Source: Notolepis coatsorum | Taxonomy: Eukaryota > Chordata > Actinopteri > Aulopiformes > Paralepididae | Assembly: GCA_963971535.1 (NCBI GenBank) | Contig: OZ020599.1 | Span: 95,374,048 to 95,438,047 of the forward strand | Length of the DNA stretch: 64,000 nt | Direction: 5' to 3' | Shown here: piece after piece, positions 1-64,000 of the stretch | Numbering within the stretch: position 1 is the first letter of the stretch | How the letters are laid out: each line of letters starts with the position of its first letter | Notes under the pieces: generated by a model | The model's database searches: none | Seen by the model: only the letters and a program-made list of their open reading frames with translations | Told to the model about the DNA's origin: nothing | Made by a program: the position numbers and the translations under genes

Positions 1-1
1 T

Positions 2-430
2 AAGCCTCCATTTTTACAAATGTGGTATAGAGAGATCTTCGGTGTGCTCCTACCCCATGAAAGACACTGTGCAATGCATAGAGTCAACGACGCTTCCTTT
101 CAGGAGGTGTGGGCCCCACTATTAGACTATTATCCTGCTGAAATGTATCGGATCCTTCTAAAGGCCCAGTGCCCCATTGTATGGACAAAATAAATATATG
201 TATGTAATGTCTACATGTGAATGCGCTCGAGGCAAGTGCAATACTGTACAGTGCCTGTCTTGGTCTGCTTTCCTTTGTGCTTGTTTTTCTTTTTGTTTTG
301 TTTTTGCTTGCTTATGGTGTGGATGATGGCATAGAGATGAACTGGAGGACCCCCCCCCCTTGTCCCAATGTGTGTTTTTGTAATGTAAGTAACTGTACGT
401 GAAAAATCTATAATAAAAAATAAATAAAAA
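2..430 (+). mobile_element. 3' end of an L1/Tx1-like LINE (ORF2 C-terminus and 3' UTR)
   Basis: Frame 2 is open from the window edge to a TAA at 191-193. It encodes a 63-residue tail rich in aromatic residues (FQEVWAPLLDYY) of the kind seen at the C-terminus of fish L1/Tx1-type ORF2 proteins. A roughly 200-bp 3' UTR follows, ending in A-rich ATAAAAAATAAATAAAAAA, as expected for a poly(A)-type LINE end. The rest of the element lies outside the window. The family is inferred from resemblance only. Confidence 0.55.
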
Positions 431-584
431 AAGAACTAAAAAGAACTAAATTAGTTCATTTTTGAAACCATGAACTTTAGTTAAACATTTTGAATTATGA
501 ACTATGAACTGAACTAGTTCATTTTAAAAATGTTGAACTGTGAACTGAACTAGTTCATGTAGAAAGTGAACTTTCCCAACACTG
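431..584. mobile_element. hAT-type MITE relic
   Basis: This AT-rich segment is built from repeated GAACTAGTTC-like words and ends in GAACTTTCCCAACACTG. That terminus matches the common fish hAT-type end CAGTGTTGGGAAAGTTC read in reverse. The opposite terminus is not recognisable. From 585 to about 700 there is only A/T-rich filler. Confidence 0.4.
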
Positions 585-819
585 ACTGTAGTGTACATGG
601 TGACTGCTTGACTTAAAAAAAATAAAAAATAAAAAATTATTAATAAAAATATTTAATAATTTTTTTTTTATAATTTTTTGTTGGCTTCCCCTGTTATTTT
701 ACCCACGCGACGCCACTGAACTGTATAGAGACTCAAAGGTGACCCCCTGGCTCTTTTAGATGGAGGATGTTGTATTTTCATTTCATTTTTGTTTTTGTTT
801 TTGTTTTCTATAAATTGCT

Positions 820-1599
820 ATGACTACATCCAATACTGATATACCCTGCATTAAGTTAGGCCTTCACAAGGGCCTGGTTTTAGCTCATGTGAATGTATGT
901 AGTCTGCGTTATAAGCATCAGGAGGTAGAGTGTATTGTCAGAGATAACTGTATTAACATCATTGCTATTTCTGAGACCCACCTTGATGAGTCTTTCTCTG
1001 ATTCCAATGTAGCTATTGAGGGTTTCTCAGTTTTTAGAAAAGATAGAAATAAGTTTGGAGGTGGAGTGGCTATTTATGTTCAAAATAATTTACCTGCCAA
1101 AATACGTTATGATCTAATGAGGGAAGACATTGAAGCAAACTGTGTGCAAGTCCACTTGCCTTATTTAAAACCAATTCTAGTATGTTGTTTCTACAGGCCT
1201 CCTAGTGGAGATGCTATGTATATGAATGGGTTGTGTGAGATGTTTGACAAGATATCAGATGAAAATAGAGAAATCTTCTTGTTAGGTGATATGAATGTAG
1301 ACTGGATGGTGAAGTCATGTCCCAACAAGAATAAGTTGCTCTCTATGTTAAATGCTTGTAATCTGTCTCAAATTGTTGCATCTCCAACAAGAATAAGTCT
1401 AGGCAGTGATGGTATTATTTCTGGGACATGCATTGACCATATTTATACAAATGTTTCTGAACAATGCACTAAGGCTGTCTCTGTCCCTGTAGGGTTCAGT
1501 GACCACAATATAATAGCTGTCACTAGAAAGACAAAGGTTCCAAAACTTAAAGCTAAAATCATATTAACACGGTCCTATAAAAGATTTAATGAAGATTAA
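820..1599 (+). CDS. LINE A endonuclease domain
   Basis: The 259-residue ORF is an exonuclease-endonuclease-phosphatase (APE-type) domain that would nick target DNA for target-primed reverse transcription. Family motifs appear in order: HVNVCSL with Asn25, SETHLDE with Glu52, FYRPPSG near residue 125, GDMNVDW with Asp157 and Asn159, CIDHIYTN with Asp206, and the closing SDHN with Asp228 and His229. All expected catalytic positions are therefore present. The ORF stops at a TAA (1597-1599). Reading continues in the same frame in the next ORF, so this stop is probably a disabling mutation within a longer polyprotein. ATG 820 is the first in-frame Met and leaves a short N-terminus before the domain. 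Confidence 0.85.
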   Translation: MTTSNTDIPCIKLGLHKGLVLAHVNVCSLRYKHQEVECIVRDNCINIIAISETHLDESFSDSNVAIEGFSVFRKDRNKFGGGVAIYVQNNLPAKIRYDLMREDIEANCVQVHLPYLKPILVCCFYRPPSGDAMYMNGLCEMFDKISDENREIFLLGDMNVDWMVKSCPNKNKLLSMLNACNLSQIVASPTRISLGSDGIISGTCIDHIYTNVSEQCTKAVSVPVGFSDHNIIAVTRKTKVPKLKAKIILTRSYKRFNED

Positions 1600-1632
1600 T
1601 TTATTGATGAAATATCCAGTATAGATTGGAAC

Positions 1633-1968
1633 ATGGTGTGTAGTGAGGATGACCCTGAAGCTGCCCTGGATTTATTTATGTCAAGATATATGAGTGTTGT
1701 AAACAAGTATGCTCCTTTAAAAAAATTCACGGTCAAAAATAGATCTGCCCCATGGCTTGACAGCAGTATCAGGACCCTAATGAAAGAGAGAGACATGGCC
1801 AAAAAAGCCTCAGTTAGTTCTGGTTCAATTGATGACAGGCATAAATACTGTGCTTTACGCAATCAGGTGACAAAACTAAACAAGGTAAAAAAAGGGACTA
1901 TTTTAAACAAAGGTTATATGATGCGAGAAATGATAGCAAACAAATATGGAATGTTTTTAATTAAATGA
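1633..1968 (+). CDS. LINE A linker between endonuclease and reverse transcriptase
   Basis: This ORF is in the same frame as the endonuclease and begins 34 bases after its stop. The translation carries a KYAPLKKFTVKNRSAPW segment typical of the spacer between endonuclease and reverse transcriptase in jockey-type LINEs. The frame is lost near 1930-1965, where the RT frame takes over with a 4-base overlap. It has no separate function; it is the middle of a broken polyprotein. Confidence 0.65.
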   Translation: MVCSEDDPEAALDLFMSRYMSVVNKYAPLKKFTVKNRSAPWLDSSIRTLMKERDMAKKASVSSGSIDDRHKYCALRNQVTKLNKVKKGTILNKGYMMREMIANKYGMFLIK

Positions 1969-3716
1969 TGGGTCGAAAGACAACTGTGTGCACACCCTTA
2001 GTGGAATCAAATGGATTTGTTCTCACGAAACCAGGTGAGATTGCAAATCATTTTAATGATTATTATGTGGGTAAAGTATCTAAACTAAGGCATGCTATGA
2101 ATATGTCAAACAACCTGAAAACAAATGACTGTATTAAGTATATTATAATGAAAGACAAAATGTGTGAATTTGAATTTCATCAGGCTGAAGTCAGTGAGGT
2201 GGAGCGGTTACTCCGCTCTCTTCCTGATAGTAAGTTAGCAGGCCTAGATAACCTGGATAGTAAAGTGCTGAGAATGACTGCTGGTATTATAGCATCTCCT
2301 ATATGTCATATTATGAATATATGTTTGGATGTGGGTCTATTTCCAAAGATGTGGAAGGAGGCTAAGGTTTTTCCTTTACCTAAGGATACCAAAGCTGCTT
2401 TTAATGAGGGAAATTCTAGACCTATAAGTATTTTACCTGTCTTGAGCAAAATCATGGAAAAGTTGGTGCATTCACAAATTCAAGAGTATTTTGTTTCAAA
2501 CAAGCTTGCAACAGATTCTCAACATGCCTATAGAGCTGGTCACTCTACTTCTACTGCCTTGATACAGATGACTGAGCTTAAAGCTATAGATAACTCTATG
2601 TTGGTGGGAGCTGTGCTGTTAGATTTTAGTGCTGCATTTGATGTGCTGGACCATTCTCTACTGGTTGATAAACTTAAATGTTATGGTTTTAACTCTTCTG
2701 CTTTAAAGTGGATACTAAGTTATTTGTCCTCTAGATCACAGAAGGTGTATCTAAATGGCAGCCTGTCCAGTAGCAGAGGTCTAGAGTGTGGCGTGCCGCA
2801 AGGAAGTTGCCTAGGACCTTTGCTCTTCTCTGTATTTACGAATGACCTATCTTGGGCTACCAAATGTGCTACAACAGTTCTTTATGCAGATGATTCAACA
2901 TTGTATTACGCGGCACCATCATGCAATGTACTTAATGAAGTTTTGAGTAGAGAACTTAAAGTTGTGCATGACTGGGTAGTATGTAATAGACTTGTCCTTA
3001 ATATCTCCAAGACTAAATGTATTGTGCTGGGAACAAGGCACAGGTTATCTACAAATCCAAAGCTTCATTTAAACTTGTGTAATTCAGCAGTTCAACAAGT
3101 TGAAAGTACTAAACTCCTTGGAGTGATGCTGGATTGCACTCTGTCTTGGTCTCAGCATATTAATTATATTGTTTTAAAAATGGGAAGAGCAATTGGTATT
3201 TCCAGGAAATGTGCTTCTTTTGTTGCCCGTCCCCTTTTATGTCAGATAGTGCAAAGTTTAGTTTTATGTCATCTTGACTATTGCTCTGCGATGTGGTCAT
3301 CTGCTGCCAGTGGTGACCTCAGGAAGCTCCAGGTGGTCCAGAACAGGGCAGCACGGTTGGTACTGGGCTGCTCACTAAGGTCTAATGTGAGCCGTATGCA
3401 TGCCCGCCTCTCTTGGCTTAACGTTGAAAATAGATTGTCTTTTAATATACTTGTGCTGTTCAAGTTGGTCATGAGCAGTAAGACTCCTGTTTTTATACAT
3501 AATCAGATTGTTTTTAGTAATACTGTGCACGAGCATTACACTAGAGGTTCCAGTAGTGGGCAGCTTGAATTGCCAGGTCCTAGAACCAGCGCTCTGGGGA
3601 GATCTTTTATTTTTAGAGCATTAACTCTGTGGAATGGCCTGCCTCGGAACCTCTGCTGCATTTACAGTAGATTCACTTTTAAAAAGAATCTTAAATTGTT
3701 TTTAAATTGTTTTTAA
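1965..3716 (+). CDS. LINE A reverse transcriptase
   Basis: The 583-residue ORF holds a complete non-LTR reverse transcriptase. The catalytic Asp is in LLDFSAAFD (Asp220), followed by GVPQGS (276-281) and the YADD box (307-310). The thumb and C-terminal region contain LVLCHLDYCSAMW and LQVVQNRAARLVLG, and the ORF ends in a lysine/phenylalanine-rich tail. The enzyme would copy the LINE transcript at the nicked target. The domain is uninterrupted, so only the junction with the linker and the upstream stop keep the element from coding for one protein. Confidence 0.88.
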   Translation: MMGRKTTVCTPLVESNGFVLTKPGEIANHFNDYYVGKVSKLRHAMNMSNNLKTNDCIKYIIMKDKMCEFEFHQAEVSEVERLLRSLPDSKLAGLDNLDSKVLRMTAGIIASPICHIMNICLDVGLFPKMWKEAKVFPLPKDTKAAFNEGNSRPISILPVLSKIMEKLVHSQIQEYFVSNKLATDSQHAYRAGHSTSTALIQMTELKAIDNSMLVGAVLLDFSAAFDVLDHSLLVDKLKCYGFNSSALKWILSYLSSRSQKVYLNGSLSSSRGLECGVPQGSCLGPLLFSVFTNDLSWATKCATTVLYADDSTLYYAAPSCNVLNEVLSRELKVVHDWVVCNRLVLNISKTKCIVLGTRHRLSTNPKLHLNLCNSAVQQVESTKLLGVMLDCTLSWSQHINYIVLKMGRAIGISRKCASFVARPLLCQIVQSLVLCHLDYCSAMWSSAASGDLRKLQVVQNRAARLVLGCSLRSNVSRMHARLSWLNVENRLSFNILVLFKLVMSSKTPVFIHNQIVFSNTVHEHYTRGSSSGQLELPGPRTSALGRSFIFRALTLWNGLPRNLCCIYSRFTFKKNLKLFLNCF

Positions 3717-3984
3717 CACTGTAAAGTAATTTTTTGTTTTAGTTTTACACTAATGTAATTTTAGCTATATTAATTGTTACAGTAGGTTCATTATGCATTG
3801 TGTGTACTGACTTTTAATAATTTTGTTTTTTGCAATAGTGATTGTTTTTGTGTGTTTTTTTGTGTGTGGACCCCAGGAAGACTAGCTGGTTGCTATCGCA
3901 CCAGCTAATGGAGATCCCTAATAAAATAAAATAAAATCAAAATCATGAAGCCCATTGAGACGTGCATTTGTGATATTGGGCTGA

Positions 3985-4215
3985 TACATTTGATTACATT
4001 TACATTTTGTCATTTAGCTGACACTTTTATCGAAATCGACTTACAACTTACAACGGAACAAAGCCATCTCCATCATCCAGGACCACAACTACCCGGGACA
4101 CCAGCTATTCTCCCCCCCTGCGATCCGGTCGCCGGTACCGCAGCATACAAACTAACACAAACCGGTACAAGAACAGTTTCTACCCACAGGCAGTACAGTA
4201 CGCCTGATGAACAGT
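3985..4215. mobile_element. Two LINE scraps: L2 tail (-) and a LINE C-terminus (+)
   Basis: Positions 3988-4045 match the L2 3' terminus (TCATTTAGCTGAC...CGACTTACAA) in the minus orientation, as also seen near 16200 and 27650. Positions 4060-4210 translate on the plus strand to a short LINE C-terminal piece containing GRRYRSIQTNTNRYKNSF, a type related to the LINE ending near 45960. Both are remnants. Confidence 0.5.
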
Positions 4216-4261
4216 TAACCCGCTCAATAACCATCAGATCCTCCTCGCGGCCCTCGCAGGA

Positions 4262-4885
4262 ATGGGAGTGGCTGGATCTGCGCTGACATGGCTGACATCA
4301 TACCTCAACGACCGCTCCTACCAAGTGTCATGGAGAGGGACTCTGTCGGCCACCCGCCCCCTGCGGACGGGTGTCCCCCAGGGCTCGGTCCTAGGACCCC
4401 TTCTCTTCTCCCTCTACACTAAATCACTGGGTAACATTATCACGTCTCATGGCTTCTCATATCATTGTTATGCCGATGATACTCAACTCTTCCTCTCCTT
4501 CCCTCCCTCAGATATCCACGTCTCTGAGCAGATCTCGGCCTGTCTGTCCGACATCTCCGCCTGGATGACAACCAACCACCTCAAACTGAACCTAAGCAAA
4601 ACAGAATTGCTCCACCTGCCGGCCAAATCCTCCCCCCTGACCGACCTCTCCATCACAGTCGAGAATGCAGCTGTGACCGCGTCCCCGACCGCCAAGAACC
4701 TTGGTGTTGTCCTCGACGACCAGTTGAACTTCTCTGCTCACATCGCAGCGACAACCAGAACCTGCAGATTCCTCCTGAGCAACGTCAGAAGGATACGCCC
4801 CTTCCTGACAAAAGAAGCCACCCAACTACTCATCCAATCAACAGTCATCTCCCGCCTTGACTACTGCAACGCACTGCTACAGTAG
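4262..4885 (+). CDS. L2 reverse transcriptase fragment
   Basis: The 207-residue ORF carries the C-terminal half of an L2 reverse transcriptase: TGVPQGSVLGPLLF, then CYADDTQLF with the catalytic Asp pair, HLKLNLSKTELLH, LGVVLDDQLNF and SRLDYCNALL. The frame is already open upstream of the Met, which is only an internal methionine. It ends at a TAG (4883-4885) where intact copies continue, so this is a stop or single-base shift in a dead copy. The N-terminal part of the RT and the endonuclease are missing through 5' truncation. Confidence 0.8.
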   Translation: MGVAGSALTWLTSYLNDRSYQVSWRGTLSATRPLRTGVPQGSVLGPLLFSLYTKSLGNIITSHGFSYHCYADDTQLFLSFPPSDIHVSEQISACLSDISAWMTTNHLKLNLSKTELLHLPAKSSPLTDLSITVENAAVTASPTAKNLGVVLDDQLNFSAHIAATTRTCRFLLSNVRRIRPFLTKEATQLLIQSTVISRLDYCNALLQ

Positions 4886-5318
4886 CTGGCCACCCGGCCA
4901 CTGCCACCAAGCCTCTTCAACTCATTCAAAACGCAGCGGCCCGCCTGATCTCAAACCTACCGAAGTCGGCCCATGTCACCCCACTTCTTAGGGACCTGCA
5001 CTGGCTCCCCATTGCTGCACGTATCCGCTTCAAGGCCCTCGACCTAGCATACCGTGCGGCAAAGGGAACCGCTCCCGCCTACCTCCGGTCAATGGTCTCT
5101 AACTACACACCCTCAAGACCCCTACGCTCTGCATCTTCTGGCCGCCTCAGACCTACTCCTATCCAAGCTCCCGGAGGGTCATCAAAGAGAAGCCGCCTAT
5201 ATTCTCAGTCCTTGCCCCACAATGGTGGAATGAACTACCCATCCCAGTTAGGACAGCCGAATCCCGTCCAATCTTTCGCCGTCGACTAAAGACTCACTTC
5301 TTCAACCATTATCTGAAA
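4886..5318 (+). pseudogene. L2 ORF2 C-terminal region, frame-broken
   Basis: After the break near 4883 the L2 C-terminus can be followed in shifting frames. Blocks include LHWLPIAARIRFKALDLAY near 5000 and MVSNYTPSRPLRSASSGRLRP from 5092, with a further frame change near 5205. The minus-strand copy at 27852-28079 keeps the same region open, which confirms the reading. Confidence 0.7.
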
Positions 5319-5349
5319 TGATGATACATTTTTTTTTTTAAATCTTTAA

Positions 5350-5356
5350 AAAAAAA

Positions 5357-5451
<95 letters not shown>
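5350..5451. repeat. (TA)n microsatellite
   Basis: A run of A precedes about 45 TA units. The tract abuts the left end of the hAT-like element at 5452. A further short TA run flanks its right end (7823-7835), so the element appears to have landed in TA-rich DNA within the L2 3' UTR. Confidence 0.95.
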
Positions 5452-5454
<3 letters not shown>

Positions 5455-5492
5455 GGCCGCCTCAGGGGGTGTGCGAGCAGTGCGGTCGCACA

Positions 5493-5584
5493 GGGCCTCG
5501 CGGGAAGGGGGGCCTTGCACAAAATTATTATTTTTTTTTAGTTTTTTTATTTTTTTTTGCAAGGCCCCCCTTCCCGCGAGGCCC
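5493..5584. repeat. 27-bp perfect inverted repeat (hairpin)
   Basis: The arms 5493-5519 and 5558-5584 are exact reverse complements (GGGCCTCGCGGG... against ...CCCGCGAGGCCC) around a T-rich loop of 38 bases. It sits just inside the left end of the hAT-like element. Confidence 0.9.
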
Positions 5585-7282
5585 TTTTTCATCACAGACC
5601 TAAAATCTAGTTTTGCTTATATGCTTATATATTTCACATTAGACACTTTGTAGAATGTTCCTGGCTCTGCGGCTCTGCACTATTGTCTATTGGAGCTCTG
5701 GGGCTCTGCAGCAGACATACTATTGGTTTCAAGAAGGGAGGAGTTACATTATGTGTACGCTGGCGTGCGTCAGCTGCGTTTGACTATTTCGCGCGTGCAG
5801 CTTTAGAGGTTATGCTTAGTTATGCCAGCCAAAACGAAGTGGACGGTCATTCAGCAGATGGACTGAAGATGAAAGTTGTTGCATGTTAGACAGTTCAGTC
5901 AGGCTAGCCATCCCGGCTAAAGGCAGGGACAGCTAGTTAGCTTTAGCTACGTTATAATATTGAGTGCTAACGTGTGGTTCAGTCGGGATAGCCATGATGA
6001 TGTCGGCTAGTAGCTAGCTTAGCTAAAGGCTAACTAGCGTTAGCTAAACTAGAGAGAGCGCGTGCAGCATTGTTATGCCAAGATGAAGAGGACGGTCATT
6101 CGGCAGATGAACTTCGTCAACTCCACGCGGTTGTCTCCATCCTCTTGGACGTTTGGTGAGTTTTTAATGCACTCTATTCTATTCCCGCCGTGGATATATC
6201 TCTCTCTCTCTCTCGGGAGCCAAACGGGCCGGCTAGCTTTTGTAGTAGCTAACGGTGTGTGGCCTGGTGTCAGCACCTGGTGCGAGGGAGGTGAGCTTGG
6301 TGTTTCATTATGAGAATATCTCCATGCTCAAGTCGGCTATAGTCCGCGAGGGACTTGTTGCCGGCACCGCTATGGTAAACACCACTCTGTAGTGGGACGT
6401 GTATTGCCTTCTTTTTCCCTTCCCTCTTCGGATGAGAAGAGGAAAACACAGTGGCTGTCTGAAGTGTTGGCCTGTATTGCTTTTCTCACGTTGTACAGTT
6501 TCAGTGGTAGCCGCATAGCTTGCTTCTGCGTTAGCTAGTGGTTAGCGATAGCCGGGTTGAGCTAACTGTTAGCCAGTTAGCTGTTTAGCTACGACGTTAG
6601 CTGCTCGTTTTCGCTCGGCTGGGAACGTTAGCTTGATGCTATCAGTTAGCCTAGAGTTAGCTGTTAGCTTGTGCTACGACCATTGACATTAGCCGTGAGA
6701 ATAGCAGGCCCTGGCACTCTGACTACGACATCATCTTTGACAGAAGATGTAGTCGGGCCTGCACCATGACAAGGCCCCGGCCATAGCTTCTTTTTGTCCC
6801 GCCAGCGAGAGGCCTTTCGTCAACGTGGAGACCTGTGTTGCGGCCTTTCGCCCTGCGTTCCTTGGTGCAGGTAAGATGTCCATTGGACATTACCCCACTC
6901 TTCCTTCCTTCCCCTCCCGAATGTTTTGTTAATAACGATGTTTTTTTCCAGGCAAAACATATGTTACTTCACAACATTTGGAGATACGACATGTGCTGTG
7001 TGTGAATTGTCTTGGTCGTTTGTGTAGCTTGGGTAGCGTTGGCCAAAGCTGTGTGTGGCCTGGTGTCAGTACCTGGCTACTCTATTTGCAGTTAGCCTAT
7101 TTAGCTGATGTCGGCCATTGGCTCCTTGCTACTTTGTTTTCTCTGGTATAGACCCTCTTCTCTTTGGATTTAAGTGTTGATCTTTGTCCTTTTGGATCTA
7201 TGTATATTCATGTTGCCTTTGTGAAGTTATCTTTTCCTTCTGTTTTGTTCTTCCATTAAAAGTTGAATATCCTTTAGGGGCT

Positions 7283-7545
7283 CATCGTTGCTTATCTCTC
7301 TCATACATGCTCTCTCTCTAACACACACACACACAGACATGCTCTCTCTCTCTAACACAAACACACATGCTCTCTCTCTCTCTCTCTCTCTCTTTCTAAC
7401 ACACAGACATGCTCTATATCTCTCTCTAACACACAAAATGACATGCTCTCTCTATATATATTTCTCTCTCTTTCTAACACACATATACATGCTCTCTCTC
7501 TAACACACACACAAACAGACATGCTCTCTCTCTATCTCTCTCTCT
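7283..7545. repeat. CT/CA compound minisatellite
   Basis: Alternating runs of CTCTCTCT and AACACACAC recur with ACATGCTCTCT spacers in about ten irregular units. Apparent ORFs here on both strands are products of the repeat. Confidence 0.9.
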
Positions 7546-7822
7546 CTGGCCTTGCTCTGGTGGAGGGTCAGGGGCATTGCCGGGTCTGTGCAGCGATAAC
7601 ACTGTATATTGACTGTAGAACGGGAGCTCTCTCTCGCTCTCTCTCTTGCTATATGTTGACTGTATCATGCCCAGCCTCGGGCAGCGCTATTATTTAAGAA
7701 TATGTTGACTGTATTAAAAAAAAAATATATATTATATATTTTTTATTTAATTTTTTTTACCTTTTAGGGGGCATCGCGTTTAAATCTCGCACAGGGCCTC
7801 GCATTTCTCCCAGGAGGCCCTG

Positions 7823-8011
7823 TATATATATATATCTAACCCTGACTAACCGTACTGTCATGCACTTGTCCTAATAAACTAACATACACTGTAACACGCA
7901 ACACTTTGATAAACATGGTTACTCAGCTGATAGAGTTGTACCCTTCTTGCTGTCTTGTCGTACTTGTAAGTCGCTTTGGATAAAAGCGTCAGCTAAATGA
8001 CTAAATGTAAA
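7823..8011 (+). mobile_element. L2 3' UTR, continuation beyond the hAT insertion
   Basis: The stretch from CTAACCCTGACTAACC to CTTTGGATAAAAGCGTC and AAATGACTAAATGTAAATG is the reverse complement of the L2 tail seen at 27650-27830. It therefore completes the L2 copy that stops at about 5335. Confidence 0.75.
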
Positions 8012-8977
8012 TGGACTCAAATGCTGCTACAATGCTCAGCCACTTTACTGCACCCTCGTGCATCAATATAATGTGCAATTATTTTAGCTGTCAAAAGTGT
8101 ACTTATTTTCTGTATTTTCTTATACTTCGTTGTAGTACTTATTTTATTGTACATACCGCAGACAGTTTATTGTATATGAATACCTGCTTTTTTATTCTGT
8201 AAATTATTTGTTAGGGTTTGTAACCGACCTCAAGCGCAACGGCACAGAGAGTTGTTTCAGAGTTAGCCAAAGCAAGGGCGTATTTATTCTCAGAGTCACA
8301 AGATTGAATTAGGTTGAGCAAACAGAACAAACGGGGAATCTGGCATGTGAAGATTGTTGCGGCTCTGCAGATTCTCCCAGAAGGTGGTGGTGAGGAATTA
8401 GCTTGTGACGTCTGAAGCCGCTCTGCAGATCCTCCCAGCTTTCACAGAGCGCAGCGCGTAAAGCGGGCAGATAAACGAGGCGCAGCTTCGTACGGGGAAT
8501 CAGGTTCTCCACAGGGATTACTTCACGAAAGTCCTGGGGAGCAACAGACAGGGAACAGCGACGGGAAAGACAGGCAAATGCAGGAGAATATTCAAAACTA
8601 TCCCACATCGATAGTAGGGGAATCAGAGTATATAAAGCCTCTGGGGCGCTGATTAGAACACACATCAGGTGCGTGATGGTAATTGATACTTGACTTAGAA
8701 GTGTGCGTTCGGCCACGGACCAATCATCACAGAATCCTCACAGTACCCTAAAGGAACGGAGCGTGGCGGGGAATGCAATTAATCAACAAAGTACCTTAAA
8801 GGAACGGAGCGTGTGGCCGGGAACGGACCAATCATCACAGAACTTTAAGAAGCCTGTGGTGGGGAAAGAACCAATCCTCACATTATTGCTTTTTTATTCC
8901 TTTATGTTGTGGAGCAGACGGAGAGTAAGAATTCCATTGTACTTGTTGCATATTATGGCAAACAAAACTATCTGATC
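8012..8977. other. Unassigned accessory sequence with a short internal repeat
   Basis: No host coding signal. From 8215 to about 8700 the sequence has the look of an LTR or LTR-like element read on the minus strand (TTTATT-rich near 8280, GC-rich toward the right), but no TG...CA border with a target duplication could be found. Between 8700 and 8880 a unit containing CCTAAAGGAACGGAGCGTG and ACCAATCATCACAGAA recurs two to three times. Confidence 0.3.
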
Positions 8978-9450
8978 TGAAGTTCTGTACAACAAGTCAG
9001 CAGGAAGGGTACAACTCTTTCAGCTGGGTTACAATGTCATCAAAGTGTTGAAACTTGAGTGCTGCAGTGTTGAGTGCATAGTAGTAGAGACATTAGTATA
9101 TTACTTAGGAAGAGTGCAGGATAGTATAAGACAGTAAGAAGGTTATTATTATTATATATATTTGTTCTCATTTCAGATATTGTTTGAAGAAGTGTGTTTT
9201 TACAAATTTTTTGTCAACGGCGAAGGATTGGTGGTGTTTCGGCTGTCCTAACTGGTGGGAAGTTCATTCCACCATTGTGGAACAAGGACAGAGAATAGGC
9301 GGCTTCTCTTTGATGACCCTCCTGGAGCTCGAATAGGAGTGGGTCTGAGGCGGCCAGAAGATGTAGAGTGGAGGGGTCTTGAGGGTGTGTAGTTCGAGAC
9401 CATTGACCGCAAGTAGGCGGGAGCCGTTCCCTTCCCTGACTACCAAGAAC
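8978..9450 (-). mobile_element. L2 LINE 3' fragment
   Basis: Read on the minus strand, this carries the L2 ORF2 C-terminus (9264-9458, frame-broken) and the 3' UTR down to TTGTACAGAAC. It parallels the copy at 27700-28100, including the sequence equivalent to ATTCCACCATTGTGG. It is more diverged than that copy. Confidence 0.75.
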
Positions 9451-9777
9451 TGATCCATTACCTTTATGGAACCATTTGGTTTGGGGTAATTGGACAGTGA
9501 TTGAGATATAATCTATTTCTTCTCATTTTGCTTTGATTTCTGACATGTCTGACATTTGATTTCTGATATGTAGCAGCAGTATCAATATCAATGTATATAT
9601 ATATACTGTATACTATATGTTTATTTTCAAGTGCCTGTAATTAGGGGTTAAAGGTGCACTGTGTAGTTTTGGGAGAGTCTGGGATAAACAAAATAAAAAA
9701 CATTATTCCAAGTTATACTTTCATAAATGAATATTGGGGCCCTGGAATATTGTTTGAAGCTAGATCTATCTGACATC

Positions 9778-9906
<129 letters not shown>

Positions 9907-10836
9907 TTTACAAAGGCAGCAGTCACAATCTTGTTTAGAAATATATTATAGACTTATGTTTAGTTCACAGTGCCTCCAAATGTATGTTTTGATTTATGAT
10001 GACATGACATAACATAATTCTAAGACATACATATATGTTTTGTAAACTAATAGCATATTCTGCAAATGTAAACCCCCTCCCCCTTCTCTGCAAATTAGCA
10101 TACTTTTTAAATAATGAAGTTTATGCCACTCTAAGTGAGAAAACAATTCATGTCCAGTTGTCCACTCCTATTACCACCACAGTATATTGTAGTTGAATTG
10201 TGATTCAGCCCAGCAAATGCAAGAGACAATGCCGCCAGGGGGAGCCACTGAGTGAGAATCTTGAGGACAGATCCAGCCAAGATATGGCTTGATTGATTGA
10301 TTGATTGAAAACTTTATTAACAGATTGTAGAATGGGTACAATACAGTACAGCTCAATACACACAATTGTTAAGGGGATGCAGACCAGAGAAAGACTTTCG
10401 TCTTGTTTACATCAGGGTCCCCCATTTTCAATTCATCAGGACATATATGACATACATGACATACAGATAGTCAGTACTGCTACATCTATACATTTATGAC
10501 ATACCAGATTTGCAAATACAGTACTGTTTGTGATACAGAAGGAGTCAAGAAAAGGGAGTATATACATTTGACGTAGAAACTGTACATTGGAGGAGGTTGT
10601 GTGGGGGGGGTTGGGTACATTGGGATATTGACAACCATACTGGGTAATTTACATTGGAGGTGGTTGGGGGGGGGGGGGGGGGGGGCGGGGGGCACACTGT
10701 ATAAACAAGTAATACTGTACATTGAGGGGGGGGGGGGGAGGAGACACTGTACAAACAAACAAAATTGTACATTGAACTATTGACAAAACCATACTAGGTA
10801 AATGACTGTACATTGGAGGGGGTTGGGTTAGGATAT

Positions 10837-11379
10837 TTACAGGGGCCAGTGTTGAATTGCAGTCTCCCGTAGGTGTCCCTTGAGAGAGGTTTTGAAAGTG
10901 GGTAGTGATCCACATTCCTTTACAGCTTTGGGTAGGGCGTTCCACATTGATGTGGCATAATTTCGAAACGTGTTTAGTCCCTTATTTGAGCCGAATCTGG
11001 GTTTAACATGATTTGTGGAGCTCCCTCTGGTGTTGTGATCGTGGTATTCACTGACCTTTGGGAAGTATTTTGACATGTACATGGGTACCTTGGTCGTGTA
11101 GTGTATCTTGTAGACCAGGCCCATTGCAAGTTGTTGTACTCTGTCGTCTACTCTAAGCCATCCTAGGTTGTCAAAGTGGGCAGGGGTGAGGTGGGTTCTA
11201 GGAGTAAGGTCAAGCAGTAGTCTGACCAGTTTGTTTTGAGATGTTTGTAATTTTGTTTTTAGCGCCTTTGAGGTGCTTTGGTACCATGAGGTGCAAGCAT
11301 AGTCGTAGTACCCCTGAATGAGTGCTCCTGCCAGAGTCTTATGGGTGTTCTTGTTTACCAGAGAGGAGATCCGGTACAA
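10837..11379 (-). CDS. LINE B ORF2 C-terminal part
   Basis: The 180-residue ORF continues the LINE after a frame change. It contains YYDYACTSWYQS, KLQTSQNKLVRLLL and MWNALPKAVKECGSLPTF, the C-terminal module found after the thumb in these LINEs. The same segment is read at 22135-22401 on the plus strand in a second copy. The overlap with the upstream ORF marks a mutation or assembly indel rather than programmed recoding. Confidence 0.75.
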   Translation of the reverse strand: MYRISSLVNKNTHKTLAGALIQGYYDYACTSWYQSTSKALKTKLQTSQNKLVRLLLDLTPRTHLTPAHFDNLGWLRVDDRVQQLAMGLVYKIHYTTKVPMYMSKYFPKVSEYHDHNTRGSSTNHVKPRFGSNKGLNTFRNYATSMWNALPKAVKECGSLPTFKTSLKGHLRETAIQHWPL

Positions 11380-12004
11380 GTTGGTTGACTTTTTTTATTA
11401 CATTGGATGCCATTTTGTCACAGGAGAGATTAGCCTCTAGGATGGAACCCAGGTAGGTAATTTCATCTTTCCTTGTGACAATATTGTCACCCACTGTAAC
11501 TGAGAAGCCGTCGGTCTTGCTGAGTTTGTTATTTGAACCGAAGAGAATGGACTCTGTTTTGCCCATGTGTAATGATAGTTTGTTATCAGCGAGCCATATG
11601 CAGATTCTGCCTAGTTCCGAGCTGAGGGTTTTTTCAACCTGTAACTTGTTCTTGTCAGAGACCAGCAGGGCTGAGTCGTCCGCAAACAGGAACAAGTTGC
11701 AGTCACAAGCTGACGACATGTCATTTGCATAAATTAGGAACAGTAGCGGTCCTAGTATGCTTCCTTGTGGAACACCACAGCTCACTGTGAGGGGGGGGGA
11801 TAGGGTACCGTTTACCTCCACCATCTGTTCCCTCCCCTCAAGGTAGGATTGCATCCAGCTCACTGATAGACTATCAAAACCAATTGCTTTTAGCTTGTCA
11901 ATCAGAATGGAGTGATTGACCGTGTCAAAGGCCTTTTGTAGGTCCAGCATGACCATGCCGCAGTATTTGCCTGCGTCCACCTCTTGTTTGATGTGGTCAT
12001 TCAA
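11339..12004 (-). CDS. LINE B reverse transcriptase, N-terminal and central part
   Basis: The 221-residue ORF begins inside the RT domain. VMLDLQKAFDTVNHS supplies the first catalytic Asp, followed by CGVPQGSILGPLLF, LFADDSALLV as the catalytic FADD box, and LSLHMGKTESILFGS. The ORF has no start of its own because the element is 5'-truncated near 12008. It shifts into the next ORF at about 11340-11380 through a single frame change. The motif set places it in the jockey superfamily; I cannot fix the clade from sequence alone. Confidence 0.8.
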   Translation of the reverse strand: MNDHIKQEVDAGKYCGMVMLDLQKAFDTVNHSILIDKLKAIGFDSLSVSWMQSYLEGREQMVEVNGTLSPPLTVSCGVPQGSILGPLLFLIYANDMSSACDCNLFLFADDSALLVSDKNKLQVEKTLSSELGRICIWLADNKLSLHMGKTESILFGSNNKLSKTDGFSVTVGDNIVTRKDEITYLGSILEANLSCDKMASNVIKKVNQLVPDLLSGKQEHP

Positions 12005-12008
12005 ATAG

Positions 12009-12600
12009 AGAAGGCATGTGTCAGTGGAGTGGGATGTTCAAGTTGGCCCTGCTGGCATGTAGCTGAGCCAGCACCTGCATGTGGCATGTAAACCAGACAT
12101 TGACAGTACTAGCTCTAGGACATCGGCATGGGAATATCTGGGCCAGAACATCATTAGAACTAGAACATACTTATGGTAGGACATGGGTCAGGCCAGTCAT
12201 ACACCAGAGTCATGGCTATGAGCCTAAACATGGCCCTACTCTGGCAACCAGATCTGGACCACATTCACGAGTAGGAGGGGGTTATGTGGGCCATCACTTG
12301 GCCAGACCACATTTGCTTTATGGTGTGTACTTTTATTTTATTTTATTTTTTATTTATCCATTATTTATCCAGGAATGTCCCATTGAGATACAATATCTAT
12401 TCTTCCAGGGAGTCCTGACCAACACGGCACACAACAAGTTTCAACATAAAACAGGGCATTAAACAAAAAAACATACAATTCAAATATAAATACAGAAGGC
12501 CATTTGTGCAGTGGCAAGGAGCATAATCACATCAGCAATAGCATCAGGTAAAACAGTTACATGTTTGTTTCATGAAGGGCTAATCGTAGTATACCTTTAA
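12009..12600. other. Unassigned sequence with a LINE-like tail
   Basis: 12060-12310 is non-coding and shows loose internal repetition of AGAACAT/GGCCAG words. 12330-12480 (TTATTTATCCAGGAATGTCCCATTGAG...) resembles a dispersed fish retroposon tail in minus orientation. No gene is supported. Confidence 0.3.
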
Positions 12601-13692
12601 AGGAAAACTCCAACAGACAAGAAGATACATACCTTTTTTGTCTCCCTGCATGCATTAGGCTTAGGGAACGCCCGCACTGTTAGCGTAGCTTAGCTTCATT
12701 GCTGAAGTTCCCTACAGTCCCCTACAGTCACGAAATAGGCCTACACTCCAAATACAACTCCAAAACGTTCCTGTAAACATGTTGTGACCTGTGTATTTAC
12801 CACGTGGAGAAATAAAAAATTATTGAATTCGACATTTACGTTTTCTAAGCAAATATACTCTGATTTTTTTTTTGCCAAACCACTCCTCTCTGGGCTCAGT
12901 GATTTCACGTCACCAGTGCTACTTTCTAACGTGAGGCCAGTGTTTGTTTACATTTAATTCAAAGGATCCGAACCGATTGAAGTTTATGGATACCATGACT
13001 GTAAGTTTTACATTTATGTTTTTAGATGGAAGGCTGTATTCCATCTGTCTAACGTTAGCGAATATTGTGAGATTGATGAATAGGACAGTCACAACGTTGC
13101 TGGACTATCGACCTAGTTAGCCCCTTTCATGACTGCGATGCACGGCTACAGGGTTTGGGCGAGTGAATCCACACTTGTGATATTATTATAACTCATTTAT
13201 TGTGTAACGCTAGCCCCTTAAAACTTACCACAGTCATGGTATCCATAAACTTCAATCGGTTCGGATCCTTTGAATGAAATAAAAATGTAAACAAACACTG
13301 GCCTCACGTTAGAAAGTAGCACTGGTGACATGAAATCACTGAGCCCAGAGAGGAATGGTTCGGCCAAAAATAGTTCAGAGTATATTTGCTTGGAAAACGT
13401 AAATGTCTAATTCAATTATTTTTTATTTCTCCACGTGGTAAATACACAGGTCACATGATTACAGGAACGTTTTGGAGTTGTATTTGGAGTGTATTTTGTG
13501 ACTGTAGGGGACTGTAGGGAACTTCAGGGTAAAGGTCTGACCCACTTCCAGTGATGAAGCTAAGCTACGCTAACGGTGCAGGCGTTCCCTAAGCCTAATG
13601 CATGCAGAGAGACAAAAAAGGTATGTATCTTCTTGTCTAACTCCAGGGAAGATGTTAAATAAGCAAATTTCCCAAAATGTTGGAGTTTTCCT
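12601..13692. mobile_element. TTAA-flanked foldback element (piggyBac-type MITE)
   Basis: AGGAAAACTCCAAC begins directly after a TTAA (12597-12600), and GTTGGAGTTTTCCT ends directly before a TTAA (13693-13696). The termini extend into inverted arms of roughly 400 bp (about 12601-13016 against 13227-13692), shown by paired blocks such as the CGTTAGCGTAGC region and the reverse-complementary CAATCGGTTCGGATCC region. The right arm carries a small extra segment. No transposase is present. The TTAA target and terminus style fit piggyBac-type non-autonomous elements. Confidence 0.85.
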
Positions 13693-13696
13693 TTAA

Positions 13697-14078
13697 CCAC
13701 CAAAACCTGCACGGACTACAACATATGATGTATATCACACCAGTTAGGGTGCCTTGTGTATACTGCACCTTGTGTATACTGTTTACTTTTACTCATAGTA
13801 TATATTCAGATAATATAACCGATAAGGCATACAGACCCTCATCTGCACCTTTGTTTACACTGTATATCTTTCTCATATTTTTATATTCAGAGTTAATTAT
13901 ATTGTTTACACTGTTTATTTTCTCTCATATTTTTATATTCAGATCTAATTTTATTGCTTATATTTATGTCTTTCTACTATTACCCTGCCCATACCTGTAC
14001 CTCCCCTCCCCCATGCTGCTATAACGCCCGGATTTCCCCAAGGGGATCAATAAAGGAATATCTTATCTTATCTTATTT
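13697..14078 (+). mobile_element. Retroposon with ATCTT tail, copy 1
   Basis: The sequence starts CCACCAAAACCTGCACGGAC and ends AAGGGGATCAATAAAGGAAT followed by TCTTATCTTATCTTATT. Other copies are at 19306-19640 (-), 23424-23480 (-), 26717-27043 (-) and 63325-63460 (+). In copy 26717-27043 the corresponding 5' end also reads TTAACCACCAAAACC, so the neighbouring foldback element probably entered at that TTAA. No coding potential is seen; it is a SINE or the 3' end of a LINE. Confidence 0.7.
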
Positions 14079-16199
14079 TCTAGAAATCCTAATCTATAGG
14101 TGAGCGATATAGTTTTCTCTGTTATTAATGATACAACGTGAAACTCCCTCATCTTTGTTACCAGAATAACCAGTGTACCAAATGAATGTGGCACGTTATA
14201 TTATGTCTATTAGGGATGCATTTCATCAAGTGGAGATTCTGTGTAAAACTAGTACCATAATGTAGCACCCTGAATATGTGGCTATTATTCAGAAGTGCTG
14301 ACTTGCCTTTTATCTCCCCTTTGTGCACAAAGACATATTAACTAGTTTCCATTGATATTCCCTCGAACAATGACACGGGTTTCTCCTTCTCTCACCGGCT
14401 GGAATATGGATTATAAACAGTAAACTGAATCATATTCTATCCACCCAGTGCTTCCTGTGGGGCTACTTGGCGGTACCAGCAGGGGGCGGCGGTGGCAGGC
14501 GGAGCGTACGAGAGAGACAGAGAAGGAAGCAAGTCAACGGGAACAAAAGTGAGGAGGGCCAGCCTCTTCGGCGTTGAACGTGAACCGAGAAGGACGTGTC
14601 GTTGAGCCCCGTTGTGGACCACACGGGTGAACGTATTGAACTTGAGTATATTACGGGTTATATCAGAAATATAAGCGTAGTAGCGTGTTGCATGTCCCCA
14701 CTGAACAACCCTAGTGATACTACGAGTTATCCTAGAAGACAAGCGGTATAGCCAAGTGTTGGCTTATGTTAAAGATATCCCCTCCAGTGAGGTGCCCAGC
14801 TAGCGTGGCTTGAAGAGGACCGGTGTTTAGAGGCACCCTGCGTCATTGTATGTTGCGGCTAGCAGGAGGGCTGTCTGGGACCCACAGAGTAGCTTCAGTT
14901 AAGGTAGGGCCAGATTATTGTCGCGCGTCGACCCAGCACCGGCCGTCAACCGCCTGTCTTCACCGGTGTTCTGCATCTGCTCTGCACCGGCTGTCTTCAG
15001 CCCAGCACGGGAGTTCGTCCCGTCCAGCAGAGGTCGCCATCACCCAGCACGTGCTCTCAGCCCGCTACTGCTCCCTCTGCTCCAGCCCCGCTTGCTAGCG
15101 CCCGTGACGAGAGCGTTCGACGCCATCTTATCACCCGGACAGTGGTGGTGCGGCGAGGCCGCCATCTTGGTTGAGTACATTAGAGCTTCGGTGCTCAGGA
15201 TCTTATTGCACCGTACACAGTGTGATGCGGCCTACGGGTGAAGCTAACGTTGCTAACTACAGTTCATAGGGGTACCCCATAAACATTACATGCCGGCATT
15301 AGTATAGGACTTTTGTTTTGGTAAAGTGGGCCCACCTTTTTCATTTCCTTTGAGTGTGATAACGTGTTTGTTCTTTAATAATAATTTCCCATCTAATTAA
15401 CCCTTCCCCTGCGGGAAGGTTAGCGACTGGTTGTATCATAAGTAAAGCCTTAGAGAGGTATTATCCCTACCATATAATTAAAGCCTGAGAGAGGTATTAT
15501 CCCTGGTACTAACCCAGACGTGGGTGATGAGTCAAGCACATTGGTGTATAATATAAGTGTCTAGAAGTTATTGAGTTACAACTTGGGTAATAGTAAGATT
15601 CCATTCTATTTACACCATTGCCATTAAATCTTTGTAACTGACCAGTACTATTAACTATAAAGAATTAGATGGGAGTTCTGTGTGCGTGTCCCTTCCTGAG
15701 CCTATAAACAACTCTTTTGGTGTGGGTAACGATAATACCATTAACCCCTTCCTATCCAACTCTTCCCTTTTTACTGTAAGGTTTCTAATGTCACTGAGGG
15801 AGGGTACTGCTTGCGGGGGGAACTAAGTTATTTATTTACAATTCAGGCACTAGGTGTGGGAGGGTTAAAGGAGGAATTGGGGGAAGTGAGAGCGAGTTGG
15901 GGAGTACTGCTGACCGCCCTGGAAGGGAGAGGAAGACCAGAGTACCAGACCAGGTTGGTAAATCCCGGGCCCCATCCACTCCCACTGCCGGCCTCCAGTT
16001 GACGCTTCAGACCCAAAGACGAAGGTGCAGTCCGACGGAGCTCTACTGTGTCTCGCTACCCAGTGGCTGTGCACACCCGTTCCCACGAAGCAGGGATAAT
16101 CCACCCTGCTACAATAAGTTATTCAATATTCCACATTTTTACCACCAGGCATTGGTGTAAAATGTGTAATATTCCATACCCCACCCACCCAACACACAA
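14079..16199. other. 2.1 kb without a recognisable gene
   Basis: 14437-15240 is GC-rich with short unconvincing ORFs on both strands. 15445-15510 holds a direct duplication of an AGCCTGAGAGAGGTATTATC-like unit. 15800-16110 is again GC-rich. The block may be an old non-coding mobile element, since it has the composition of an LTR or transposon 5' region, but I found no terminal repeat, domain or splice pattern to support any name. Confidence 0.25.
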
Positions 16200-16490
16200 T
16201 TACAATTTAGTCATTTAGCTGACACTTTTATCCAAAGCGACTTACAGATCGTGAACAACATGTCACCAGGAGGGGCACATCTCTCGCAGCTAAGAGTGGT
16301 GTTGTTCGTCAAATAGTGTCAAACTTCAGTGTCACACTCTGAGTGCATAGTATTATAGACATATTAGCTAGATAGCAGTATAAGATAGTATTAGGGTACA
16401 TAATAGTAAAAGGTTAGAGGGTTAGCATTTTCTTTTCTTCAGATAATTTATTATTTCAGATTGTTTGAAGAGGTGTGTTTTTAGTTGATG
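16200..16490 (-). mobile_element. L2 LINE 3' UTR fragment
   Basis: TCATTTAGCTGACACTTTTA and AAGCGACTTACAGA mark the L2 3' terminus in minus orientation. The similarity runs to the TTTGAAGAGGTGTGTTTTTAG segment that precedes the coding end in other copies. Confidence 0.65.
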
Positions 16491-17221
16491 GCACGCACAC
16501 ACACACACACACACATACACATAAACATACACACAAACATGTGCACACACACACACATTCGCACAAACATACATGCGCACACACACACACACACACACCT
16601 TTTCCCCTCTGTGGTCAGAGACTCTATGAGGGGCCCAGAGGAAGCTGTAATTCTACACAAAAGCAGAGGGTATGTGTGACCCTGGTGGTTAAGACTGGGC
16701 CTTTATCTTTGACATAACATCTGCTGTAGGTATAATCAAGTTAAGAGGCCATTCATCCTGCTGGGCGACAGTTGTTTTAGTCAACTCATCATCCATGAAA
16801 CACTTTTAACAGCTTAGACAACAAGTTACAAAGAGCTTGTTTGCTACAAAGTAATCTAACTCTCTCCCTCACACACAAATACAGGAGATCTCTCTCTCTC
16901 TCTCCCTCTCTCATCTGTCACTGCTCTCTCTCTCTCTCTCATATGTCACTGCTCTCTCTCTCTCTCTCTCCCATCCTTGCCAGTGACACTCTCCTGCTCC
17001 ATGGTAATGGCCTCACGGTGGGGTGCTCCCTGTTGCCTGAACTCTCCCAGCTCCTAACCTGCCAGCCTGATTGGTAGCGACGAGCTCACAGTGACCTCCT
17101 ACAGACACAATGACATCCCCTTCTCCACTGCTTTGTGGCACGACTGATCGCACCTGTCAGGCTCTGTCCTCTAAGCCTGATCCTCTGAATGCTCCCCCTG
17201 ACCTTTGCCCCTAACCCCCTC

Positions 17222-17275
<54 letters not shown>
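16491..17275. repeat. Cluster of CA and CT microsatellites
   Basis: (CA)n tracts lie at 16495-16600 and 17225-17273 and (CT)n tracts at 16885-16972. The DNA between them has no gene-like features, and the predicted peptides are repeat translations. Confidence 0.9.
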
Positions 17276-17276
<1 letters not shown>

Positions 17277-17404
17277 CAGACTCTCTCTTCCCTGTTCTCA
17301 AACCACGTGCTGTGCCCCCTACCAGACCTCCACTACTATTTCACATATGGTCCAAGATGTTGTCCTCAGAGAGGTGTGAGGTGTTTTCTTCAGCTACCTG
17401 CGCA

Positions 17405-17855
17405 CGCCTGAATTGAGTAGCCTATACTTGTCGAAGAGAGTTGTCTTATCAGTTCTGGACTATGGTGAATGTATAGGCGTGCTGCGGCCTCAACCCTTAA
17501 ATCCTTGGACTCTGTCACTCTGCCCTCAGATTCGTCACTAATGATGATACAACAATCACTGTGTCCTTTATGAGCAGGTTGGTTGGTCCTCTCTGATGGA
17601 GAGGCGCCACCAACACTGGTGTTTGTTCATTTTTAAGGCCCTTATTGGTAAGCTCCTTTGGAACCTATGGAACCCGTTCTAGTGACTGGCTGGTCCTTAA
17701 GGTCCCCCGAGTTTGCTCAGAACAGAGTAAATTTTGCCTTTACTATGATGCCCCTCTAGCTCATGGAATGAACTCCTTAAAGCTTGAGATTATCCCCTCT
17801 GTTGCTGAGTTTAAAACCTTGATCTCAAACCTTTGGAGGGTTTTTAATTGATTGT
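17405..17855 (+). mobile_element. LINE C-terminal fragment
   Basis: Frame-broken translation yields blocks typical of the C-terminus of fish jockey-type LINEs: SVYHSALRF near 17510 in a decayed form, a VGW...RRHQHWCLF segment near 17600, and SSDWLVLKVPRVCSEQSKF within 17645-17851. The segment ends in TTTTTAATTGATTG. No other part of the element is present. Confidence 0.55.
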
Positions 17856-19209
17856 TATCCTCACTTGTCTTATTGTTATGACTTTCTATTCTGTGTGATT
17901 TATTATTTCTTGTTTAAAGAACAGCCATGGAGAAAATGTCCACAGCTTATGACCCACAGCTTATATGAGAAATATGAGAAAAATATACAGTGTAAACTAT
18001 ATAATTACCTCTTAATATAAAGATATGAGGTTTACCACAGGTTTGAGTGACAAAATTTTTTAAAATTAAAACATTATAATAATAAATAAAAATATTATTA
18101 TTTTTTTATTATTTTTGGGATGGAAATCCCAAGCCACACATTGACGGGCAAAGAGCCACATGCGGCTCGCGAGCCATGAGTTGGCCACCCCTGCTCTAGA
18201 CGCTTGCAAAGGGCTGTGACTTTCCACATATATATTCCATATGTGGAATAACGTTCTAATTACATTTTCCTGAAGTCATTTTGAAATTTCAGAAACTGTG
18301 CCAGATAAAACGGGTACTTTTAGGAAAAGTCATTGAGTGACAGAGCTGGAGCTTGACCGGGATACATTTATTGAAAATCCCTAGGGGTCATTTGACCCCT
18401 TGTCGGCTGTGCTAGTGTTAACTCTGTATGTACACTCAACGTGACTATAAATGAGGAAAACCTCAGTTGCCTTTTGAGTTTAAATAAAGGTTTGAAATTA
18501 AATACTGTCCTGCAAAAGCTAACCGCAGTAACTAAACTTTCCTTGAAATTGAGTTATAAGTGAAATTTTACTTCTCAATATCTGGATAAAAGATCATCTG
18601 TTTTATCTTGTGACAAAGTTTCAGAGTTCAATCTTGCTCTGTTTTAGAGGGAAAAGGGTATAAAGAATTAAATCACTGGATAGTCAAAGAACTTTAAAGA
18701 AATTTTTCTCAGTTTCATTGTTTAGTTACTGTTAGTTACTGTTAGCCATATAACTCTGGTTTCAAGGGCATAGGTTTGGTTTCAACATGGGGGGGGGGGG
18801 GGGGGGGGCACTTCAAGGACATTTTGAGCTTCAAACACTTAATTTCCTGCATTCTGGTGTACTTTTATGAGAGGCATGTCTGCAAGGTTGAAATGGTATG
18901 GTCAGGTGTAGGGGTGTCTGAAAGTGTTGGTTAATATATAATTACAGGTAAGAAGGATACCTGTAACCTATTTTGGGGAGTGCATCATCTTTCATATTAG
19001 CTATATTTTGAGGGGGACATGTCCTCTGCAACCCCCTAAATATACGCCTATTTACGTTTTCAGAGAAAAAGTTGTGAGTGTTGTGTTCATTCATAAAGAC
19101 AGTGGAGGTTTAATTGATATTATTAACACACGATTAGGCAAATCCTATAGAATTACTTTTGGCATATTGTGGTGTGGGGGTGGTGTGATGTAAGCAGCTG
19201 TCTTGAGTC
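17856..19209. other. Unassigned AT-rich sequence containing a hAT right end
   Basis: 18120-18193 ends in GAGCCATGAGTTGGCCACCCCTG-like sequence, the right terminus of a hAT-type element related to the one ending at 33812. Its left end is not visible. 18790-18808 is a poly(G) run. The rest has no coding or repeat signature that I can name. Confidence 0.35.
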
Positions 19210-19960
19210 TAGTTAATTGGGGGAGGTGGGGAGAAGGCCACCTTGTCGCCCTGGAGGACTGGTACATGGACAGAGCTGTTCTGGGGGCCCATTCTCCTGA
19301 AGATAAGATACGGTAAGATGTTCCTTTATTGATCCCCTTGGGAAAATGTGGCCGTCATAGCAGCATGGGGGAGGGGGGAGGGTGGAGGTACAGGTATGGG
19401 CAGGGTAATAGTAGAAAGACATAAAATATAGGCAATACAATTAGATCTGGATATAAAAATGAGAAAAAATAGACAGTGTAATCAAAAAGGTGCAGATGAG
19501 GGTCTGTATGCCCCATTAGTTGTATTATATGTTACAATACATATGGGCAATAAATAATTTTTATCTGAATAGATACTATGAGTAAGAGTAAAATTAAACG
19601 GTATATACAAGGTACCCTAACTGGCATGATATGTCATACATACTGTATATCAGGAAGAGCCTGCCTTTGTTCCTGTTATGGACTCTTTTGTTTGTTGTTT
19701 TTGGTCCACTATTTGAGTTATTTTGTTCCTGTTATGGACTCTTTTGTTTGTTGTTTTTGGTCCACTATTTGAGTTATTGTATTCCTTTCCCTTGGTTGGT
19801 TGCTTGGTTAGGTTGAAGCTGCTCGCTGGCTTCAGTTTGGTGTTGGGAGTATATGTGGTTGAGGGTGGTGTGATTTAAGCAGCCACACCTGTATTGGGTC
19901 CAGTTAATAGAGCCCAGGTGTCGCTGCGCACCTGTTGTGCATCAGAGCAATCGATGAGCA
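19210..19960. repeat. Composite repeat X, copy 1 (split)
   Basis: 19210-19305 and 19655-19960 are similar to the contiguous block 23750-24035. Shared words include GAGCTGTTC...GGGGGC, TTATGGACTCTTTTGTTT and GATTTAAGCAGCCACACC. The interruption is the ATCTT-tailed retroposon. A segment of about 57 bp containing GTTCCTGTTATGGACTC is tandemly doubled at 19672-19785. The nature of the repeat is unknown. Confidence 0.6.
19306..19640 (-). mobile_element. Retroposon with ATCTT tail, copy 2
   Basis: Minus-strand copy. GATAAGATACGGTAAGATG is the tail, followed by TTCCTTTATTGATCCCCTTG, and the homology continues to about CTAACTGGCATGATAT. It is inserted within composite repeat X. Confidence 0.75.
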
Positions 19961-20138
19961 CACACAACCCTTTCACTACCACACCACTGGCTCCACATGT
20001 ATCAGAGGAAGCTATACCCTCCCCAACGGTAGGGTAGCACGTGCAGAGGGGGGTTGGGTCCCCAAGCACTTGCCCATGTGCCCCTTGATGACCAAAGTGC
20101 CCTTTTTTGGCAAGGTTTTATTTTTTATATATATATAT

Positions 20139-20954
20139 TAGTGGTGGGACTCGATTAAAAATGCTAATCGAGGGCGCCCAAGTGGCTAACCACGTAACGT
20201 GCTGCGTCGCGGCACGGCCGACCCGTGTTCGATTCCCGGACTGGGCGTTCTTTGCCGAATGTCTTCCCCTGCTCTGTCTCCCATTTCCTCCTCTCCCTCT
20301 CTCTCTATCGGACTGTCCGGTAGTAAATAAAACGCAAAAAAATCGACTAAAACATATTTAAAAAAAAAATTATGTTAATCTAATTAATTCCAGACTTTAT
20401 AGTTAATTAATCAAAATTAATCACATTTTAATCGCATATCAATATGCGAAAAGCAAAAAAATTCAATTCAAATGAATTTTGGTATATGAGTGAATCAATG
20501 AATATACATTATACATACGTTTAAGCAGCAAAATCCTGTATTAGCTACAACACAGACCAACAGATCAATTAAATTTTTAACAAAGTGCAGCAATTTTAGG
20601 AATAATATATATATAGCGCAAAGGACCTTTTGTAAACTCAAGCACTTTCGAGGTAAAAGTAAAACGCAGTACTTTCAAGTATTCCAGAACAGTTGACCAT
20701 TGAAAAGAAAAAACTCTTTATTGATCAAAATTTCTCTTATTTTCTTTATTTTTATGAACAAACCAGATTAATAAAAAAAGTAATTTGCGATCTATTATAC
20801 TTTATACTTATAGCACATGCATGAGTCTGGTCTCCTTTGAAAGGTAACATTCTTACACAATAAAGAAAAATCATGCAATGCATCAATTTTTTTAACATTT
20901 AATTCTTTCTGTAGTTAATTAATCAAAATGTATGCGATAAAGTCCCAGCCCTAA
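20139..20954. mobile_element. AT-rich MITE with TAG(T/G)GGTGGGACT-type termini
   Basis: The left end TAGTGGTGGGACT and right end AGTCCCAGCCCTA are imperfect inverted repeats. The body is AT-rich with repeated TTAATTAATCAAAAT words and no coding capacity. It is split by a SINE at 20172-20340. Confidence 0.65.
20172..20340 (+). mobile_element. tRNA-derived SINE with target-site duplication
   Basis: The element begins GGGCGCCCAAGTGGCTAACC, which includes an A-box-like word, and carries GTTCGATTCCCGG as a polymerase III B box. A CT-rich body and an A-rich tail follow. AATCGA occurs immediately before (20166-20171) and after (20341-20346), so it is bounded by a 6-bp target duplication. Confidence 0.85.
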
Positions 20955-20963
20955 TATATATAT

Positions 20964-21062
20964 GTAACGGATGGTACCGCGAAGCACAGTCACGATGGAC
21001 TTCAGATGTTGTGAAGTGACTGGGGTGAGTAGCGGTGCTATGGGTTAAACTCACTGGGTCTC
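20964..21062. repeat. TGTAACGG dispersed repeat, copy 1
   Basis: This shares TGTAACGGA, GTCACGATGGAC, TTGTGAAGTGACTG and GTTAAACTCACT in the same order with 61318-61415. Its class is unknown. The 61-kb copy is followed by a tRNA-like B box. Confidence 0.55.
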
Positions 21063-21359
21063 ATTCCCGAAAATTTTGCAAAGAGTTATTTTGGAAGACT
21101 TATCTTAGAACGACTGAGTAAGTGGCTGAAACGGTTGCACAAATGATATGATCTGATATCTGCTTGGAGAATGGCATTCTGTCTTAAACTCAAAAGAGCA
21201 TTCCTGTTCAGGTCATTTGCATACAAAACAACACCTCCAGAGCTCCTTATAAGGCAAAGTAATGACGCAGCTGTGTGGAAATGGATGCGGAAGCGCTTTG
21301 CGAGGCTTGCGACCCATCGAAATGAGATTAATGTATCGTGGTACACCTGCCGCACCGTG

Positions 21360-21360
<1 letters not shown>

Positions 21361-21407
<47 letters not shown>

Positions 21408-21555
21408 GTATACTGTAATGAATGAACGCAGTGTAGGCTTATTATTCCATTAATGCCTACGACATAATGAATGAACGCAGTATAGGCTTATTATTCCATT
21501 AATGCCTACGGCGTAATGAATGAACGCAGTATAGGCTTATTATTCCATTAATGAC
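21361..21555. repeat. (CA)n followed by a 49-bp tandem repeat
   Basis: (CA)n occupies 21363-21403. A unit beginning AATGAATGAACGCAG then repeats at 21417, 21466 and 21515, giving a 49-bp period and about 2.8 copies with one or two differences between units. Confidence 0.92.
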
Positions 21556-21687
21556 TTGTTGCATTAGGATTTAGTAGATACTATAATGCTCTGCCCTACG
21601 TACAGTATAGGTACAGTCTGTACTTATACTGTACGTAGGGCAGAGGCAGAGCATATATAGTATCTACTAAATCCTAATGAAACAAGT
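21554..21687. repeat. 134-bp imperfect palindrome
   Basis: ACTTGTT...CATTAGGATTTAGTAGAT (from 21554) is matched by ATCTACTAAATCCTAATG...AACAAGT (to 21687). The arms are about 55-60 bp around a GTACAGTCTGTAC centre, with a few mismatches and a small insertion. It directly follows the 49-bp tandem repeat. Confidence 0.9.
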
Positions 21688-21914
21688 AACTAGAAATTAT
21701 ATTAAGCCTATACTGTTCATTAGACATGTAGGCCATACTGGCGCACACAAGACTTGTTATGGAATATTAATGCAGTCTATTGCCATGCGATTAGCTTTAG
21801 TTCTTATTTATTTATTTATCCACTGTCATTTCAGTGGTGTATAGGCTATATAGTGTATTTCAATATAAGTTTAATTGATAATGATATATTTGAAGGAATG
21901 CAGGTTTATAGCTA

Positions 21915-22845
21915 TATCAACCCCCTCCAATGTACAGTAAATGACCAAGTATGGTTTTGTCAATATTCCAATGTACAGTTTTGCTTGTACAGTGTCCCCC
22001 ACCCACCCACTCCTCCAACCCACTGACTTAAAGTTGTGTGTCTGCTCATGTGATCATTTAGAGGCGTTAACCAGCAACTTGCAGCAACTTGCAATGTTCT
22101 GGTCTACAAGATACACTACACAACTAAGGTACCCATGTACATGTCAAAATACTTCCCAAAGGTCAGTGAATACCACGATCACAACACCAGAGGGAGCTCC
22201 ACAAATCATGTTAAACCCAGATTCGGCTCAAACAAGGGACTAAACACGTTTTGCAATTATGGCACATCAATGTGGAATGCCCTACCCAAAGCTGTAAAGG
22301 AATGTGAATCACTACCCACTTTCAAAAACACCTACGGGAGACTGCAATTCGAAACTGGGCCCTGTAAATGTCCTAACACAACCCCCCCCAATGTACAGTA
22401 AATTACCAAGTATGGTCTTGTCAATATTCCAATGTACAGTTTTGCTTGTTCAGTTGTACAGTGTCCCCCCCCCCCCCCCCCCCCACCCCTCCTACCCAAC
22501 CCCCCCCAACCATCTCCAATGTACAGTCCCCCCCACCTACCCAACCTCCTCCAATGTACAGTTTCTACGTCAAATGTATATACTCTCTTTTCTGGACTCT
22601 TTTCGTATCACAAACGGTACTGTATTTGCAAATCTGGTATGTCATAAATGTATAGATGTAGCAGTACTGTCTATCTGTATGTCATGTATGTCATATGATG
22701 AATTGAAAATGGGGGACCCTGATGTAAACAAGACGAAAGTCTTTCTCTGGTCTGCATCCCCTTAACAATTGTATACTGAGCTGTACTGTACTGTACCCAT
22801 TCTGCAATCTGTTAATAAAGTTTTCAATCAATCAATCAAACCCTA
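21915..22845 (+). mobile_element. LINE B 3' fragment, rearranged
   Basis: A C-terminal coding piece (22135-22401, with PMYMSKYFPKVSEYHDHNTR in the first part) is near-identical to the one in the 10.3-12.0-kb copy. The CCAATGTACAGT-rich 3' UTR appears both before (21920-22020) and after (22380-22565) the coding piece, so the copy is rearranged or partly duplicated. It ends with TTAATAAAGTTTTCAATCAATCAATC. Confidence 0.8.
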
Positions 22846-23749
22846 ACCCGGAGTTGGCTTAAAACCTCTTAGCATGCATGTGGGCCCTCTTGAGGACTAT
22901 TTGCCCACCGGCACTTTGGCGACTCGGTGTGCATATTTTTTAATACAATATATAGATCGAATTAAAGCCATTTCTTGCCTGTCGAAATCCGTTCAGCGGT
23001 TCTCGAGTTACATGCCAATATGTGAGGCGTGCACCGAAGTAGACGGCAGACTTTGAATTCTTTCAAATACCACTCCAGACTCTCGAGCCTCTACCTCTGT
23101 CAATCATTTGGCGATCTCGAAAATGATTGGACAGGGCTGTAACCAATTAGTAGGGCTTTCCAATGGTCAGGGATCTAGGTGAAAAGTCACAAGCCAAAAC
23201 AGGAAGAGAATTCTCCGTCGAATGCATTGAAGTCTATGAGAAAATCGTTTTCTGAGCTCTCTCACTTTTTACCAAAACCGCTTCTAATCACTCACGCACC
23301 CTGGATGGATTAGGCAAAGGTGCCAATGTGGATAGCTGATGCTGGTGGAAACGCTTGAAAAGAAAGATGTTTACTGACAAAGGTCTTTCACCTTGCAGAA
23401 GAAACCTTGCTCCGAGTCCTGACATAAGATAAGATACGATAAGATATTCCTTTATTGATCCCCTTGGGGAAATTACATGGGGGGGGGGGGGGCACACACA
23501 CAGAAGGGCCGTCCGGGCCGTCAGGTCAACAGATGGCCTCCTGACATCACCAGCCCAGACATCCGGTCCTTCTGCAATCAGCAGCAGCAGCAGTAGTGTG
23601 GGGGGGGGGGGGGGTGGAGATAAGCAGCTGCAGTAGCAGCAGCTACAGGCAACGGCTACAACCATGGCCACCCCTCCAAGCAACCCCCGCTACAGCCCAG
23701 CTACACCGCTGCCAGGCAGGATGGAAGCCTGGAGCTCCACACTCCAAAA
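22846..23749. other. Unassigned sequence with a short ATCTT-retroposon tail
   Basis: 22846-23410 has no domain or repeat I recognise. 23424-23480 is a minus-strand ATCTT tail (GATAAGATATTCCTTTATTG) cut off at a poly(G) run. 23500-23745 contains CAG-rich stretches and another poly(G). No gene is supported. Confidence 0.3.
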
Positions 23750-24035
23750 GAGAGGTGGGGGAGAAGGCTGCCTCATCACCCTGGAGAACAGAGCTGTTCC
23801 GGGGGCCTAGTCTCCTGTAAAGGAGACTGCTTTTGTTGCAGTTATGGACTCTTTTGTTTATTGTTTTTGGTTGACTATTTGACGTATTGTATTTTCTTAG
23901 CCTTCAGTTTGGTGTTGGGGGTATGTGGTTTGTGGGTGGTGTGATTTAAGCAGCCACACCTGTATTGGGTCCAGTTAATTGGGGGCGTGGACGTGGCTGC
24001 GCACCTGCTGTTATGCATCAGAGCAATCAGTCACC
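23750..24035. repeat. Composite repeat X, copy 2 (uninterrupted)
   Basis: This is the uninterrupted counterpart of 19210-19305 plus 19655-19960, read in the same order and orientation. It shows what the first locus looked like before the retroposon entered. Confidence 0.6.
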
Positions 24036-25101
24036 CATCCCCCCCCTCCCACACACACACACACATGGAGGAGAGCCTTTGTCATGGCGGCTTGTAAATA
24101 TCTCGCCAGCTCTCTTCAATAACTCTGCTTTTACCTTCACCGCCTGTGATGGGGAAGCCCTAGAGAAGCCACTCAACACTGCAAAATATATGATCATTAT
24201 AAAGCAACAGCTGACTGCATTATTTACCTATGATTGTGCTACATATTCAATGTTTCATTTCCATATAATTTGCATCAGAAGCCCCCACACACACCATTAG
24301 TATAGTGGGACATTCTCAGTGCAAAATTAAGTCAATAGTGTTGAATCGTTGCTTGAGACATTCATTCCCAATGACTAGATGACTTGGAGAACTATAGAAC
24401 TCAATACTAATCGGGGTTTGGAGACATATATATTCTTCCCAGAGTTAATTGTTTACAGAAATGGCTAAACCATGACACCCAGAATGACCTTAGGTGTCTG
24501 GAGGTAGGTGAAGGGCGGTTTCACAATGCCCCAGAAGGGAGACGATGTTGGTTTGTGGTGGAGAGGTTATATACACACACAGACCAGACAATCATAATTG
24601 TTAGGGATGCAATGCATGGGCAAGGAACACCTTTTGAATGCTATTGCAGCCAAAGTAAAATCATGTCCTTATTAAGGTCAGGGTAAAGTGGAAATAAATG
24701 TGTTCTGAGTTTGACTAAACCACCAAAAAAATTGTTAACAATAAAAAAATGCTCACCTGGCTGCTCAGACCATTTCTGAGGGTTGTGGGGGCTCGGTCAG
24801 ACCACGCTTGATTGACAGCTCCCTTTCAGCTCAAGTGCCATTTTATCTTTCCATTCAATCACTAAAACGTTTTGCTATAAACTACCAAGTCTATCAAATG
24901 GACCCTACTAGGTTAGAAAGCTAGGTTAGACCACCCAAATCTGTCTTTTAATTTAACTATACCTCAGAGAGTATGGTGTTAATCTTGTTAGCATTTTCCA
25001 TTCACATACATGACACGGTTAGCATTAGCTTTGCTCTGCTATACTATTGAGCTACTATCAACTTTGGGAGAACCATGCTAGTGCGCTCTAGTCTTTATAT
25101 A
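24036..25101. other. No recognisable feature
   Basis: A (CA)n tract occurs at 24049-24064. The rest is low-GC unique-looking sequence without an ORF, domain, terminal repeat or splice pattern that I can support. Confidence 0.3.
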
Positions 25102-26545
25102 CAGGTGCAGCTCAATACATTAGAATATCATGGAAAAGTTCATTTATTTCAGTAATAATAATCAATTCAAAAAGCGAAACTCTCATAGATTATAGATTTC
25201 ATTACAGCTCATGAGAAAATCCTAAATTCACTATCTCAGATAATGTGAATATTGTGACAAAGTTGTAGACTCACAGTGTCACACTCTAATCAGATAATTA
25301 ACTGAGCCTTTAAATTGTCTCTCAGTCTGGGTCAGTGGGCTACACAATCATGGGGAAGACTCTTGAAATTGACACCCTCCACAAGGAGGGTAAGCCACAA
25401 AAGGTCTTTGCCAAAGAAACTGGCTGTTCACAGAGTGCTGTATCCAAGCATATCCATAGAAGTTGAGTGGAAGGAAAAGGTATGGTAGGAAAAGGTGCAC
25501 ACGCAACAGGGACAACCACAACATTGTGAGGATTGTCAGGCAAAACTCATTCTAGAATTTGGGAGAGCTTCACAAGGAGTGGACTGAGGCTGGAGTCAGA
25601 GCATCAAGAGCCACCACACACAGATGTGTCCAGGCCCTGCGGCTACAACTGTCGCATTCCTCGTGTCAAGCCACTCCTGAACCAGAGATAACGTCAGCAG
25701 AAGCGTCTTACTTGGGCTAAGGAGAAAAATAACTGGACTGTTGCTCAGTGGTCCAAAGTCCTCTTTTAAGATGAAAGTAAATTTAGCATTTTATTTGGAA
25801 ATCAAGGTCCCAGAGTCTGGAGGAAGAGTGGAGAGGCACATCATCCAAGTTGCTTGAAGTCCAGTGTGAAGTTTCCACAGTCCGTGATGATTTGGTGTCC
25901 ATTGTGTTTTCTCATATTCCAGAGTCAACGCAGCCGATACCAGGACCTTTTAGAGCACTTCCTTCTGCTGACGAGTTTTATGGAGATGCTGATTTCATTT
26001 TCCAGCAGGACTTGGCACCTGCCCACACAGCCAAAAGTACCAGTAACTGGTTTAATGACCATGGTATTACTGTGCTTGATTGGCCAACAAACTCGCCTGA
26101 CCTGAACCCCATAGAGAATCTATCGGTTAATGTCAAGAGGAAGATGAGACACCAGACCCAACAATGTAGATGAGGCCACTATCAAAGCAACCTGCTTCCA
26201 TAACACCTCAGCAGTGCCACAGGGTGATGGCCTCCATGCTACGCCGCATTGATGCAGTAATTCATACAAAAGGAGCCCCAACCAAGTACTGAGTGAACAT
26301 AATATGAACATACTTTTCAGAAGGCCAACATTTCTATATAAAAAATCATCTTGTGTCAAATCTGAAATACAGAATTTGGGGTTTTCATTAGCTGTAATCA
26401 AAATTATAACCAAAAAAAAAGCTTGAAATAGTTCACTTTGTGTGTAATAAATCTATAATATATGAGTTTCACTTTTTGAATTGAATCACTGAAATAAATG
26501 GACTTTTCCACAATATTCTAATATTCTAATTTATTTATTGAGGGG
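25102..26545 (+). mobile_element. Decayed Tc1-type transposon
   Basis: The left end CAGGTGCAGCTCAATAC follows TATA. The long inverted termini are recognisable through TTTATTTCAGT...CAATTCAAAAAGCGAAACTC on the left and the matching GAGTTTCACTTTTTGAATTG...CTGAAATAAATG on the right. The right end is eroded after CTAATTTATTTATTGAG. A transposase relic lies between them. Confidence 0.88.
25350..26290 (+). pseudogene. Tc1-type transposase relic
   Basis: Several frames must be combined to follow the protein. A helix-turn-helix start is near 25350 (MGKTLEIDTLHKEGK, with SQSAVSKHIHR after it). The first catalytic block near 25770 reads as an F-x-D-E-S-K-F remnant. The second, FQQDLAPAHTAK, lies in 25850-26173, followed by WPTNSPDLNPIEN with the third acidic residue. 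Stops and frameshifts occur throughout, so no transposase can be made. The catalytic spacing is what one expects of the Tc1 branch. Confidence 0.85.
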
Positions 26546-26716
26546 TTATGATGAGGATGACTCCAGTGTGTCCTCAAGCCACGATTTCAGACGTGCACAA
26601 AGTCTGTACTACATACAGTCTTTTCACATGTTTTCATCAACTGTTTTCTAACATGAATAATGTGTTTAGAAACAAATCTCAGACTTTATCTCACTTTAAA
26701 ATGAGCTTTGTTACCA

Positions 26717-27043
26717 GTATAAGATAAGATAAGATATTCCTTTATTGATCCCCTTGGGGAAATGTGGGCGTCAATAAAATTGTATCCGAATATGAAGATA
26801 TGAGAAAGGAATAAACGGTGTAAACAATATAATTAACTCTGAATATAAAAATATGAGAAACATTAACTGTGTAAACAAAGGTGCAGATGAGGGTCTGTAT
26901 ACGTTACAATAAATACAGGCAATAAAGAATTTTAAAATCTGATTTGAATCTGAATATATACTGAGTATTAAGAGTAAGGTATCAAGGTGCAGTATACACA
27001 CAAGGTACACTAACTGGCGTGATATTGTAGTCCGTGCAGGTTT
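26717..27043 (-). mobile_element. Retroposon with ATCTT tail, copy 3
   Basis: The minus-strand copy runs from GATAAGATAAGATATTCC (tail) to GTCCGTGCAGGTTTTGGTGG (5' end). This is the most complete copy in the window. 26546-26716 holds nothing recognisable. Confidence 0.75.
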
Positions 27044-27640
27044 TGGTGGTTAAGAGTCAGACACAGTTAGTGGTCAGACATTCCTAATACAGGGTTCCCA
27101 CATACATTGCAAAATGAAATTAAAGGACTTTCAAGTACTTTCCTAAGCACTATTTTTCATTTTAAAAGGGAGTTTAAAAGGATACAATTCACTTTTAAAT
27201 GAAAAAAAATCTGATCCAATATGTATGGCTTAACCCTTTACCGGTCACTTCTTGAAATACCTGGAAATTCACAATTTCAACTCTAGAATGTTATTTTGGT
27301 GCTATTTTAAAAGTTATCTACAATTTTGAAATAAAAAAAAAAGTAGATTTTGTTCCTGTAAATTAAGGTTAACCAAAGTGTCCGTGAACAGGTCCTCGAC
27401 CGGTAGGCCTTACCCTAAAAATCTGGGGGCTATGGGGCATATTTTTCCTTAGGGGGCATATCTATGAAACTTGGCAGGCTGATTCATAACATAAAATAAA
27501 TAAGAAAATGTATTGGGAGTTTTGTTGAATTTGCGTTGCCATGGCAACAGTAGCCGATAAAGGCCCAAAGAAGAATAGCAGACAAAACTATATAACTACA
27601 TGGTACTACATGGTACTACAGGGTACTACATGATACTACA

Positions 27641-29655
27641 TTTACATTTACATTTAGTCATTTAGCTGACGCTTTTATCCAAAGCGACTTACAAGTTCTG
27701 TACGACAAGTCATCAGGAAGGGTACAACTCTATCAGCTGAGTAACAATGTTCATCAAAGTGTTGCGTGCTACAGTGTAGGTTAGTTTATTAGGACAAGTG
27801 CATGACAGTAAGGTTAGTTAGGGTTAGATATTTTCTTTATTTTAATTTTTTTTATTTCAGGTAATGGTTGAAGAAGTGCGTCTTTAGTCGACGGCGAAAG
27901 ATTGGACGGGTTTCGGCTGTCCTAACTGGGGTGGGTAGTTCATTCCACCATTGTGGGGCAAGGACTGAGAATAGGCGACTTCTCTTTGATGACCCTCCCG
28001 GAGCTTGGATAAGAGTAGGTCTGAGGCGGCCAGAAGATGCAGAGCGTAGGGGTCTTGAGGGTGTGTAGTTAGAGACCATTGACCGGAGGTAGGCGGGAGC
28101 GGTTCCCTTTGCCGCACGGTATGCTAGGTCGAGGGCCTTGAAGCGGATACGTGCAGCAATGGGGAGCCAGTGCAGGTCCCTAAGAAGTGGGGTGACATGG
28201 GCCGACTTCGGTAGGTTTGAGATCAGGCGGGCCGCTACGTTCTGAATGAGTTGAAGAGGCTTGGTGGCAGTGGCCGGGAGGCCAGCAAGCAGTGCGTTGC
28301 AGTAGTCTAGGCGGGAGATGACTGTTGATTGGACGAGGAGATGGGTGGCTTATTTTGTCAGGAAGGGGCGGATCCTTCTGACGTTGCTCAGGAGGAATCT
28401 GCAGGTTCTGGTTGTCGCTGCAATGTATGTGAGCAGAGAAGTTCAACTGGTCATCGAGGAGGTCATTCTGTAAGAGATAAGCAGTAAGTTGGTTGGATAC
28501 AGCACGTTCAAGTGTTTTAGAAAGGAAGGAGAGAAGAGAGACAAGACGATAGTTGCCTATGACAGTGTTTTTTTTTTTATGAGCGGCGTGACTCTGGCTT
28601 GTTTTAGGGAGGTGGGGACCACCCCAGAGTTGAGTGAGGAGTTGATGGTTGCAGTTAGGAATGGGAGGATAATAATGCATAATAATAATAATGCAGGACC
28701 TGTTGCAGAGGTATTTATTCGGCATGCAACGACACTCAATGTTTTTTAGCGGTACACACAGCGGTTAGTTTAGCACACACACCGGAACACACACGCATGC
28801 ATTGTCTCTTTAGGATCGCTGATGCGATTCATCTCTGCGATTAACCCATCCCGTCGTCCCAAGGGCAGCCGGGAGCAGACAGGCGTCAACGTGAGCCGCG
28901 CCAGGGGACCAATCCAAGTGCTCCTGTCCATCTTCGTCAAGGACGCCACAGCGTTAGCGATCTGTTGTTGTGCATGTTTTTCCATTGGGTTTATCTTATC
29001 GGGGGGAAACCCTTGCGAGCACGGGGAGAACATGCAAACTCCACACAGAAAGGCCTGGGAGATACCCCACCTGGGTACCTGGCATCATGGAAACCTGGTC
29101 CCCAAGCGGGAATCGAACCCTGGACCTTCTTTCTGTGAGGCGACAGTGTTAACCACTACACCACCGTACACCAGGATGTCTGGATGTCTGGTCTGGTGCT
29201 ATGGTCTGGAGGAGTGGGGAGGGTAGCTGGTCCAGCTGGCATGTAGTCAGACGGTTCGACATTACCAGTGTCAGGGTCTCGGCTTCTGTAATGGGAGAGA
29301 AAGATGACAGAGTGAAGGATGAGGTTCTCGATTCAGTATTTGGAATGGGTGGGGGTTGGGAGAAGGAGCTGCGGATGTTCTCCACTTTTTCCTCAAAGAA
29401 GATCGTGAAGTCTTTGGCAGAGAAAGATGAGGGAGGAGGGGGGGGGGGGAGTGAGGACTCGGGAGGGAGGACATGGTAGCATGCAGTTTGCGAAGATTCT
29501 TGGCAGAGGCCTCGATCCTATGGTGAAAGAAAGAAGCTTTGGCATTAGTAATGGTTTTGGAGAATGTTAACAAGAGGTTGTGATATGTGTCAATGTCAGC
29601 AGTGAGGCGTGACTTTCTATACTTCCTCTCAGCCGCTCTCAGGACCTGTCTTTGT
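27641..29655 (-). mobile_element. L2 LINE, internally deleted, with SINE insertion
   Basis: The minus strand reads from an RT-upstream region (29271-29573, KASFFHHRIEASAKNLRKLH) through 29149-29385 and 28557-28739 (ATINSSLNSGVVPTSLKQAR) to YRLVSLLSFLSKTLERAVSN. It then jumps directly to LDDQLNFSAH, so the central reverse transcriptase with its catalytic motifs is deleted. The ORF2 C-terminus is open at 27852-28079. The 3' UTR ends at 27641 within the minisatellite. Confidence 0.85.
28670..29185 (-). mobile_element. tRNA-derived SINE-type insertion inside the L2
   Basis: Read on the minus strand, a tRNA-like head occupies about 29165-29095: GTGGTTAACACTGTCGCC (A-box side) and GGTTCGATTCCCG (B box). 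A body with TTTGCATGTTCTCCCCGTG, a phrase common in fish SINEs, follows. The insertion separates two parts of L2 ORF2. Its left part (28700-28980) is not assigned. Confidence 0.65.
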
Positions 29656-29885
29656 TCTCTCTACATGGTACTCTACATGGTACTACATGATACTACATGG
29701 TACTACATGGCACTACAGGGTAATACATGGTACTACATGGTACTACATGATACTACATGGTACTACAGAGTACTACATGGTACTACATGGTACTACATAG
29801 TAATACAGGGTACTACATGGTACTACATGGTACTACATGGCACTACAGGGTACTACATGGCAATACAGGGTACTACATGGCACTG

Positions 29886-29979
29886 ACCTTCGATTCTTTT
29901 TTTGGAATTCGAAGCTTCGGGGCCGAGATTCGATTTTAATTCGAAGCTTCGAAATAAAATTAAAATAAATAATAATAAT

Positions 29980-30016
<37 letters not shown>

Positions 30017-30277
30017 TTTTTTTTTTATGTTGTGGGACTTGTACAGCACTTTGTTCAACTTTGTCAGTGCTGTAAAGTTTTAACCTTTTTAAATCTTAGA
30101 CAAACAAAACACTTTGCTTTCATGAAATATTGTTGTAATTAACAAAGAGAGGCAGAGTTGATTTTGCACACAAAAAAATAAAATTTTTTTTTTTTTAGAG
30201 TCACATTTTATTTTCATATTCGAATCCCATGCCCATCGAACGAAGCTTCGAAACTTCAAAGTATTTAAGACAGCCCT
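29886..30277. mobile_element. AT-rich MITE with TTCGAAGCTTCG palindromes
   Basis: The segment sits inside the 10-bp minisatellite. Both ends carry TTCGAAGCTTCG-like words, and the right end is AAGACAGCCCTA, a common fish MITE terminus. A (TA)n tract and poly(T) lie inside. Confidence 0.55.
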
Positions 30278-30997
30278 ACAGTACTACATGGCACTACAGG
30301 GTACTACATGGCACTACATGGTATATAAGTAATACCCTGTGTGACTGACTAGATGCATCGGGCATATGTCTAAAAATGGACACCACTTCACCACTTTTTA
30401 GCTAACAACAAATCCTGATTTCACTAATCCTATGCAAAAAACACCTATCCCATCCTTTATAATGATTGTTCAACTGCAAAAATGAGTGTTATCAATTTAC
30501 CATGACTTGTTGAGGAAATAATGGATTTTGAAGAGTAGAAGCAGGTGCAAAAATTAGCATTTCTTTGCTGTGGCGAAAAGAAGGAAGTTGCCGATCCCCA
30601 GGGTCTATCCTGATTGGTCAGATGGGATGGTGACAATATCTGTGTCATAGCCTGACCTGTGCTGATTGGCTGGAATACGTTTTTTTCATAGATTAAAGAT
30701 CCCCCCCTCTCCCACCTGGCTAAATATATTGTATGGGGAAATGGCCAAAAATTGTTACTTGGCCGGGAAAGGGTTAAAAAATGTGTTACACTTTAAATAA
30801 AAGATATTTATTTCTTGATTCAGAAATGTTTTATCATGGATGAACAAAACTTTCAATGCGAATGGTTGATTTGAATTTCAATTACTTTTTAAGCACCTTG
30901 TTAAAAAATGGGCTGTTTTCAAGTAATTCCAGGCCTTGACTTTCGTTTGTCAAAAATCAAGCACTTTAAGCACTTCAAGGACCTTGTGCGAAACCTG

Positions 30998-31742
30998 CTA
31001 ATAGTTCTCGAGTTCTGCAGCCATTAGTTCTCCAGTTACTGGCAGCAGTCCAGGCCCACGGTTGTGGAGCCCGATGATGGCAGAATGGTGCACTGGTCAT
31101 TCAAGCTTCTGTACAATTAACCAGTGGAATTTATGGTGGTCATTGTACACTACTTCTTTCTAGCTGTCCTCCACTAAGACCACCAAATTCCTCAGCTTGA
31201 CCTCTTAACACGGTGTGAATGCACAGCACCATATAATGGCTGAACGTCTCACCGCTATTTTCCCTCTCATTGATGATTTTTAGCAAAATTGAAAACGTGT
31301 AATATTTCCTACATGTCAACCAACTTAATAATTAATCATTTAATCTCTGGAACCTCTTATCTTTTGTGTTTGCCTTCTTTGACGACTTGACACATGGGGG
31401 GGGGGGGGCTTTGTGAAGAGGTTGTGAGACAAACAAAGCCTACCTTGACCTCTGTGCTCCTGCTGTAGGCCAGTGGTTCTCAAGCCGGTGGTTGGGGCCC
31501 CAGAGGGGGTCGTGAGATGATTCTGGGGGAGGGGTTTGCGAAAAGATAGACACATCATCATGTTTATAATGTTTGTTACAGTCACTGTTTTCTTGTGATA
31601 TAAGGAATCTTTTAAGTCTAACATCAGAGACATAATGGAAAGTGTGGACTGGAGACCGGAGTCTCATGGCCGGTACAGAGAGACTCAAAAGGAGCTTCTA
31701 TCCCCAGGGCCCAGGGCCCAGGAGTTCAAAACTTTTAATCCC

Positions 31743-31745
<3 letters not shown>
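30998..31745. other. Unassigned sequence with a hAT left-end fragment
   Basis: 31473 onward begins CAGTGGTTCTCAAGCC and continues GGGGGTCGTGAGATGATT, the style of a hAT (Charlie-like) left terminus; no right end is seen. 31395-31406 is a poly(G) run. 30998-31390 contains nothing recognisable. Confidence 0.4.
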
Positions 31746-31793
<48 letters not shown>

Positions 31794-33240
31794 CTTTTTA
31801 ATTAACATATTGCAGAATGGGTACAGTACAGTACAGCTCAATACACACAATTGTTAAGGGGATGCAGACCAGAGAAAGACTTTCGTCTTGTTTACATCAG
31901 GGTCCCCCATTTTCAATTCATAATGAGTTGAAATGAATGAATACAAATCTGATCCAATCAGATAGGGCAGGGGTGTCAAACTCATTTTCACAGAGGGCCA
32001 CATCAGCATTATGGTTGCCCTCAAAGGGCCAAAGACCGTATAAATGTTAATGTAATGTAAAATAAATGTAGCTACTCATTTACATATTGTTAAACATGTT
32101 GTTTCTGTATTTATTACTTATTAAAGTTATACATATTGCATATGCATTTGCATAGATGTAAAAATATATGTTAGCTTATGTTATTTTAACAAATAATTTT
32201 TGTTTATCAGAACCCCATATTACTCCATTAATCAATGATCAAACCATTCAAGTAAATAACAAAGAAGAAGATCATCAAATACAAGCTATGACATTAAGTT
32301 TGTTCAAAACCTTTTTGTCACAGTCAAGAGGGGCAGAACTAACAACTGAGCTGCAAAGAACACGTGGGACAGATGTAGCAGATGTTACAAAAACAAATGG
32401 CTGCACACAACCTTGCAGAGGCCATACATCCAACTAATGGAAGATAGTTTAATTAACTTTAATTAACATATTGCAGAATGGGTACAGTACATTACAGCTC
32501 AATACACACAATTGTTAAGGGGATGCAGACCAGAGAAAGACTTTCGTCTTGTTTACATCAGGGTCCCCCATTTTCAATTCATAATGAGTTGAAATGAATG
32601 AATACAAATCTGATCCAATCAGATAGGGCAGGGGTGTCAAACTCATTTTCACAGAGGGCCACATCAGCATTATGGTTGCCCTCAAAGGGCCAAAGACCGT
32701 ATAAATGTTAATGTAATGTAAAATAAATGTAGCTACTCATTTACATATTGTTAAACATGTTGTTTCTGTATGTATTACTTATTAAAGTTATACATATTGC
32801 ATATGCATTTGCATAGATGTAAAAATATATGTTAGCTTATGTTATTTTAACAAATAATTTTTGTTTATCAGAACCCCATATTACTCCATTAATCAATGAT
32901 CAAACCATTCAAGTAAATAACAAAGAAGAAGATCATCAAATACAAGCTATGACATTAAGTTTGTTCAAAACCTTTTTGTCACAGTCAAGAGGGGCAGAAC
33001 TAACAACTGAGCTGCAAAGAACACGTGGGACAGATGTAGCAGATGTTACAAAAACAAATGGCTGCACACAACCTTGCAGAGGCCATACATCCAACTAATG
33101 GAAGATAGTTTAATTAACTTTAATTAACAGATTGCAGAATGGGTACAGTACAGTACAGCTCAATACACACAATTGTTAAGGGGATGCAGACCAGAGAAAG
33201 ACTTTCGACTTGTTTACATCAGGGTCCACCATTTTCAATT
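31746..33240. repeat. 661-bp recent tandem duplication bounded by LINE B tails
   Basis: A block from ATTAACATATTGCAGAATGG (about 31797) through ACATCCAACTAATGGAAG (about 32440) is repeated at +661 bp. A third, partial copy consists of the LINE B tail alone (about 33104-33240). The two full copies differ at only a few bases by eye; both contain the same 89-codon ORF (32168-32437 and 32829-33098). The first tail starts with (TGAT)n at 31746. Confidence 0.95.
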
Positions 33241-33812
33241 CGTAATGAAATTGCTATTATGTGTCTGCATGAACACACAGCTGTAACTGTACTAAAAAAT
33301 AACAAAATAAGGGTTGTCTCAGTTCACAACTATATTGGTCAAGTTTTGGGTGGGACTTGTTTGCGTCCCTACAGCTTCTTATTCAATTGAGCGAGATGCT
33401 CGGTTATGTCACACAGCCAGTTTGCATCTGACAGTTCAGACAATATTTCTTCAACCCTTTGTTACCTATTCCGCCTGGATCTTTTTTGTATTTTGGGCTG
33501 TAAAATTGTCAAAGAATGTCTGAGGAGTAAGTGCTTTTGGCTTTTTTCCTTTGTTACTTCATCAATACCTCAGATGTTCAACATACATGTATGTGTAAGA
33601 ATGTGTAATAACTAAGGCTGTCAAAGTTAAAGCTTTATTAACGCATTAACCCACAATTATTTTAACGCCGCTATTTTTTAACCCAAGATTAATGTTTATA
33701 AAAAAATAAAAAATAAATCCTTTTTTTTTTTTTTACCAGAGCTCTTGGGGGCCACATTAAATGACGTGGCGGGCCGCATTTGGCCCGCGGGCCATGAGTT
33801 TGACACCTAATG
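31968..33812 (+). mobile_element. hAT element with 8-bp target duplication, internally duplicated
   Basis: CAGGGGTGTCAAACTCA begins at 31968 directly after AGATAGGG (31960-31967). The right end contains GCGGGCCATGAGTTTGACACC and is followed by AGATAGGG at 33813-33820, an exact 8-bp duplication as hAT elements make. The left end recurs at 32629 because of the 661-bp duplication. A LINE B tail and an unrelated MITE end (AAGGCTGTCAAAGTTAA near 33616) lie inside. The 89-codon ORFs are not recognised as transposase. Confidence 0.85.
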
Positions 33813-35082
33813 AGATAGGGATTACAAGTTTTGAACTCCTGGGCCCATGCAGGCCATCAGGAGGCTCAATGACTCTATGCAACACTAACCAACCCATTCT
33901 ATATTCACTGCACACACATCCACATGCACACACTCACCTTTAACTGCTTCTGCGCCAAGAACGAGTTTACTCGTTATTGCCCGCCAATCGAATTGCGCCA
34001 ATAGGCTTACAGCGCTGGCAGTGAGAGCTATAAGATGGTCAAACTGCGTGGCAGAGATTGTGTTAACATTCACTTTAGACACTTTTAACACTTCTACACC
34101 ATATTTGTATATATTTATTACAAAAGGATTTGCATTTTGTACCTAATTGTTTGCATTTTGTACTTCATTTTGTACTTTAGGTTGTACTTTAGTTTGTATA
34201 TTGTATATTTTGTATAGTGTTTGGACTATTCTTTTGACTTTTTTACTGTATGAAGCACAATCTCAGGGGGCTCATACAGAACCAAGGTTAACCGTCTGTA
34301 GTGTGGTAGTGAAAGGGTTAACCTTCTGTAGTGTGGTAGTGAAAGGGTCAAGTGAAATATCTTGAAAAGGAATTCATAATAAAACACAAGATACTAGTGC
34401 CCAAGTGATACAGATAAGTGCTCAATGAAGAAACTCAATCCCCCTAACAAACATCTATGCTACTCATAGTGGTCAAATAAAAAGGTCATAATGTGTATGA
34501 GTTACACAAATCTAGCGATACTATGATGATTTGTTTTCATGTTTAACAGTTATGGTTAAGATATAAAGTTAGGGTTAAGGTTATGGTTATTTTAGTAACA
34601 GTGTGGTTAAGGTTAGGGTTTAGGTGAGGCTTTCAGAAAAATATGTCTCTGTAGTCTTGAGGTAAAGGCACTTGTCTTGTCTCCCATGTTGGAAATGTTT
34701 TCTAAAAATGTTAAAAGTTAAAAAAGAAAAATTAAATATGTACTTATTTGTATTACGTACACATTGTACATCGTAATTACGTCAATATATTACTTATGGC
34801 TATAACATAACGTACAATATGTACTTTTTATCCTACGGTCGACTAGTACTTTATTTACATATTTTATGCAAGATCTGATCGGTCATTTGGCCACATGGTG
34901 GCACTATTCACAAAAATAGTATGGTAAAGAGACATGAAATTTGCCACAATGACAGATATTGGTACCAATGACCTCACACCAGATTTCACACCAGTTGGCC
35001 AAATGGTGCTGCTTCAATCAAAGATCAAAATGTAGAACGTTGAAAAAGCCTTTAACTTCACCATATCAGACTGACCATCACG
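33813..35082. other. Unassigned AT-rich sequence with short repeat patches
   Basis: 34297-34350 holds two copies of the GTAGTGTGGTAGTGAAAGGGT minisatellite found in larger arrays at 50.2 and 60.1-61.3 kb. 34550-34625 is a degenerate GGTTAGGGTT-like stretch. 34100-34210 repeats TTTGCATTTTGTAC words. No gene is supported. Confidence 0.4.
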
Positions 35083-35255
35083 TCCAGTCTACAAAACACG
35101 TCCAGCTGTCCAGTCTACAACACACGTCCAGCTGTCCAGTCTACAACACACGTCCAGCTGTCCAGTCTGCAACACACTTCCAGCTGTCCAGTCTACAACA
35201 CACGTCCAGCTGTCCAGTCTACAACACATGTCCAGCTGTCCAGTCTACAACATTC
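35083..35255. repeat. 26-bp minisatellite (CCAGCTGTCCAGTCTACAAC)
   Basis: About six and a half units of a 26-bp repeat with core CCAGCTGTCCAGTCTACAAC and variable ACACGT spacer. The same unit occurs at 36451-36543 and 46112-46187. Confidence 0.93.
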
Positions 35256-35630
35256 ATTCAAATCTTTATTTATTCTCAAAAAGACAATCGAGGTCACCAT
35301 CATTTTCAATGTCGTCGAGACTTTACAGACACATGGACCGCAGTCCAGAGCGCCCCACAGCAATTAGTATGAAATGAACATAGGCATAAAATCAGCACAC
35401 AATTGACAGAGTAAAAAATAATGCATAAATTGCAGACATAAGAATAGGTATAAAAGACAATAAAATAAGTACAATGTCGCTCGAAGGCATGTGAACCCCC
35501 CCCCCCCCCCGTCATGACCGAAGAAAAACACAAACAGCCCGCTCGCCACTCACACCACCATGCACGGCGACGGGAATGCCACGCCACCCCTGTGGGCCGC
35601 ACCATCTCCCCCGGTCCCGGCGCCCCCACC
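35256..35630. other. Unassigned, with a poly(C) run
   Basis: The sequence is AT-rich to about 35480, contains CATGTGAACC followed by about 14 C, then turns GC-rich to the left border of the solo LTR. A similar CATGTGAACCCCCCC occurs at 36543. No gene is seen. Confidence 0.3.
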
Positions 35631-36098
35631 TGTTACGTGTGCAGGTAAGCAATTGTGAGTCCAATAGTGGAGGAAATAATGTGAGACAGAGAATGGGTTG
35701 CTCTTTCTTCGAGGTGTCTTTTAATATAAGAACACTGAGCAAAAGGGATACCAGGAAAAGACGCAGAGCGTTAACTGAGAGAAAGGTAGATAACAGCAGA
35801 TAAATATACAGCGAGAAGGTCAGCACTTTCTCCAGCTCCTTCCACACGATCGACAGTCTGAAGCCTCGACAGGGACAGAGAGAAACAACGAGCGAATAAA
35901 TAGTCAAATACCAAACATTCCAATGCATCAATCAGTGACAGGTAATTGACAGCTTGTGACAGCAACCAGTGGTGACAGAACAATCAGTGACACATCAGGA
36001 ATAGGGCGTGACCAACAATGTGTGCAGATACCAACCACCAGGTGAAATAACTCCAGAATGACAGTAGGGTTCCTAAGACAAGAACCCAGAACGTTACA
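35631..36098. mobile_element. Solo LTR (468 bp) with 6-bp target duplication
   Basis: The segment starts TGTTACGTGTGCAGG and ends AGAACGTTACA, i.e. TG...CA with inverted TGTTACG/CGTTACA ends. CCCACC stands immediately on both sides (35625-35630 and 36099-36104). No internal retroelement DNA is attached, so it is a solo LTR. The 6-bp duplication is compatible with an endogenous-retrovirus or Gypsy-type integrase; the family cannot be fixed. Confidence 0.75.
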
Positions 36099-36450
36099 CC
36101 CACCACCACGAGGAAAACCAGTGAATCCCACGCCCCCACCCGCCAACTCCACAGAGAAATAACAGGCCATGCGCCCCAGGACCCACAGCCACGCCAAAGG
36201 AGACACAACTCTAAACCCTCAAGCAGACAGACACAACAGCGGCCAAATGAGAAGACACTATAGGACCGGGACAGTACAAGATGACACCGGGACCCCCAGG
36301 ACACCCAGCAGAAGCCGCAGCGAGCCCCCCCATGCAAGGAACCCCAAAAACAGCCAGCGAACCAAGGGAGCCCAACGACGAAAACCAAGGTCCAACCAAG
36401 GGAAAGGTCCAGCCGAAGCCATAGGCGCCATAGCCATAAGCTCCAACCAT
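36099..36450. other. Purine/pyrimidine-biased unassigned sequence
   Basis: The plus strand is rich in CCA/GCA/ACC and the minus strand in TGG/GGT, giving long but low-complexity ORFs on the minus strand (e.g. 35984-36517). Nothing recognisable is encoded. Confidence 0.3.
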
Positions 36451-36543
36451 ACGTCCAGCTGTCCAGTCTACAACACACATCCAGCAGTCTACAACACACA
36501 TCCAGTCTACAACACACGTCCAGCTGTCCAGTCTACAACACAC
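36451..36543. repeat. 26-bp minisatellite, second locus
   Basis: About three and a half units of CCAGCTGTCCAGTCTACAAC with shortened variants lie immediately before a LINE B 3' UTR. Confidence 0.92.
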
Positions 36544-36544
36544 A

Positions 36545-36956
36545 TGTGAACCCCCCCTCCGAGACCCTCTTCTTGGGACCAAGTAAGGTTTCGTCGATAA
36601 TCCAATGTACAGTTACCCCCCGCCTACCCATCCCCCCCCCTACCCCACCCACCCAACCACCTCCAATGTACAGTTCCCCCCCCCCCACCCCAATGTACAG
36701 TTTCTTCGTCAAATGTATATACTCTCTTTTTTTAAACTCTTTTTGTATCACAAACAGTACTGTATTTGTAAATCTGGTATGTCATAAATGTATAGATGTA
36801 GCAGTACTGTCTATCTGTATGTCATGTATGTCATATATGTTATGATGAATTGAAAATGGGGGACCCTGATGTAAACAAGACGAAAGTCTTTCTCTGGTCT
36901 GCATCCCCTTAACAATTGTGTGTATTGAGCTGTACTGTATTGTACCCATTCTGCAA
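36545..36956 (+). mobile_element. LINE B 3' UTR, interrupted copy
   Basis: The CCAATGTACAGT-type units, the ACTCTCTTTT...CACAAACAGTACTG block and GGGGGACCCTGATGTAAAC match the other copies. The sequence breaks off at CCATTCTGCAA (36956). Its terminal piece TCTGTTAATAGAATTTTCAA reappears at about 46089, beyond the nested insertions. Confidence 0.85.
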
Positions 36957-37590
36957 ACAGCTGGAGAAGCCCATGTCCTTTGTCAGGATGGTATTCGTGG
37001 ACTTCTCAAGTGCATTCAACACTGTGCAACCTCATCTGATGGGACAGAAACTCTTCCGGATGATTGTCAACCCCCACCTCATACTGCTCATTCTCTCCTT
37101 CCTCACAAATAGACACCAGACTGTTAGATTCAACGGCAACTACAGCTCCAACAGAACGGTATCCACCGGGGTACCCCAGGGAACTGTCATCTCACCAGTC
37201 CTGTTCACTCTGTACACCGACGACTGTAGCAGCTCAGACCCTGAGATGCTCTTCATCAAATTCTCTGATGACACAGTCATCGTTGACAACACCAACTCCA
37301 ATGACCGCATCATTGGAGAAATGAACAGGTTCGCAGAGTGGTGTAAGAACAATTTCCTGGACCTAAACCCCAGCAAAACAAAGGAACTGCTGGTGGACTT
37401 CAGGCGTGACCCCACAACTCCCCCAGCTCTGGAGATAAATGGCCAGAAAATAGAGCATGTTGAGGAGTATAAATATCTTGGCACCACCATCGACCATAAG
37501 CTCACCTTCAAGACCAACACAGATAACATCCACTCTAAGTGCCAACAGCGACTGTTCTTCCTCAGGAAGATGAGGAAGCTTCAGGTGTGA
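36957..37590 (+). CDS. LINE D reverse transcriptase fragment
   Basis: In the ORF 36916-37590 the first 14 codons come from the LINE B UTR; the LINE sequence starts at about 36957. It encodes the RT core: MVFVDFSSAFNTVQPH with the first catalytic Asp, STGVPQGTVISPVLFTLYTD, then KFSDDTVIV, where the usual YADD-type box reads SDD, and NPSKTKELLVDFRR, EEYKYLGTTID. The TGA at 37588 interrupts a frame that is open again at 37624-37827. The N-terminus is missing. Confidence 0.8.
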
Positions 37591-37822
37591 CCATCAATCC
37601 TGCAGGCTTTCTACAACTCCTTTGTGGAATCGATAATGTCCTTTAACATCACATCATGGTTTGGAGTGATGCGTGCCATCAACCGGAAACCTCTCGACAG
37701 GGTCGTTAAGATCAGCGGCAAGATAATTGGGAAGGACCAGGAGCCACTCAGCAGCATCCACAAGAAATGGACAGTTAAAAAGGCCTCCCAAATAGTTGTA
37801 GATAACACACACACATCACACC
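37591..37822 (+). pseudogene. LINE D ORF2 C-terminal part up to the BEL insertion
   Basis: After the TGA the reading continues with MSFNITSWFGVMRAINRKPL and VVKISGKIIGKDQEPLSSIH, a fish LINE C-terminal module. It ends where the BEL/Pao LTR begins (37823), next to the target site ACACC. Confidence 0.7.
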
Positions 37823-38766
37823 TGTAGCTAAGGGGCTACACAACCCTGACTGTATTGAAATGCTAGATTAAACCACTACTAAAGAATATTAATTAGCCAG
37901 ACAGTATAGGTACACAAAATGGCGGACACTCTATTAACTGCGAGGGAACAGTGATACAAAGTTGAATAATCACTTTAATAGTAATAGAAAGCATACATAT
38001 TATACATAGCGCAGATCTCCTTTAATACGATAATGTCAATGCAACAATGTCAGAGGTAACGATAGTCCTGAACTACGAGTACTCGACCATTGATGCTTGG
38101 AATGGAGTGAGAAGAAGCAAGCAGCACGGGGAAAGCAAGATGGCGGGTGGAGACGGTAATTCTCTGGAGCTCCTACTCCAGAGAGCCGCAGACAAACTTG
38201 GGATAATCCTGTCGTCGCTGGTGAGGAGGGTCTCGTACGGACCGGGTTCCTGTATTCCTAGTGCCCGATGGCAGGATTAATAGCTATTAGTCCAAAAAGC
38301 CCGTTGGCATGGTTGCTAGCTAGTTAGCCCTTGTACACTTAGGCCAACCCGCATGTCGTCTTCAATAGGTAGTTAAATCCAGAACGCCGCTGGGTTCAGC
38401 TATAAGTCTCTCAACGTTACTTCGCTCGAACAAGTCACTATACTGTGCCAATAGTGGCTCGACAATATTATGTGGTATCTAATTAGCTGTACAGCTCTCT
38501 GTCAAGATACGTTGCTTGCCGTCCTGTTACTGCTGCCAAACATCTCTTCTATAACACACACTCTGTCCAGGCATGTCCCAAGAACCCTGCGCATGCGCTC
38601 ACGCTGTCTACGGCGTTAAGAGTGGAACATATACAAATAAGCGAATGATGAATACTGGTAGGTAAACAGATGACGTGAAAATATATATCTTATATATATA
38701 AACAATATATAAGTTATACAAAATAATAAACGCAGACTCTATGTGTTAATCTGGACCTTCAGAACA
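37823..38766 (-). repeat. BEL/Pao 3' LTR
   Basis: The copy starts TGTAGCTAAGGGGCTAC and ends CTTCAGAACA on the plus strand. It is downstream of pol on the coding strand and therefore the 3' LTR. It contains an ORF (38047-38280) also present in the other LTR; this is not evidence of a gene. Confidence 0.95.
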
Positions 38767-38779
38767 GCCGCCCCCTAAT
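38767..38779 (-). promoter_or_regulatory. Polypurine tract of the BEL/Pao element
   Basis: On the coding (minus) strand the sequence reads TTAGGGGGCGGC immediately before the 3' LTR starts with TGTTCTG. A purine-rich run at this place primes plus-strand DNA synthesis in LTR retrotransposons. It is short and interrupted by C. Confidence 0.5.
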
Positions 38780-38877
38780 TAGTCGGAACCTAATTAGCAA
38801 ATAAAATTTGGGGCACAGATTAATATCAAGGGTCAAATCAATTTCTCCATAATGGGCTATGGGGAGTTGGAAGTAAT

Positions 38878-39201
38878 CTATAAAGTCGGTGGGTTATCGT
38901 CGTCGTCAGGGGGGTCAGGGAACGCAGGAAGCTCTATCAACTTAGCTACTGGTCTAGTATAAGTCCGCCCTTGGACGATGACCTCTGCCGCTCTGACCTT
39001 CCCATCCGAACCATTGATCACTCTGCTCACACGGCCGGCTGGCCACGTAGCTCGGGGTAGTGACTTATGATCATCACGACGGTCCCCACGGTCAGGTTGT
39101 CCCTGTCTTTCACCCATTTCTGACGGGCTTGAAGGGAGGGTAAGTAGTGTAGGAGGAAGCGGGCCCAAAACTGGTCGGCCAGTACTTGGCTGTGTCTCCA
39201 C
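38878..39201 (-). CDS. BEL/Pao pol C-terminal tail (integrase end)
   Basis: The in-phase part from about 39075 to 38878 contains LPRATWPAGRVSRV and AAEVIVQGRTYTRPVAKLIE, a post-integrase domain characteristic of BEL/Pao pol proteins, and ends in an acidic DDDDNPPTL with a stop. The first 40 or so codons of the ORF are out of frame with pol. The neighbouring integrase ORF overlaps it, so a frame change lies near 39055-39080. Confidence 0.75.
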   Translation of the reverse strand: METQPSTGRPVLGPLPPTLLTLPSSPSEMGERQGQPDRGDRRDDHKSLPRATWPAGRVSRVINGSDGKVRAAEVIVQGRTYTRPVAKLIELPAFPDPPDDDDNPPTL

Positions 39202-39950
39202 ATTCTCCGTCCGTTCATCTCGTCCTGTCTGTACACAGTCTGAGGAAGGGCAGGGTCCAGCCGCACCATCAAGAGGTAGTTTGGGGTGATGGGGTCGACG
39301 TCAGCTACGTCGCTTGAAACGTAGCCGAGGGGCTTGGAGTTCAGAACTCCCTCAATCTCGGTGAGGACCGTAGCCAGGACTTCATCGCCCACTGTCTGGG
39401 CTCCAAGTACGGTGTACATAGCAGTCTTTATTGATCGGACCTCTCTCTCCCACGTTCCCCCGAAATGGGGGGCATTCGGAGGATTGAACTGGAAGGTGAC
39501 CTGAGCAGGAGCGAGGCGGATCTTGAGTTCTTCACCCATGTTCAGGAAGCTTGCTCTCAGTTCCGTGTCTCCTCCTCGGAAATTTGTCCCTTGGTCTGAC
39601 AATAGCACTGAGGGGGTCCCTCTCCTCGCTTGGAACCTCCGGAATGACATGAGGAACGAGTCTGTACTCATCGACTGGAGGAGCTCAATGTGAACAGCTC
39701 TGGTGGTCATGCATTTATACACGATGCCCCACCTCTTCTCTGTTCCTCTTCCTCTCTTGACGTTGAATGGGCCGAAGCAGTCCACGCCCGTGGAATGGAA
39801 TGCCGACTCGGAGGCGGCAGGGAGGCAGGTCTGCCATCTTCGGGATAATGGACTGTGCCCTCCACTTGCGACAGGTCGGGCAAGTTTGTTGGAATCGGCG
39901 TACAGCTTCTCTCCCTTGGAGTATCCAGAAGCGCCGTCGGATCTCCGCAA
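39027..39950 (-). CDS. BEL/Pao integrase catalytic core
   Basis: The segment from about 39835 to 39060 holds the DDE core: GVDCFGPFNVKRG with the first Asp, LLSDQGTNFRG with the second, and APHFGGTWEREVRSIK with the Glu. The integrase would join the cDNA to target DNA and leave the 5-bp duplication seen here. The first roughly 40 codons are out of frame, since the zinc-binding N-terminus is in the ORF 39715-40383. A single-base change near 39840 and another near 39065 separate it from its neighbours. Confidence 0.85.
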   Translation of the reverse strand: MRRSDGASGYSKGEKLYADSNKLARPVASGGHSPLSRRWQTCLPAASESAFHSTGVDCFGPFNVKRGRGTEKRWGIVYKCMTTRAVHIELLQSMSTDSFLMSFRRFQARRGTPSVLLSDQGTNFRGGDTELRASFLNMGEELKIRLAPAQVTFQFNPPNAPHFGGTWEREVRSIKTAMYTVLGAQTVGDEVLATVLTEIEGVLNSKPLGYVSSDVADVDPITPNYLLMVRLDPALPQTVYRQDEMNGRRMWRHSQVLADQFWARFLLHYLPSLQARQKWVKDRDNLTVGTVVMIISHYPELRGQPAV

Positions 39951-40383
39951 AGACTCGCTCGGTCCCCGCGTGGCACACCACCTCGTCGTATTTCTGAATG
40001 ATCAGGTCGGTTACTCTGTGTCGGCTGCTTAGGACGATGGGATGCTGAACATCCTCGGCCAAGTCCGGGGCCCGTCTCAACCGACCACCCACCCTGATGA
40101 GGCCCTGGGCGTCGATTTCTGGGGCTAAGGTGAGGAGTCGACTGTCTGAGGGGACTGGCTTTGCCCTTATCAAACACTCCATTTCCTCTGGGAAAGAGTC
40201 TCTCTGCGCCCTCTGCAGCACAAGAAGTTCCGCTTCCTTGTAGGCAGATGCACTGAGGTCTGTGGTGGGGGGAAGCTCCGGGTGGTGCCATAGGAATGTC
40301 CTTTTCTGGGCACTCTCCAGAGTTTGACAGTCGTCTAGGTCCAGGCCCGTTGGAGCCGGGGCTTGACTCAGCCCGCAGAACAT
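39715..40383 (-). CDS. BEL/Pao pol: RNase H-integrase spacer and integrase zinc-binding domain
   Basis: The 222-residue ORF carries a spacer with LIRVGGRLRRAPDLAEDVQH and an HHCC-type zinc-binding domain (VVCHAGTERVFAEIRRRFW ... CPTC) that precedes the integrase core. It joins the RT/RNase H ORF across an eight-T run at 40388-40395, a typical site for a homopolymer length error. After the CPTC block it leaves the integrase frame near 39840. Confidence 0.8.
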   Translation of the reverse strand: MFCGLSQAPAPTGLDLDDCQTLESAQKRTFLWHHPELPPTTDLSASAYKEAELLVLQRAQRDSFPEEMECLIRAKPVPSDSRLLTLAPEIDAQGLIRVGGRLRRAPDLAEDVQHPIVLSSRHRVTDLIIQKYDEVVCHAGTERVFAEIRRRFWILQGREAVRRFQQTCPTCRKWRAQSIIPKMADLPPCRLRVGIPFHGRGLLRPIQRQERKRNREEVGHRV

Positions 40384-42470
40384 GGACTTTTTTTTATTTC
40401 TGACTCATCTTGGTTCGCATCCCGTGGCGTGGAGATAGGCCACTTCTCCTCCGGGAGTCTGAGGAATTCTGGGCCATCACTGTATGAGTTAGGACGGGTG
40501 AGGTCGGCTAGGGACATCCCCCGTGTGATGACATCCGCTGGGTTCTGCTTGGTGTCAACATATCTCCAACATTCCGCTCCTACCAGGTCTTGGATTTCGG
40601 ATACTCGGACTCCTACGAAAACGTTGTACTGATAGGAGGCGGACTGGATCCAGGTGATCACGGTCATGGAGTCTGACCATAGGATGATCTCACGCACCGG
40701 TATGGTGAGTTCACTTTGCACCATTTTGGCGAGTTGCGCGCCTACCAGAGCTGCGCAGAGCTCTAGTCGCGGGATCGACTGCTGCTTGCGGGGAGCGATC
40801 CTCGAGCGGGCCAGGACGAAGGCTACGTGGACTTCTCCTCCCTCTTCTCGAGCTCTCAGGTAGGCCACTGATCCGTACGCCACTTCAGAGGCGTCGCTGA
40901 AGACGTGCAGGTCTATCTGACACGTCTCCAGTCGCACGGTAGGGGGGAAGTAACTCCGCGGGATGGCAACCTCGCGAAGTAAGACAAGTTCATCCTCCCA
41001 CTCTCTCCATGTGGTGGCTAGGTGCTCGGGTATGGGGTCATCCCAGCGCTGCTCCTTGGCCCACAATTCTCTCACCAGCATCTTCGCCCGGGTGGTGTAG
41101 GGGAGAATGCACCCCATTGGGTCGTACTGGCTGGCGAGTGTTCGGTACACACTCCGCCGAGTGGTCAGTCTAGTCGTGGACGTCTCCTGGTCCGTCCTCA
41201 GAGGTGTGTGCCGGTAGTGAAGCGAGTCCGTCTTGAAGCGCCAGACGAGGCCCAGAGTCATCTCTTGCGCTTCGCCTGGGGTGTGCGCCATCCAGGTCTC
41301 GCTGCTAGCGGCCTTAGTCTCTGGAGGGAGGTGCTGGAGAACTTGAGGGTCGCTACTGGCCCACTGTCGGAGGTCGAATCCACCTTTGGCTAACGAAGCC
41401 CGTAGCTTCATTAGGATGCCCTCTGCTTCTTCTGGCGTGGATACGCTCTGTAGACAGTTGTCCACGTAGAAACTTCGTTCAACGCTGTGTCGGACATCAT
41501 CGTCAGCTCCGGGGTCTTCGGCCACATGCTTCTGTAACGCGAACGTGGCGCAGCACGGACTGCAGGTGGTGCCGAAGGGGAGTACCTCCCATTGGTATAT
41601 CGAGGGTTGTTCGTTGTCGAGCCTCTCCCTCCACAGAAACCTCAGTAAAGGCTTGTCTTCCTCCATCAGTCGAACTTGTAGGAACATCCCCTTGATGTCG
41701 CCGCTGATGGCCACTTTGTCCTGACGAAAGCGTATCAGGACGCCGAGGAGGGAGGGTCCAAGTGTAGGACCGGGCAGGAGTAGGCTATTCAGATTCTGCT
41801 GTCCAATCAGATGACTGCAATTGAACACAATGCGGTTCTTTCCGTTGTGGGTGACCTTGTGGTGGGGCACGTACCAGGACTCTGTCGTCCCTTCTGCCTC
41901 ATGGTCATCGATCTTCTTGATGTGGCCGGCCGTTACCAGCTTCTCGATCTCGGCGCGATAGATCGTTGCTTGTGAGGGGTTCTTGGCGAGGCACCGCTCG
42001 GTGCTCTGTAGGTAGTGGTGCGTCGCTCCCTTAGGCACGTGCAGAGTGGGCATCCCTTCCCGCTTCAAGAGTGGGGTTGCGTATCTTAGCACTCCGTCGA
42101 TCTCGACCCTCGTAGTCTTCTGCTCTAGTAGAGCGATGGCATTGGACCGAACCATCTTGCGTTCGTTCTTGAATGGCAGCGCGTCTAGTGTCCATAGCCT
42201 CTCAACGTGCTGTAGGAGAGTGTTGTCTGTGTCGCTCGCCTTGGTGTAAAGGCAGCGTGTGGACGTTGGTCGGCTGGAAGGCCCAGAGAGGGGGCCCTGG
42301 AGCGACGTGGAGCGTCCACCCCAGTCGGGTCTTAACCGTGGCTGGGCATCCTCTGGGTCCGATGTGGACCGCATCAGTTGGGACAATGAGGTCCGCGTGG
42401 TCGGAGCCAATGAGTAGGGTCGGTGTAGCGCCGCTGATAGGCGGTATGGGCAGTTGGCGTAGGTGGTCAT
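40368..42470 (-). CDS. BEL/Pao reverse transcriptase and RNase H
   Basis: The 700-residue ORF contains, after about 70 out-of-frame residues, a linker (RVEIDGVLRYATPLLKREG) and an RT with SGDIKGMFLQVR (catalytic Asp258), YQWEVLPFGTTCSP (292-305) and FYVDNCLQS. There the box reads YVDN (335-338) instead of YVDD, a variant I believe occurs in BEL/Pao. RNase H follows: VFSDASEVAYG (Asp525), PRLELCAAL (Glu570), WSDSMTVITW (Asp600) and NPADVITRG (Asp646). All catalytic positions are filled. The ORF is closed early by the frame change at the T run. Confidence 0.88.
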   Translation of the reverse strand: MTTYANCPYRLSAALHRPYSLAPTTRTSLSQLMRSTSDPEDAQPRLRPDWGGRSTSLQGPLSGPSSRPTSTRCLYTKASDTDNTLLQHVERLWTLDALPFKNERKMVRSNAIALLEQKTTRVEIDGVLRYATPLLKREGMPTLHVPKGATHHYLQSTERCLAKNPSQATIYRAEIEKLVTAGHIKKIDDHEAEGTTESWYVPHHKVTHNGKNRIVFNCSHLIGQQNLNSLLLPGPTLGPSLLGVLIRFRQDKVAISGDIKGMFLQVRLMEEDKPLLRFLWRERLDNEQPSIYQWEVLPFGTTCSPCCATFALQKHVAEDPGADDDVRHSVERSFYVDNCLQSVSTPEEAEGILMKLRASLAKGGFDLRQWASSDPQVLQHLPPETKAASSETWMAHTPGEAQEMTLGLVWRFKTDSLHYRHTPLRTDQETSTTRLTTRRSVYRTLASQYDPMGCILPYTTRAKMLVRELWAKEQRWDDPIPEHLATTWREWEDELVLLREVAIPRSYFPPTVRLETCQIDLHVFSDASEVAYGSVAYLRAREEGGEVHVAFVLARSRIAPRKQQSIPRLELCAALVGAQLAKMVQSELTIPVREIILWSDSMTVITWIQSASYQYNVFVGVRVSEIQDLVGAECWRYVDTKQNPADVITRGMSLADLTRPNSYSDGPEFLRLPEEKWPISTPRDANQDESEIKKSPCSAG

Positions 42471-42915
42471 ACTTTTCCCTCAGCTGTGGGATGGGGTAAT
42501 CGTAGCGTGACAAACCTATGTCGTAGCTCGTGAATGCCTTGCTGATGGCGTACCGCTTCTCGGGCTGGTCGATCGCTGCAATGGTGAACGAGACGTTTTC
42601 ACCTTTGATTGTCTTTAAGTCTCGACGAATGGTACGGAGGGTCATGGTCTCCTCTGGGCCCCACAGGTCCAATTGAGTTGCGGCGGAGGCGAGGAGGAGT
42701 GTCTTCTACGACCCGTCGTCGAGGACGGCGTAGGTGTCGAGTACCTTGTCCCCGTGACTGAGGAGTACTCGTACCACTTTGAGGAGCACTCTGGAGCTCC
42801 CACTCTTTGCGGGGTCGATGTAGAGTACTTCTGCTCTCGAGTTGCTTTGTGGAGCTGGGTTTCGGTTTGTTGCTCTCGTGCAGTGCTTCGAGGTGAGCGC
42901 CGTCACACTTGCCAC
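42202..42915 (-). pseudogene. BEL/Pao protease region, stop- and frame-broken
   Basis: On the minus strand an aspartic-protease-like region reads LLKVVRVLLSHGDKVLDTY then AVLDDGS (catalytic DDG-type motif). It meets a TAG (42706-42708) directly after DDGS and continues in the same frame with TMTLRTIRRDLKTIKGENVS and LLIGSDHADLIVP to GWTLHVAPGP. It leaves frame again near 42250, where the RT ORF takes over. Upstream, gag and protease are in different frames, switching near 42840-42855. Whether the TAG is a mutation, an assembly error or a readthrough stop cannot be decided here. Confidence 0.75.
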
Positions 42916-44857
42916 ACTTCTTCTTAAGGCGGCATTCTGCTGCCATGTGGCCGCGCATGCAGCGGAAGCAGCGGCGGTTAGCTTTAATCCACTGACTTAC
43001 TTCGGCGATGGTCAGTTTCTTGAATGCGTCGCACTGTGACAGCCAGTGTTCGCTGTCGCAGTATTGACATGCGATCTTCCATTTCCCCTTGGCGGGGGGG
43101 TTGTGACTCTTCTGCCGTGACACCGACTCGGCCTGGTGCATCACTGTGATGGGCCTGCTTTGGTCTTTAAACCTCCTCGGTCCCTCTTTACAGTTCGAGC
43201 CACCCCATGCGAAGGTGTCAATCCTTAGGCTGCTAACCTCCCTAGCTAGGAAGTCAGCAAGATCCAGCAGTGACTGTTCTGGGGCATTCGGGTCACGGTA
43301 GTTTCGTTGCCGCCGAAAACGTTCTTGGCGGAATGGGGGGAGCTTCTCTAATATGCGCTCCACGTTGGAGTTGGCGTACAGCTCGTACATCCCCTTCTCT
43401 CGTTGGGACCCGAGCATCCCTACTAGGGACTGTACTTTGACGGATAGGTCATCCAGGGCTCGGTTGTCTTTAGCCGGGGGGAGGCGTTCGATCTCGCGTA
43501 TCTCCTGAATGACATAATCCCACGTACGTCCGTAATGTCCGTCGAGGGCAGCCAGGGTGTCAGAATAGGGAGTTTGTGAATTGGAGTATGCCAGTGCAAT
43601 GTTGTGCACTCTAGTTACCTTGAGATGCTTAAGGAGAATGGCGTACTTGTATGGCTCGTCCTGTACTCCTGACATGATTGTCTCTAGGCACATACGCAGC
43701 TCGGTATACTGCGCTTGGTCTTCTCTTGTGAAGTCTGGGAATACGGGGGTCCCAATGTAGGGTGCCATAGAGGGCTGTGACACTGACATACGTGGGGGGA
43801 GGGGCGTTCTCGGCGAGTCTCCCGGTACGTTGGGTCGTTGGTTCGTGCTGGGCGGGAACCAGGGGCTGGGTTGCCAGGCGCTGGTCCTCAGTGCCGTCTG
43901 GTGCTCTAACTCCCCACTGGGACGTGTTGGGGGTTCATGACGCAGCGTGTCATGACTGAGACCGGGGCTGCGCTGTACCTCCTGGTCTGAGATGGAGTAG
44001 TGCGGGTGGGCCCTCTGCCCTCCCTCGTCCTCAGTCAGGCTTTGTAGTCGCTCGGCTAGCTGCTCTGCAACGTAAGCAGGTTCTTCCCTTAGGCGGGGTC
44101 CCATGTAGCTTCGTCGGGTCGGGGAGGGTGCCCTCGACCCTTGGCGTGATGATCTCCGGGAGCTCTGGGTGGAAGAATGGGGAGTTACATTCTGGAGCGC
44201 TTGCGCCATCATTTGTGCTTGTAGGCGGTCTCGTTCTGCCTCGCGCTGCGCATTGACGCGGTCTCGCTCCATGGTTTCTTCAGCCTGGAAGCGCCTCTCT
44301 TCCAGTCTGAGATGTTCGCGCTCACTCTCTCGTTGCTCCTGGAGGCGGTCCCTTTCAGCCTGGATGCGCCTCTCTTCCACTCTGAGATGTTCACGCTCAC
44401 TCTCGCATTGCGCTTGGAGGCGGTCCCTTTCAGCCGAAGCGGTTATTGTGGCGATCAGGACTTGCGCTAGCCTCCTATCGGCCCTGCTTGGGGATAACGC
44501 TGATGACCTTGATTCGGAGCTGCCTGGGCTGGGCGGCGACCTGGTCTCCTCACGCGCTCCGAGGTCCATCTCGGGGGCGCGGTACTCTGTGGGTCTAGTC
44601 AAGTCATGCCTCGCTTGTCCCCCCCTGTAAGCTAAGTTAGTTTCACTTAAACTAGCTTGGGTCTCTACATCTAGGGTTGACTCCTCTGTAAGGTTGGGCA
44701 TGCTTGAGCTACCAATGTTATCCCTGCTTAGCATCCTCTTGGATAAGCTATGAGGTAAATCTACAGCGTAGCCCTCCAAGTAGGGAGGGGGCTGACGCTG
44801 GCGCCTAGGGCGCTCTAATGGGGGAGATCTGGTTGGGGAGTGTCCGCCGCTGGCCAT
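42599..44857 (-). CDS. BEL/Pao Gag
   Basis: The 752-residue ORF begins with an ATG 47 bases inside the 5' LTR boundary. Residues about 130-240 form a charged, heptad-rich region with repeated REHLR(V/L)EERR and ERDRLQ units, probably a coiled coil. A central capsid-like region (about 380-560) follows. Three zinc knuckles lie at 597-660: CQYCDSEHWLSQC, CFRCMRGHMAAEC and CGKCDGAHLEALH. From about residue 670 the frame is no longer that of pol. The real gag-pol reading moves by one base near 42845, so the last 80 residues are probably spurious. Confidence 0.85.
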   Translation of the reverse strand: MASGGHSPTRSPPLERPRRQRQPPPYLEGYAVDLPHSLSKRMLSRDNIGSSSMPNLTEESTLDVETQASLSETNLAYRGGQARHDLTRPTEYRAPEMDLGAREETRSPPSPGSSESRSSALSPSRADRRLAQVLIATITASAERDRLQAQCESEREHLRVEERRIQAERDRLQEQRESEREHLRLEERRFQAEETMERDRVNAQREAERDRLQAQMMAQALQNVTPHSSTQSSRRSSRQGSRAPSPTRRSYMGPRLREEPAYVAEQLAERLQSLTEDEGGQRAHPHYSISDQEVQRSPGLSHDTLRHEPPTRPSGELEHQTALRTSAWQPSPWFPPSTNQRPNVPGDSPRTPLPPRMSVSQPSMAPYIGTPVFPDFTREDQAQYTELRMCLETIMSGVQDEPYKYAILLKHLKVTRVHNIALAYSNSQTPYSDTLAALDGHYGRTWDYVIQEIREIERLPPAKDNRALDDLSVKVQSLVGMLGSQREKGMYELYANSNVERILEKLPPFRQERFRRQRNYRDPNAPEQSLLDLADFLAREVSSLRIDTFAWGGSNCKEGPRRFKDQSRPITVMHQAESVSRQKSHNPPAKGKWKIACQYCDSEHWLSQCDAFKKLTIAEVSQWIKANRRCFRCMRGHMAAECRLKKKCGKCDGAHLEALHESNKPKPSSTKQLESRSTLHRPRKEWELQSAPQSGTSTPQSRGQGTRHLRRPRRRVVEDTPPRLRRNSIGPVGPRGDHDPPYHSSRLKDNQR

Positions 44858-44885
44858 ATTATCACTGATATTATCACTGATACCC

Positions 44886-44902
44886 TCCGGCTCGAAGGAC
44901 CA
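44886..44902 (-). promoter_or_regulatory. Primer-binding site complementary to tRNA-Tyr
   Basis: On the coding strand, two bases after the 5' LTR, the sequence is TGGTCCTTCGAGCCGGA. Its complement TCCGGCTCGAAGGACCA matches the 3' end of vertebrate tRNA-Tyr including CCA (family knowledge). This gives the likely first-strand primer. Confidence 0.8.
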
Positions 44903-44904
44903 AT

Positions 44905-45848
44905 TGTAGCTAAGGGGCTACACAACCCTGACTGTATTGAAATGCTAGATTAAACCACTACTAAAGAATATTAATTAGCCAGACAGTATAGGTACACAAA
45001 ATGGCGGACACTCTATTAACTGCGAGGGGACAGTGATACAAAGTTGAATAATCACTTTAATAGTAATAGAAAGCATACATATTATACATAGCGCAGATCT
45101 CCTTTAATACGATAATGTCAATGCAACAATGTCAGAGGTAACGATAGTCCTGAACTACGAGTACTCGACCATTGATGCTTGGAATGGAGTGAGAAGAAGC
45201 GAGCAGCACGGGGAAAGCAAGATGGCGGGTGGAGACGGTAATTCTCTGGAGCTCCTACTCCAGAGAGCCGCAGACAAACTTGGGATAATCCTGTCGTCGC
45301 TGGTGAGGAGGGTCTCGTACGGACCGGGTTCCTGTATTCCTAGCGCCCGATGGCAGGATTAATAGCTATTAGTCCAAAAAGCCTGTTGGCATGGTTGCTA
45401 GCTAGTTAGCCCTTGTACACTTAGGCCAACCCGCATGTCGTCTTCAATAGGTAGTTAAATCCAGAACGCCGCTGGGTTCAGCTATAAGTCTCTCAACGTT
45501 ACTTCGCTCGAACAAGTCACTATACTGTGCCAATAGTGGCTCGACAATATTATGTGGTATCTAATTAGCTGTACAGCTCTCTGTCAAGATATGTTGCTTG
45601 CCGTCCTGTTACTGCTGCCAAACATCTCTTCTATAACACACACTCTGTCCAGGCATGTCCCAAGAACCCAGCGCATGCGCTCACGCTGTCTACGGCGTTA
45701 AGAGTGGAACATATACAAATAAGCGAATGATGAATACTGGTAGGTAAACAGATGACGTGAAAATATATATCTTATATATATAAACAATATATAAGTTATA
45801 CAAAATAATAAACGCAGACTCTATGTGTTAATCTGGACCTTCAGAACA
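44905..45848 (-). repeat. BEL/Pao 5' LTR
   Basis: A 944-bp copy of the same LTR lies next to the primer-binding site. By eye, single-base differences from the 3' LTR occur near 45029, 45201, 45343, 45384, 45592 and 45670. Confidence 0.95.
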
Positions 45849-46088
45849 ACACCCATTACAAACTAATGCCCTCAGGCCGTCGATACAGAGCTTCATCACT
45901 GAACAAAAGGGGCTTAGGTAGCTTCGTGCCAACCTCCATCAGACTGCTGAACACCTAGGTCTGGTGGAGGCCGGACTTTTTTTTATATATAGTGGTGAGT
46001 GTCTATGTATTGTGACTGTATGTTTGTCTTTCAACCACTGCACAAATAAAGTTCCGAAAGGAAAATAAAGTAATTTGAAGTTGAAGTT

Positions 46089-46187
46089 GAATCTGTTAAT
46101 AGAATTTTCAATCAACACGTCCAGCTGTCCAGTCTATAACACACATCCAGTCTACAACACACGTCCAGCTGTCCAGTCTACAACATG
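46089..46187. repeat. LINE B terminus and 26-bp minisatellite, third locus
   Basis: 46089-46111 is the missing end of the interrupted LINE B (TCTGTTAATAGAATTTTCAA). 46112-46187 holds about two and a half units of CCAGCTGTCCAGTCTACAAC-type minisatellite. Confidence 0.85.
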
Positions 46188-47037
46188 GGGCAACATTTGG
46201 ATGCAAGAACCTCGTTGGTGGCTCCTATTTAAGGGGAATAGCCATTTGAAAGAAAAACGCAGACGCCATTTTGACAGGCATTTCTCCTACAAATCATCAA
46301 CCGACAAACGTCAAATGCGCACAGGAGTGGGGTACAATTTGAGTGGTTGTTTATATATATATATATAAACACAGTGATATGGTTTGTTCTTCTACCTGCC
46401 TGGGGCTTTGGCTTTTTGTGAGTATCTCACGGAGGAGATAAAACTGGGAACGAGGTTATTTTGTGAGGGAAGTGGCACGAAACTGCGTTCTGAATACCAT
46501 TGTGGGCGGAGCTCCCATTTGATGCCATTATGGCAGAACGTTTTTGACCTCCCTAGATATAAAGTTAATTAATTAGTTATGTTAACAGTGTTCTGTTTAA
46601 ACCATGTATCCACTCAGGAAGAAGCAGTATAAATTAGGGGTTTCCTTTGGCCAAATCGTACCTTTCTGACGAAGGTAACCGGTCCCCAGCTTTGACGCAA
46701 TTTAACCAATATCTCTCAGTGTAAACAAATTATATATATAAATAAATACAAACTTGTCACTGCATTTACTTCAACCAGGCTTGTCTCATTTTGAGAATTT
46801 ACTGGCCATATGAGTTCGCACATAATAGGCTATAACAACTTTATTGCGTCAGTCTGTGTTGACTAACCTATATTTTAGAACGGCTTATTAGCACAGACGA
46901 CCAGGACAGGCGACAGAAGAACATTTCAGATGCGAAGTTTCAGCAATTCGTATAAATGGTGAGATGAGTCGAAATAAGCCCACGTCGTAACGTGTGCATG
47001 TGCACACTTGAGTCACGACAGATGATCGCCACGTTGG

Positions 47038-47146
47038 CTTTGCTGGCTCGCGACATGGCCACCATTTTCCTGTACGTTTTAGTAACCAAATAAATGTACG
47101 TAGTAGGCCCTTGGTCGAAATGGCGGCCATGTCGCGAGCCAGCAAA
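47038..47146. repeat. 22-bp perfect inverted repeat
   Basis: TTTGCTGGCTCGCGACATGGCC (47038 onward) is matched exactly by its reverse complement ending at 47146, with about 65 bases between. The loop-side flank AAATGGCGGCCATG looks like a YY1-type word. Confidence 0.85.
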
Positions 47147-47739
47147 TACAATAATGGTGGTGCGTCAGATCGATGGTTTGTTGGAACACACAGAACATCG
47201 CGAATCGAACAGCCAGCGGGCGGGCCAGACCCCACCACTGGTGAAACCAGTTCAAACTTCAAACAGTGTTGTTAGTTACAATGTTACAAATGATGTCATG
47301 CGAGGCGCGCTACACACTATTACATTGTAACAAGTAGTCCGCGGTAATATCTCGCTCGTGTTAGCGGGGCAGCTGTAGGCCATTGCTCCCTAAATACTGA
47401 GCTATTTGTAGAAAGTATGATCACGATACCGTACTTATCAATGTATCGGATTTAGTTATAAATGTGAAGTATATGGGTACATTTATTTCCGGCGTCAATA
47501 GGCTGTCCATTAGCTGATAAATTATATCTTAATTTATTAAACACATAGCAACATTTTCTCATGTTTGGATTCCATTGCCGTCGACCTTCATAATTGCATA
47601 TCCTGAATGCTTATAATTTCACAACAAAAAAAAGTTATTTCCCACTTCCCAAAAACAAGAAGGACATGTTTTCAGGTGCTAATAGTCGTCCTATCGGCAT
47701 TCTAAAAAAAATAAAAAATTATTATAACAAATGCGTACA

Positions 47740-47960
47740 TCTACTATACTATACTACAATAACATCGCGGGCAAGCCGGGCGGCACTTGCACGCGCAGTG
47801 TGTGCGTGTAGGACTAATAGCCTACCGCGAGACACACCCTTTTAAACGGCTCCTCCAATCCAGAAGCGGAATATCATGTAGGCCTGTTGGTGAGGGGTTC
47901 AGAGCAGAGGACTGGTGTGTGTGTCAGTCTAATCCCGATTCCCGAAAGGGGACAACGAGG
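47740..47960 (+). promoter_or_regulatory. Candidate promoter and 5' non-coding exon
   Basis: A CpG-containing patch has a TTTTAAAC TATA-like word near 47839 and a CCAAT word near 47853. A strong donor GTAAGTG at 47961 would close a non-coding exon that could splice to the acceptor at 49316-49317. This is inference from signals only; no transcript evidence is available. Confidence 0.25.
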
Positions 47961-48836
47961 GTAAGTGTCTCTCATGCATGATCTATATTTTTATTAAAGG
48001 CACCGCTTATCTATAAAACGAGTGCGCATCTCGTGCGTGGCAAATTGTCAAGTTCATGCTTTGAATATACTTTTTTCTTTTAGTTTTTTCTTTATAATAT
48101 AAACCAGGCCGGCTACTACTGTAAACACAAAGGCTGTCTCGTATACAAAGACAAGGACCACCGGCGATTTAAAGAGACGATCGTTTGCATGTTCATGCAT
48201 TGCTTGATTTGTTTTTGGCAACTGTATATAGCTGCTAATATTGATGCGCTCGGGCGTCTGTCCGGTGACAAAGTTGTATTATATTATCGGGCAATTTCAA
48301 AAAGAGGGGATCGGATATAAAGACTGGACGGTGGTTGTCTTCTACAGTGTTTTCTCTGTGCGAGCCGGTGTTGTTGTGCTGATGGTGTTACAGCAGTCGC
48401 ACGGCACGACAGCAAGCTGCAGGAGAAGGGGGAAGTTATGCAATTGCAAACCCTTTCGCGGCAAAAAGATTTTACCCCGCGAGATTTTGACGATGCATTC
48501 TATACCCATCGAAGAAGGGGAGGAGAGACAGCCCAACACGACACCAGCATGGCACCACAGAGCTCACCGAGAAGCGAAAGTGTGTAGTAGTAGTAGTTAT
48601 GTGTCACATCACACGCGTGTGTTTTTGTTGTTGTCAAAAAGACAAATTAAAAGATGGTTGTTGTTGTTGTTGTTGTTTCTCACCACGACTGTTTTCATTT
48701 GACAACAAAAAGCCGCCCAGTCTGTGTATAGAGCCCCTTCTCAGCTGAACAAAAGAAGATTAGGGAACCCACCCATTGGTCCTCTCTCACCCCCTGCACG
48801 CTGCACCCCACCCCTTTGGGCTTTATCACGGGACGG

Positions 48837-49120
48837 TTTTGATTGATTGAAAACTTTATTAACAGATTGCAGAATGGGTACAGTACAGCTCAATACATAC
48901 AATTGTTAAGGGGATGCAGACCAGAGAAAGACTTTCGTCTTGTTTACATCAGGGTCCCCCATTTTCAATTCATCATAACATATATGACACACACGACATA
49001 CAGATAGACAGTACTGCTACATCTATACATTTATGACATACCAGATTTGCAAATACAGTACTGTTTGTGATACAAAAAGTGTCCAGAAAAGAGTGTACGG
49101 TATATGACGTAGAAACTGTA
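48837..49120 (-). mobile_element. LINE B 3' tail
   Basis: TTGATTGATTGAAAACTTTATT at the left end and the GGGGATGCAGACCAGAGAAAG, GGGTCCCCCATTTTCAATTC and CAAATACAGTACTG blocks match the other LINE B tails. It ends at TGTACATTGACC near 49127 and lies about 200 bp upstream of the host gene's first coding exon. Confidence 0.85.
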
Positions 49121-49317
49121 CATTGACCAGGCCTATGGTTTATATTGAAAGCTCTGAGTTGATTCAGAAACATGTTAAACCTGGATGGAATACTATACTA
49201 CTGGCTATATACTTCAACAAGAATAGCAAAAAGGAACACTATATTGTAAATGAGAAGGTTGAATGAGTAATTATAAAAAATTTCATTGGTGTTTTTTTGT
49301 TTTTGTTTTGGAAACAG

Positions 49318-49519
49318 CAAGATGGCGACAAATGTGGTGGACACTACCAGTGAAAAAAGCAGCCGTTTTAGTTTGCTGATGTGGCTCAATAGATTGCTGA
49401 AAACCAATTTGAATCAAGTGGAGGAAACAAATTCAGGTAGGCCATCAAACGATCAGGCCAAAAGGTCAACTTGCTTCATTTAATCTTAATCTTTCCACTG
49501 TTTCAGACAATGAGAATGC

Positions 49520-49617
<98 letters not shown>

Positions 49618-52600
49618 GGTGCATGTTACTGTCAGCTCATGGACTGGCTCTTCCCTGGCTCTGTGGACATGAGCAAGGTGAAGTTACAGGCTCAGGGCGA
49701 GGAAGACTGTAAGCACAACTTTAGTCTCCTCCAAAAGGCCTTCAACAAGAACAGCGTCACCAAGGTCTGTCCAAACCTCTCAATCAACGTCATGCTCTTT
49801 AATAAATATCTACTCGAGTCGATGCTCTTTTCTTTTTAAACGTATATATTGAACTTCTATAATTAGTTTGGGAACTAGTTTTTGTGTGGAAGACGTAATG
49901 TATTTTCACGTGCTATCTTTCAGATGATTCCCGTCGAGGAGATGATGGGAGGGGGCTTTAAAAGCAACTTCTCCTTCCTGAAGTGGTTCAAAGTTTTCTT
50001 CTTGTCAAACGTGAAAAATATGGACTATGACCCCGTCAAGGCCAGAGGAGGTCAATATCTTGGCACCCCCATGTCGTCGCCCACTCCCCCTGAAGCAAGT
50101 AAGTCAGATCTACCCTTGGTGTGGTCGGCGTTCAAGCAAAACGGCACAGTTATTGTCATGACAGCGCGTTTTGACGACGTGATGGCCTGTTTTGGAGCCA
50201 GAGTAGATTAACCCTTTCACTGCCACACTACAGAAGGTTAACCCTTTAGTGATTGTAAAGGGTGGTTAACCTTTTGTAGTGTGGCAGTGAAAGGGTTAAC
50301 CTGATGTTGTGTGGCAGTGAAAGGGTTAACCTTCTGTGTATTGTCGCAGTGAAAGGGTTAACCTGATGTTGTGTGGCAGTGAAAGGGTTAATGATTCAAT
50401 AGATTTATTCAGTATACATACACGAGACATGTAGTGAAATGATTGTGCACCTTGATTGTGCAAAAAATAAAATAGACATGATAAAAAGTACTAAGATAAA
50501 ATACAATACAATGCTAAGCTTACGAATTAAAGGTAATGAGTCCTATATCCACTACTATACAATATACTATACAATGAATATACAGTTATACTATATATAA
50601 CTATACTATACGAAAACATAGTTATGTTTTTTAAAGTGACCTTTTTTGTGTTTAAAGTGACCTGTAGTGTGTTTGTGTGTGAGAGAGTGCAGGATGTGTG
50701 GTGTGTGTGTGTGCTTGTGTGTGGAGAGATCAGTGTTCAGTGTTCTGATGGCCTGGGGGAAGAAGCTGAGTCTGAGTCTCTCTGTTCTTGCTGCGCATAT
50801 TATGAGGAGTAGGTGATGAACGTCTCCGTTCTTGTGTATTTATCAGATTTCCATTTGTTTTGTCCGTTTCACTCTGTGACAGATGAGGACGGCGACACAA
50901 AAAAAGCATGCTGTTACGACGAGAAGTGGAAGGAGACGTTCAGATGGATAGAGCGCAGCGCTCACGGAGAGCTCTACGCCTACTGCCGCGTGTGCGACAA
51001 GGACGTGACCATCTCCCACGCGGGCCTCCGTTCCCTCAAGCGACACGCGGCGACCTCCACGCACAAGATGAGGACGAGGACGGAGTCGGCCAAGCGCTAC
51101 CTCGAACTAACCGCGGAGCCCCCGGCGTGCAGCGAGGCGGCTATCCGGTTCATTCAGAAACAATGCCACTCCGGCGGTGGCCAGGTGTCTAGCGACTACG
51201 CCCGCCACGTGCTGGGCTTACAGTACCCCGAAGACATCGTGTCCGTTTGCCGGGACACTCCGTACTGCGTGTACATCTACGGAGGGGTGGTGCTCGCGGA
51301 GGAGGCCGACTGCGTCTCCGTTGTCCTCATTGGATTCTTCGACGTGAAAAAAGCCAGACACTGCATCCGGCTCCTGGACGCTCTTCAGCCTCCGGGTGAA
51401 GACGACGCGAGAGGCACGTCGGATGCGGCGGCCGTGCTGGAGACCTTGAAGAGGTTTGGTTTTCCAGCGGCTAATCTCGCCGCTGTCTATTTGGATGGCG
51501 GCAGCAAGGCTGCCGCGGAGCAGATCGGCTTACGGCTCAGGGAACTTAACCCCAACCTGGTGGCCTTGGGAGGGCTGTATGAGGTGGCCGACACTGCGTG
51601 CCGTGCTGGGGTCATGGGGCTCTCCAGTCAGGCTCGGGAGCTGATTGTAGACATCCATGCCCACTACTCTTCCTGCTCTACCAAGAATGACAACCTGAAG
51701 GCTCTTTTTGCCTCCGATAAAAATGACGACAGTCCATCTTATCATCTCGACACCGGCTGCCTTAACTTCCGCCTGTTAGTCAAAAACCTGTTGGGAATGT
51801 GGAAAGATTTAGCCTCGTATTTCAGCTCCTGTGACGAGGACGATGACAAAGCCAGGTTGATCTCCGCTCACCTGCAGGATCACAAACTCAGGGCAACATT
51901 TCTGTTCCTGGGTCAGGCCTTGGAGCCCCTTCACACCTTCCAAAGTCGCCTGGAGGCTCGGCAGGGAGCCGCCCGCGCAGACTTGGTGCACATCTTGCAC
52001 GACGCCAGCGGCCTCCTGCGCTCCTATGCCTCCAGCTTCCTCCGTCCTCAGGCCGTCGTGCGCTTCCTCAAGGAGCGCGGCGACCACATCCCGAAGGACA
52101 AGAAGTTCCACCTCCCGGGGGCCGAGCTCAGTCTGGGCGGGTCCGCCGCGGAGGACTTCCTCACCGAGTCGGAGTCCGTTGTGGACGACGTTCTGCCGCT
52201 CGTACGGGAAGAAGCCGCGTCCTTCTACACGGCGCTCACGTGCAGCGTGGCGGAGCGGCTGCCTCTGAGCGACGCGGCTCTGAGGAGCATGGCGCAGCTC
52301 CTGAACCCCCGGGGGAGGCTGAAGGTTACCGGCAAGGCGGTGGGGGAGCTCGGAACCAAACTGGGCCTCTGTGAGTCTTTGGAGGAGGTCAACCAGCTCA
52401 CCGGTGAGTTCCTTGAGTATCAGCTGGAGGAGGAGGACGAGGGGGAGAAGGACGAGGGGGAGAAGGACGAGGGGGAGAAGGAAGACCCGGCGGCGGCCGT
52501 CTCTCTGGAACAGCACTGGGGCGGCGTCTTGAAGGCAACCGAGTCCACTTCCATCTTCAGGAGACTCGTTTTGACCCTCTTGTCCCTCCCTTGCCCCCCG

Positions 52601-55600
52601 CTCGAAGCTCAGAGGGTTTTTGACCAGGTGTGTAAATGGGGAGGTTTATGTAAACATTATTTGTATAGCACCTTTCATACTAAAATTACTTTTGTTTACG
52701 GTTTGATTCAGTTTTAGAATAGACGGTAATAAAAATAATAAAACTCCATTCTGGAAAGAAAACTTACACCAAAGATATAGGTGAATGATCTTTAATCAGA
52801 ATGTGATTTTGTGTGCGTGTGTGTGTGTCTTTTGGTGCTTGTATGTCTGCGTCTCATCTCAGGCCATAGAGAACGGGGATGCATCATTGTTCTTAGAGAG
52901 CGAAGGCGAGACAGGAAGTGAGCAGGAGGCTGAGATCGCCGCTGACAGAACTCTCTCCGACGACAGTACTGGTGCCACGAAGTCGCCCAAGAAGAGAGGC
53001 AGGCCGAAGAAGGCAATTAATGGCTCGTCAGGTAAGTTGAATATACTTCATAGTCTGTTATGTAGACTCATTAGGAGGAGGATGGTGATGATGAAGATAT
53101 AGTGTAACAAGAGCATCCACATCTTGTAACATTTAATGAGGTCATTAATACAGCAATTTTTTTTTTCTTTGACACAAGTTGAAATGGTCTGAATCAAAGG
53201 TGAAATTCTTACTTTTCTTGCTGTTTTTATTGGTTTAGTTATGTTTCACATTGGCCATTGACAAATTAATCAATGTTCTCAATAAAGCCATGTGATCATG
53301 CAGGATAGCCTTTTATTGGACATCATTTTGAATCCTAACAAACTTGCACATTTAAAAAATGTAGTTAGCATGTATAACATTAGTATATGATATATATAAT
53401 ATATATAGTATATGCTAAGCTACGGTATATACTATATACACATACAGTATTAACAGTATTGATGTACAGTATAAACGGATAAAGTGAATCACTATTAACA
53501 CTATAGACCAGGGGTCTCAAACTCAATTTACCTGGGGGCCGCTGGAGGTAGAGTCTGGGTGAGGCTGGGCCGCATCAAATATTCCACAAAAAAAATATTT
53601 TTTTTTAATATTCTTTTTTTTTTTTTTTTTATGTCAACGTTAACACGCACAATTGAGCCAAAAGTCACTCAATTAATGACAGATTTCATTGATAAATTGA
53701 GGGAAAACTTTGCAAGTCGATTTGATGAATTTTTGTGAGCAACCCATTTGCCAATGTAGCTGCTATTTCCACAAAAGGACAAGAGTTCCTTGCATCACTT
53801 CACATTGATGAAGGTCTCCTGCAACTTGAAATAATTGACATGCAAGCATCATCTGCTCTGAAGCAGGCACTTGAGAATTAATCCACCACAACATTTTGGA
53901 TAAAGTGTATTCATGTCAAGACATTCCCCAAAATAAAAACGCTGGCAATATCTGTGCTAACAATGTTTGGCTCAACATACACCTGTGAATCCAGTTTCTC
54001 TCACATGAATGCCATTAAAACAAGCAACCATGCCTCCTTGACAAATGAGCATTTGCATCACTGTTTGCGGGTAGCCCTCACTTCCCCTATGAACCCTCTT
54101 TCTCTGCCATTGCCCAGTCAAAGAAGTGCAATCGCTCTCATTAGATGTGTGTATGTAGGCTAGGCCTGTCTGCCCCCCACCCCCCTGATGTTTGAGAGTT
54201 AAGAGTCGACAATAAGTGCTATAAGATGCTGTGATTTGCTGTTGTTGCACAGACATGAAGCATTTTTTCATAAGCTCAGCTGCACTATAAATGTGTTTTT
54301 TTGTTCAAGTGTTGATGTTAGAATGTTCAGATGCACATCATGCACTTGTTTGTTTTTTATTTTATTTTTATATTGAAATGTTGAAGAGGAGATGTTGCAG
54401 TTGTTGCACAGTCATAAATTAAGCACTTTTTGCAGGAGATGTTGCAGATGTGGCACATAAATGAAGCACTTTTTTTGAAAAGTATACTACTTTTGCAATG
54501 TAGTTAAATAAAAGTTGTGAAAATGTGGTTGCGTGTTGTGTCAAGTGTACATATATTCATAGCACGGGGAGGCGCCGTGGCAGTCCGGCCCCTGGCCCCT
54601 TGGGTTTCTGACAATGTGGCCCCCTGAACAATTTAGTTGAATAGCCCTGGTGTACACAGTGGGGGGTAAATGCTCCAGGGATCGATTCAGCAGGACTAAA
54701 TAAGGCTGGTGTGAAGGTGCCCTTGGCCCGTTCACTACCACTCTACCAAAGGGTTAACCCTTTCACTGTGACAATACAGAAGGTTAACGATAGGTTATGT
54801 AGATAACCTAGTTATATTAGTATTGGCTGAGCGTCCCGCTCTGAGCCTTATGAGATACCCCTTATCTCCTATGATACCTATTGTATCTCCAACGAAAACA
54901 ACTACATGCACCCCACCTGTCTGGGGCCCCGCCCCTATGGTGGCACCGCCCATATAATCGTGACTCTGGTCACCAAAACACCCTTCCTCGCCAAATCCCG
55001 TCCCAGGAAAAGATCCCTCAAGAGGGAACTCAGGGCCGCGCAGAGCGGGACGCTCAGCCAATACTAATATAACTAGGTTATCTACATAACCTATCGTTAT
55101 ATATCGTATTTGCTTTCGCGTCCCGCTCTGAGCCTTATGAGATATGGGGAAGAGCGGACGCGAGACCCGACAAATGTACCCCCTGAGGACCCGTAAGCCC
55201 ACATCAAGGGGTGCGGGGAGCCCTGTCACCCCATCCTTCCTAATGAAGGGGGGGCGCAGTCAACTCCACCTGAATGCGAACAAGAGGGAACTAGAACCCC
55301 TTGAACACACCGTACAGGCGGAACCACATGTGACTCAACACACTGTGGCCCATACCCATACACTCCTGCTACCGGACCAAAGGACGGGAAGCAGGAAAGG
55401 CCACAGACCCCAGAACCGCCTGGGAGACAGAACCCCCGGTCATGTCCATGAGGTAAAACCTTACAAAGGGACCCGGGGAGGACCATGAAGCTGCAGCACA
55501 GATGTCCTCCACCGAGGCCCCACCCAGGAGAGCGGCAGAAGCAGCCACCCCACGAGTGGAGTGCGCCCTGGCGCCCCCAGGGGGATCCTGCCCAGCCAAC

Positions 55601-58600
55601 GTGTAGCAGAGGGTAATGCCCTCGCACAACCAATGGGACAGGCGCTGCTCCGACAGTGCCTTACCAGCACGAGCCCCACCGTAACAGACAAAAAGCTGGT
55701 CGGTAACCCTGAAGTCCTGAGTACGGCTGAGGTAAATCCCCAAGCACGGACTGGACATGACAGGTGAAGGCCCGCATCTAACTCACTAGTGTGAGGAGGA
55801 GGACGAAACGCCTGAACCACAATATCCCGGGAGCGGAAGGAACTCCGGATATTCTTAGGCACGAAAGCAGGATTAAGTCGCAGAGTGGCACCGCAATCGG
55901 TCCGAAAAGACAGGCACTCTGGACGTACCGAGAGAGCACAGAGCTCACCTACGCGTTTAGCGGAAGTGACAGCCAGTAGGAACGCGGTCTTGAAGGACAG
56001 CTGTCCCAACGGCGCCTGCTCGAGCGGCTCAAACGGGGCCAAGGACAACCGACCGAGGACCAATTGAAGATCCCAAGTCGGAGCCAAGGAGCGTTGCACC
56101 GGCTTAACGCGTCGAGCGCCAAGCAGGAAACGCTTCACAAGAGGGTGGCTGAACAAGACATCCCCTCAAACCCCTCATGATAGGAGGATATAGCTGCTGC
56201 ATATACCCTCACCGTCGAAACCGACAGTCCATCAAGAAGAGACTGGAGGTAACTAAGGACAGCATCCAGGGGGCAGGAGACTGAGTCCCGGCCCCCCGCC
56301 TTACACCACACTTGGAACATACGTCATCTGCCCGCGTAAGCGCGACAGTGGAGGGAGCATGCGCATTCCAGATGGTAACACCATCAGGATCAAGAACCTG
56401 CGCCCCTCAACGTACCCGTCCCAACAACTGACCTAACAGATGTATGGGGAAGAATCCCTGGCGGCACGGCATCGGTCCCAGACCCGCCTGGCCATGTCCA
56501 GACGTAATCCTCACCCGTCAGGATGAGGACCGCCCCGCGACAGTACACCTGCACCCACATTCTCCCTGCCGGGGACGTGGGGAGCCCTCAGGCCGCGCAG
56601 ATGGAGGACGCCCATAGCCAGCCGCCCGCCGCCTGGTGCAGACAGGGGAAGCGTACTCCTCCCTGTCTGTCGATACACAACACTGACGTCGTATCGTCCG
56701 TCCTGATCAACACCATTTGTGGACCAGAAGGACCGCTTTCAACACCAACACATTGAACGTAGCGCAGACCGGGCAGCGTGTAGCTTTATGCCAAGCAAGC
56801 AGTGCAAAAATTTACCATAGTGGCATGCAGTAATGCGCCTTTCATTTTCCGCCGCCCAGCGCCCAGGTCGCGCGGAAATAGGCTGTCTATTGCCATTCTC
56901 TTTGACAAACTCTAACCTTAACCAGCTCCTTAACAACGCCTAAACTTAACCGTTCTAACCTTAACCAACTCCGAAACAATGCCTAACCTTAACCTTAACC
57001 TTAGAAATTATATTGCCATTCTCTTTGACAAACTCTAACCTTAACCAGCTCCTTAACAGCGCCTAAACTTAACCGTTCTAACCTTAACCAACTCCGAAAC
57101 AATGCCTAACCTTAATCGGCGAAAGAATACACGTTAAAAAAAAATCACGTTAAAAAATATTTTCGATGGGATTCGAACTCGCCAGCAAACAAGCCATAGG
57201 ATCCACAGCCATGTGTCCTTGCCAATTGAGCTATTTGCTAGATACTGAATAAGGGGCGGTGACTTATATATATTGAGCTCCGCTCGTGTCGCATGCGCGG
57301 GCACCTCGCGCGAGCACGCCGGCGCACGCACGCACCTGAGCGAGCACGCCGCCGCCGGTGCACGCACGGTAGCATTTGTCTGAAAAGAAGGGCGCTTTAC
57401 CGCACTAGCGTGCGGTGACGAATGCGGAAGCATTTTTGCACTGCTTGCTTGGCATTAACGTACAGGCGACCGGGCAGCATGGTTTGCCAGCTGCCCCCTA
57501 CTGCGTTGGCCCGACCCGTCACCAGCGAGGGAGGCGTCGGTGAAAACGCGACGTGAGACAGCGCCGTAACCGTCCTAGGACGGAACCTCCCGAGCGTGTT
57601 GACAACACGCTCTGAGATGGATGCCCATAGCCCTCCAACCGTTGACTGGGAAGAGGAGTACTCTACATCCAGTCTACAGCAACCCCAGGCTGGTAGAGAC
57701 CTGCCTGGTACGAGACCTGACGATCCACCTTGACCGCGAAGGACCAGAACGTCATCAGGGCAGAACACTCCGTAACCCCTGACGACGCAGAGGCCCCAGT
57801 GCGGCCTCCACGCACTTGGTGAAGATGCGGGGAGCCAGAGAAAACCGAACTGCAGCCTCTGGTACTCATACGCTAACCCTGCAAAGGAAGCGTAGGTAAG
57901 CCCTAGGATGGAAGATCGGAGATGCGCATACGCATCCTACAGGTCTATGGAGGAGAACCAGACCCTCACCTGACAGTGTTCAACAGGTAGGAGATGATCC
58001 AAAAAATGCTGAACCTTCCCATGGGACAGGTCCAGCCTGGGTCTTACACCCCTCCCTCCCGACTTCTCAGGCAGAGAACACCGGGAGGAGAACGCCACGA
58101 CGATGGCTTGCTTCGTCCACAGAGATTGGATCTCGTTGACCAGAGCTGTCACTGCTGGAGACCCTGACAATAGGGTCTGTACCAAACCTGAAAACGGGTG
58201 GGGTTGTGTAAACACAAGTCCCCGCCTCAGCGTTCTCTCCATCCACCTCGACATATGGTACTGCCGTAGTCATATGTGACAACACTCCCAACGCACCCGC
58301 CGTCACGTGGCGCAGGTCCGCCAGGAACTGTAGATAGTTGGCCCGGTCCCCCCGCTGTGCGTAGCCAACCCTGGAACCGTGCGAGCAGCGCGTTCCGTGT
58401 CGGAACATCTGACCCTGACACCACCCACGAGGCAATCGCACCGACAGAAAGGGCCGGTCTGATACGGGGGGCTTCCGATGAAAAAAGCCCCCCCACTGAA
58501 CACCCCTCCAGAACATGCTGAGGAGTTGTTCTGCAGCCGGACATGCAAGGTGTAAGGCCCCCATGGGTTCCTACACACCGTAGCCCTGCAGTGATATTAC

Positions 58601-61600
58601 TACCACCCCAAATCATGTGAGCTGCGACCACTTGCCAATATTTCAGGAGTGGGAGGCACCAACATGATACCTGGCCTGGCGAAGGCGAGGCCGGGGAAGC
58701 CCGCACTGTGTGCCTCAAAAGGTTTCGAGCCCCCCTGCTGACAACACTTAAGTTGACAGACGTAACACCAGGCTCAACCAACACAGTTCAAGGTGTGGGA
58801 GCCGCTTGACAGCACAACATTCTCACGGACAGACCCAGGCTCAGCCATCAACTGGGTGTCAGCCCCTGTCCCCATGAGAAGCGAAAGGGGGGCCGCCCGC
58901 GCATCAACGAAGGCATGCGGCCCGCAGCCAAAGGAAACAATCAGAGCCCACTTTTTCCGCTGGTGTTGGGGAAGGGAGTGATCGAAGAGCGGGCTGCTCG
59001 CGGCAGGACGGTGACGGCTTGTTTGTTCAAGCCAAACCCATCCTACATGGCCGATCCCTCGGCCGCCAAGGCTGTCGGCCTTGTGGACACCTGTCGAATC
59101 AACGCCCAGGATACCTCCGGCAGGGGAAAACATGGCCGCCTGTCGAGGGCCTCGTCATCGCCGCTGACGAGGCCGTGCTCTCTCCTCTTCTGGCTGCGCG
59201 GTGTGAGGCGGTGTAGGGCCTAGGACAATACCGCCCGCGCTCCAGCAGAAGACCAAAATCCCCTGCGGAGAGGGGAACCCTGAGCGGTTATAGCTTGCGG
59301 CTGGGTCAAAGCTAATAACGTCAACAACCTCGCGCGATGTGTCGACGTCGGCTGGCCCTCAAGGCCCCGCCACCAGACACAATTTTTTTTAATAGAAGAA
59401 AACAGCAATTCGAACACAGTTCTAATCGTTGCCAATTCCATACCGTGGCGGTACAAGCTTTAACAGCCCACCAGCCACTCGCCAGGCCGACCCACCCATG
59501 GCGTCGGCCGGGCGGGGCACTGTTTCAATATGTCAAAAACAAAGGACTGATGTTAACACGGAGCACCAGTGGTGGTTGCAAACAGCAACCTCCACTGTGG
59601 TGTGCACCATGAAAGGGTTAAATGAATAAAAGAACTAAACCACAAAATACTGTAGAATGAGCAAACCCATACACACAAAGTTAAGGGGAGGCGGACCAGA
59701 GCGAACTAGTCCCGCCTTCATTCAAAATATTCACAACAGCACACCAGCCCTAGTTTAGCCCATTTACCAAAAAAGGTAAACAAAGCCCCCCCCCGCACTA
59801 CTCCCCCAGTATACCGATTGACCGTCAGTATGAATGGTTGAGAGGAGAGAAAACTGTAGCAAGACAGACCTTCTCATAGCAGAGTGACAAAACGAAACAA
59901 TAGCCCACTACACAGGGCCGCCTCAGGGGGTGGGGGGCCTCGCGTCTAAATACGCACAGGGCCTCACATTTCTCCCAGGCGGCCCTGCCCTTATACTACT
60001 GCAGCCTAGCATGAGGCGATGTGGGACCCAGATCAACAATTGCCTGCGCACAGTGGAGATACAATAGGTATCATAGGAGATTAGGGGTATCTCATAAGGC
60101 TCAGAGCGGGACGCGAAAGCAAATACGATATATAACCCTTTCACTGTGACAATACAGAATGTTAACCCTTTCACTGCGACAATACAGAAGGTTAACCCTT
60201 TCACTGCCACGCGACAAAGGGTTGACCCTTTCACTACAGAAGGTTAACCCTTTCACCACCACACTAAAGACCGTCTGTAGTGTGGTAGTGAAAAGGTTAA
60301 CCTGCTGTTGTGTGGTAGTGAAAAGGTTAACTAGCAGTGTAAACCAGTCAGGATTTACATAATGAGGAAAAAATATGCGGCCATTGAAATTTTTTTTGCA
60401 GTAGAATTTTATAGCCTATTCATCCACAGAGTTTGTCCATTAACCCTTTCACTACCACACGACAGAAGGTTAACCCTTTCACTACCACACTACAGACCGT
60501 TGGAGCTCAGGATCAGCCTCCAGCGTCGGCTGCTCTGGGGATCCACGCTCACCACCAACATACAGGCGCCTCATTAGCTCTCAATACGAACAACTGCAAA
60601 CAGGCAGCAATGCTTCTTAACCCTTTCACTACCACACTACAGACGGTTAACCTTTCACTACCACACTACAGAAGGTTAACCTTTCACTACCACACTACAG
60701 AAGGTTAACCTTTCACTACCACACTACAGAAGGTTAACCTTTCACTACCACACTACAGAAGGTTAACCTTTCACTACCACACTACAGGCGGTTAACCTTT
60801 CACTACCACACTACAGACGGTTAACCTTTCACTACCACACTACAGAAGGTTAACCTTTCACTACCACACTACAGGCGGTTAACCTTTCACTACCACACTA
60901 CAGACGGTTAACCTTTCACTACCACACTACAGAAGGTTAACCTTTCACTACCACACTACAGAAGGTTAACCTTTCACTACCACACTACAGAAGGTTAACC
61001 TTTCACTACCACACTACAGAAGGTTAACCTTTCACTACCACACCACAGAAGGTTAACCTTTCACTACCACACTACAGAAGGTTAACCTTTCACTACCACA
61101 CTACAGAAGGTTAACCTTTCACTACCACACTAGACGGTTAATCCCCATTAATCTGTAGTGTGGTTGTGAAAGGGTTAACCCTTTGTCGTGTGGCGGTGAA
61201 AGGGTTATTAACCTTCTGTATTGTGGCAGTGAACGGGTTAACCATTTGGTAGTGTGGTAGTGAAAGGGTTAAATAGTATGGCCCCAAGACACAGGTACCT
61301 TTCTGTGTTAGTATATGTGTAACGGAGGTCCGTGAGTAATATCCCCAGTCACGATGGACGTGTGTGTTGTGAAGTGACTGTGGCAGTAAGCGGGCTGCGA
61401 GTTAAACTCACTTCCCCATAGCAGGGTTAAAAGACACATAGATACCGTACCAAGCAGTGAATTCACCTCTTAGTGCAGCAGTCTATGTTGTCGCCCACGG
61501 CGTGGGAGACCCGGGTTCGAAACTCCCTCGGGGCATCGACATTTAACGCAACGCAGAAGGAGTAATATACGATAGGTCACATATGCATTATACAGGGCTC

Positions 61601-63234
61601 CTGCTGCGTTCTGGTTTAATAATCAGAAATGTAGGCCTTCAGTCAATTAAATTCGTTTTATTGAATTAGATCATTTTGCATGTTTTATCATGAGGATCAG
61701 TATTTATTTTAGTATTTTAATGGCTATAGCTGAGACCTGAGTACTGTATTTCGTGCTTCCATGTCCCATGGAAAAATTACAATAAACATGACTTTGACTT
61801 GACTTTGAAAAAGGTCTTAAATATGATTCTGATAGGTCTTAAAATTTATTGGATCAGGAAGTTACTTCTATGTTGCGATAACTTTTGTTTATCACATTTA
61901 AATATTTTTGGGGGAGATGTCCGGGCTGCAAAGTAAGCAGTATGGTAATAGCCTCATTAGTTACTTCTGAATTTTCCTTCATACTTTTCTTTAACATTAT
62001 TGCTGTGAAATAGGTATTCAATTCTATTCAAAGTAGTCTTTAAAAAGTCTTAAACTGGAACCCTAGCAGGAACTCTGATCATAAGTATGATTTGTGGACT
62101 AGGTTTTCATAATAAATGCAGTGCGGGTGACTGAGCGTCCCTGTATGCACCCGTTTCTGGATTGCCATTAATCCCATTAGGATTGTCTCTAAGCATTGTC
62201 TGGTACACAGAATGTAAGTGCGTTTTGGAAAAACTATTTTACACAGTTGTAATGGCTCATATTAGTAATGTGTGGACTTCTAATGTATTGCATGTTTACC
62301 AAAAATCAGTTATGTTCGATTGTTAACCAATGGTTTGACTGTTAAACCAATATAGTTATCGGAAACCATAATAAGTCGATACATATATTGTAATTGAAAA
62401 ATGTTAATTACATTTTCATTGTTCCAAATCGTGGTGTTTCACTTAACCTGATCTCTGAATTGTTGCTGATTGATATGTTGTTTTCCAGAGGTGAATTGCC
62501 TTAATGGGACAGTGAAGCCATGTACAGTTCTCCTGAAGACGATAATAAGTAAGAGAGACTGCGTCAATAGGGATAATGATATTTAGTAATCACCTATGTC
62601 ACTTGATGACAGTTTAAGTGATACATAGGTGATACACTACCAGGGAATGCTTATAACAATATATTCATTTTCTATTCATCTCATTATTGTACAAATATTT
62701 AATCAGATTTTAAATGTATTCAGGTCAAAAGGTTGATATCATCCATCTACTTTTAACATGGGAAAGAAAAACACAAACTTAACCATGTCTTTCTCTCTTT
62801 CCCTTTCTCTTCTCTCTCGCTTTCCCTTTCTCTCTTTTCTTTTTCTCTCTCTCTTTCGCTTTCCCTTTCTCTCTCTTTTCTTTCTCTCGCTTTCCCTTTC
62901 TCTCTCTCTTTCTCTCGCTTTCCCTTTCTCTCTCTTCTTTCTTTCTCTCTCTCGCTTTCCCTTTCTCTCTCTCTTTCTCCCTCTTTTTCCCTTTCTCTCT
63001 CTCGCTTTCCCTTTCTCTCTTTTCCTTCCTCCCAAAGGGCCAAATAATGAAAATAACACATTTGTAGAGGAGGGCATTACATGGAAAGAGGTAATGTATT
63101 CAGTCTACCGTTTGTTTATTTATAATTTTCATTTTATTGTAAAATTACTAACATGGAGGAGAAAAAAAGCGATTGCATTTTTATATGACTGACAAATGAA
63201 ACTCGCCTGTCTTCTTCAGATATGCCTGCCCTAA
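49318..63234 (+). CDS. Chimeric gene: EB1/MAPRE-type CH domain fused to BED-like zinc finger and hAT-transposase-like region
   Basis: Predicted exons: 49318-49436 (ATG at 49322), 49619-49764, 49924-50098, 50883-52627, 52863-53031, 62489-62548, 63038-63090, possibly a last exon 63220-63234 ending in TAA. All introns are GT-AG and each junction keeps the frame (phases 1, 0, 1, 0, 1, 1, 0). About 821 residues are predicted before the last exon. Residues about 14-125 form an end-binding-protein CH domain, 180-206 a C2H2 BED-like finger, 210-727 a hAT-like body, 661-679 an acidic EGEKD repeat and 770-778 an AT-hook. The EB1 coiled coil and EB-homology tail are absent. By domain knowledge it could tie a microtubule-tip module to DNA binding; that role is inference. 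The exon order is directly visible, but splicing needs RNA support. Confidence 0.75.
49322..50098 (+). CDS. Exons 1-3: EB1/MAPRE-type calponin-homology domain
   Basis: ATG 49322 is in strong Kozak context (CAAGATGG). Exon 1 gives MATNVVDTTSEKSSRFSLLM and WLNRLLKTNLNQVEE; exon 2 GACYCQLMDWLFPGSVDMSK and NFSLLQKAFNKNSVTK; exon 3 MIPVEEMMGGGFKSNFSFLK, WFKVFFLSN and MDYDPVKARGGQ. This order and spacing are those of the microtubule-binding CH domain of EB1-family proteins (R-x-x-x-L-x-W-x-N, YCQxMDxLFPG, IPVxx, NFxFxxWFKxFF, DYxPVxARxGQ). The domain is complete and uninterrupted. Phases 1, 0 and 1 at the three donors allow clean fusion to exon 4. A (CT)n tract abuts the exon 2 acceptor. Confidence 0.85.
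49525..49616. repeat. (CT)n microsatellite at the exon 2 splice acceptor
   Basis: About 45 CT units run directly into CTAG and the first base of exon 2 (49619). The tract takes the place of the polypyrimidine tract of intron 1. Confidence 0.95.
50211..50392. repeat. GTTAACC/AAAGGGTT minisatellite in intron 3
   Basis: Five to six units of GTGTGGCAGTGAAAGGGTTAA (reverse of AACCCTTTCACTGCCAC) with variable CTGATGTT or CTTCTGT spacers. The same unit forms the large array at 60137-61280. Confidence 0.92.
50394..50815 (-). mobile_element. LINE 3' fragment in intron 3
   Basis: 50730-50810 (CTGATGGCCTGGGGGAAGAAGCTGAG and following) resembles a dispersed fish LINE 3' region, and 50400-50620 is AT-rich with a TTTATTCAGTATAC end suggesting a minus-strand tail. 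It fills most of the intron upstream of exon 4. Confidence 0.4.
50883..52627 (+). CDS. Exon 4: BED-like zinc finger and hAT-transposase-like body
   Basis: The exon is 1,745 bp, GC- and CpG-rich compared with its surroundings, and open throughout. It begins after ACAG with two bases completing a phase-1 codon. CRVCDKDV...LKRHAATSTH gives a C-x2-C-x16-H-x5-H finger. A body follows with LAAVYLDGGSKAAAEQ, VALGGLYEVADTACRAG and VKNLLGMWKDLASYFSSCDE, the RNase H-like arrangement of degraded hAT proteins. Near the end, LTLLSLPCPPLEAQRVFDQ resembles the hAT dimerisation segment (usually ...SERVFS). I cannot identify an intact catalytic triad, so it is probably non-transposing and domesticated. An EGEKDEGEKDEGEKE repeat precedes the dimerisation part. 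The donor CAG-GTGTGT at 52628 closes it in phase 0. Confidence 0.8.
52863..53031 (+). CDS. Exon 5: acidic linker and AT-hook
   Basis: The acceptor TCTCATCTCAG precedes 52863 and the donor G-GTAAGTT follows 53031. The 56 codons are acidic (ESEGETGSEQEAEIAADRT) and end with SPKKRGRPKKAINGSS. KKRGRPKKA is a canonical AT-hook (R-G-R-P core) that binds the minor groove of AT-rich DNA. The phase is 0 in and 1 out. Confidence 0.75.
53509..54649 (+). mobile_element. Decayed hAT transposon in intron 5
   Basis: The left end is CAGGGGTCTCAAACTCAATT at 53509; a possible right end GAATAGCCCTG closes at 54649. Inside, a frame-broken transposase C-terminus includes LTMFGSTYTCESSFSHMNAI (53954 onward), where ESSFSHMN is the hAT dimerisation motif of the Charlie/ZBED5-like branch. 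This branch differs from the hAT-like part of exon 4. Confidence 0.7.
54742..54785. repeat. Minisatellite unit left of the DIRS element
   Basis: AACCCTTTCACTGTGACAAT and ACAGAAGGTT belong to the same unit that continues at 60137 on the other side of the DIRS element. The region 54650-54741 is unassigned. Confidence 0.85.
55369..56156 (-). pseudogene. DIRS tyrosine recombinase, frame-broken
   Basis: The N-terminal part (55461-56156) contains KTAFLLAVTSAKRVGELCAL with the first catalytic Arg (residue 68 of that ORF). The C-terminal part in another frame (55369-55758) contains RAHSTRGVAASAALLGG with the H-x-x-R pair (His66, Arg69), then ASWSSPGPFVRFYLMD with the likely nucleophilic Tyr102. The two parts overlap in different frames near 55640-55760. 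The enzyme would insert the circular cDNA without a target duplication. Confidence 0.8.
56785..57458. mobile_element. MITE-like insertion inside the DIRS element
   Basis: TTATGCCAAGCAAGCAGTGC (56786 onward) is mirrored by GCACTGCTTGCTTGGCATTAA ending at 57458, as near-perfect inverted termini of about 26 bp. An imperfect direct repeat with ACCGGGCAGC flanks both sides (56769-56778 and 57470-57479). Inside are a 123-bp tandem duplication of AACCTTAACC-rich sequence (about 56889-57115) and a tRNA-like segment. Confidence 0.6.
57160..57245 (-). other. tRNA-like segment (SINE head or pseudo-tRNA)
   Basis: On the minus strand TAGCTCAATTGGCAAGGAC resembles an A box and GAGTTCGAATCCC a B box, about 50 bases apart. 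The T arm and acceptor stem do not pair properly and the anticodon loop is too large, so it is not a functional tRNA. Confidence 0.4.
57397..58254 (-). pseudogene. DIRS reverse transcriptase/RNase H remnants
   Basis: ORF 57937-58254 has VNEIQSLWTKQAIV, GRGVRPRLDLSHGKVQHFL and VWFSSIDL followed by a stop, in the place where DIRS RTs read an IDLKDAY-type catalytic block. Downstream frames (57663-57869 and 57397-57768) contain a decayed DD-containing segment (CPDDVLVLRG). Several frame changes and stops make it non-functional. Assignment relies on the arrangement relative to the recombinase. Confidence 0.6.
58255..59912 (-). other. DIRS 5' region, gag not recognisable
   Basis: Minus-strand ORFs of 100-185 codons overlap in several frames (58067-58564, 58227-58784, 58774-59133). 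They have the codon bias of the element but no domain I can name. By position they should derive from gag. Confidence 0.35.
59913..59987. mobile_element. 75-bp MITE related to the hAT-like element at 5452-7822
   Basis: It starts CAGGGCCGCCTCAGGGGG and ends TTTCTCCCAGGCGGCCCTG. The first 18 bases match the left end and the last roughly 50 match the right end of the larger element, so nearly all of the interior is deleted. It lies within the right part of the DIRS element. Confidence 0.8.
60137..61280. repeat. 28/29-bp minisatellite array (TTTCACTACCACACTACAG)
   Basis: The core is GTTAACC-TTTCACTACCACAC-TACAGAAG. From 60620 to 61140 about 18 units run head to tail with AAG/ACG/GCG variation at one site. 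60137-60340 and 60438-60500 hold looser units, and at 61150-61280 the orientation flips. Smaller patches of the same unit occur at 34297, 50211 and 54742, and one copy near 19966. Confidence 0.95.
61318..61545. repeat. TGTAACGG dispersed repeat, copy 2, with tRNA-like B box
   Basis: 61318-61415 parallels 20964-21062. Downstream, 61470-61530 contains GACCCGGGTTCGAAACTCC, a B-box-like word preceded by CGTGGGAG, suggesting a tRNA-derived head. Confidence 0.5.
61593..62077. mobile_element. hAT-type MITE in intron 5
   Basis: The left end CAGGGCTCCTGCTG pairs with the right end AGCAGGAACTCTG. The body contains the AGGTCTTAAA and AAGTCTTAAA words common to a widespread fish hAT MITE. 62078-62488 has no recognisable feature. 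Confidence 0.65.
62489..63090 (+). CDS. Exons 6-7: small downstream exons, tentative
   Basis: 62489-62548 lies between TTGTTTTCCAG and GTAAGA and encodes VNCLNGTVKPCTVLLKTII after a split codon. 63038-63090 lies between CTCCCAAAG and GTAATG and encodes PNNENNTFVEEGITWKE. Both keep the frame of exon 5 (phase 1 into 1, then phase 0), which is the main argument, since two short exons would match by chance only rarely. A possible last exon at 63220 adds four codons and a TAA. No domain is recognised. Without transcripts, other or additional exons remain possible. Confidence 0.45.
62786..63037. repeat. TTTCCCTTTCTCTC tract at the exon 7 acceptor
   Basis: About 240 bases of almost pure pyrimidine on the plus strand, in units of CGCTTTCCCTTTCTCTCT, lead directly into CCTCCCAAAG and exon 7. 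The arginine/glutamate-rich minus-strand ORFs here are repeat translations. Confidence 0.93.
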
Positions 63235-63324
63235 AACTGTCACAGGTGGCACTTCAGACCACCTCGTTTTAAAATCTGACTTTTATACTGTCGACTAAAA
63301 CTCATAACAGTAGCAATGTAGTTT

Positions 63325-63460
63325 ATTTCTCTCATATTTCTATATTCAGATCTAATTTTATTGCCTATATTTTTGTATTTCTACTATTACCCTGTCTATA
63401 CCTGTACCCCCCATCCCCATGCTGCTAGGATACCCGAATTTCCCCCAAGGGGATCACTAA
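63325..63460 (+). mobile_element. Retroposon with ATCTT tail, 5'-truncated copy
   Basis: CTCATATTTCTATATTCAG, CTACTATTACCCTG and CCCCAAGGGGATCA match copy 1 at 13920-14050; the tail is lost. Confidence 0.65.
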
Positions 63461-63463
63461 AAG

Positions 63464-64000
63464 TGTGAGGAAAAGGGGTTATTGTGGAGCCCAATAGCGA
63501 ACACAGGAGGAGAGAGAATGGAGCGGTTTAGGGTGTTTTAATAGTTTCCCCCCCAAACAGACATGTATCACATATAGGAATGTATACGGACGGGGATGAA
63601 TGTTCTTGAGGGGGTAGCACAGGTGTACTCCTTGTGTAGTACGAGATGGTCCTTGAGCAGGTGCACTCCTCGTGCAGTATGAGAGGATGGTAGACACTGG
63701 CTGTGTCGGGGTTGATAACAGGAACTCCGTAGTCAAGCACCAGGGGTCCAGACGGGCACGCTGGAGTGGAGGTCCTGGGTGACACTGGAACGGATGTCCT
63801 TGGGCACAAGAGAGGGAGGTTAGAACAGGGAATGTCAACAAGAGCGGGTAGTAGAGCTTCAGGTCGAGACGTCGTACCTGGGAAGGCAGTTTGACACTGC
63901 GCCGCCGGATGACAGGCTCTGCCAGATGATATAGAGCCTGCTTGATGAGGTAATCCCTTGCAGCCGTGCTGATTGATCCTCATCAGGCAGGCTCGGGCCC
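63464..64000 (-). other. LTR-like sequence running out of the window
   Basis: It starts TGTGAGGAAAAGG and has an overall layout resembling the solo LTR at 35631 read on the minus strand (an early CCAATAG word, then TTTTAATA, then a GC-rich portion). The right border is outside the window, so it cannot be confirmed. The minus-strand ORFs here show no recognised domain. Confidence 0.3.

What the first reader, a model, noticed from the sequence alone, without database searches (positions are those of the whole stretch)
49318..63234. A gene that fuses an EB1-type microtubule-binding CH domain to a domesticated hAT-transposase-like protein
Three exons encode a complete end-binding CH domain, and every predicted junction downstream keeps the reading frame: into a 1.7-kb exon with a BED-like C2H2 finger, RNase H-like hAT body and hAT-type dimerisation remnant, then an AT-hook exon. 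The EB1 coiled coil and tail are replaced by these DNA-binding parts. EB1-family CH domains track microtubule plus ends and hAT-derived proteins usually act on DNA (family knowledge). A protein with both could link chromatin or foreign DNA to microtubules; that role is inference. I do not know a described protein with this architecture.
Basis: partly seen in the sequence, partly recalled or inferred. Interest (0 to 1): 0.92.

Follow-up and report, generated by a model that had tools for sequence, protein, structure and literature searches.

The report
Fish DNA methyltransferase with captured transposase
The stretch is the front half of a fish gene for a DNA-methylating enzyme that, long ago, gained a microtubule-end-binding module and a seemingly dead jumping-gene enzyme at its front; the first module was already known, and I found no description of the second.

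The parts
49322..49436 (+). Coding exon 1: start codon and first part of the EB-type CH domain
   Evidence: ATG at 49322; donor CAG|gtaggc; all 9 query relatives hit here, 6 of them starting exactly at 49322
49619..49764 (+). Coding exon 2: CH domain core; its acceptor ends a ~90-nt (CT)n run
   Evidence: in frame, AG/GT; all 9 query relatives match from 49618
49924..50098 (+). Coding exon 3: end of the CH domain and start of linker
   Evidence: in frame, AG/GT
50883..52627 (+). Coding exon 4 (581 codons from 50885): BED-like zinc finger plus hAT transposase body
50921..51070 (+). BED-like zinc finger inside exon 4 (W15, W21, C34, C37, H54, H60 of the exon product)
   Evidence: ligands kept in 187/188, 187/188, 194/202, 201/207 relatives in one alignment and 198/208, 190/207, 194/213, 198/215 in another, of 221
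51131..52627 (+). hAT body: RNase H-like core, helical insertion, C-terminal hAT remnant; no acidic residue on the first catalytic strand of the window protein
52863..53031 (+). Coding exon 5: acidic linker with an AT-hook-like KRGRPKK
   Evidence: CAG|gtaagt donor; low-score matches to relatives
62489..62548 (+). Coding exon 6: linker ...EVNCLNGTVKPCTVLL...
   Evidence: 12 of 12 residues identical to P0018; phases fit
63038..63090 (+). Coding exon 7: linker PNNENNTFVEEGITWKE; the gene is inferred to continue beyond the window
   Evidence: matches P0003 (E 0.012); phases fit
63220..63234 (+).
   Evidence: relatives continue into PWWP instead

Best explanation
The window holds the 5' half of a ray-finned-fish dnmt3ba-type gene. 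Its full product is very probably EB-type CH - BED-like finger - inactive hAT transposase - linker - PWWP - ADD - C5 DNA methyltransferase. Origin (inferred): a tandem DNMT3B-MAPRE1 segment was duplicated, the 5' exons of a mapre1 copy were joined to the second DNMT3B, and a hAT open reading frame lying between them was captured as an exon, before sturgeons split from gar and teleosts. Mechanism (inferred): the methyltransferase makes de novo 5mC; the BED-hAT arm binds DNA, and perhaps self-associates, so that it brings or holds the enzyme at particular DNA; the CH adds a protein-binding, perhaps microtubule-binding, handle. It would work like SETMAR, with DNA methylation in place of histone methylation. 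Confidence in identity and architecture 0.95; in the DNA-targeting role of the hAT arm 0.45; in microtubule binding by the CH 0.35.
For: Named full-length relatives are fish DNA (cytosine-5-)-methyltransferases, many called 3 beta duplicate a or duplicate b.2. Pfam finds CH, PWWP, ADD and DNA_methylase above cut-off in P0136, P0184, P0248, P0282 and P0122; in P0303 PWWP is below its cut-off. 310 of 310 collected relatives match the hAT profile (by construction: all queries contained that region), 246 have the GGSPCNDL motif, and CH, hAT and that motif occur together in 197, in that order in 195. Exons 6-7 match the linker of relatives. The hAT body stays colinear with Chanos, 464-497 of 504 positions aligned at 36-62% identity, in 15 relatives. 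The fold of P0007 matches both EB1/EB3 CH and Hermes. By motif positions, gene models run from another DNMT3 into CH-hAT in P0286, P0287 (Acipenser sinensis) and P0266 (Synaphobranchus), and from CH-hAT-DNMT3B into a near-complete EB1 in P0122 (Clarias). Published synteny: dnmt3bbb beside mapre1b (PMC6976628 passage); gar dnmt3ba in tandem with dnmt3bb.1 (PMC5513168 passage). Ricefield eel dnmt3ba cDNA encodes 1484 aa with CH (PMC5320511 passage). Zebrafish Dnmt7/Dnmt3ba catalytic domain methylates DNA in vivo when tethered (PMC10038036 passages).
Against: The PWWP, ADD and catalytic exons of this very gene were not seen: the window ends at 64000 and 16 searches of its own assembly did not complete. 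No transcript of this species was seen. The hAT relation rests on predicted structure: Pfam is silent, identity to Hermes is 10-11%, and Foldseek's whole-model TM-scores are modest (0.37-0.50). Loss of the first catalytic Asp is clear in the window, but of 219 aligned relatives 27 have Glu and 4 Asp at position 133, so inactivity in every relative is not proven. The hAT body is more conserved than the adjoining linker to PWWP in 15 of 15 relatives, but not than the PWWP-ADD linker (higher in 4, equal in 2, lower in 9). In 94 of 246 relatives with the methyltransferase motif the BED finger is missing or not alignable, among them zebrafish and pike dnmt3bb.2. The published neighbours of teleost dnmt3bba, the name that paper gives to dnmt3ba, do not include mapre1, and P0286/P0287 are labelled unverified in their database. 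No DNA- or microtubule-binding data on this protein were seen; EB1's K59, K66, K100 and K113 are changed in the window.
Confidence: 0.85

Rival explanations
1. A free-standing CH-hAT gene ending at 63234, as first read, with no methyltransferase half.
For: An in-frame stop follows a possible acceptor at 63219/63220; no convincing DNMT3 domain match in 45-64 kb; some gene models stop at or near PWWP (P0001, P0003, P0078).
Against: Exons 6 and 7 resemble linker exons of relatives, which continue; 246 of 310 relatives carry the methyltransferase motif; P0184 is a whole CH-to-methyltransferase ORF.
Confidence: 0.05
2. Two neighbouring genes wrongly joined: a CH gene and a domesticated hAT gene.
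For: No transcript of this species was seen; CH and hAT have separate origins.
Against: CH motif and hAT profile lie in one protein in 208 of 310 relatives, including continuous ORFs on short contigs (P0007, P0184); phases fit.
Confidence: 0.02
3. The hAT body is only a scaffold, kept because its helical parts hold the enzyme in oligomers or bind partner proteins, with no DNA sequence preference.
For: The BED finger is gone in zebrafish and pike dnmt3bb.2 while the hAT body remains, and missing or unalignable in 94 of 246. hAT transposases oligomerise (recalled).
Against: In the 221 relatives of the first two searches the zinc ligands are kept wherever the finger aligns, with few exceptions. 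hAT-derived proteins with BED plus Hermes DNA-binding parts bind specific DNA (PMC8097297 passages).
Confidence: 0.35
4. The CH keeps EB-like microtubule plus-end binding and holds the methyltransferase on microtubules or the spindle until released.
For: EB1/EB3 fold matches at TM-score to target 0.76-0.96; the K89 equivalent (important for EB1 binding to microtubules, recalled) is kept in 140 of 204 relatives and in the window. DNMT3 oligomerises through its catalytic domain (recalled), which could replace the EB coiled coil.
Against: K59, K66, K100 and K113 are changed in the window; no microtubule localisation in the passages I read; no EB C-terminal domain.
Confidence: 0.35

Closest known systems
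Fish dnmt3ba (dnmt7) and dnmt3bb.2 with an N-terminal CH domain
   Same: Same gene family; CH together with PWWP, PHD-like/ADD and catalytic domains is published (PMC5320511, PMC5513168, PMC6976628; passages)
   Different: The ~500-residue hAT part and the BED finger between CH and PWWP are not named in any passage read; a 2026 review table lists only PWWP, ADD, MTase for dnmt3ba (PMC13205079 passage)
SETMAR/Metnase (SET histone methyltransferase fused to Hsmar1 transposase)
   Same: A chromatin-methylating enzyme fused to a DNA transposase that no longer works as one; SETMAR binds its old transposon ends (763 of 764 peaks, PMC8327481 passage)
   Different: DNA rather than histone methylation, hAT rather than mariner, ray-finned fish rather than primates, transposase at the N-terminal side, much older
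hAT-derived ZBED and CGGBP proteins
   Same: BED finger plus hAT-derived part
   Different: Those are DNA-binding proteins or transcription factors (PMC8097297, PMC10027918; passages); here the part is fused to an enzyme and an EB-type CH
EB1/EB3 (MAPRE family)
   Same: CH domain, 44-49% identical for P0007 against EB1/EB3 chains
   Different: No EB C-terminal domain

Membership tests
DNMT3 (dnmt3ba type) | PWWP, ADD and C5 methyltransferase domains in the window gene itself | not testable with these tools
   Window ends first; own-assembly searches unanswered
DNMT3 (dnmt3ba type) | Same N-terminal half and linker exons as full-length fish DNMT3B | tested here: met
   55-57% identity over 93-98% of the query for P0004, P0005, P0006, P0008, P0009; exons 6-7
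DNMT3 (dnmt3ba type) | Relatives carry PWWP, ADD, DNA_methylase above cut-off | tested here: met
   5 of 6 proteins scanned have all three; P0303 has PWWP below cut-off
EB/MAPRE family | EB-type CH domain | tested here: met
   Sequence match for the window protein; fold match for relative P0007
EB/MAPRE family | EB1-like C-terminal domain (PF03271) | tested here: not met
   Absent in the predicted window protein and in 5 of 6 relatives scanned; in P0122 it belongs to a near-complete EB1 appended by the gene model
hAT transposase superfamily (as ancestry) | hAT fold: RNase H-like core with helical insertion | tested here: met
hAT transposase superfamily | BED-type finger at the N-terminus | tested here: met
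   Cx2Cx16Hx5H with two upstream Trp in the window, conserved where it aligns; Pfam zf-BED only borderline (best E 0.022) in 3 of 55
hAT transposase superfamily | DDE catalytic triad | tested here: not met
   Window: no acidic residue at 127-138; relatives have Tyr at 130 in 219/219 and at 132 in 209/219, but Glu/Asp at 133 in 31/219; second position D in 119/214; third Q in 102 and E in 85 of 221. Positions placed by secondary structure, not by a residue-level structural alignment
hAT transposase superfamily | C-terminal dimerisation domain PF05699 | tested here: inconclusive
   No match in the window protein; a degenerate LPCPPLEAQRVF stretch ends exon 4
Host-transposase fusion gene | Host domain and transposase in one transcript | tested here: inconclusive
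   Continuous ORFs on short contigs in relatives (P0007, P0184) and a published eel cDNA of fitting length; nothing for this species

The most novel reading that the evidence does not exclude
Ray-finned fishes carry a de novo DNA methyltransferase that has been steered since before the sturgeon-gar split by a captured, catalytically dead hAT transposase: the BED-hAT arm recognises transposon ends or CG-rich sites and directs 5mC there, while an EB1-derived CH couples the enzyme to the microtubule system in the egg and dividing cells.
Probability: 0.2. Interest if true: 0.92.

Novelty: new variant of a known kind. Interest (0 to 1): 0.74.

Why it matters
How de novo methyltransferases find their targets is a long-standing question. 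A DNMT3 with a built-in transposase-derived arm, found from sturgeon to cichlids and in Danio (D. aesculapii dnmt3ba, D. rerio dnmt3bb.2), makes sequence-guided DNA methylation directly testable in a laboratory fish. It also adds a much older, DNA-methylating counterpart to SETMAR. Pfam misses the hAT part, which may explain why the studies of fish Dnmt3 that I saw report only the CH.

Tried and rejected
Rejected: the stop at 63234 (spurious last exon); a two-gene reading; the AT-hook as a conserved part (14 of 310 with RGRP). Pfam and a PDB sequence search with profile A1 gave no hAT match; only structure did. Pfam scans of one frame per strand of 35-49 kb found nothing; no neighbouring host gene was identified. 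Rfam: only a UnaL2 LINE element. dN/dS was not computed: no coding DNA of relatives was at hand. In the methyltransferase tree 3 of 26 chosen fish rows were dropped because the start motif was not found (P0115, P0221, P0198); the salmonid third copy came out as a separate lineage (100/100), but its deeper placement is weak. Intron positions of mapre1 could not be compared. P0266, P0286, P0287 and P0122 are taken as signs of gene adjacency, not as real proteins. Ten paper searches: no listed row was about a transposase part of a fish Dnmt3; several searches listed only 10-20 of hundreds or thousands of papers. The two papers holding both 'dnmt3ba' and 'transposase' use the words for unrelated things (passages). 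Only open-licence PMC papers were searched.
Full report
What was checked. The claimed exons were joined and read: 49322-49436, 49619-49764, 49924-50098, 50883-52627 and 52863-53030 give an open frame of 783 codons. Exon 5 more likely ends at 53031 (CAG|gtaagt); two more exons, 62489-62548 and 63038-63090, then fit in phase and give 821 codons. Both are supported by relatives: LNGTVKPCTVLL at 62500-62535 is identical to Merluccius P0018, and GPNNENNTFVEEGITWKE resembles Coregonus P0003 (E 0.11 and 0.012, so short but well-placed matches).

What the gene is. A search of about 5.8 billion proteins with the 783-aa product returned 116 hits. Those with a methylase domain are about 1000-1371 aa long, 37-59% identical where they align, and the named ones are called DNA (cytosine-5-)-methyltransferase, some '3 beta, duplicate a'. 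A second search, with residues 1-760 of P0029 (Salminus), gave 280 hits of which the best 120 were listed; a third, with residues 1-690 of P0108 (a salmonid paralogue), gave 104. Every named hit in those three listings is a ray-finned fish; only the 7992-7994 candidates sharing most words were scored each time, so absence elsewhere is not shown. Pfam finds CH, PWWP, ADD and C5 methylase in Chanos, gar, paddlefish, Clarias and P0184; in zebrafish dnmt3bb.2 (P0303) PWWP falls below its cut-off. Of the 310 collected relatives, 246 carry the GGSPCNDL motif, 208 a CH core motif, and 197 have CH, hAT and methyltransferase together, in that order in 195; the two exceptions, P0286 and P0287, look like merged gene models.

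The CH. It is the EB type: human EB3 and EB1 are the best solved structures by sequence and, for relative P0007, by fold (TM-score to target 0.76-0.96; model pLDDT 77.4). EB1's lysines 60, 62, 89 and 112 are kept in the window; 59, 66, 100 and 113 are not. That K89 matters for microtubule binding is recalled. No EB C-terminal domain is present.

Age and paralogues. CH plus the hAT body is found in gar (P0248), paddlefish (P0282) and sturgeons (P0286, P0289) as well as teleosts, and in zebrafish dnmt3bb.2 (P0303) and its pike and Labeo counterparts, where the BED finger is not found (pike and zebrafish). Among 246 relatives with the methyltransferase motif, the finger is missing or unalignable in 94. 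The fusion thus predates the split of sturgeons from gar and teleosts; an age above 300 million years is recalled, not measured. Compared with Chanos, the hAT body of 15 relatives aligns at 464-497 of 504 positions with 36-62% identity; the hAT-PWWP linker shows 21-57%, PWWP 45-83%, the methyltransferase 76-94%. The hAT body exceeds the adjoining linker in 15 of 15, but exceeds the PWWP-ADD linker in only 4 (2 equal, 9 lower). A colinear open frame of about 500 residues kept this long argues for selection, of moderate strength; dN/dS was not computed.

Origin. Some automatic gene models run through neighbouring genes and so hint at the order. By motif positions, in Acipenser sinensis (P0286, P0287, both labelled unverified) and Synaphobranchus (P0266) another DNMT3 end precedes the CH-hAT part; in Clarias magur (P0122) a near-complete EB1 follows the methyltransferase. 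Published synteny agrees in part: nol4lb-commd7-dnmt3ba-dnmt3bbb-mapre1b in teleosts (PMC6976628 passage) and dnmt3ba in tandem with dnmt3bb.1 in gar (PMC5513168 passage); but the neighbours listed for teleost dnmt3bba, that paper's name for dnmt3ba, do not include mapre1. In human, DNMT3B and MAPRE1 are neighbours (recalled). The simplest account is a tandem duplication of DNMT3B-MAPRE1, then joining of mapre1's first exons to the second DNMT3B with a hAT element captured between them. The window also carries a separate, decayed hAT copy in intron 5 (Dimer_Tnp_hAT E 4.5e-4, just below the curated cut-off, about 53891-54055).

Transcripts. For this species none was seen. In relatives, P0007 (797 aa, CH through hAT and tail, on a 2857-nt contig) and P0184 (1502 aa, whole protein, on a 6151-nt contig) leave about 470 and 1640 nt outside the ORF, whereas the window's introns 1-4 alone add up to 1360 nt and intron 5 to over 9 kb; I infer that both reflect spliced RNA. 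A cloned ricefield eel dnmt3ba cDNA encodes 1484 aa with an N-terminal CH, and all four eel Dnmt3 forms examined stain mainly spermatocytes (PMC5320511 passages).

How it probably works. Shown by others: the catalytic domain of zebrafish Dnmt7 (= Dnmt3ba) methylates DNA in embryos when tethered by dCas9 (PMC10038036 passages). A review reports that knock-down of dnmt3bb.2 harms brain and retina, and its table calls the dnmt3bb.2 methyltransferase disrupted or inactive (PMC13205079 passages). Inferred: the BED-hAT arm provides DNA binding and perhaps oligomerisation, by analogy with SETMAR, which sits on its old transposon ends (PMC8327481 passages), and with hAT-derived CGG-binding proteins that use a BED finger plus Hermes DNA-binding part (PMC8097297 passages). 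A preference for CG-rich DNA would suit a CpG methyltransferase, but is a guess. The CH may tether the protein to microtubules or serve another partner.

Novelty. The CH of fish Dnmt3ba/Dnmt3bb.2 is known. I found no description of the hAT part among the rows listed by ten searches of open-licence papers or in the passages seen of 13 papers; no paper was read whole. I therefore file it as a new variant of a known kind: a host-transposase fusion in which the host enzyme is a DNA methyltransferase.

Noticed in passing
window 53891-54055: A decayed, separate hAT copy lies in intron 5 on the + strand (Dimer_Tnp_hAT E 4.5e-4, 20.4 bits, cut-off 21.4).
   Followed up: partly
window 49525-49616: A ~90-nt (CT)n microsatellite forms the polypyrimidine tract directly before the exon 2 acceptor; its length could affect splicing of the CH exons.
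   Followed up: no
window 38878-44917: Long minus-strand ORFs (among them 324, 703 and 772 aa) look like a gag-pol retroelement, by eye BEL/Pao-like.
   Followed up: no
window 814-5289: LINE reverse transcriptase-like ORFs on the + strand, by eye.
   Followed up: no
window 7953-8006: UnaL2 LINE 3' element on the + strand, the only Rfam match of the window at gathering thresholds.
   Followed up: no
window 25770-26173: Tc1/mariner-like transposase fragments on the + strand, by eye.
   Followed up: no
P0301 (Merluccius polli): A 903-aa CH-hAT protein is named 'Microtubule-associated protein RP/EB family member 3' in a database, probably a misnaming caused by the CH.
   Followed up: no
P0303, P0234, P0262: The paralogue dnmt3bb.2 keeps the hAT body but shows no alignable BED zinc finger.
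   Followed up: partly
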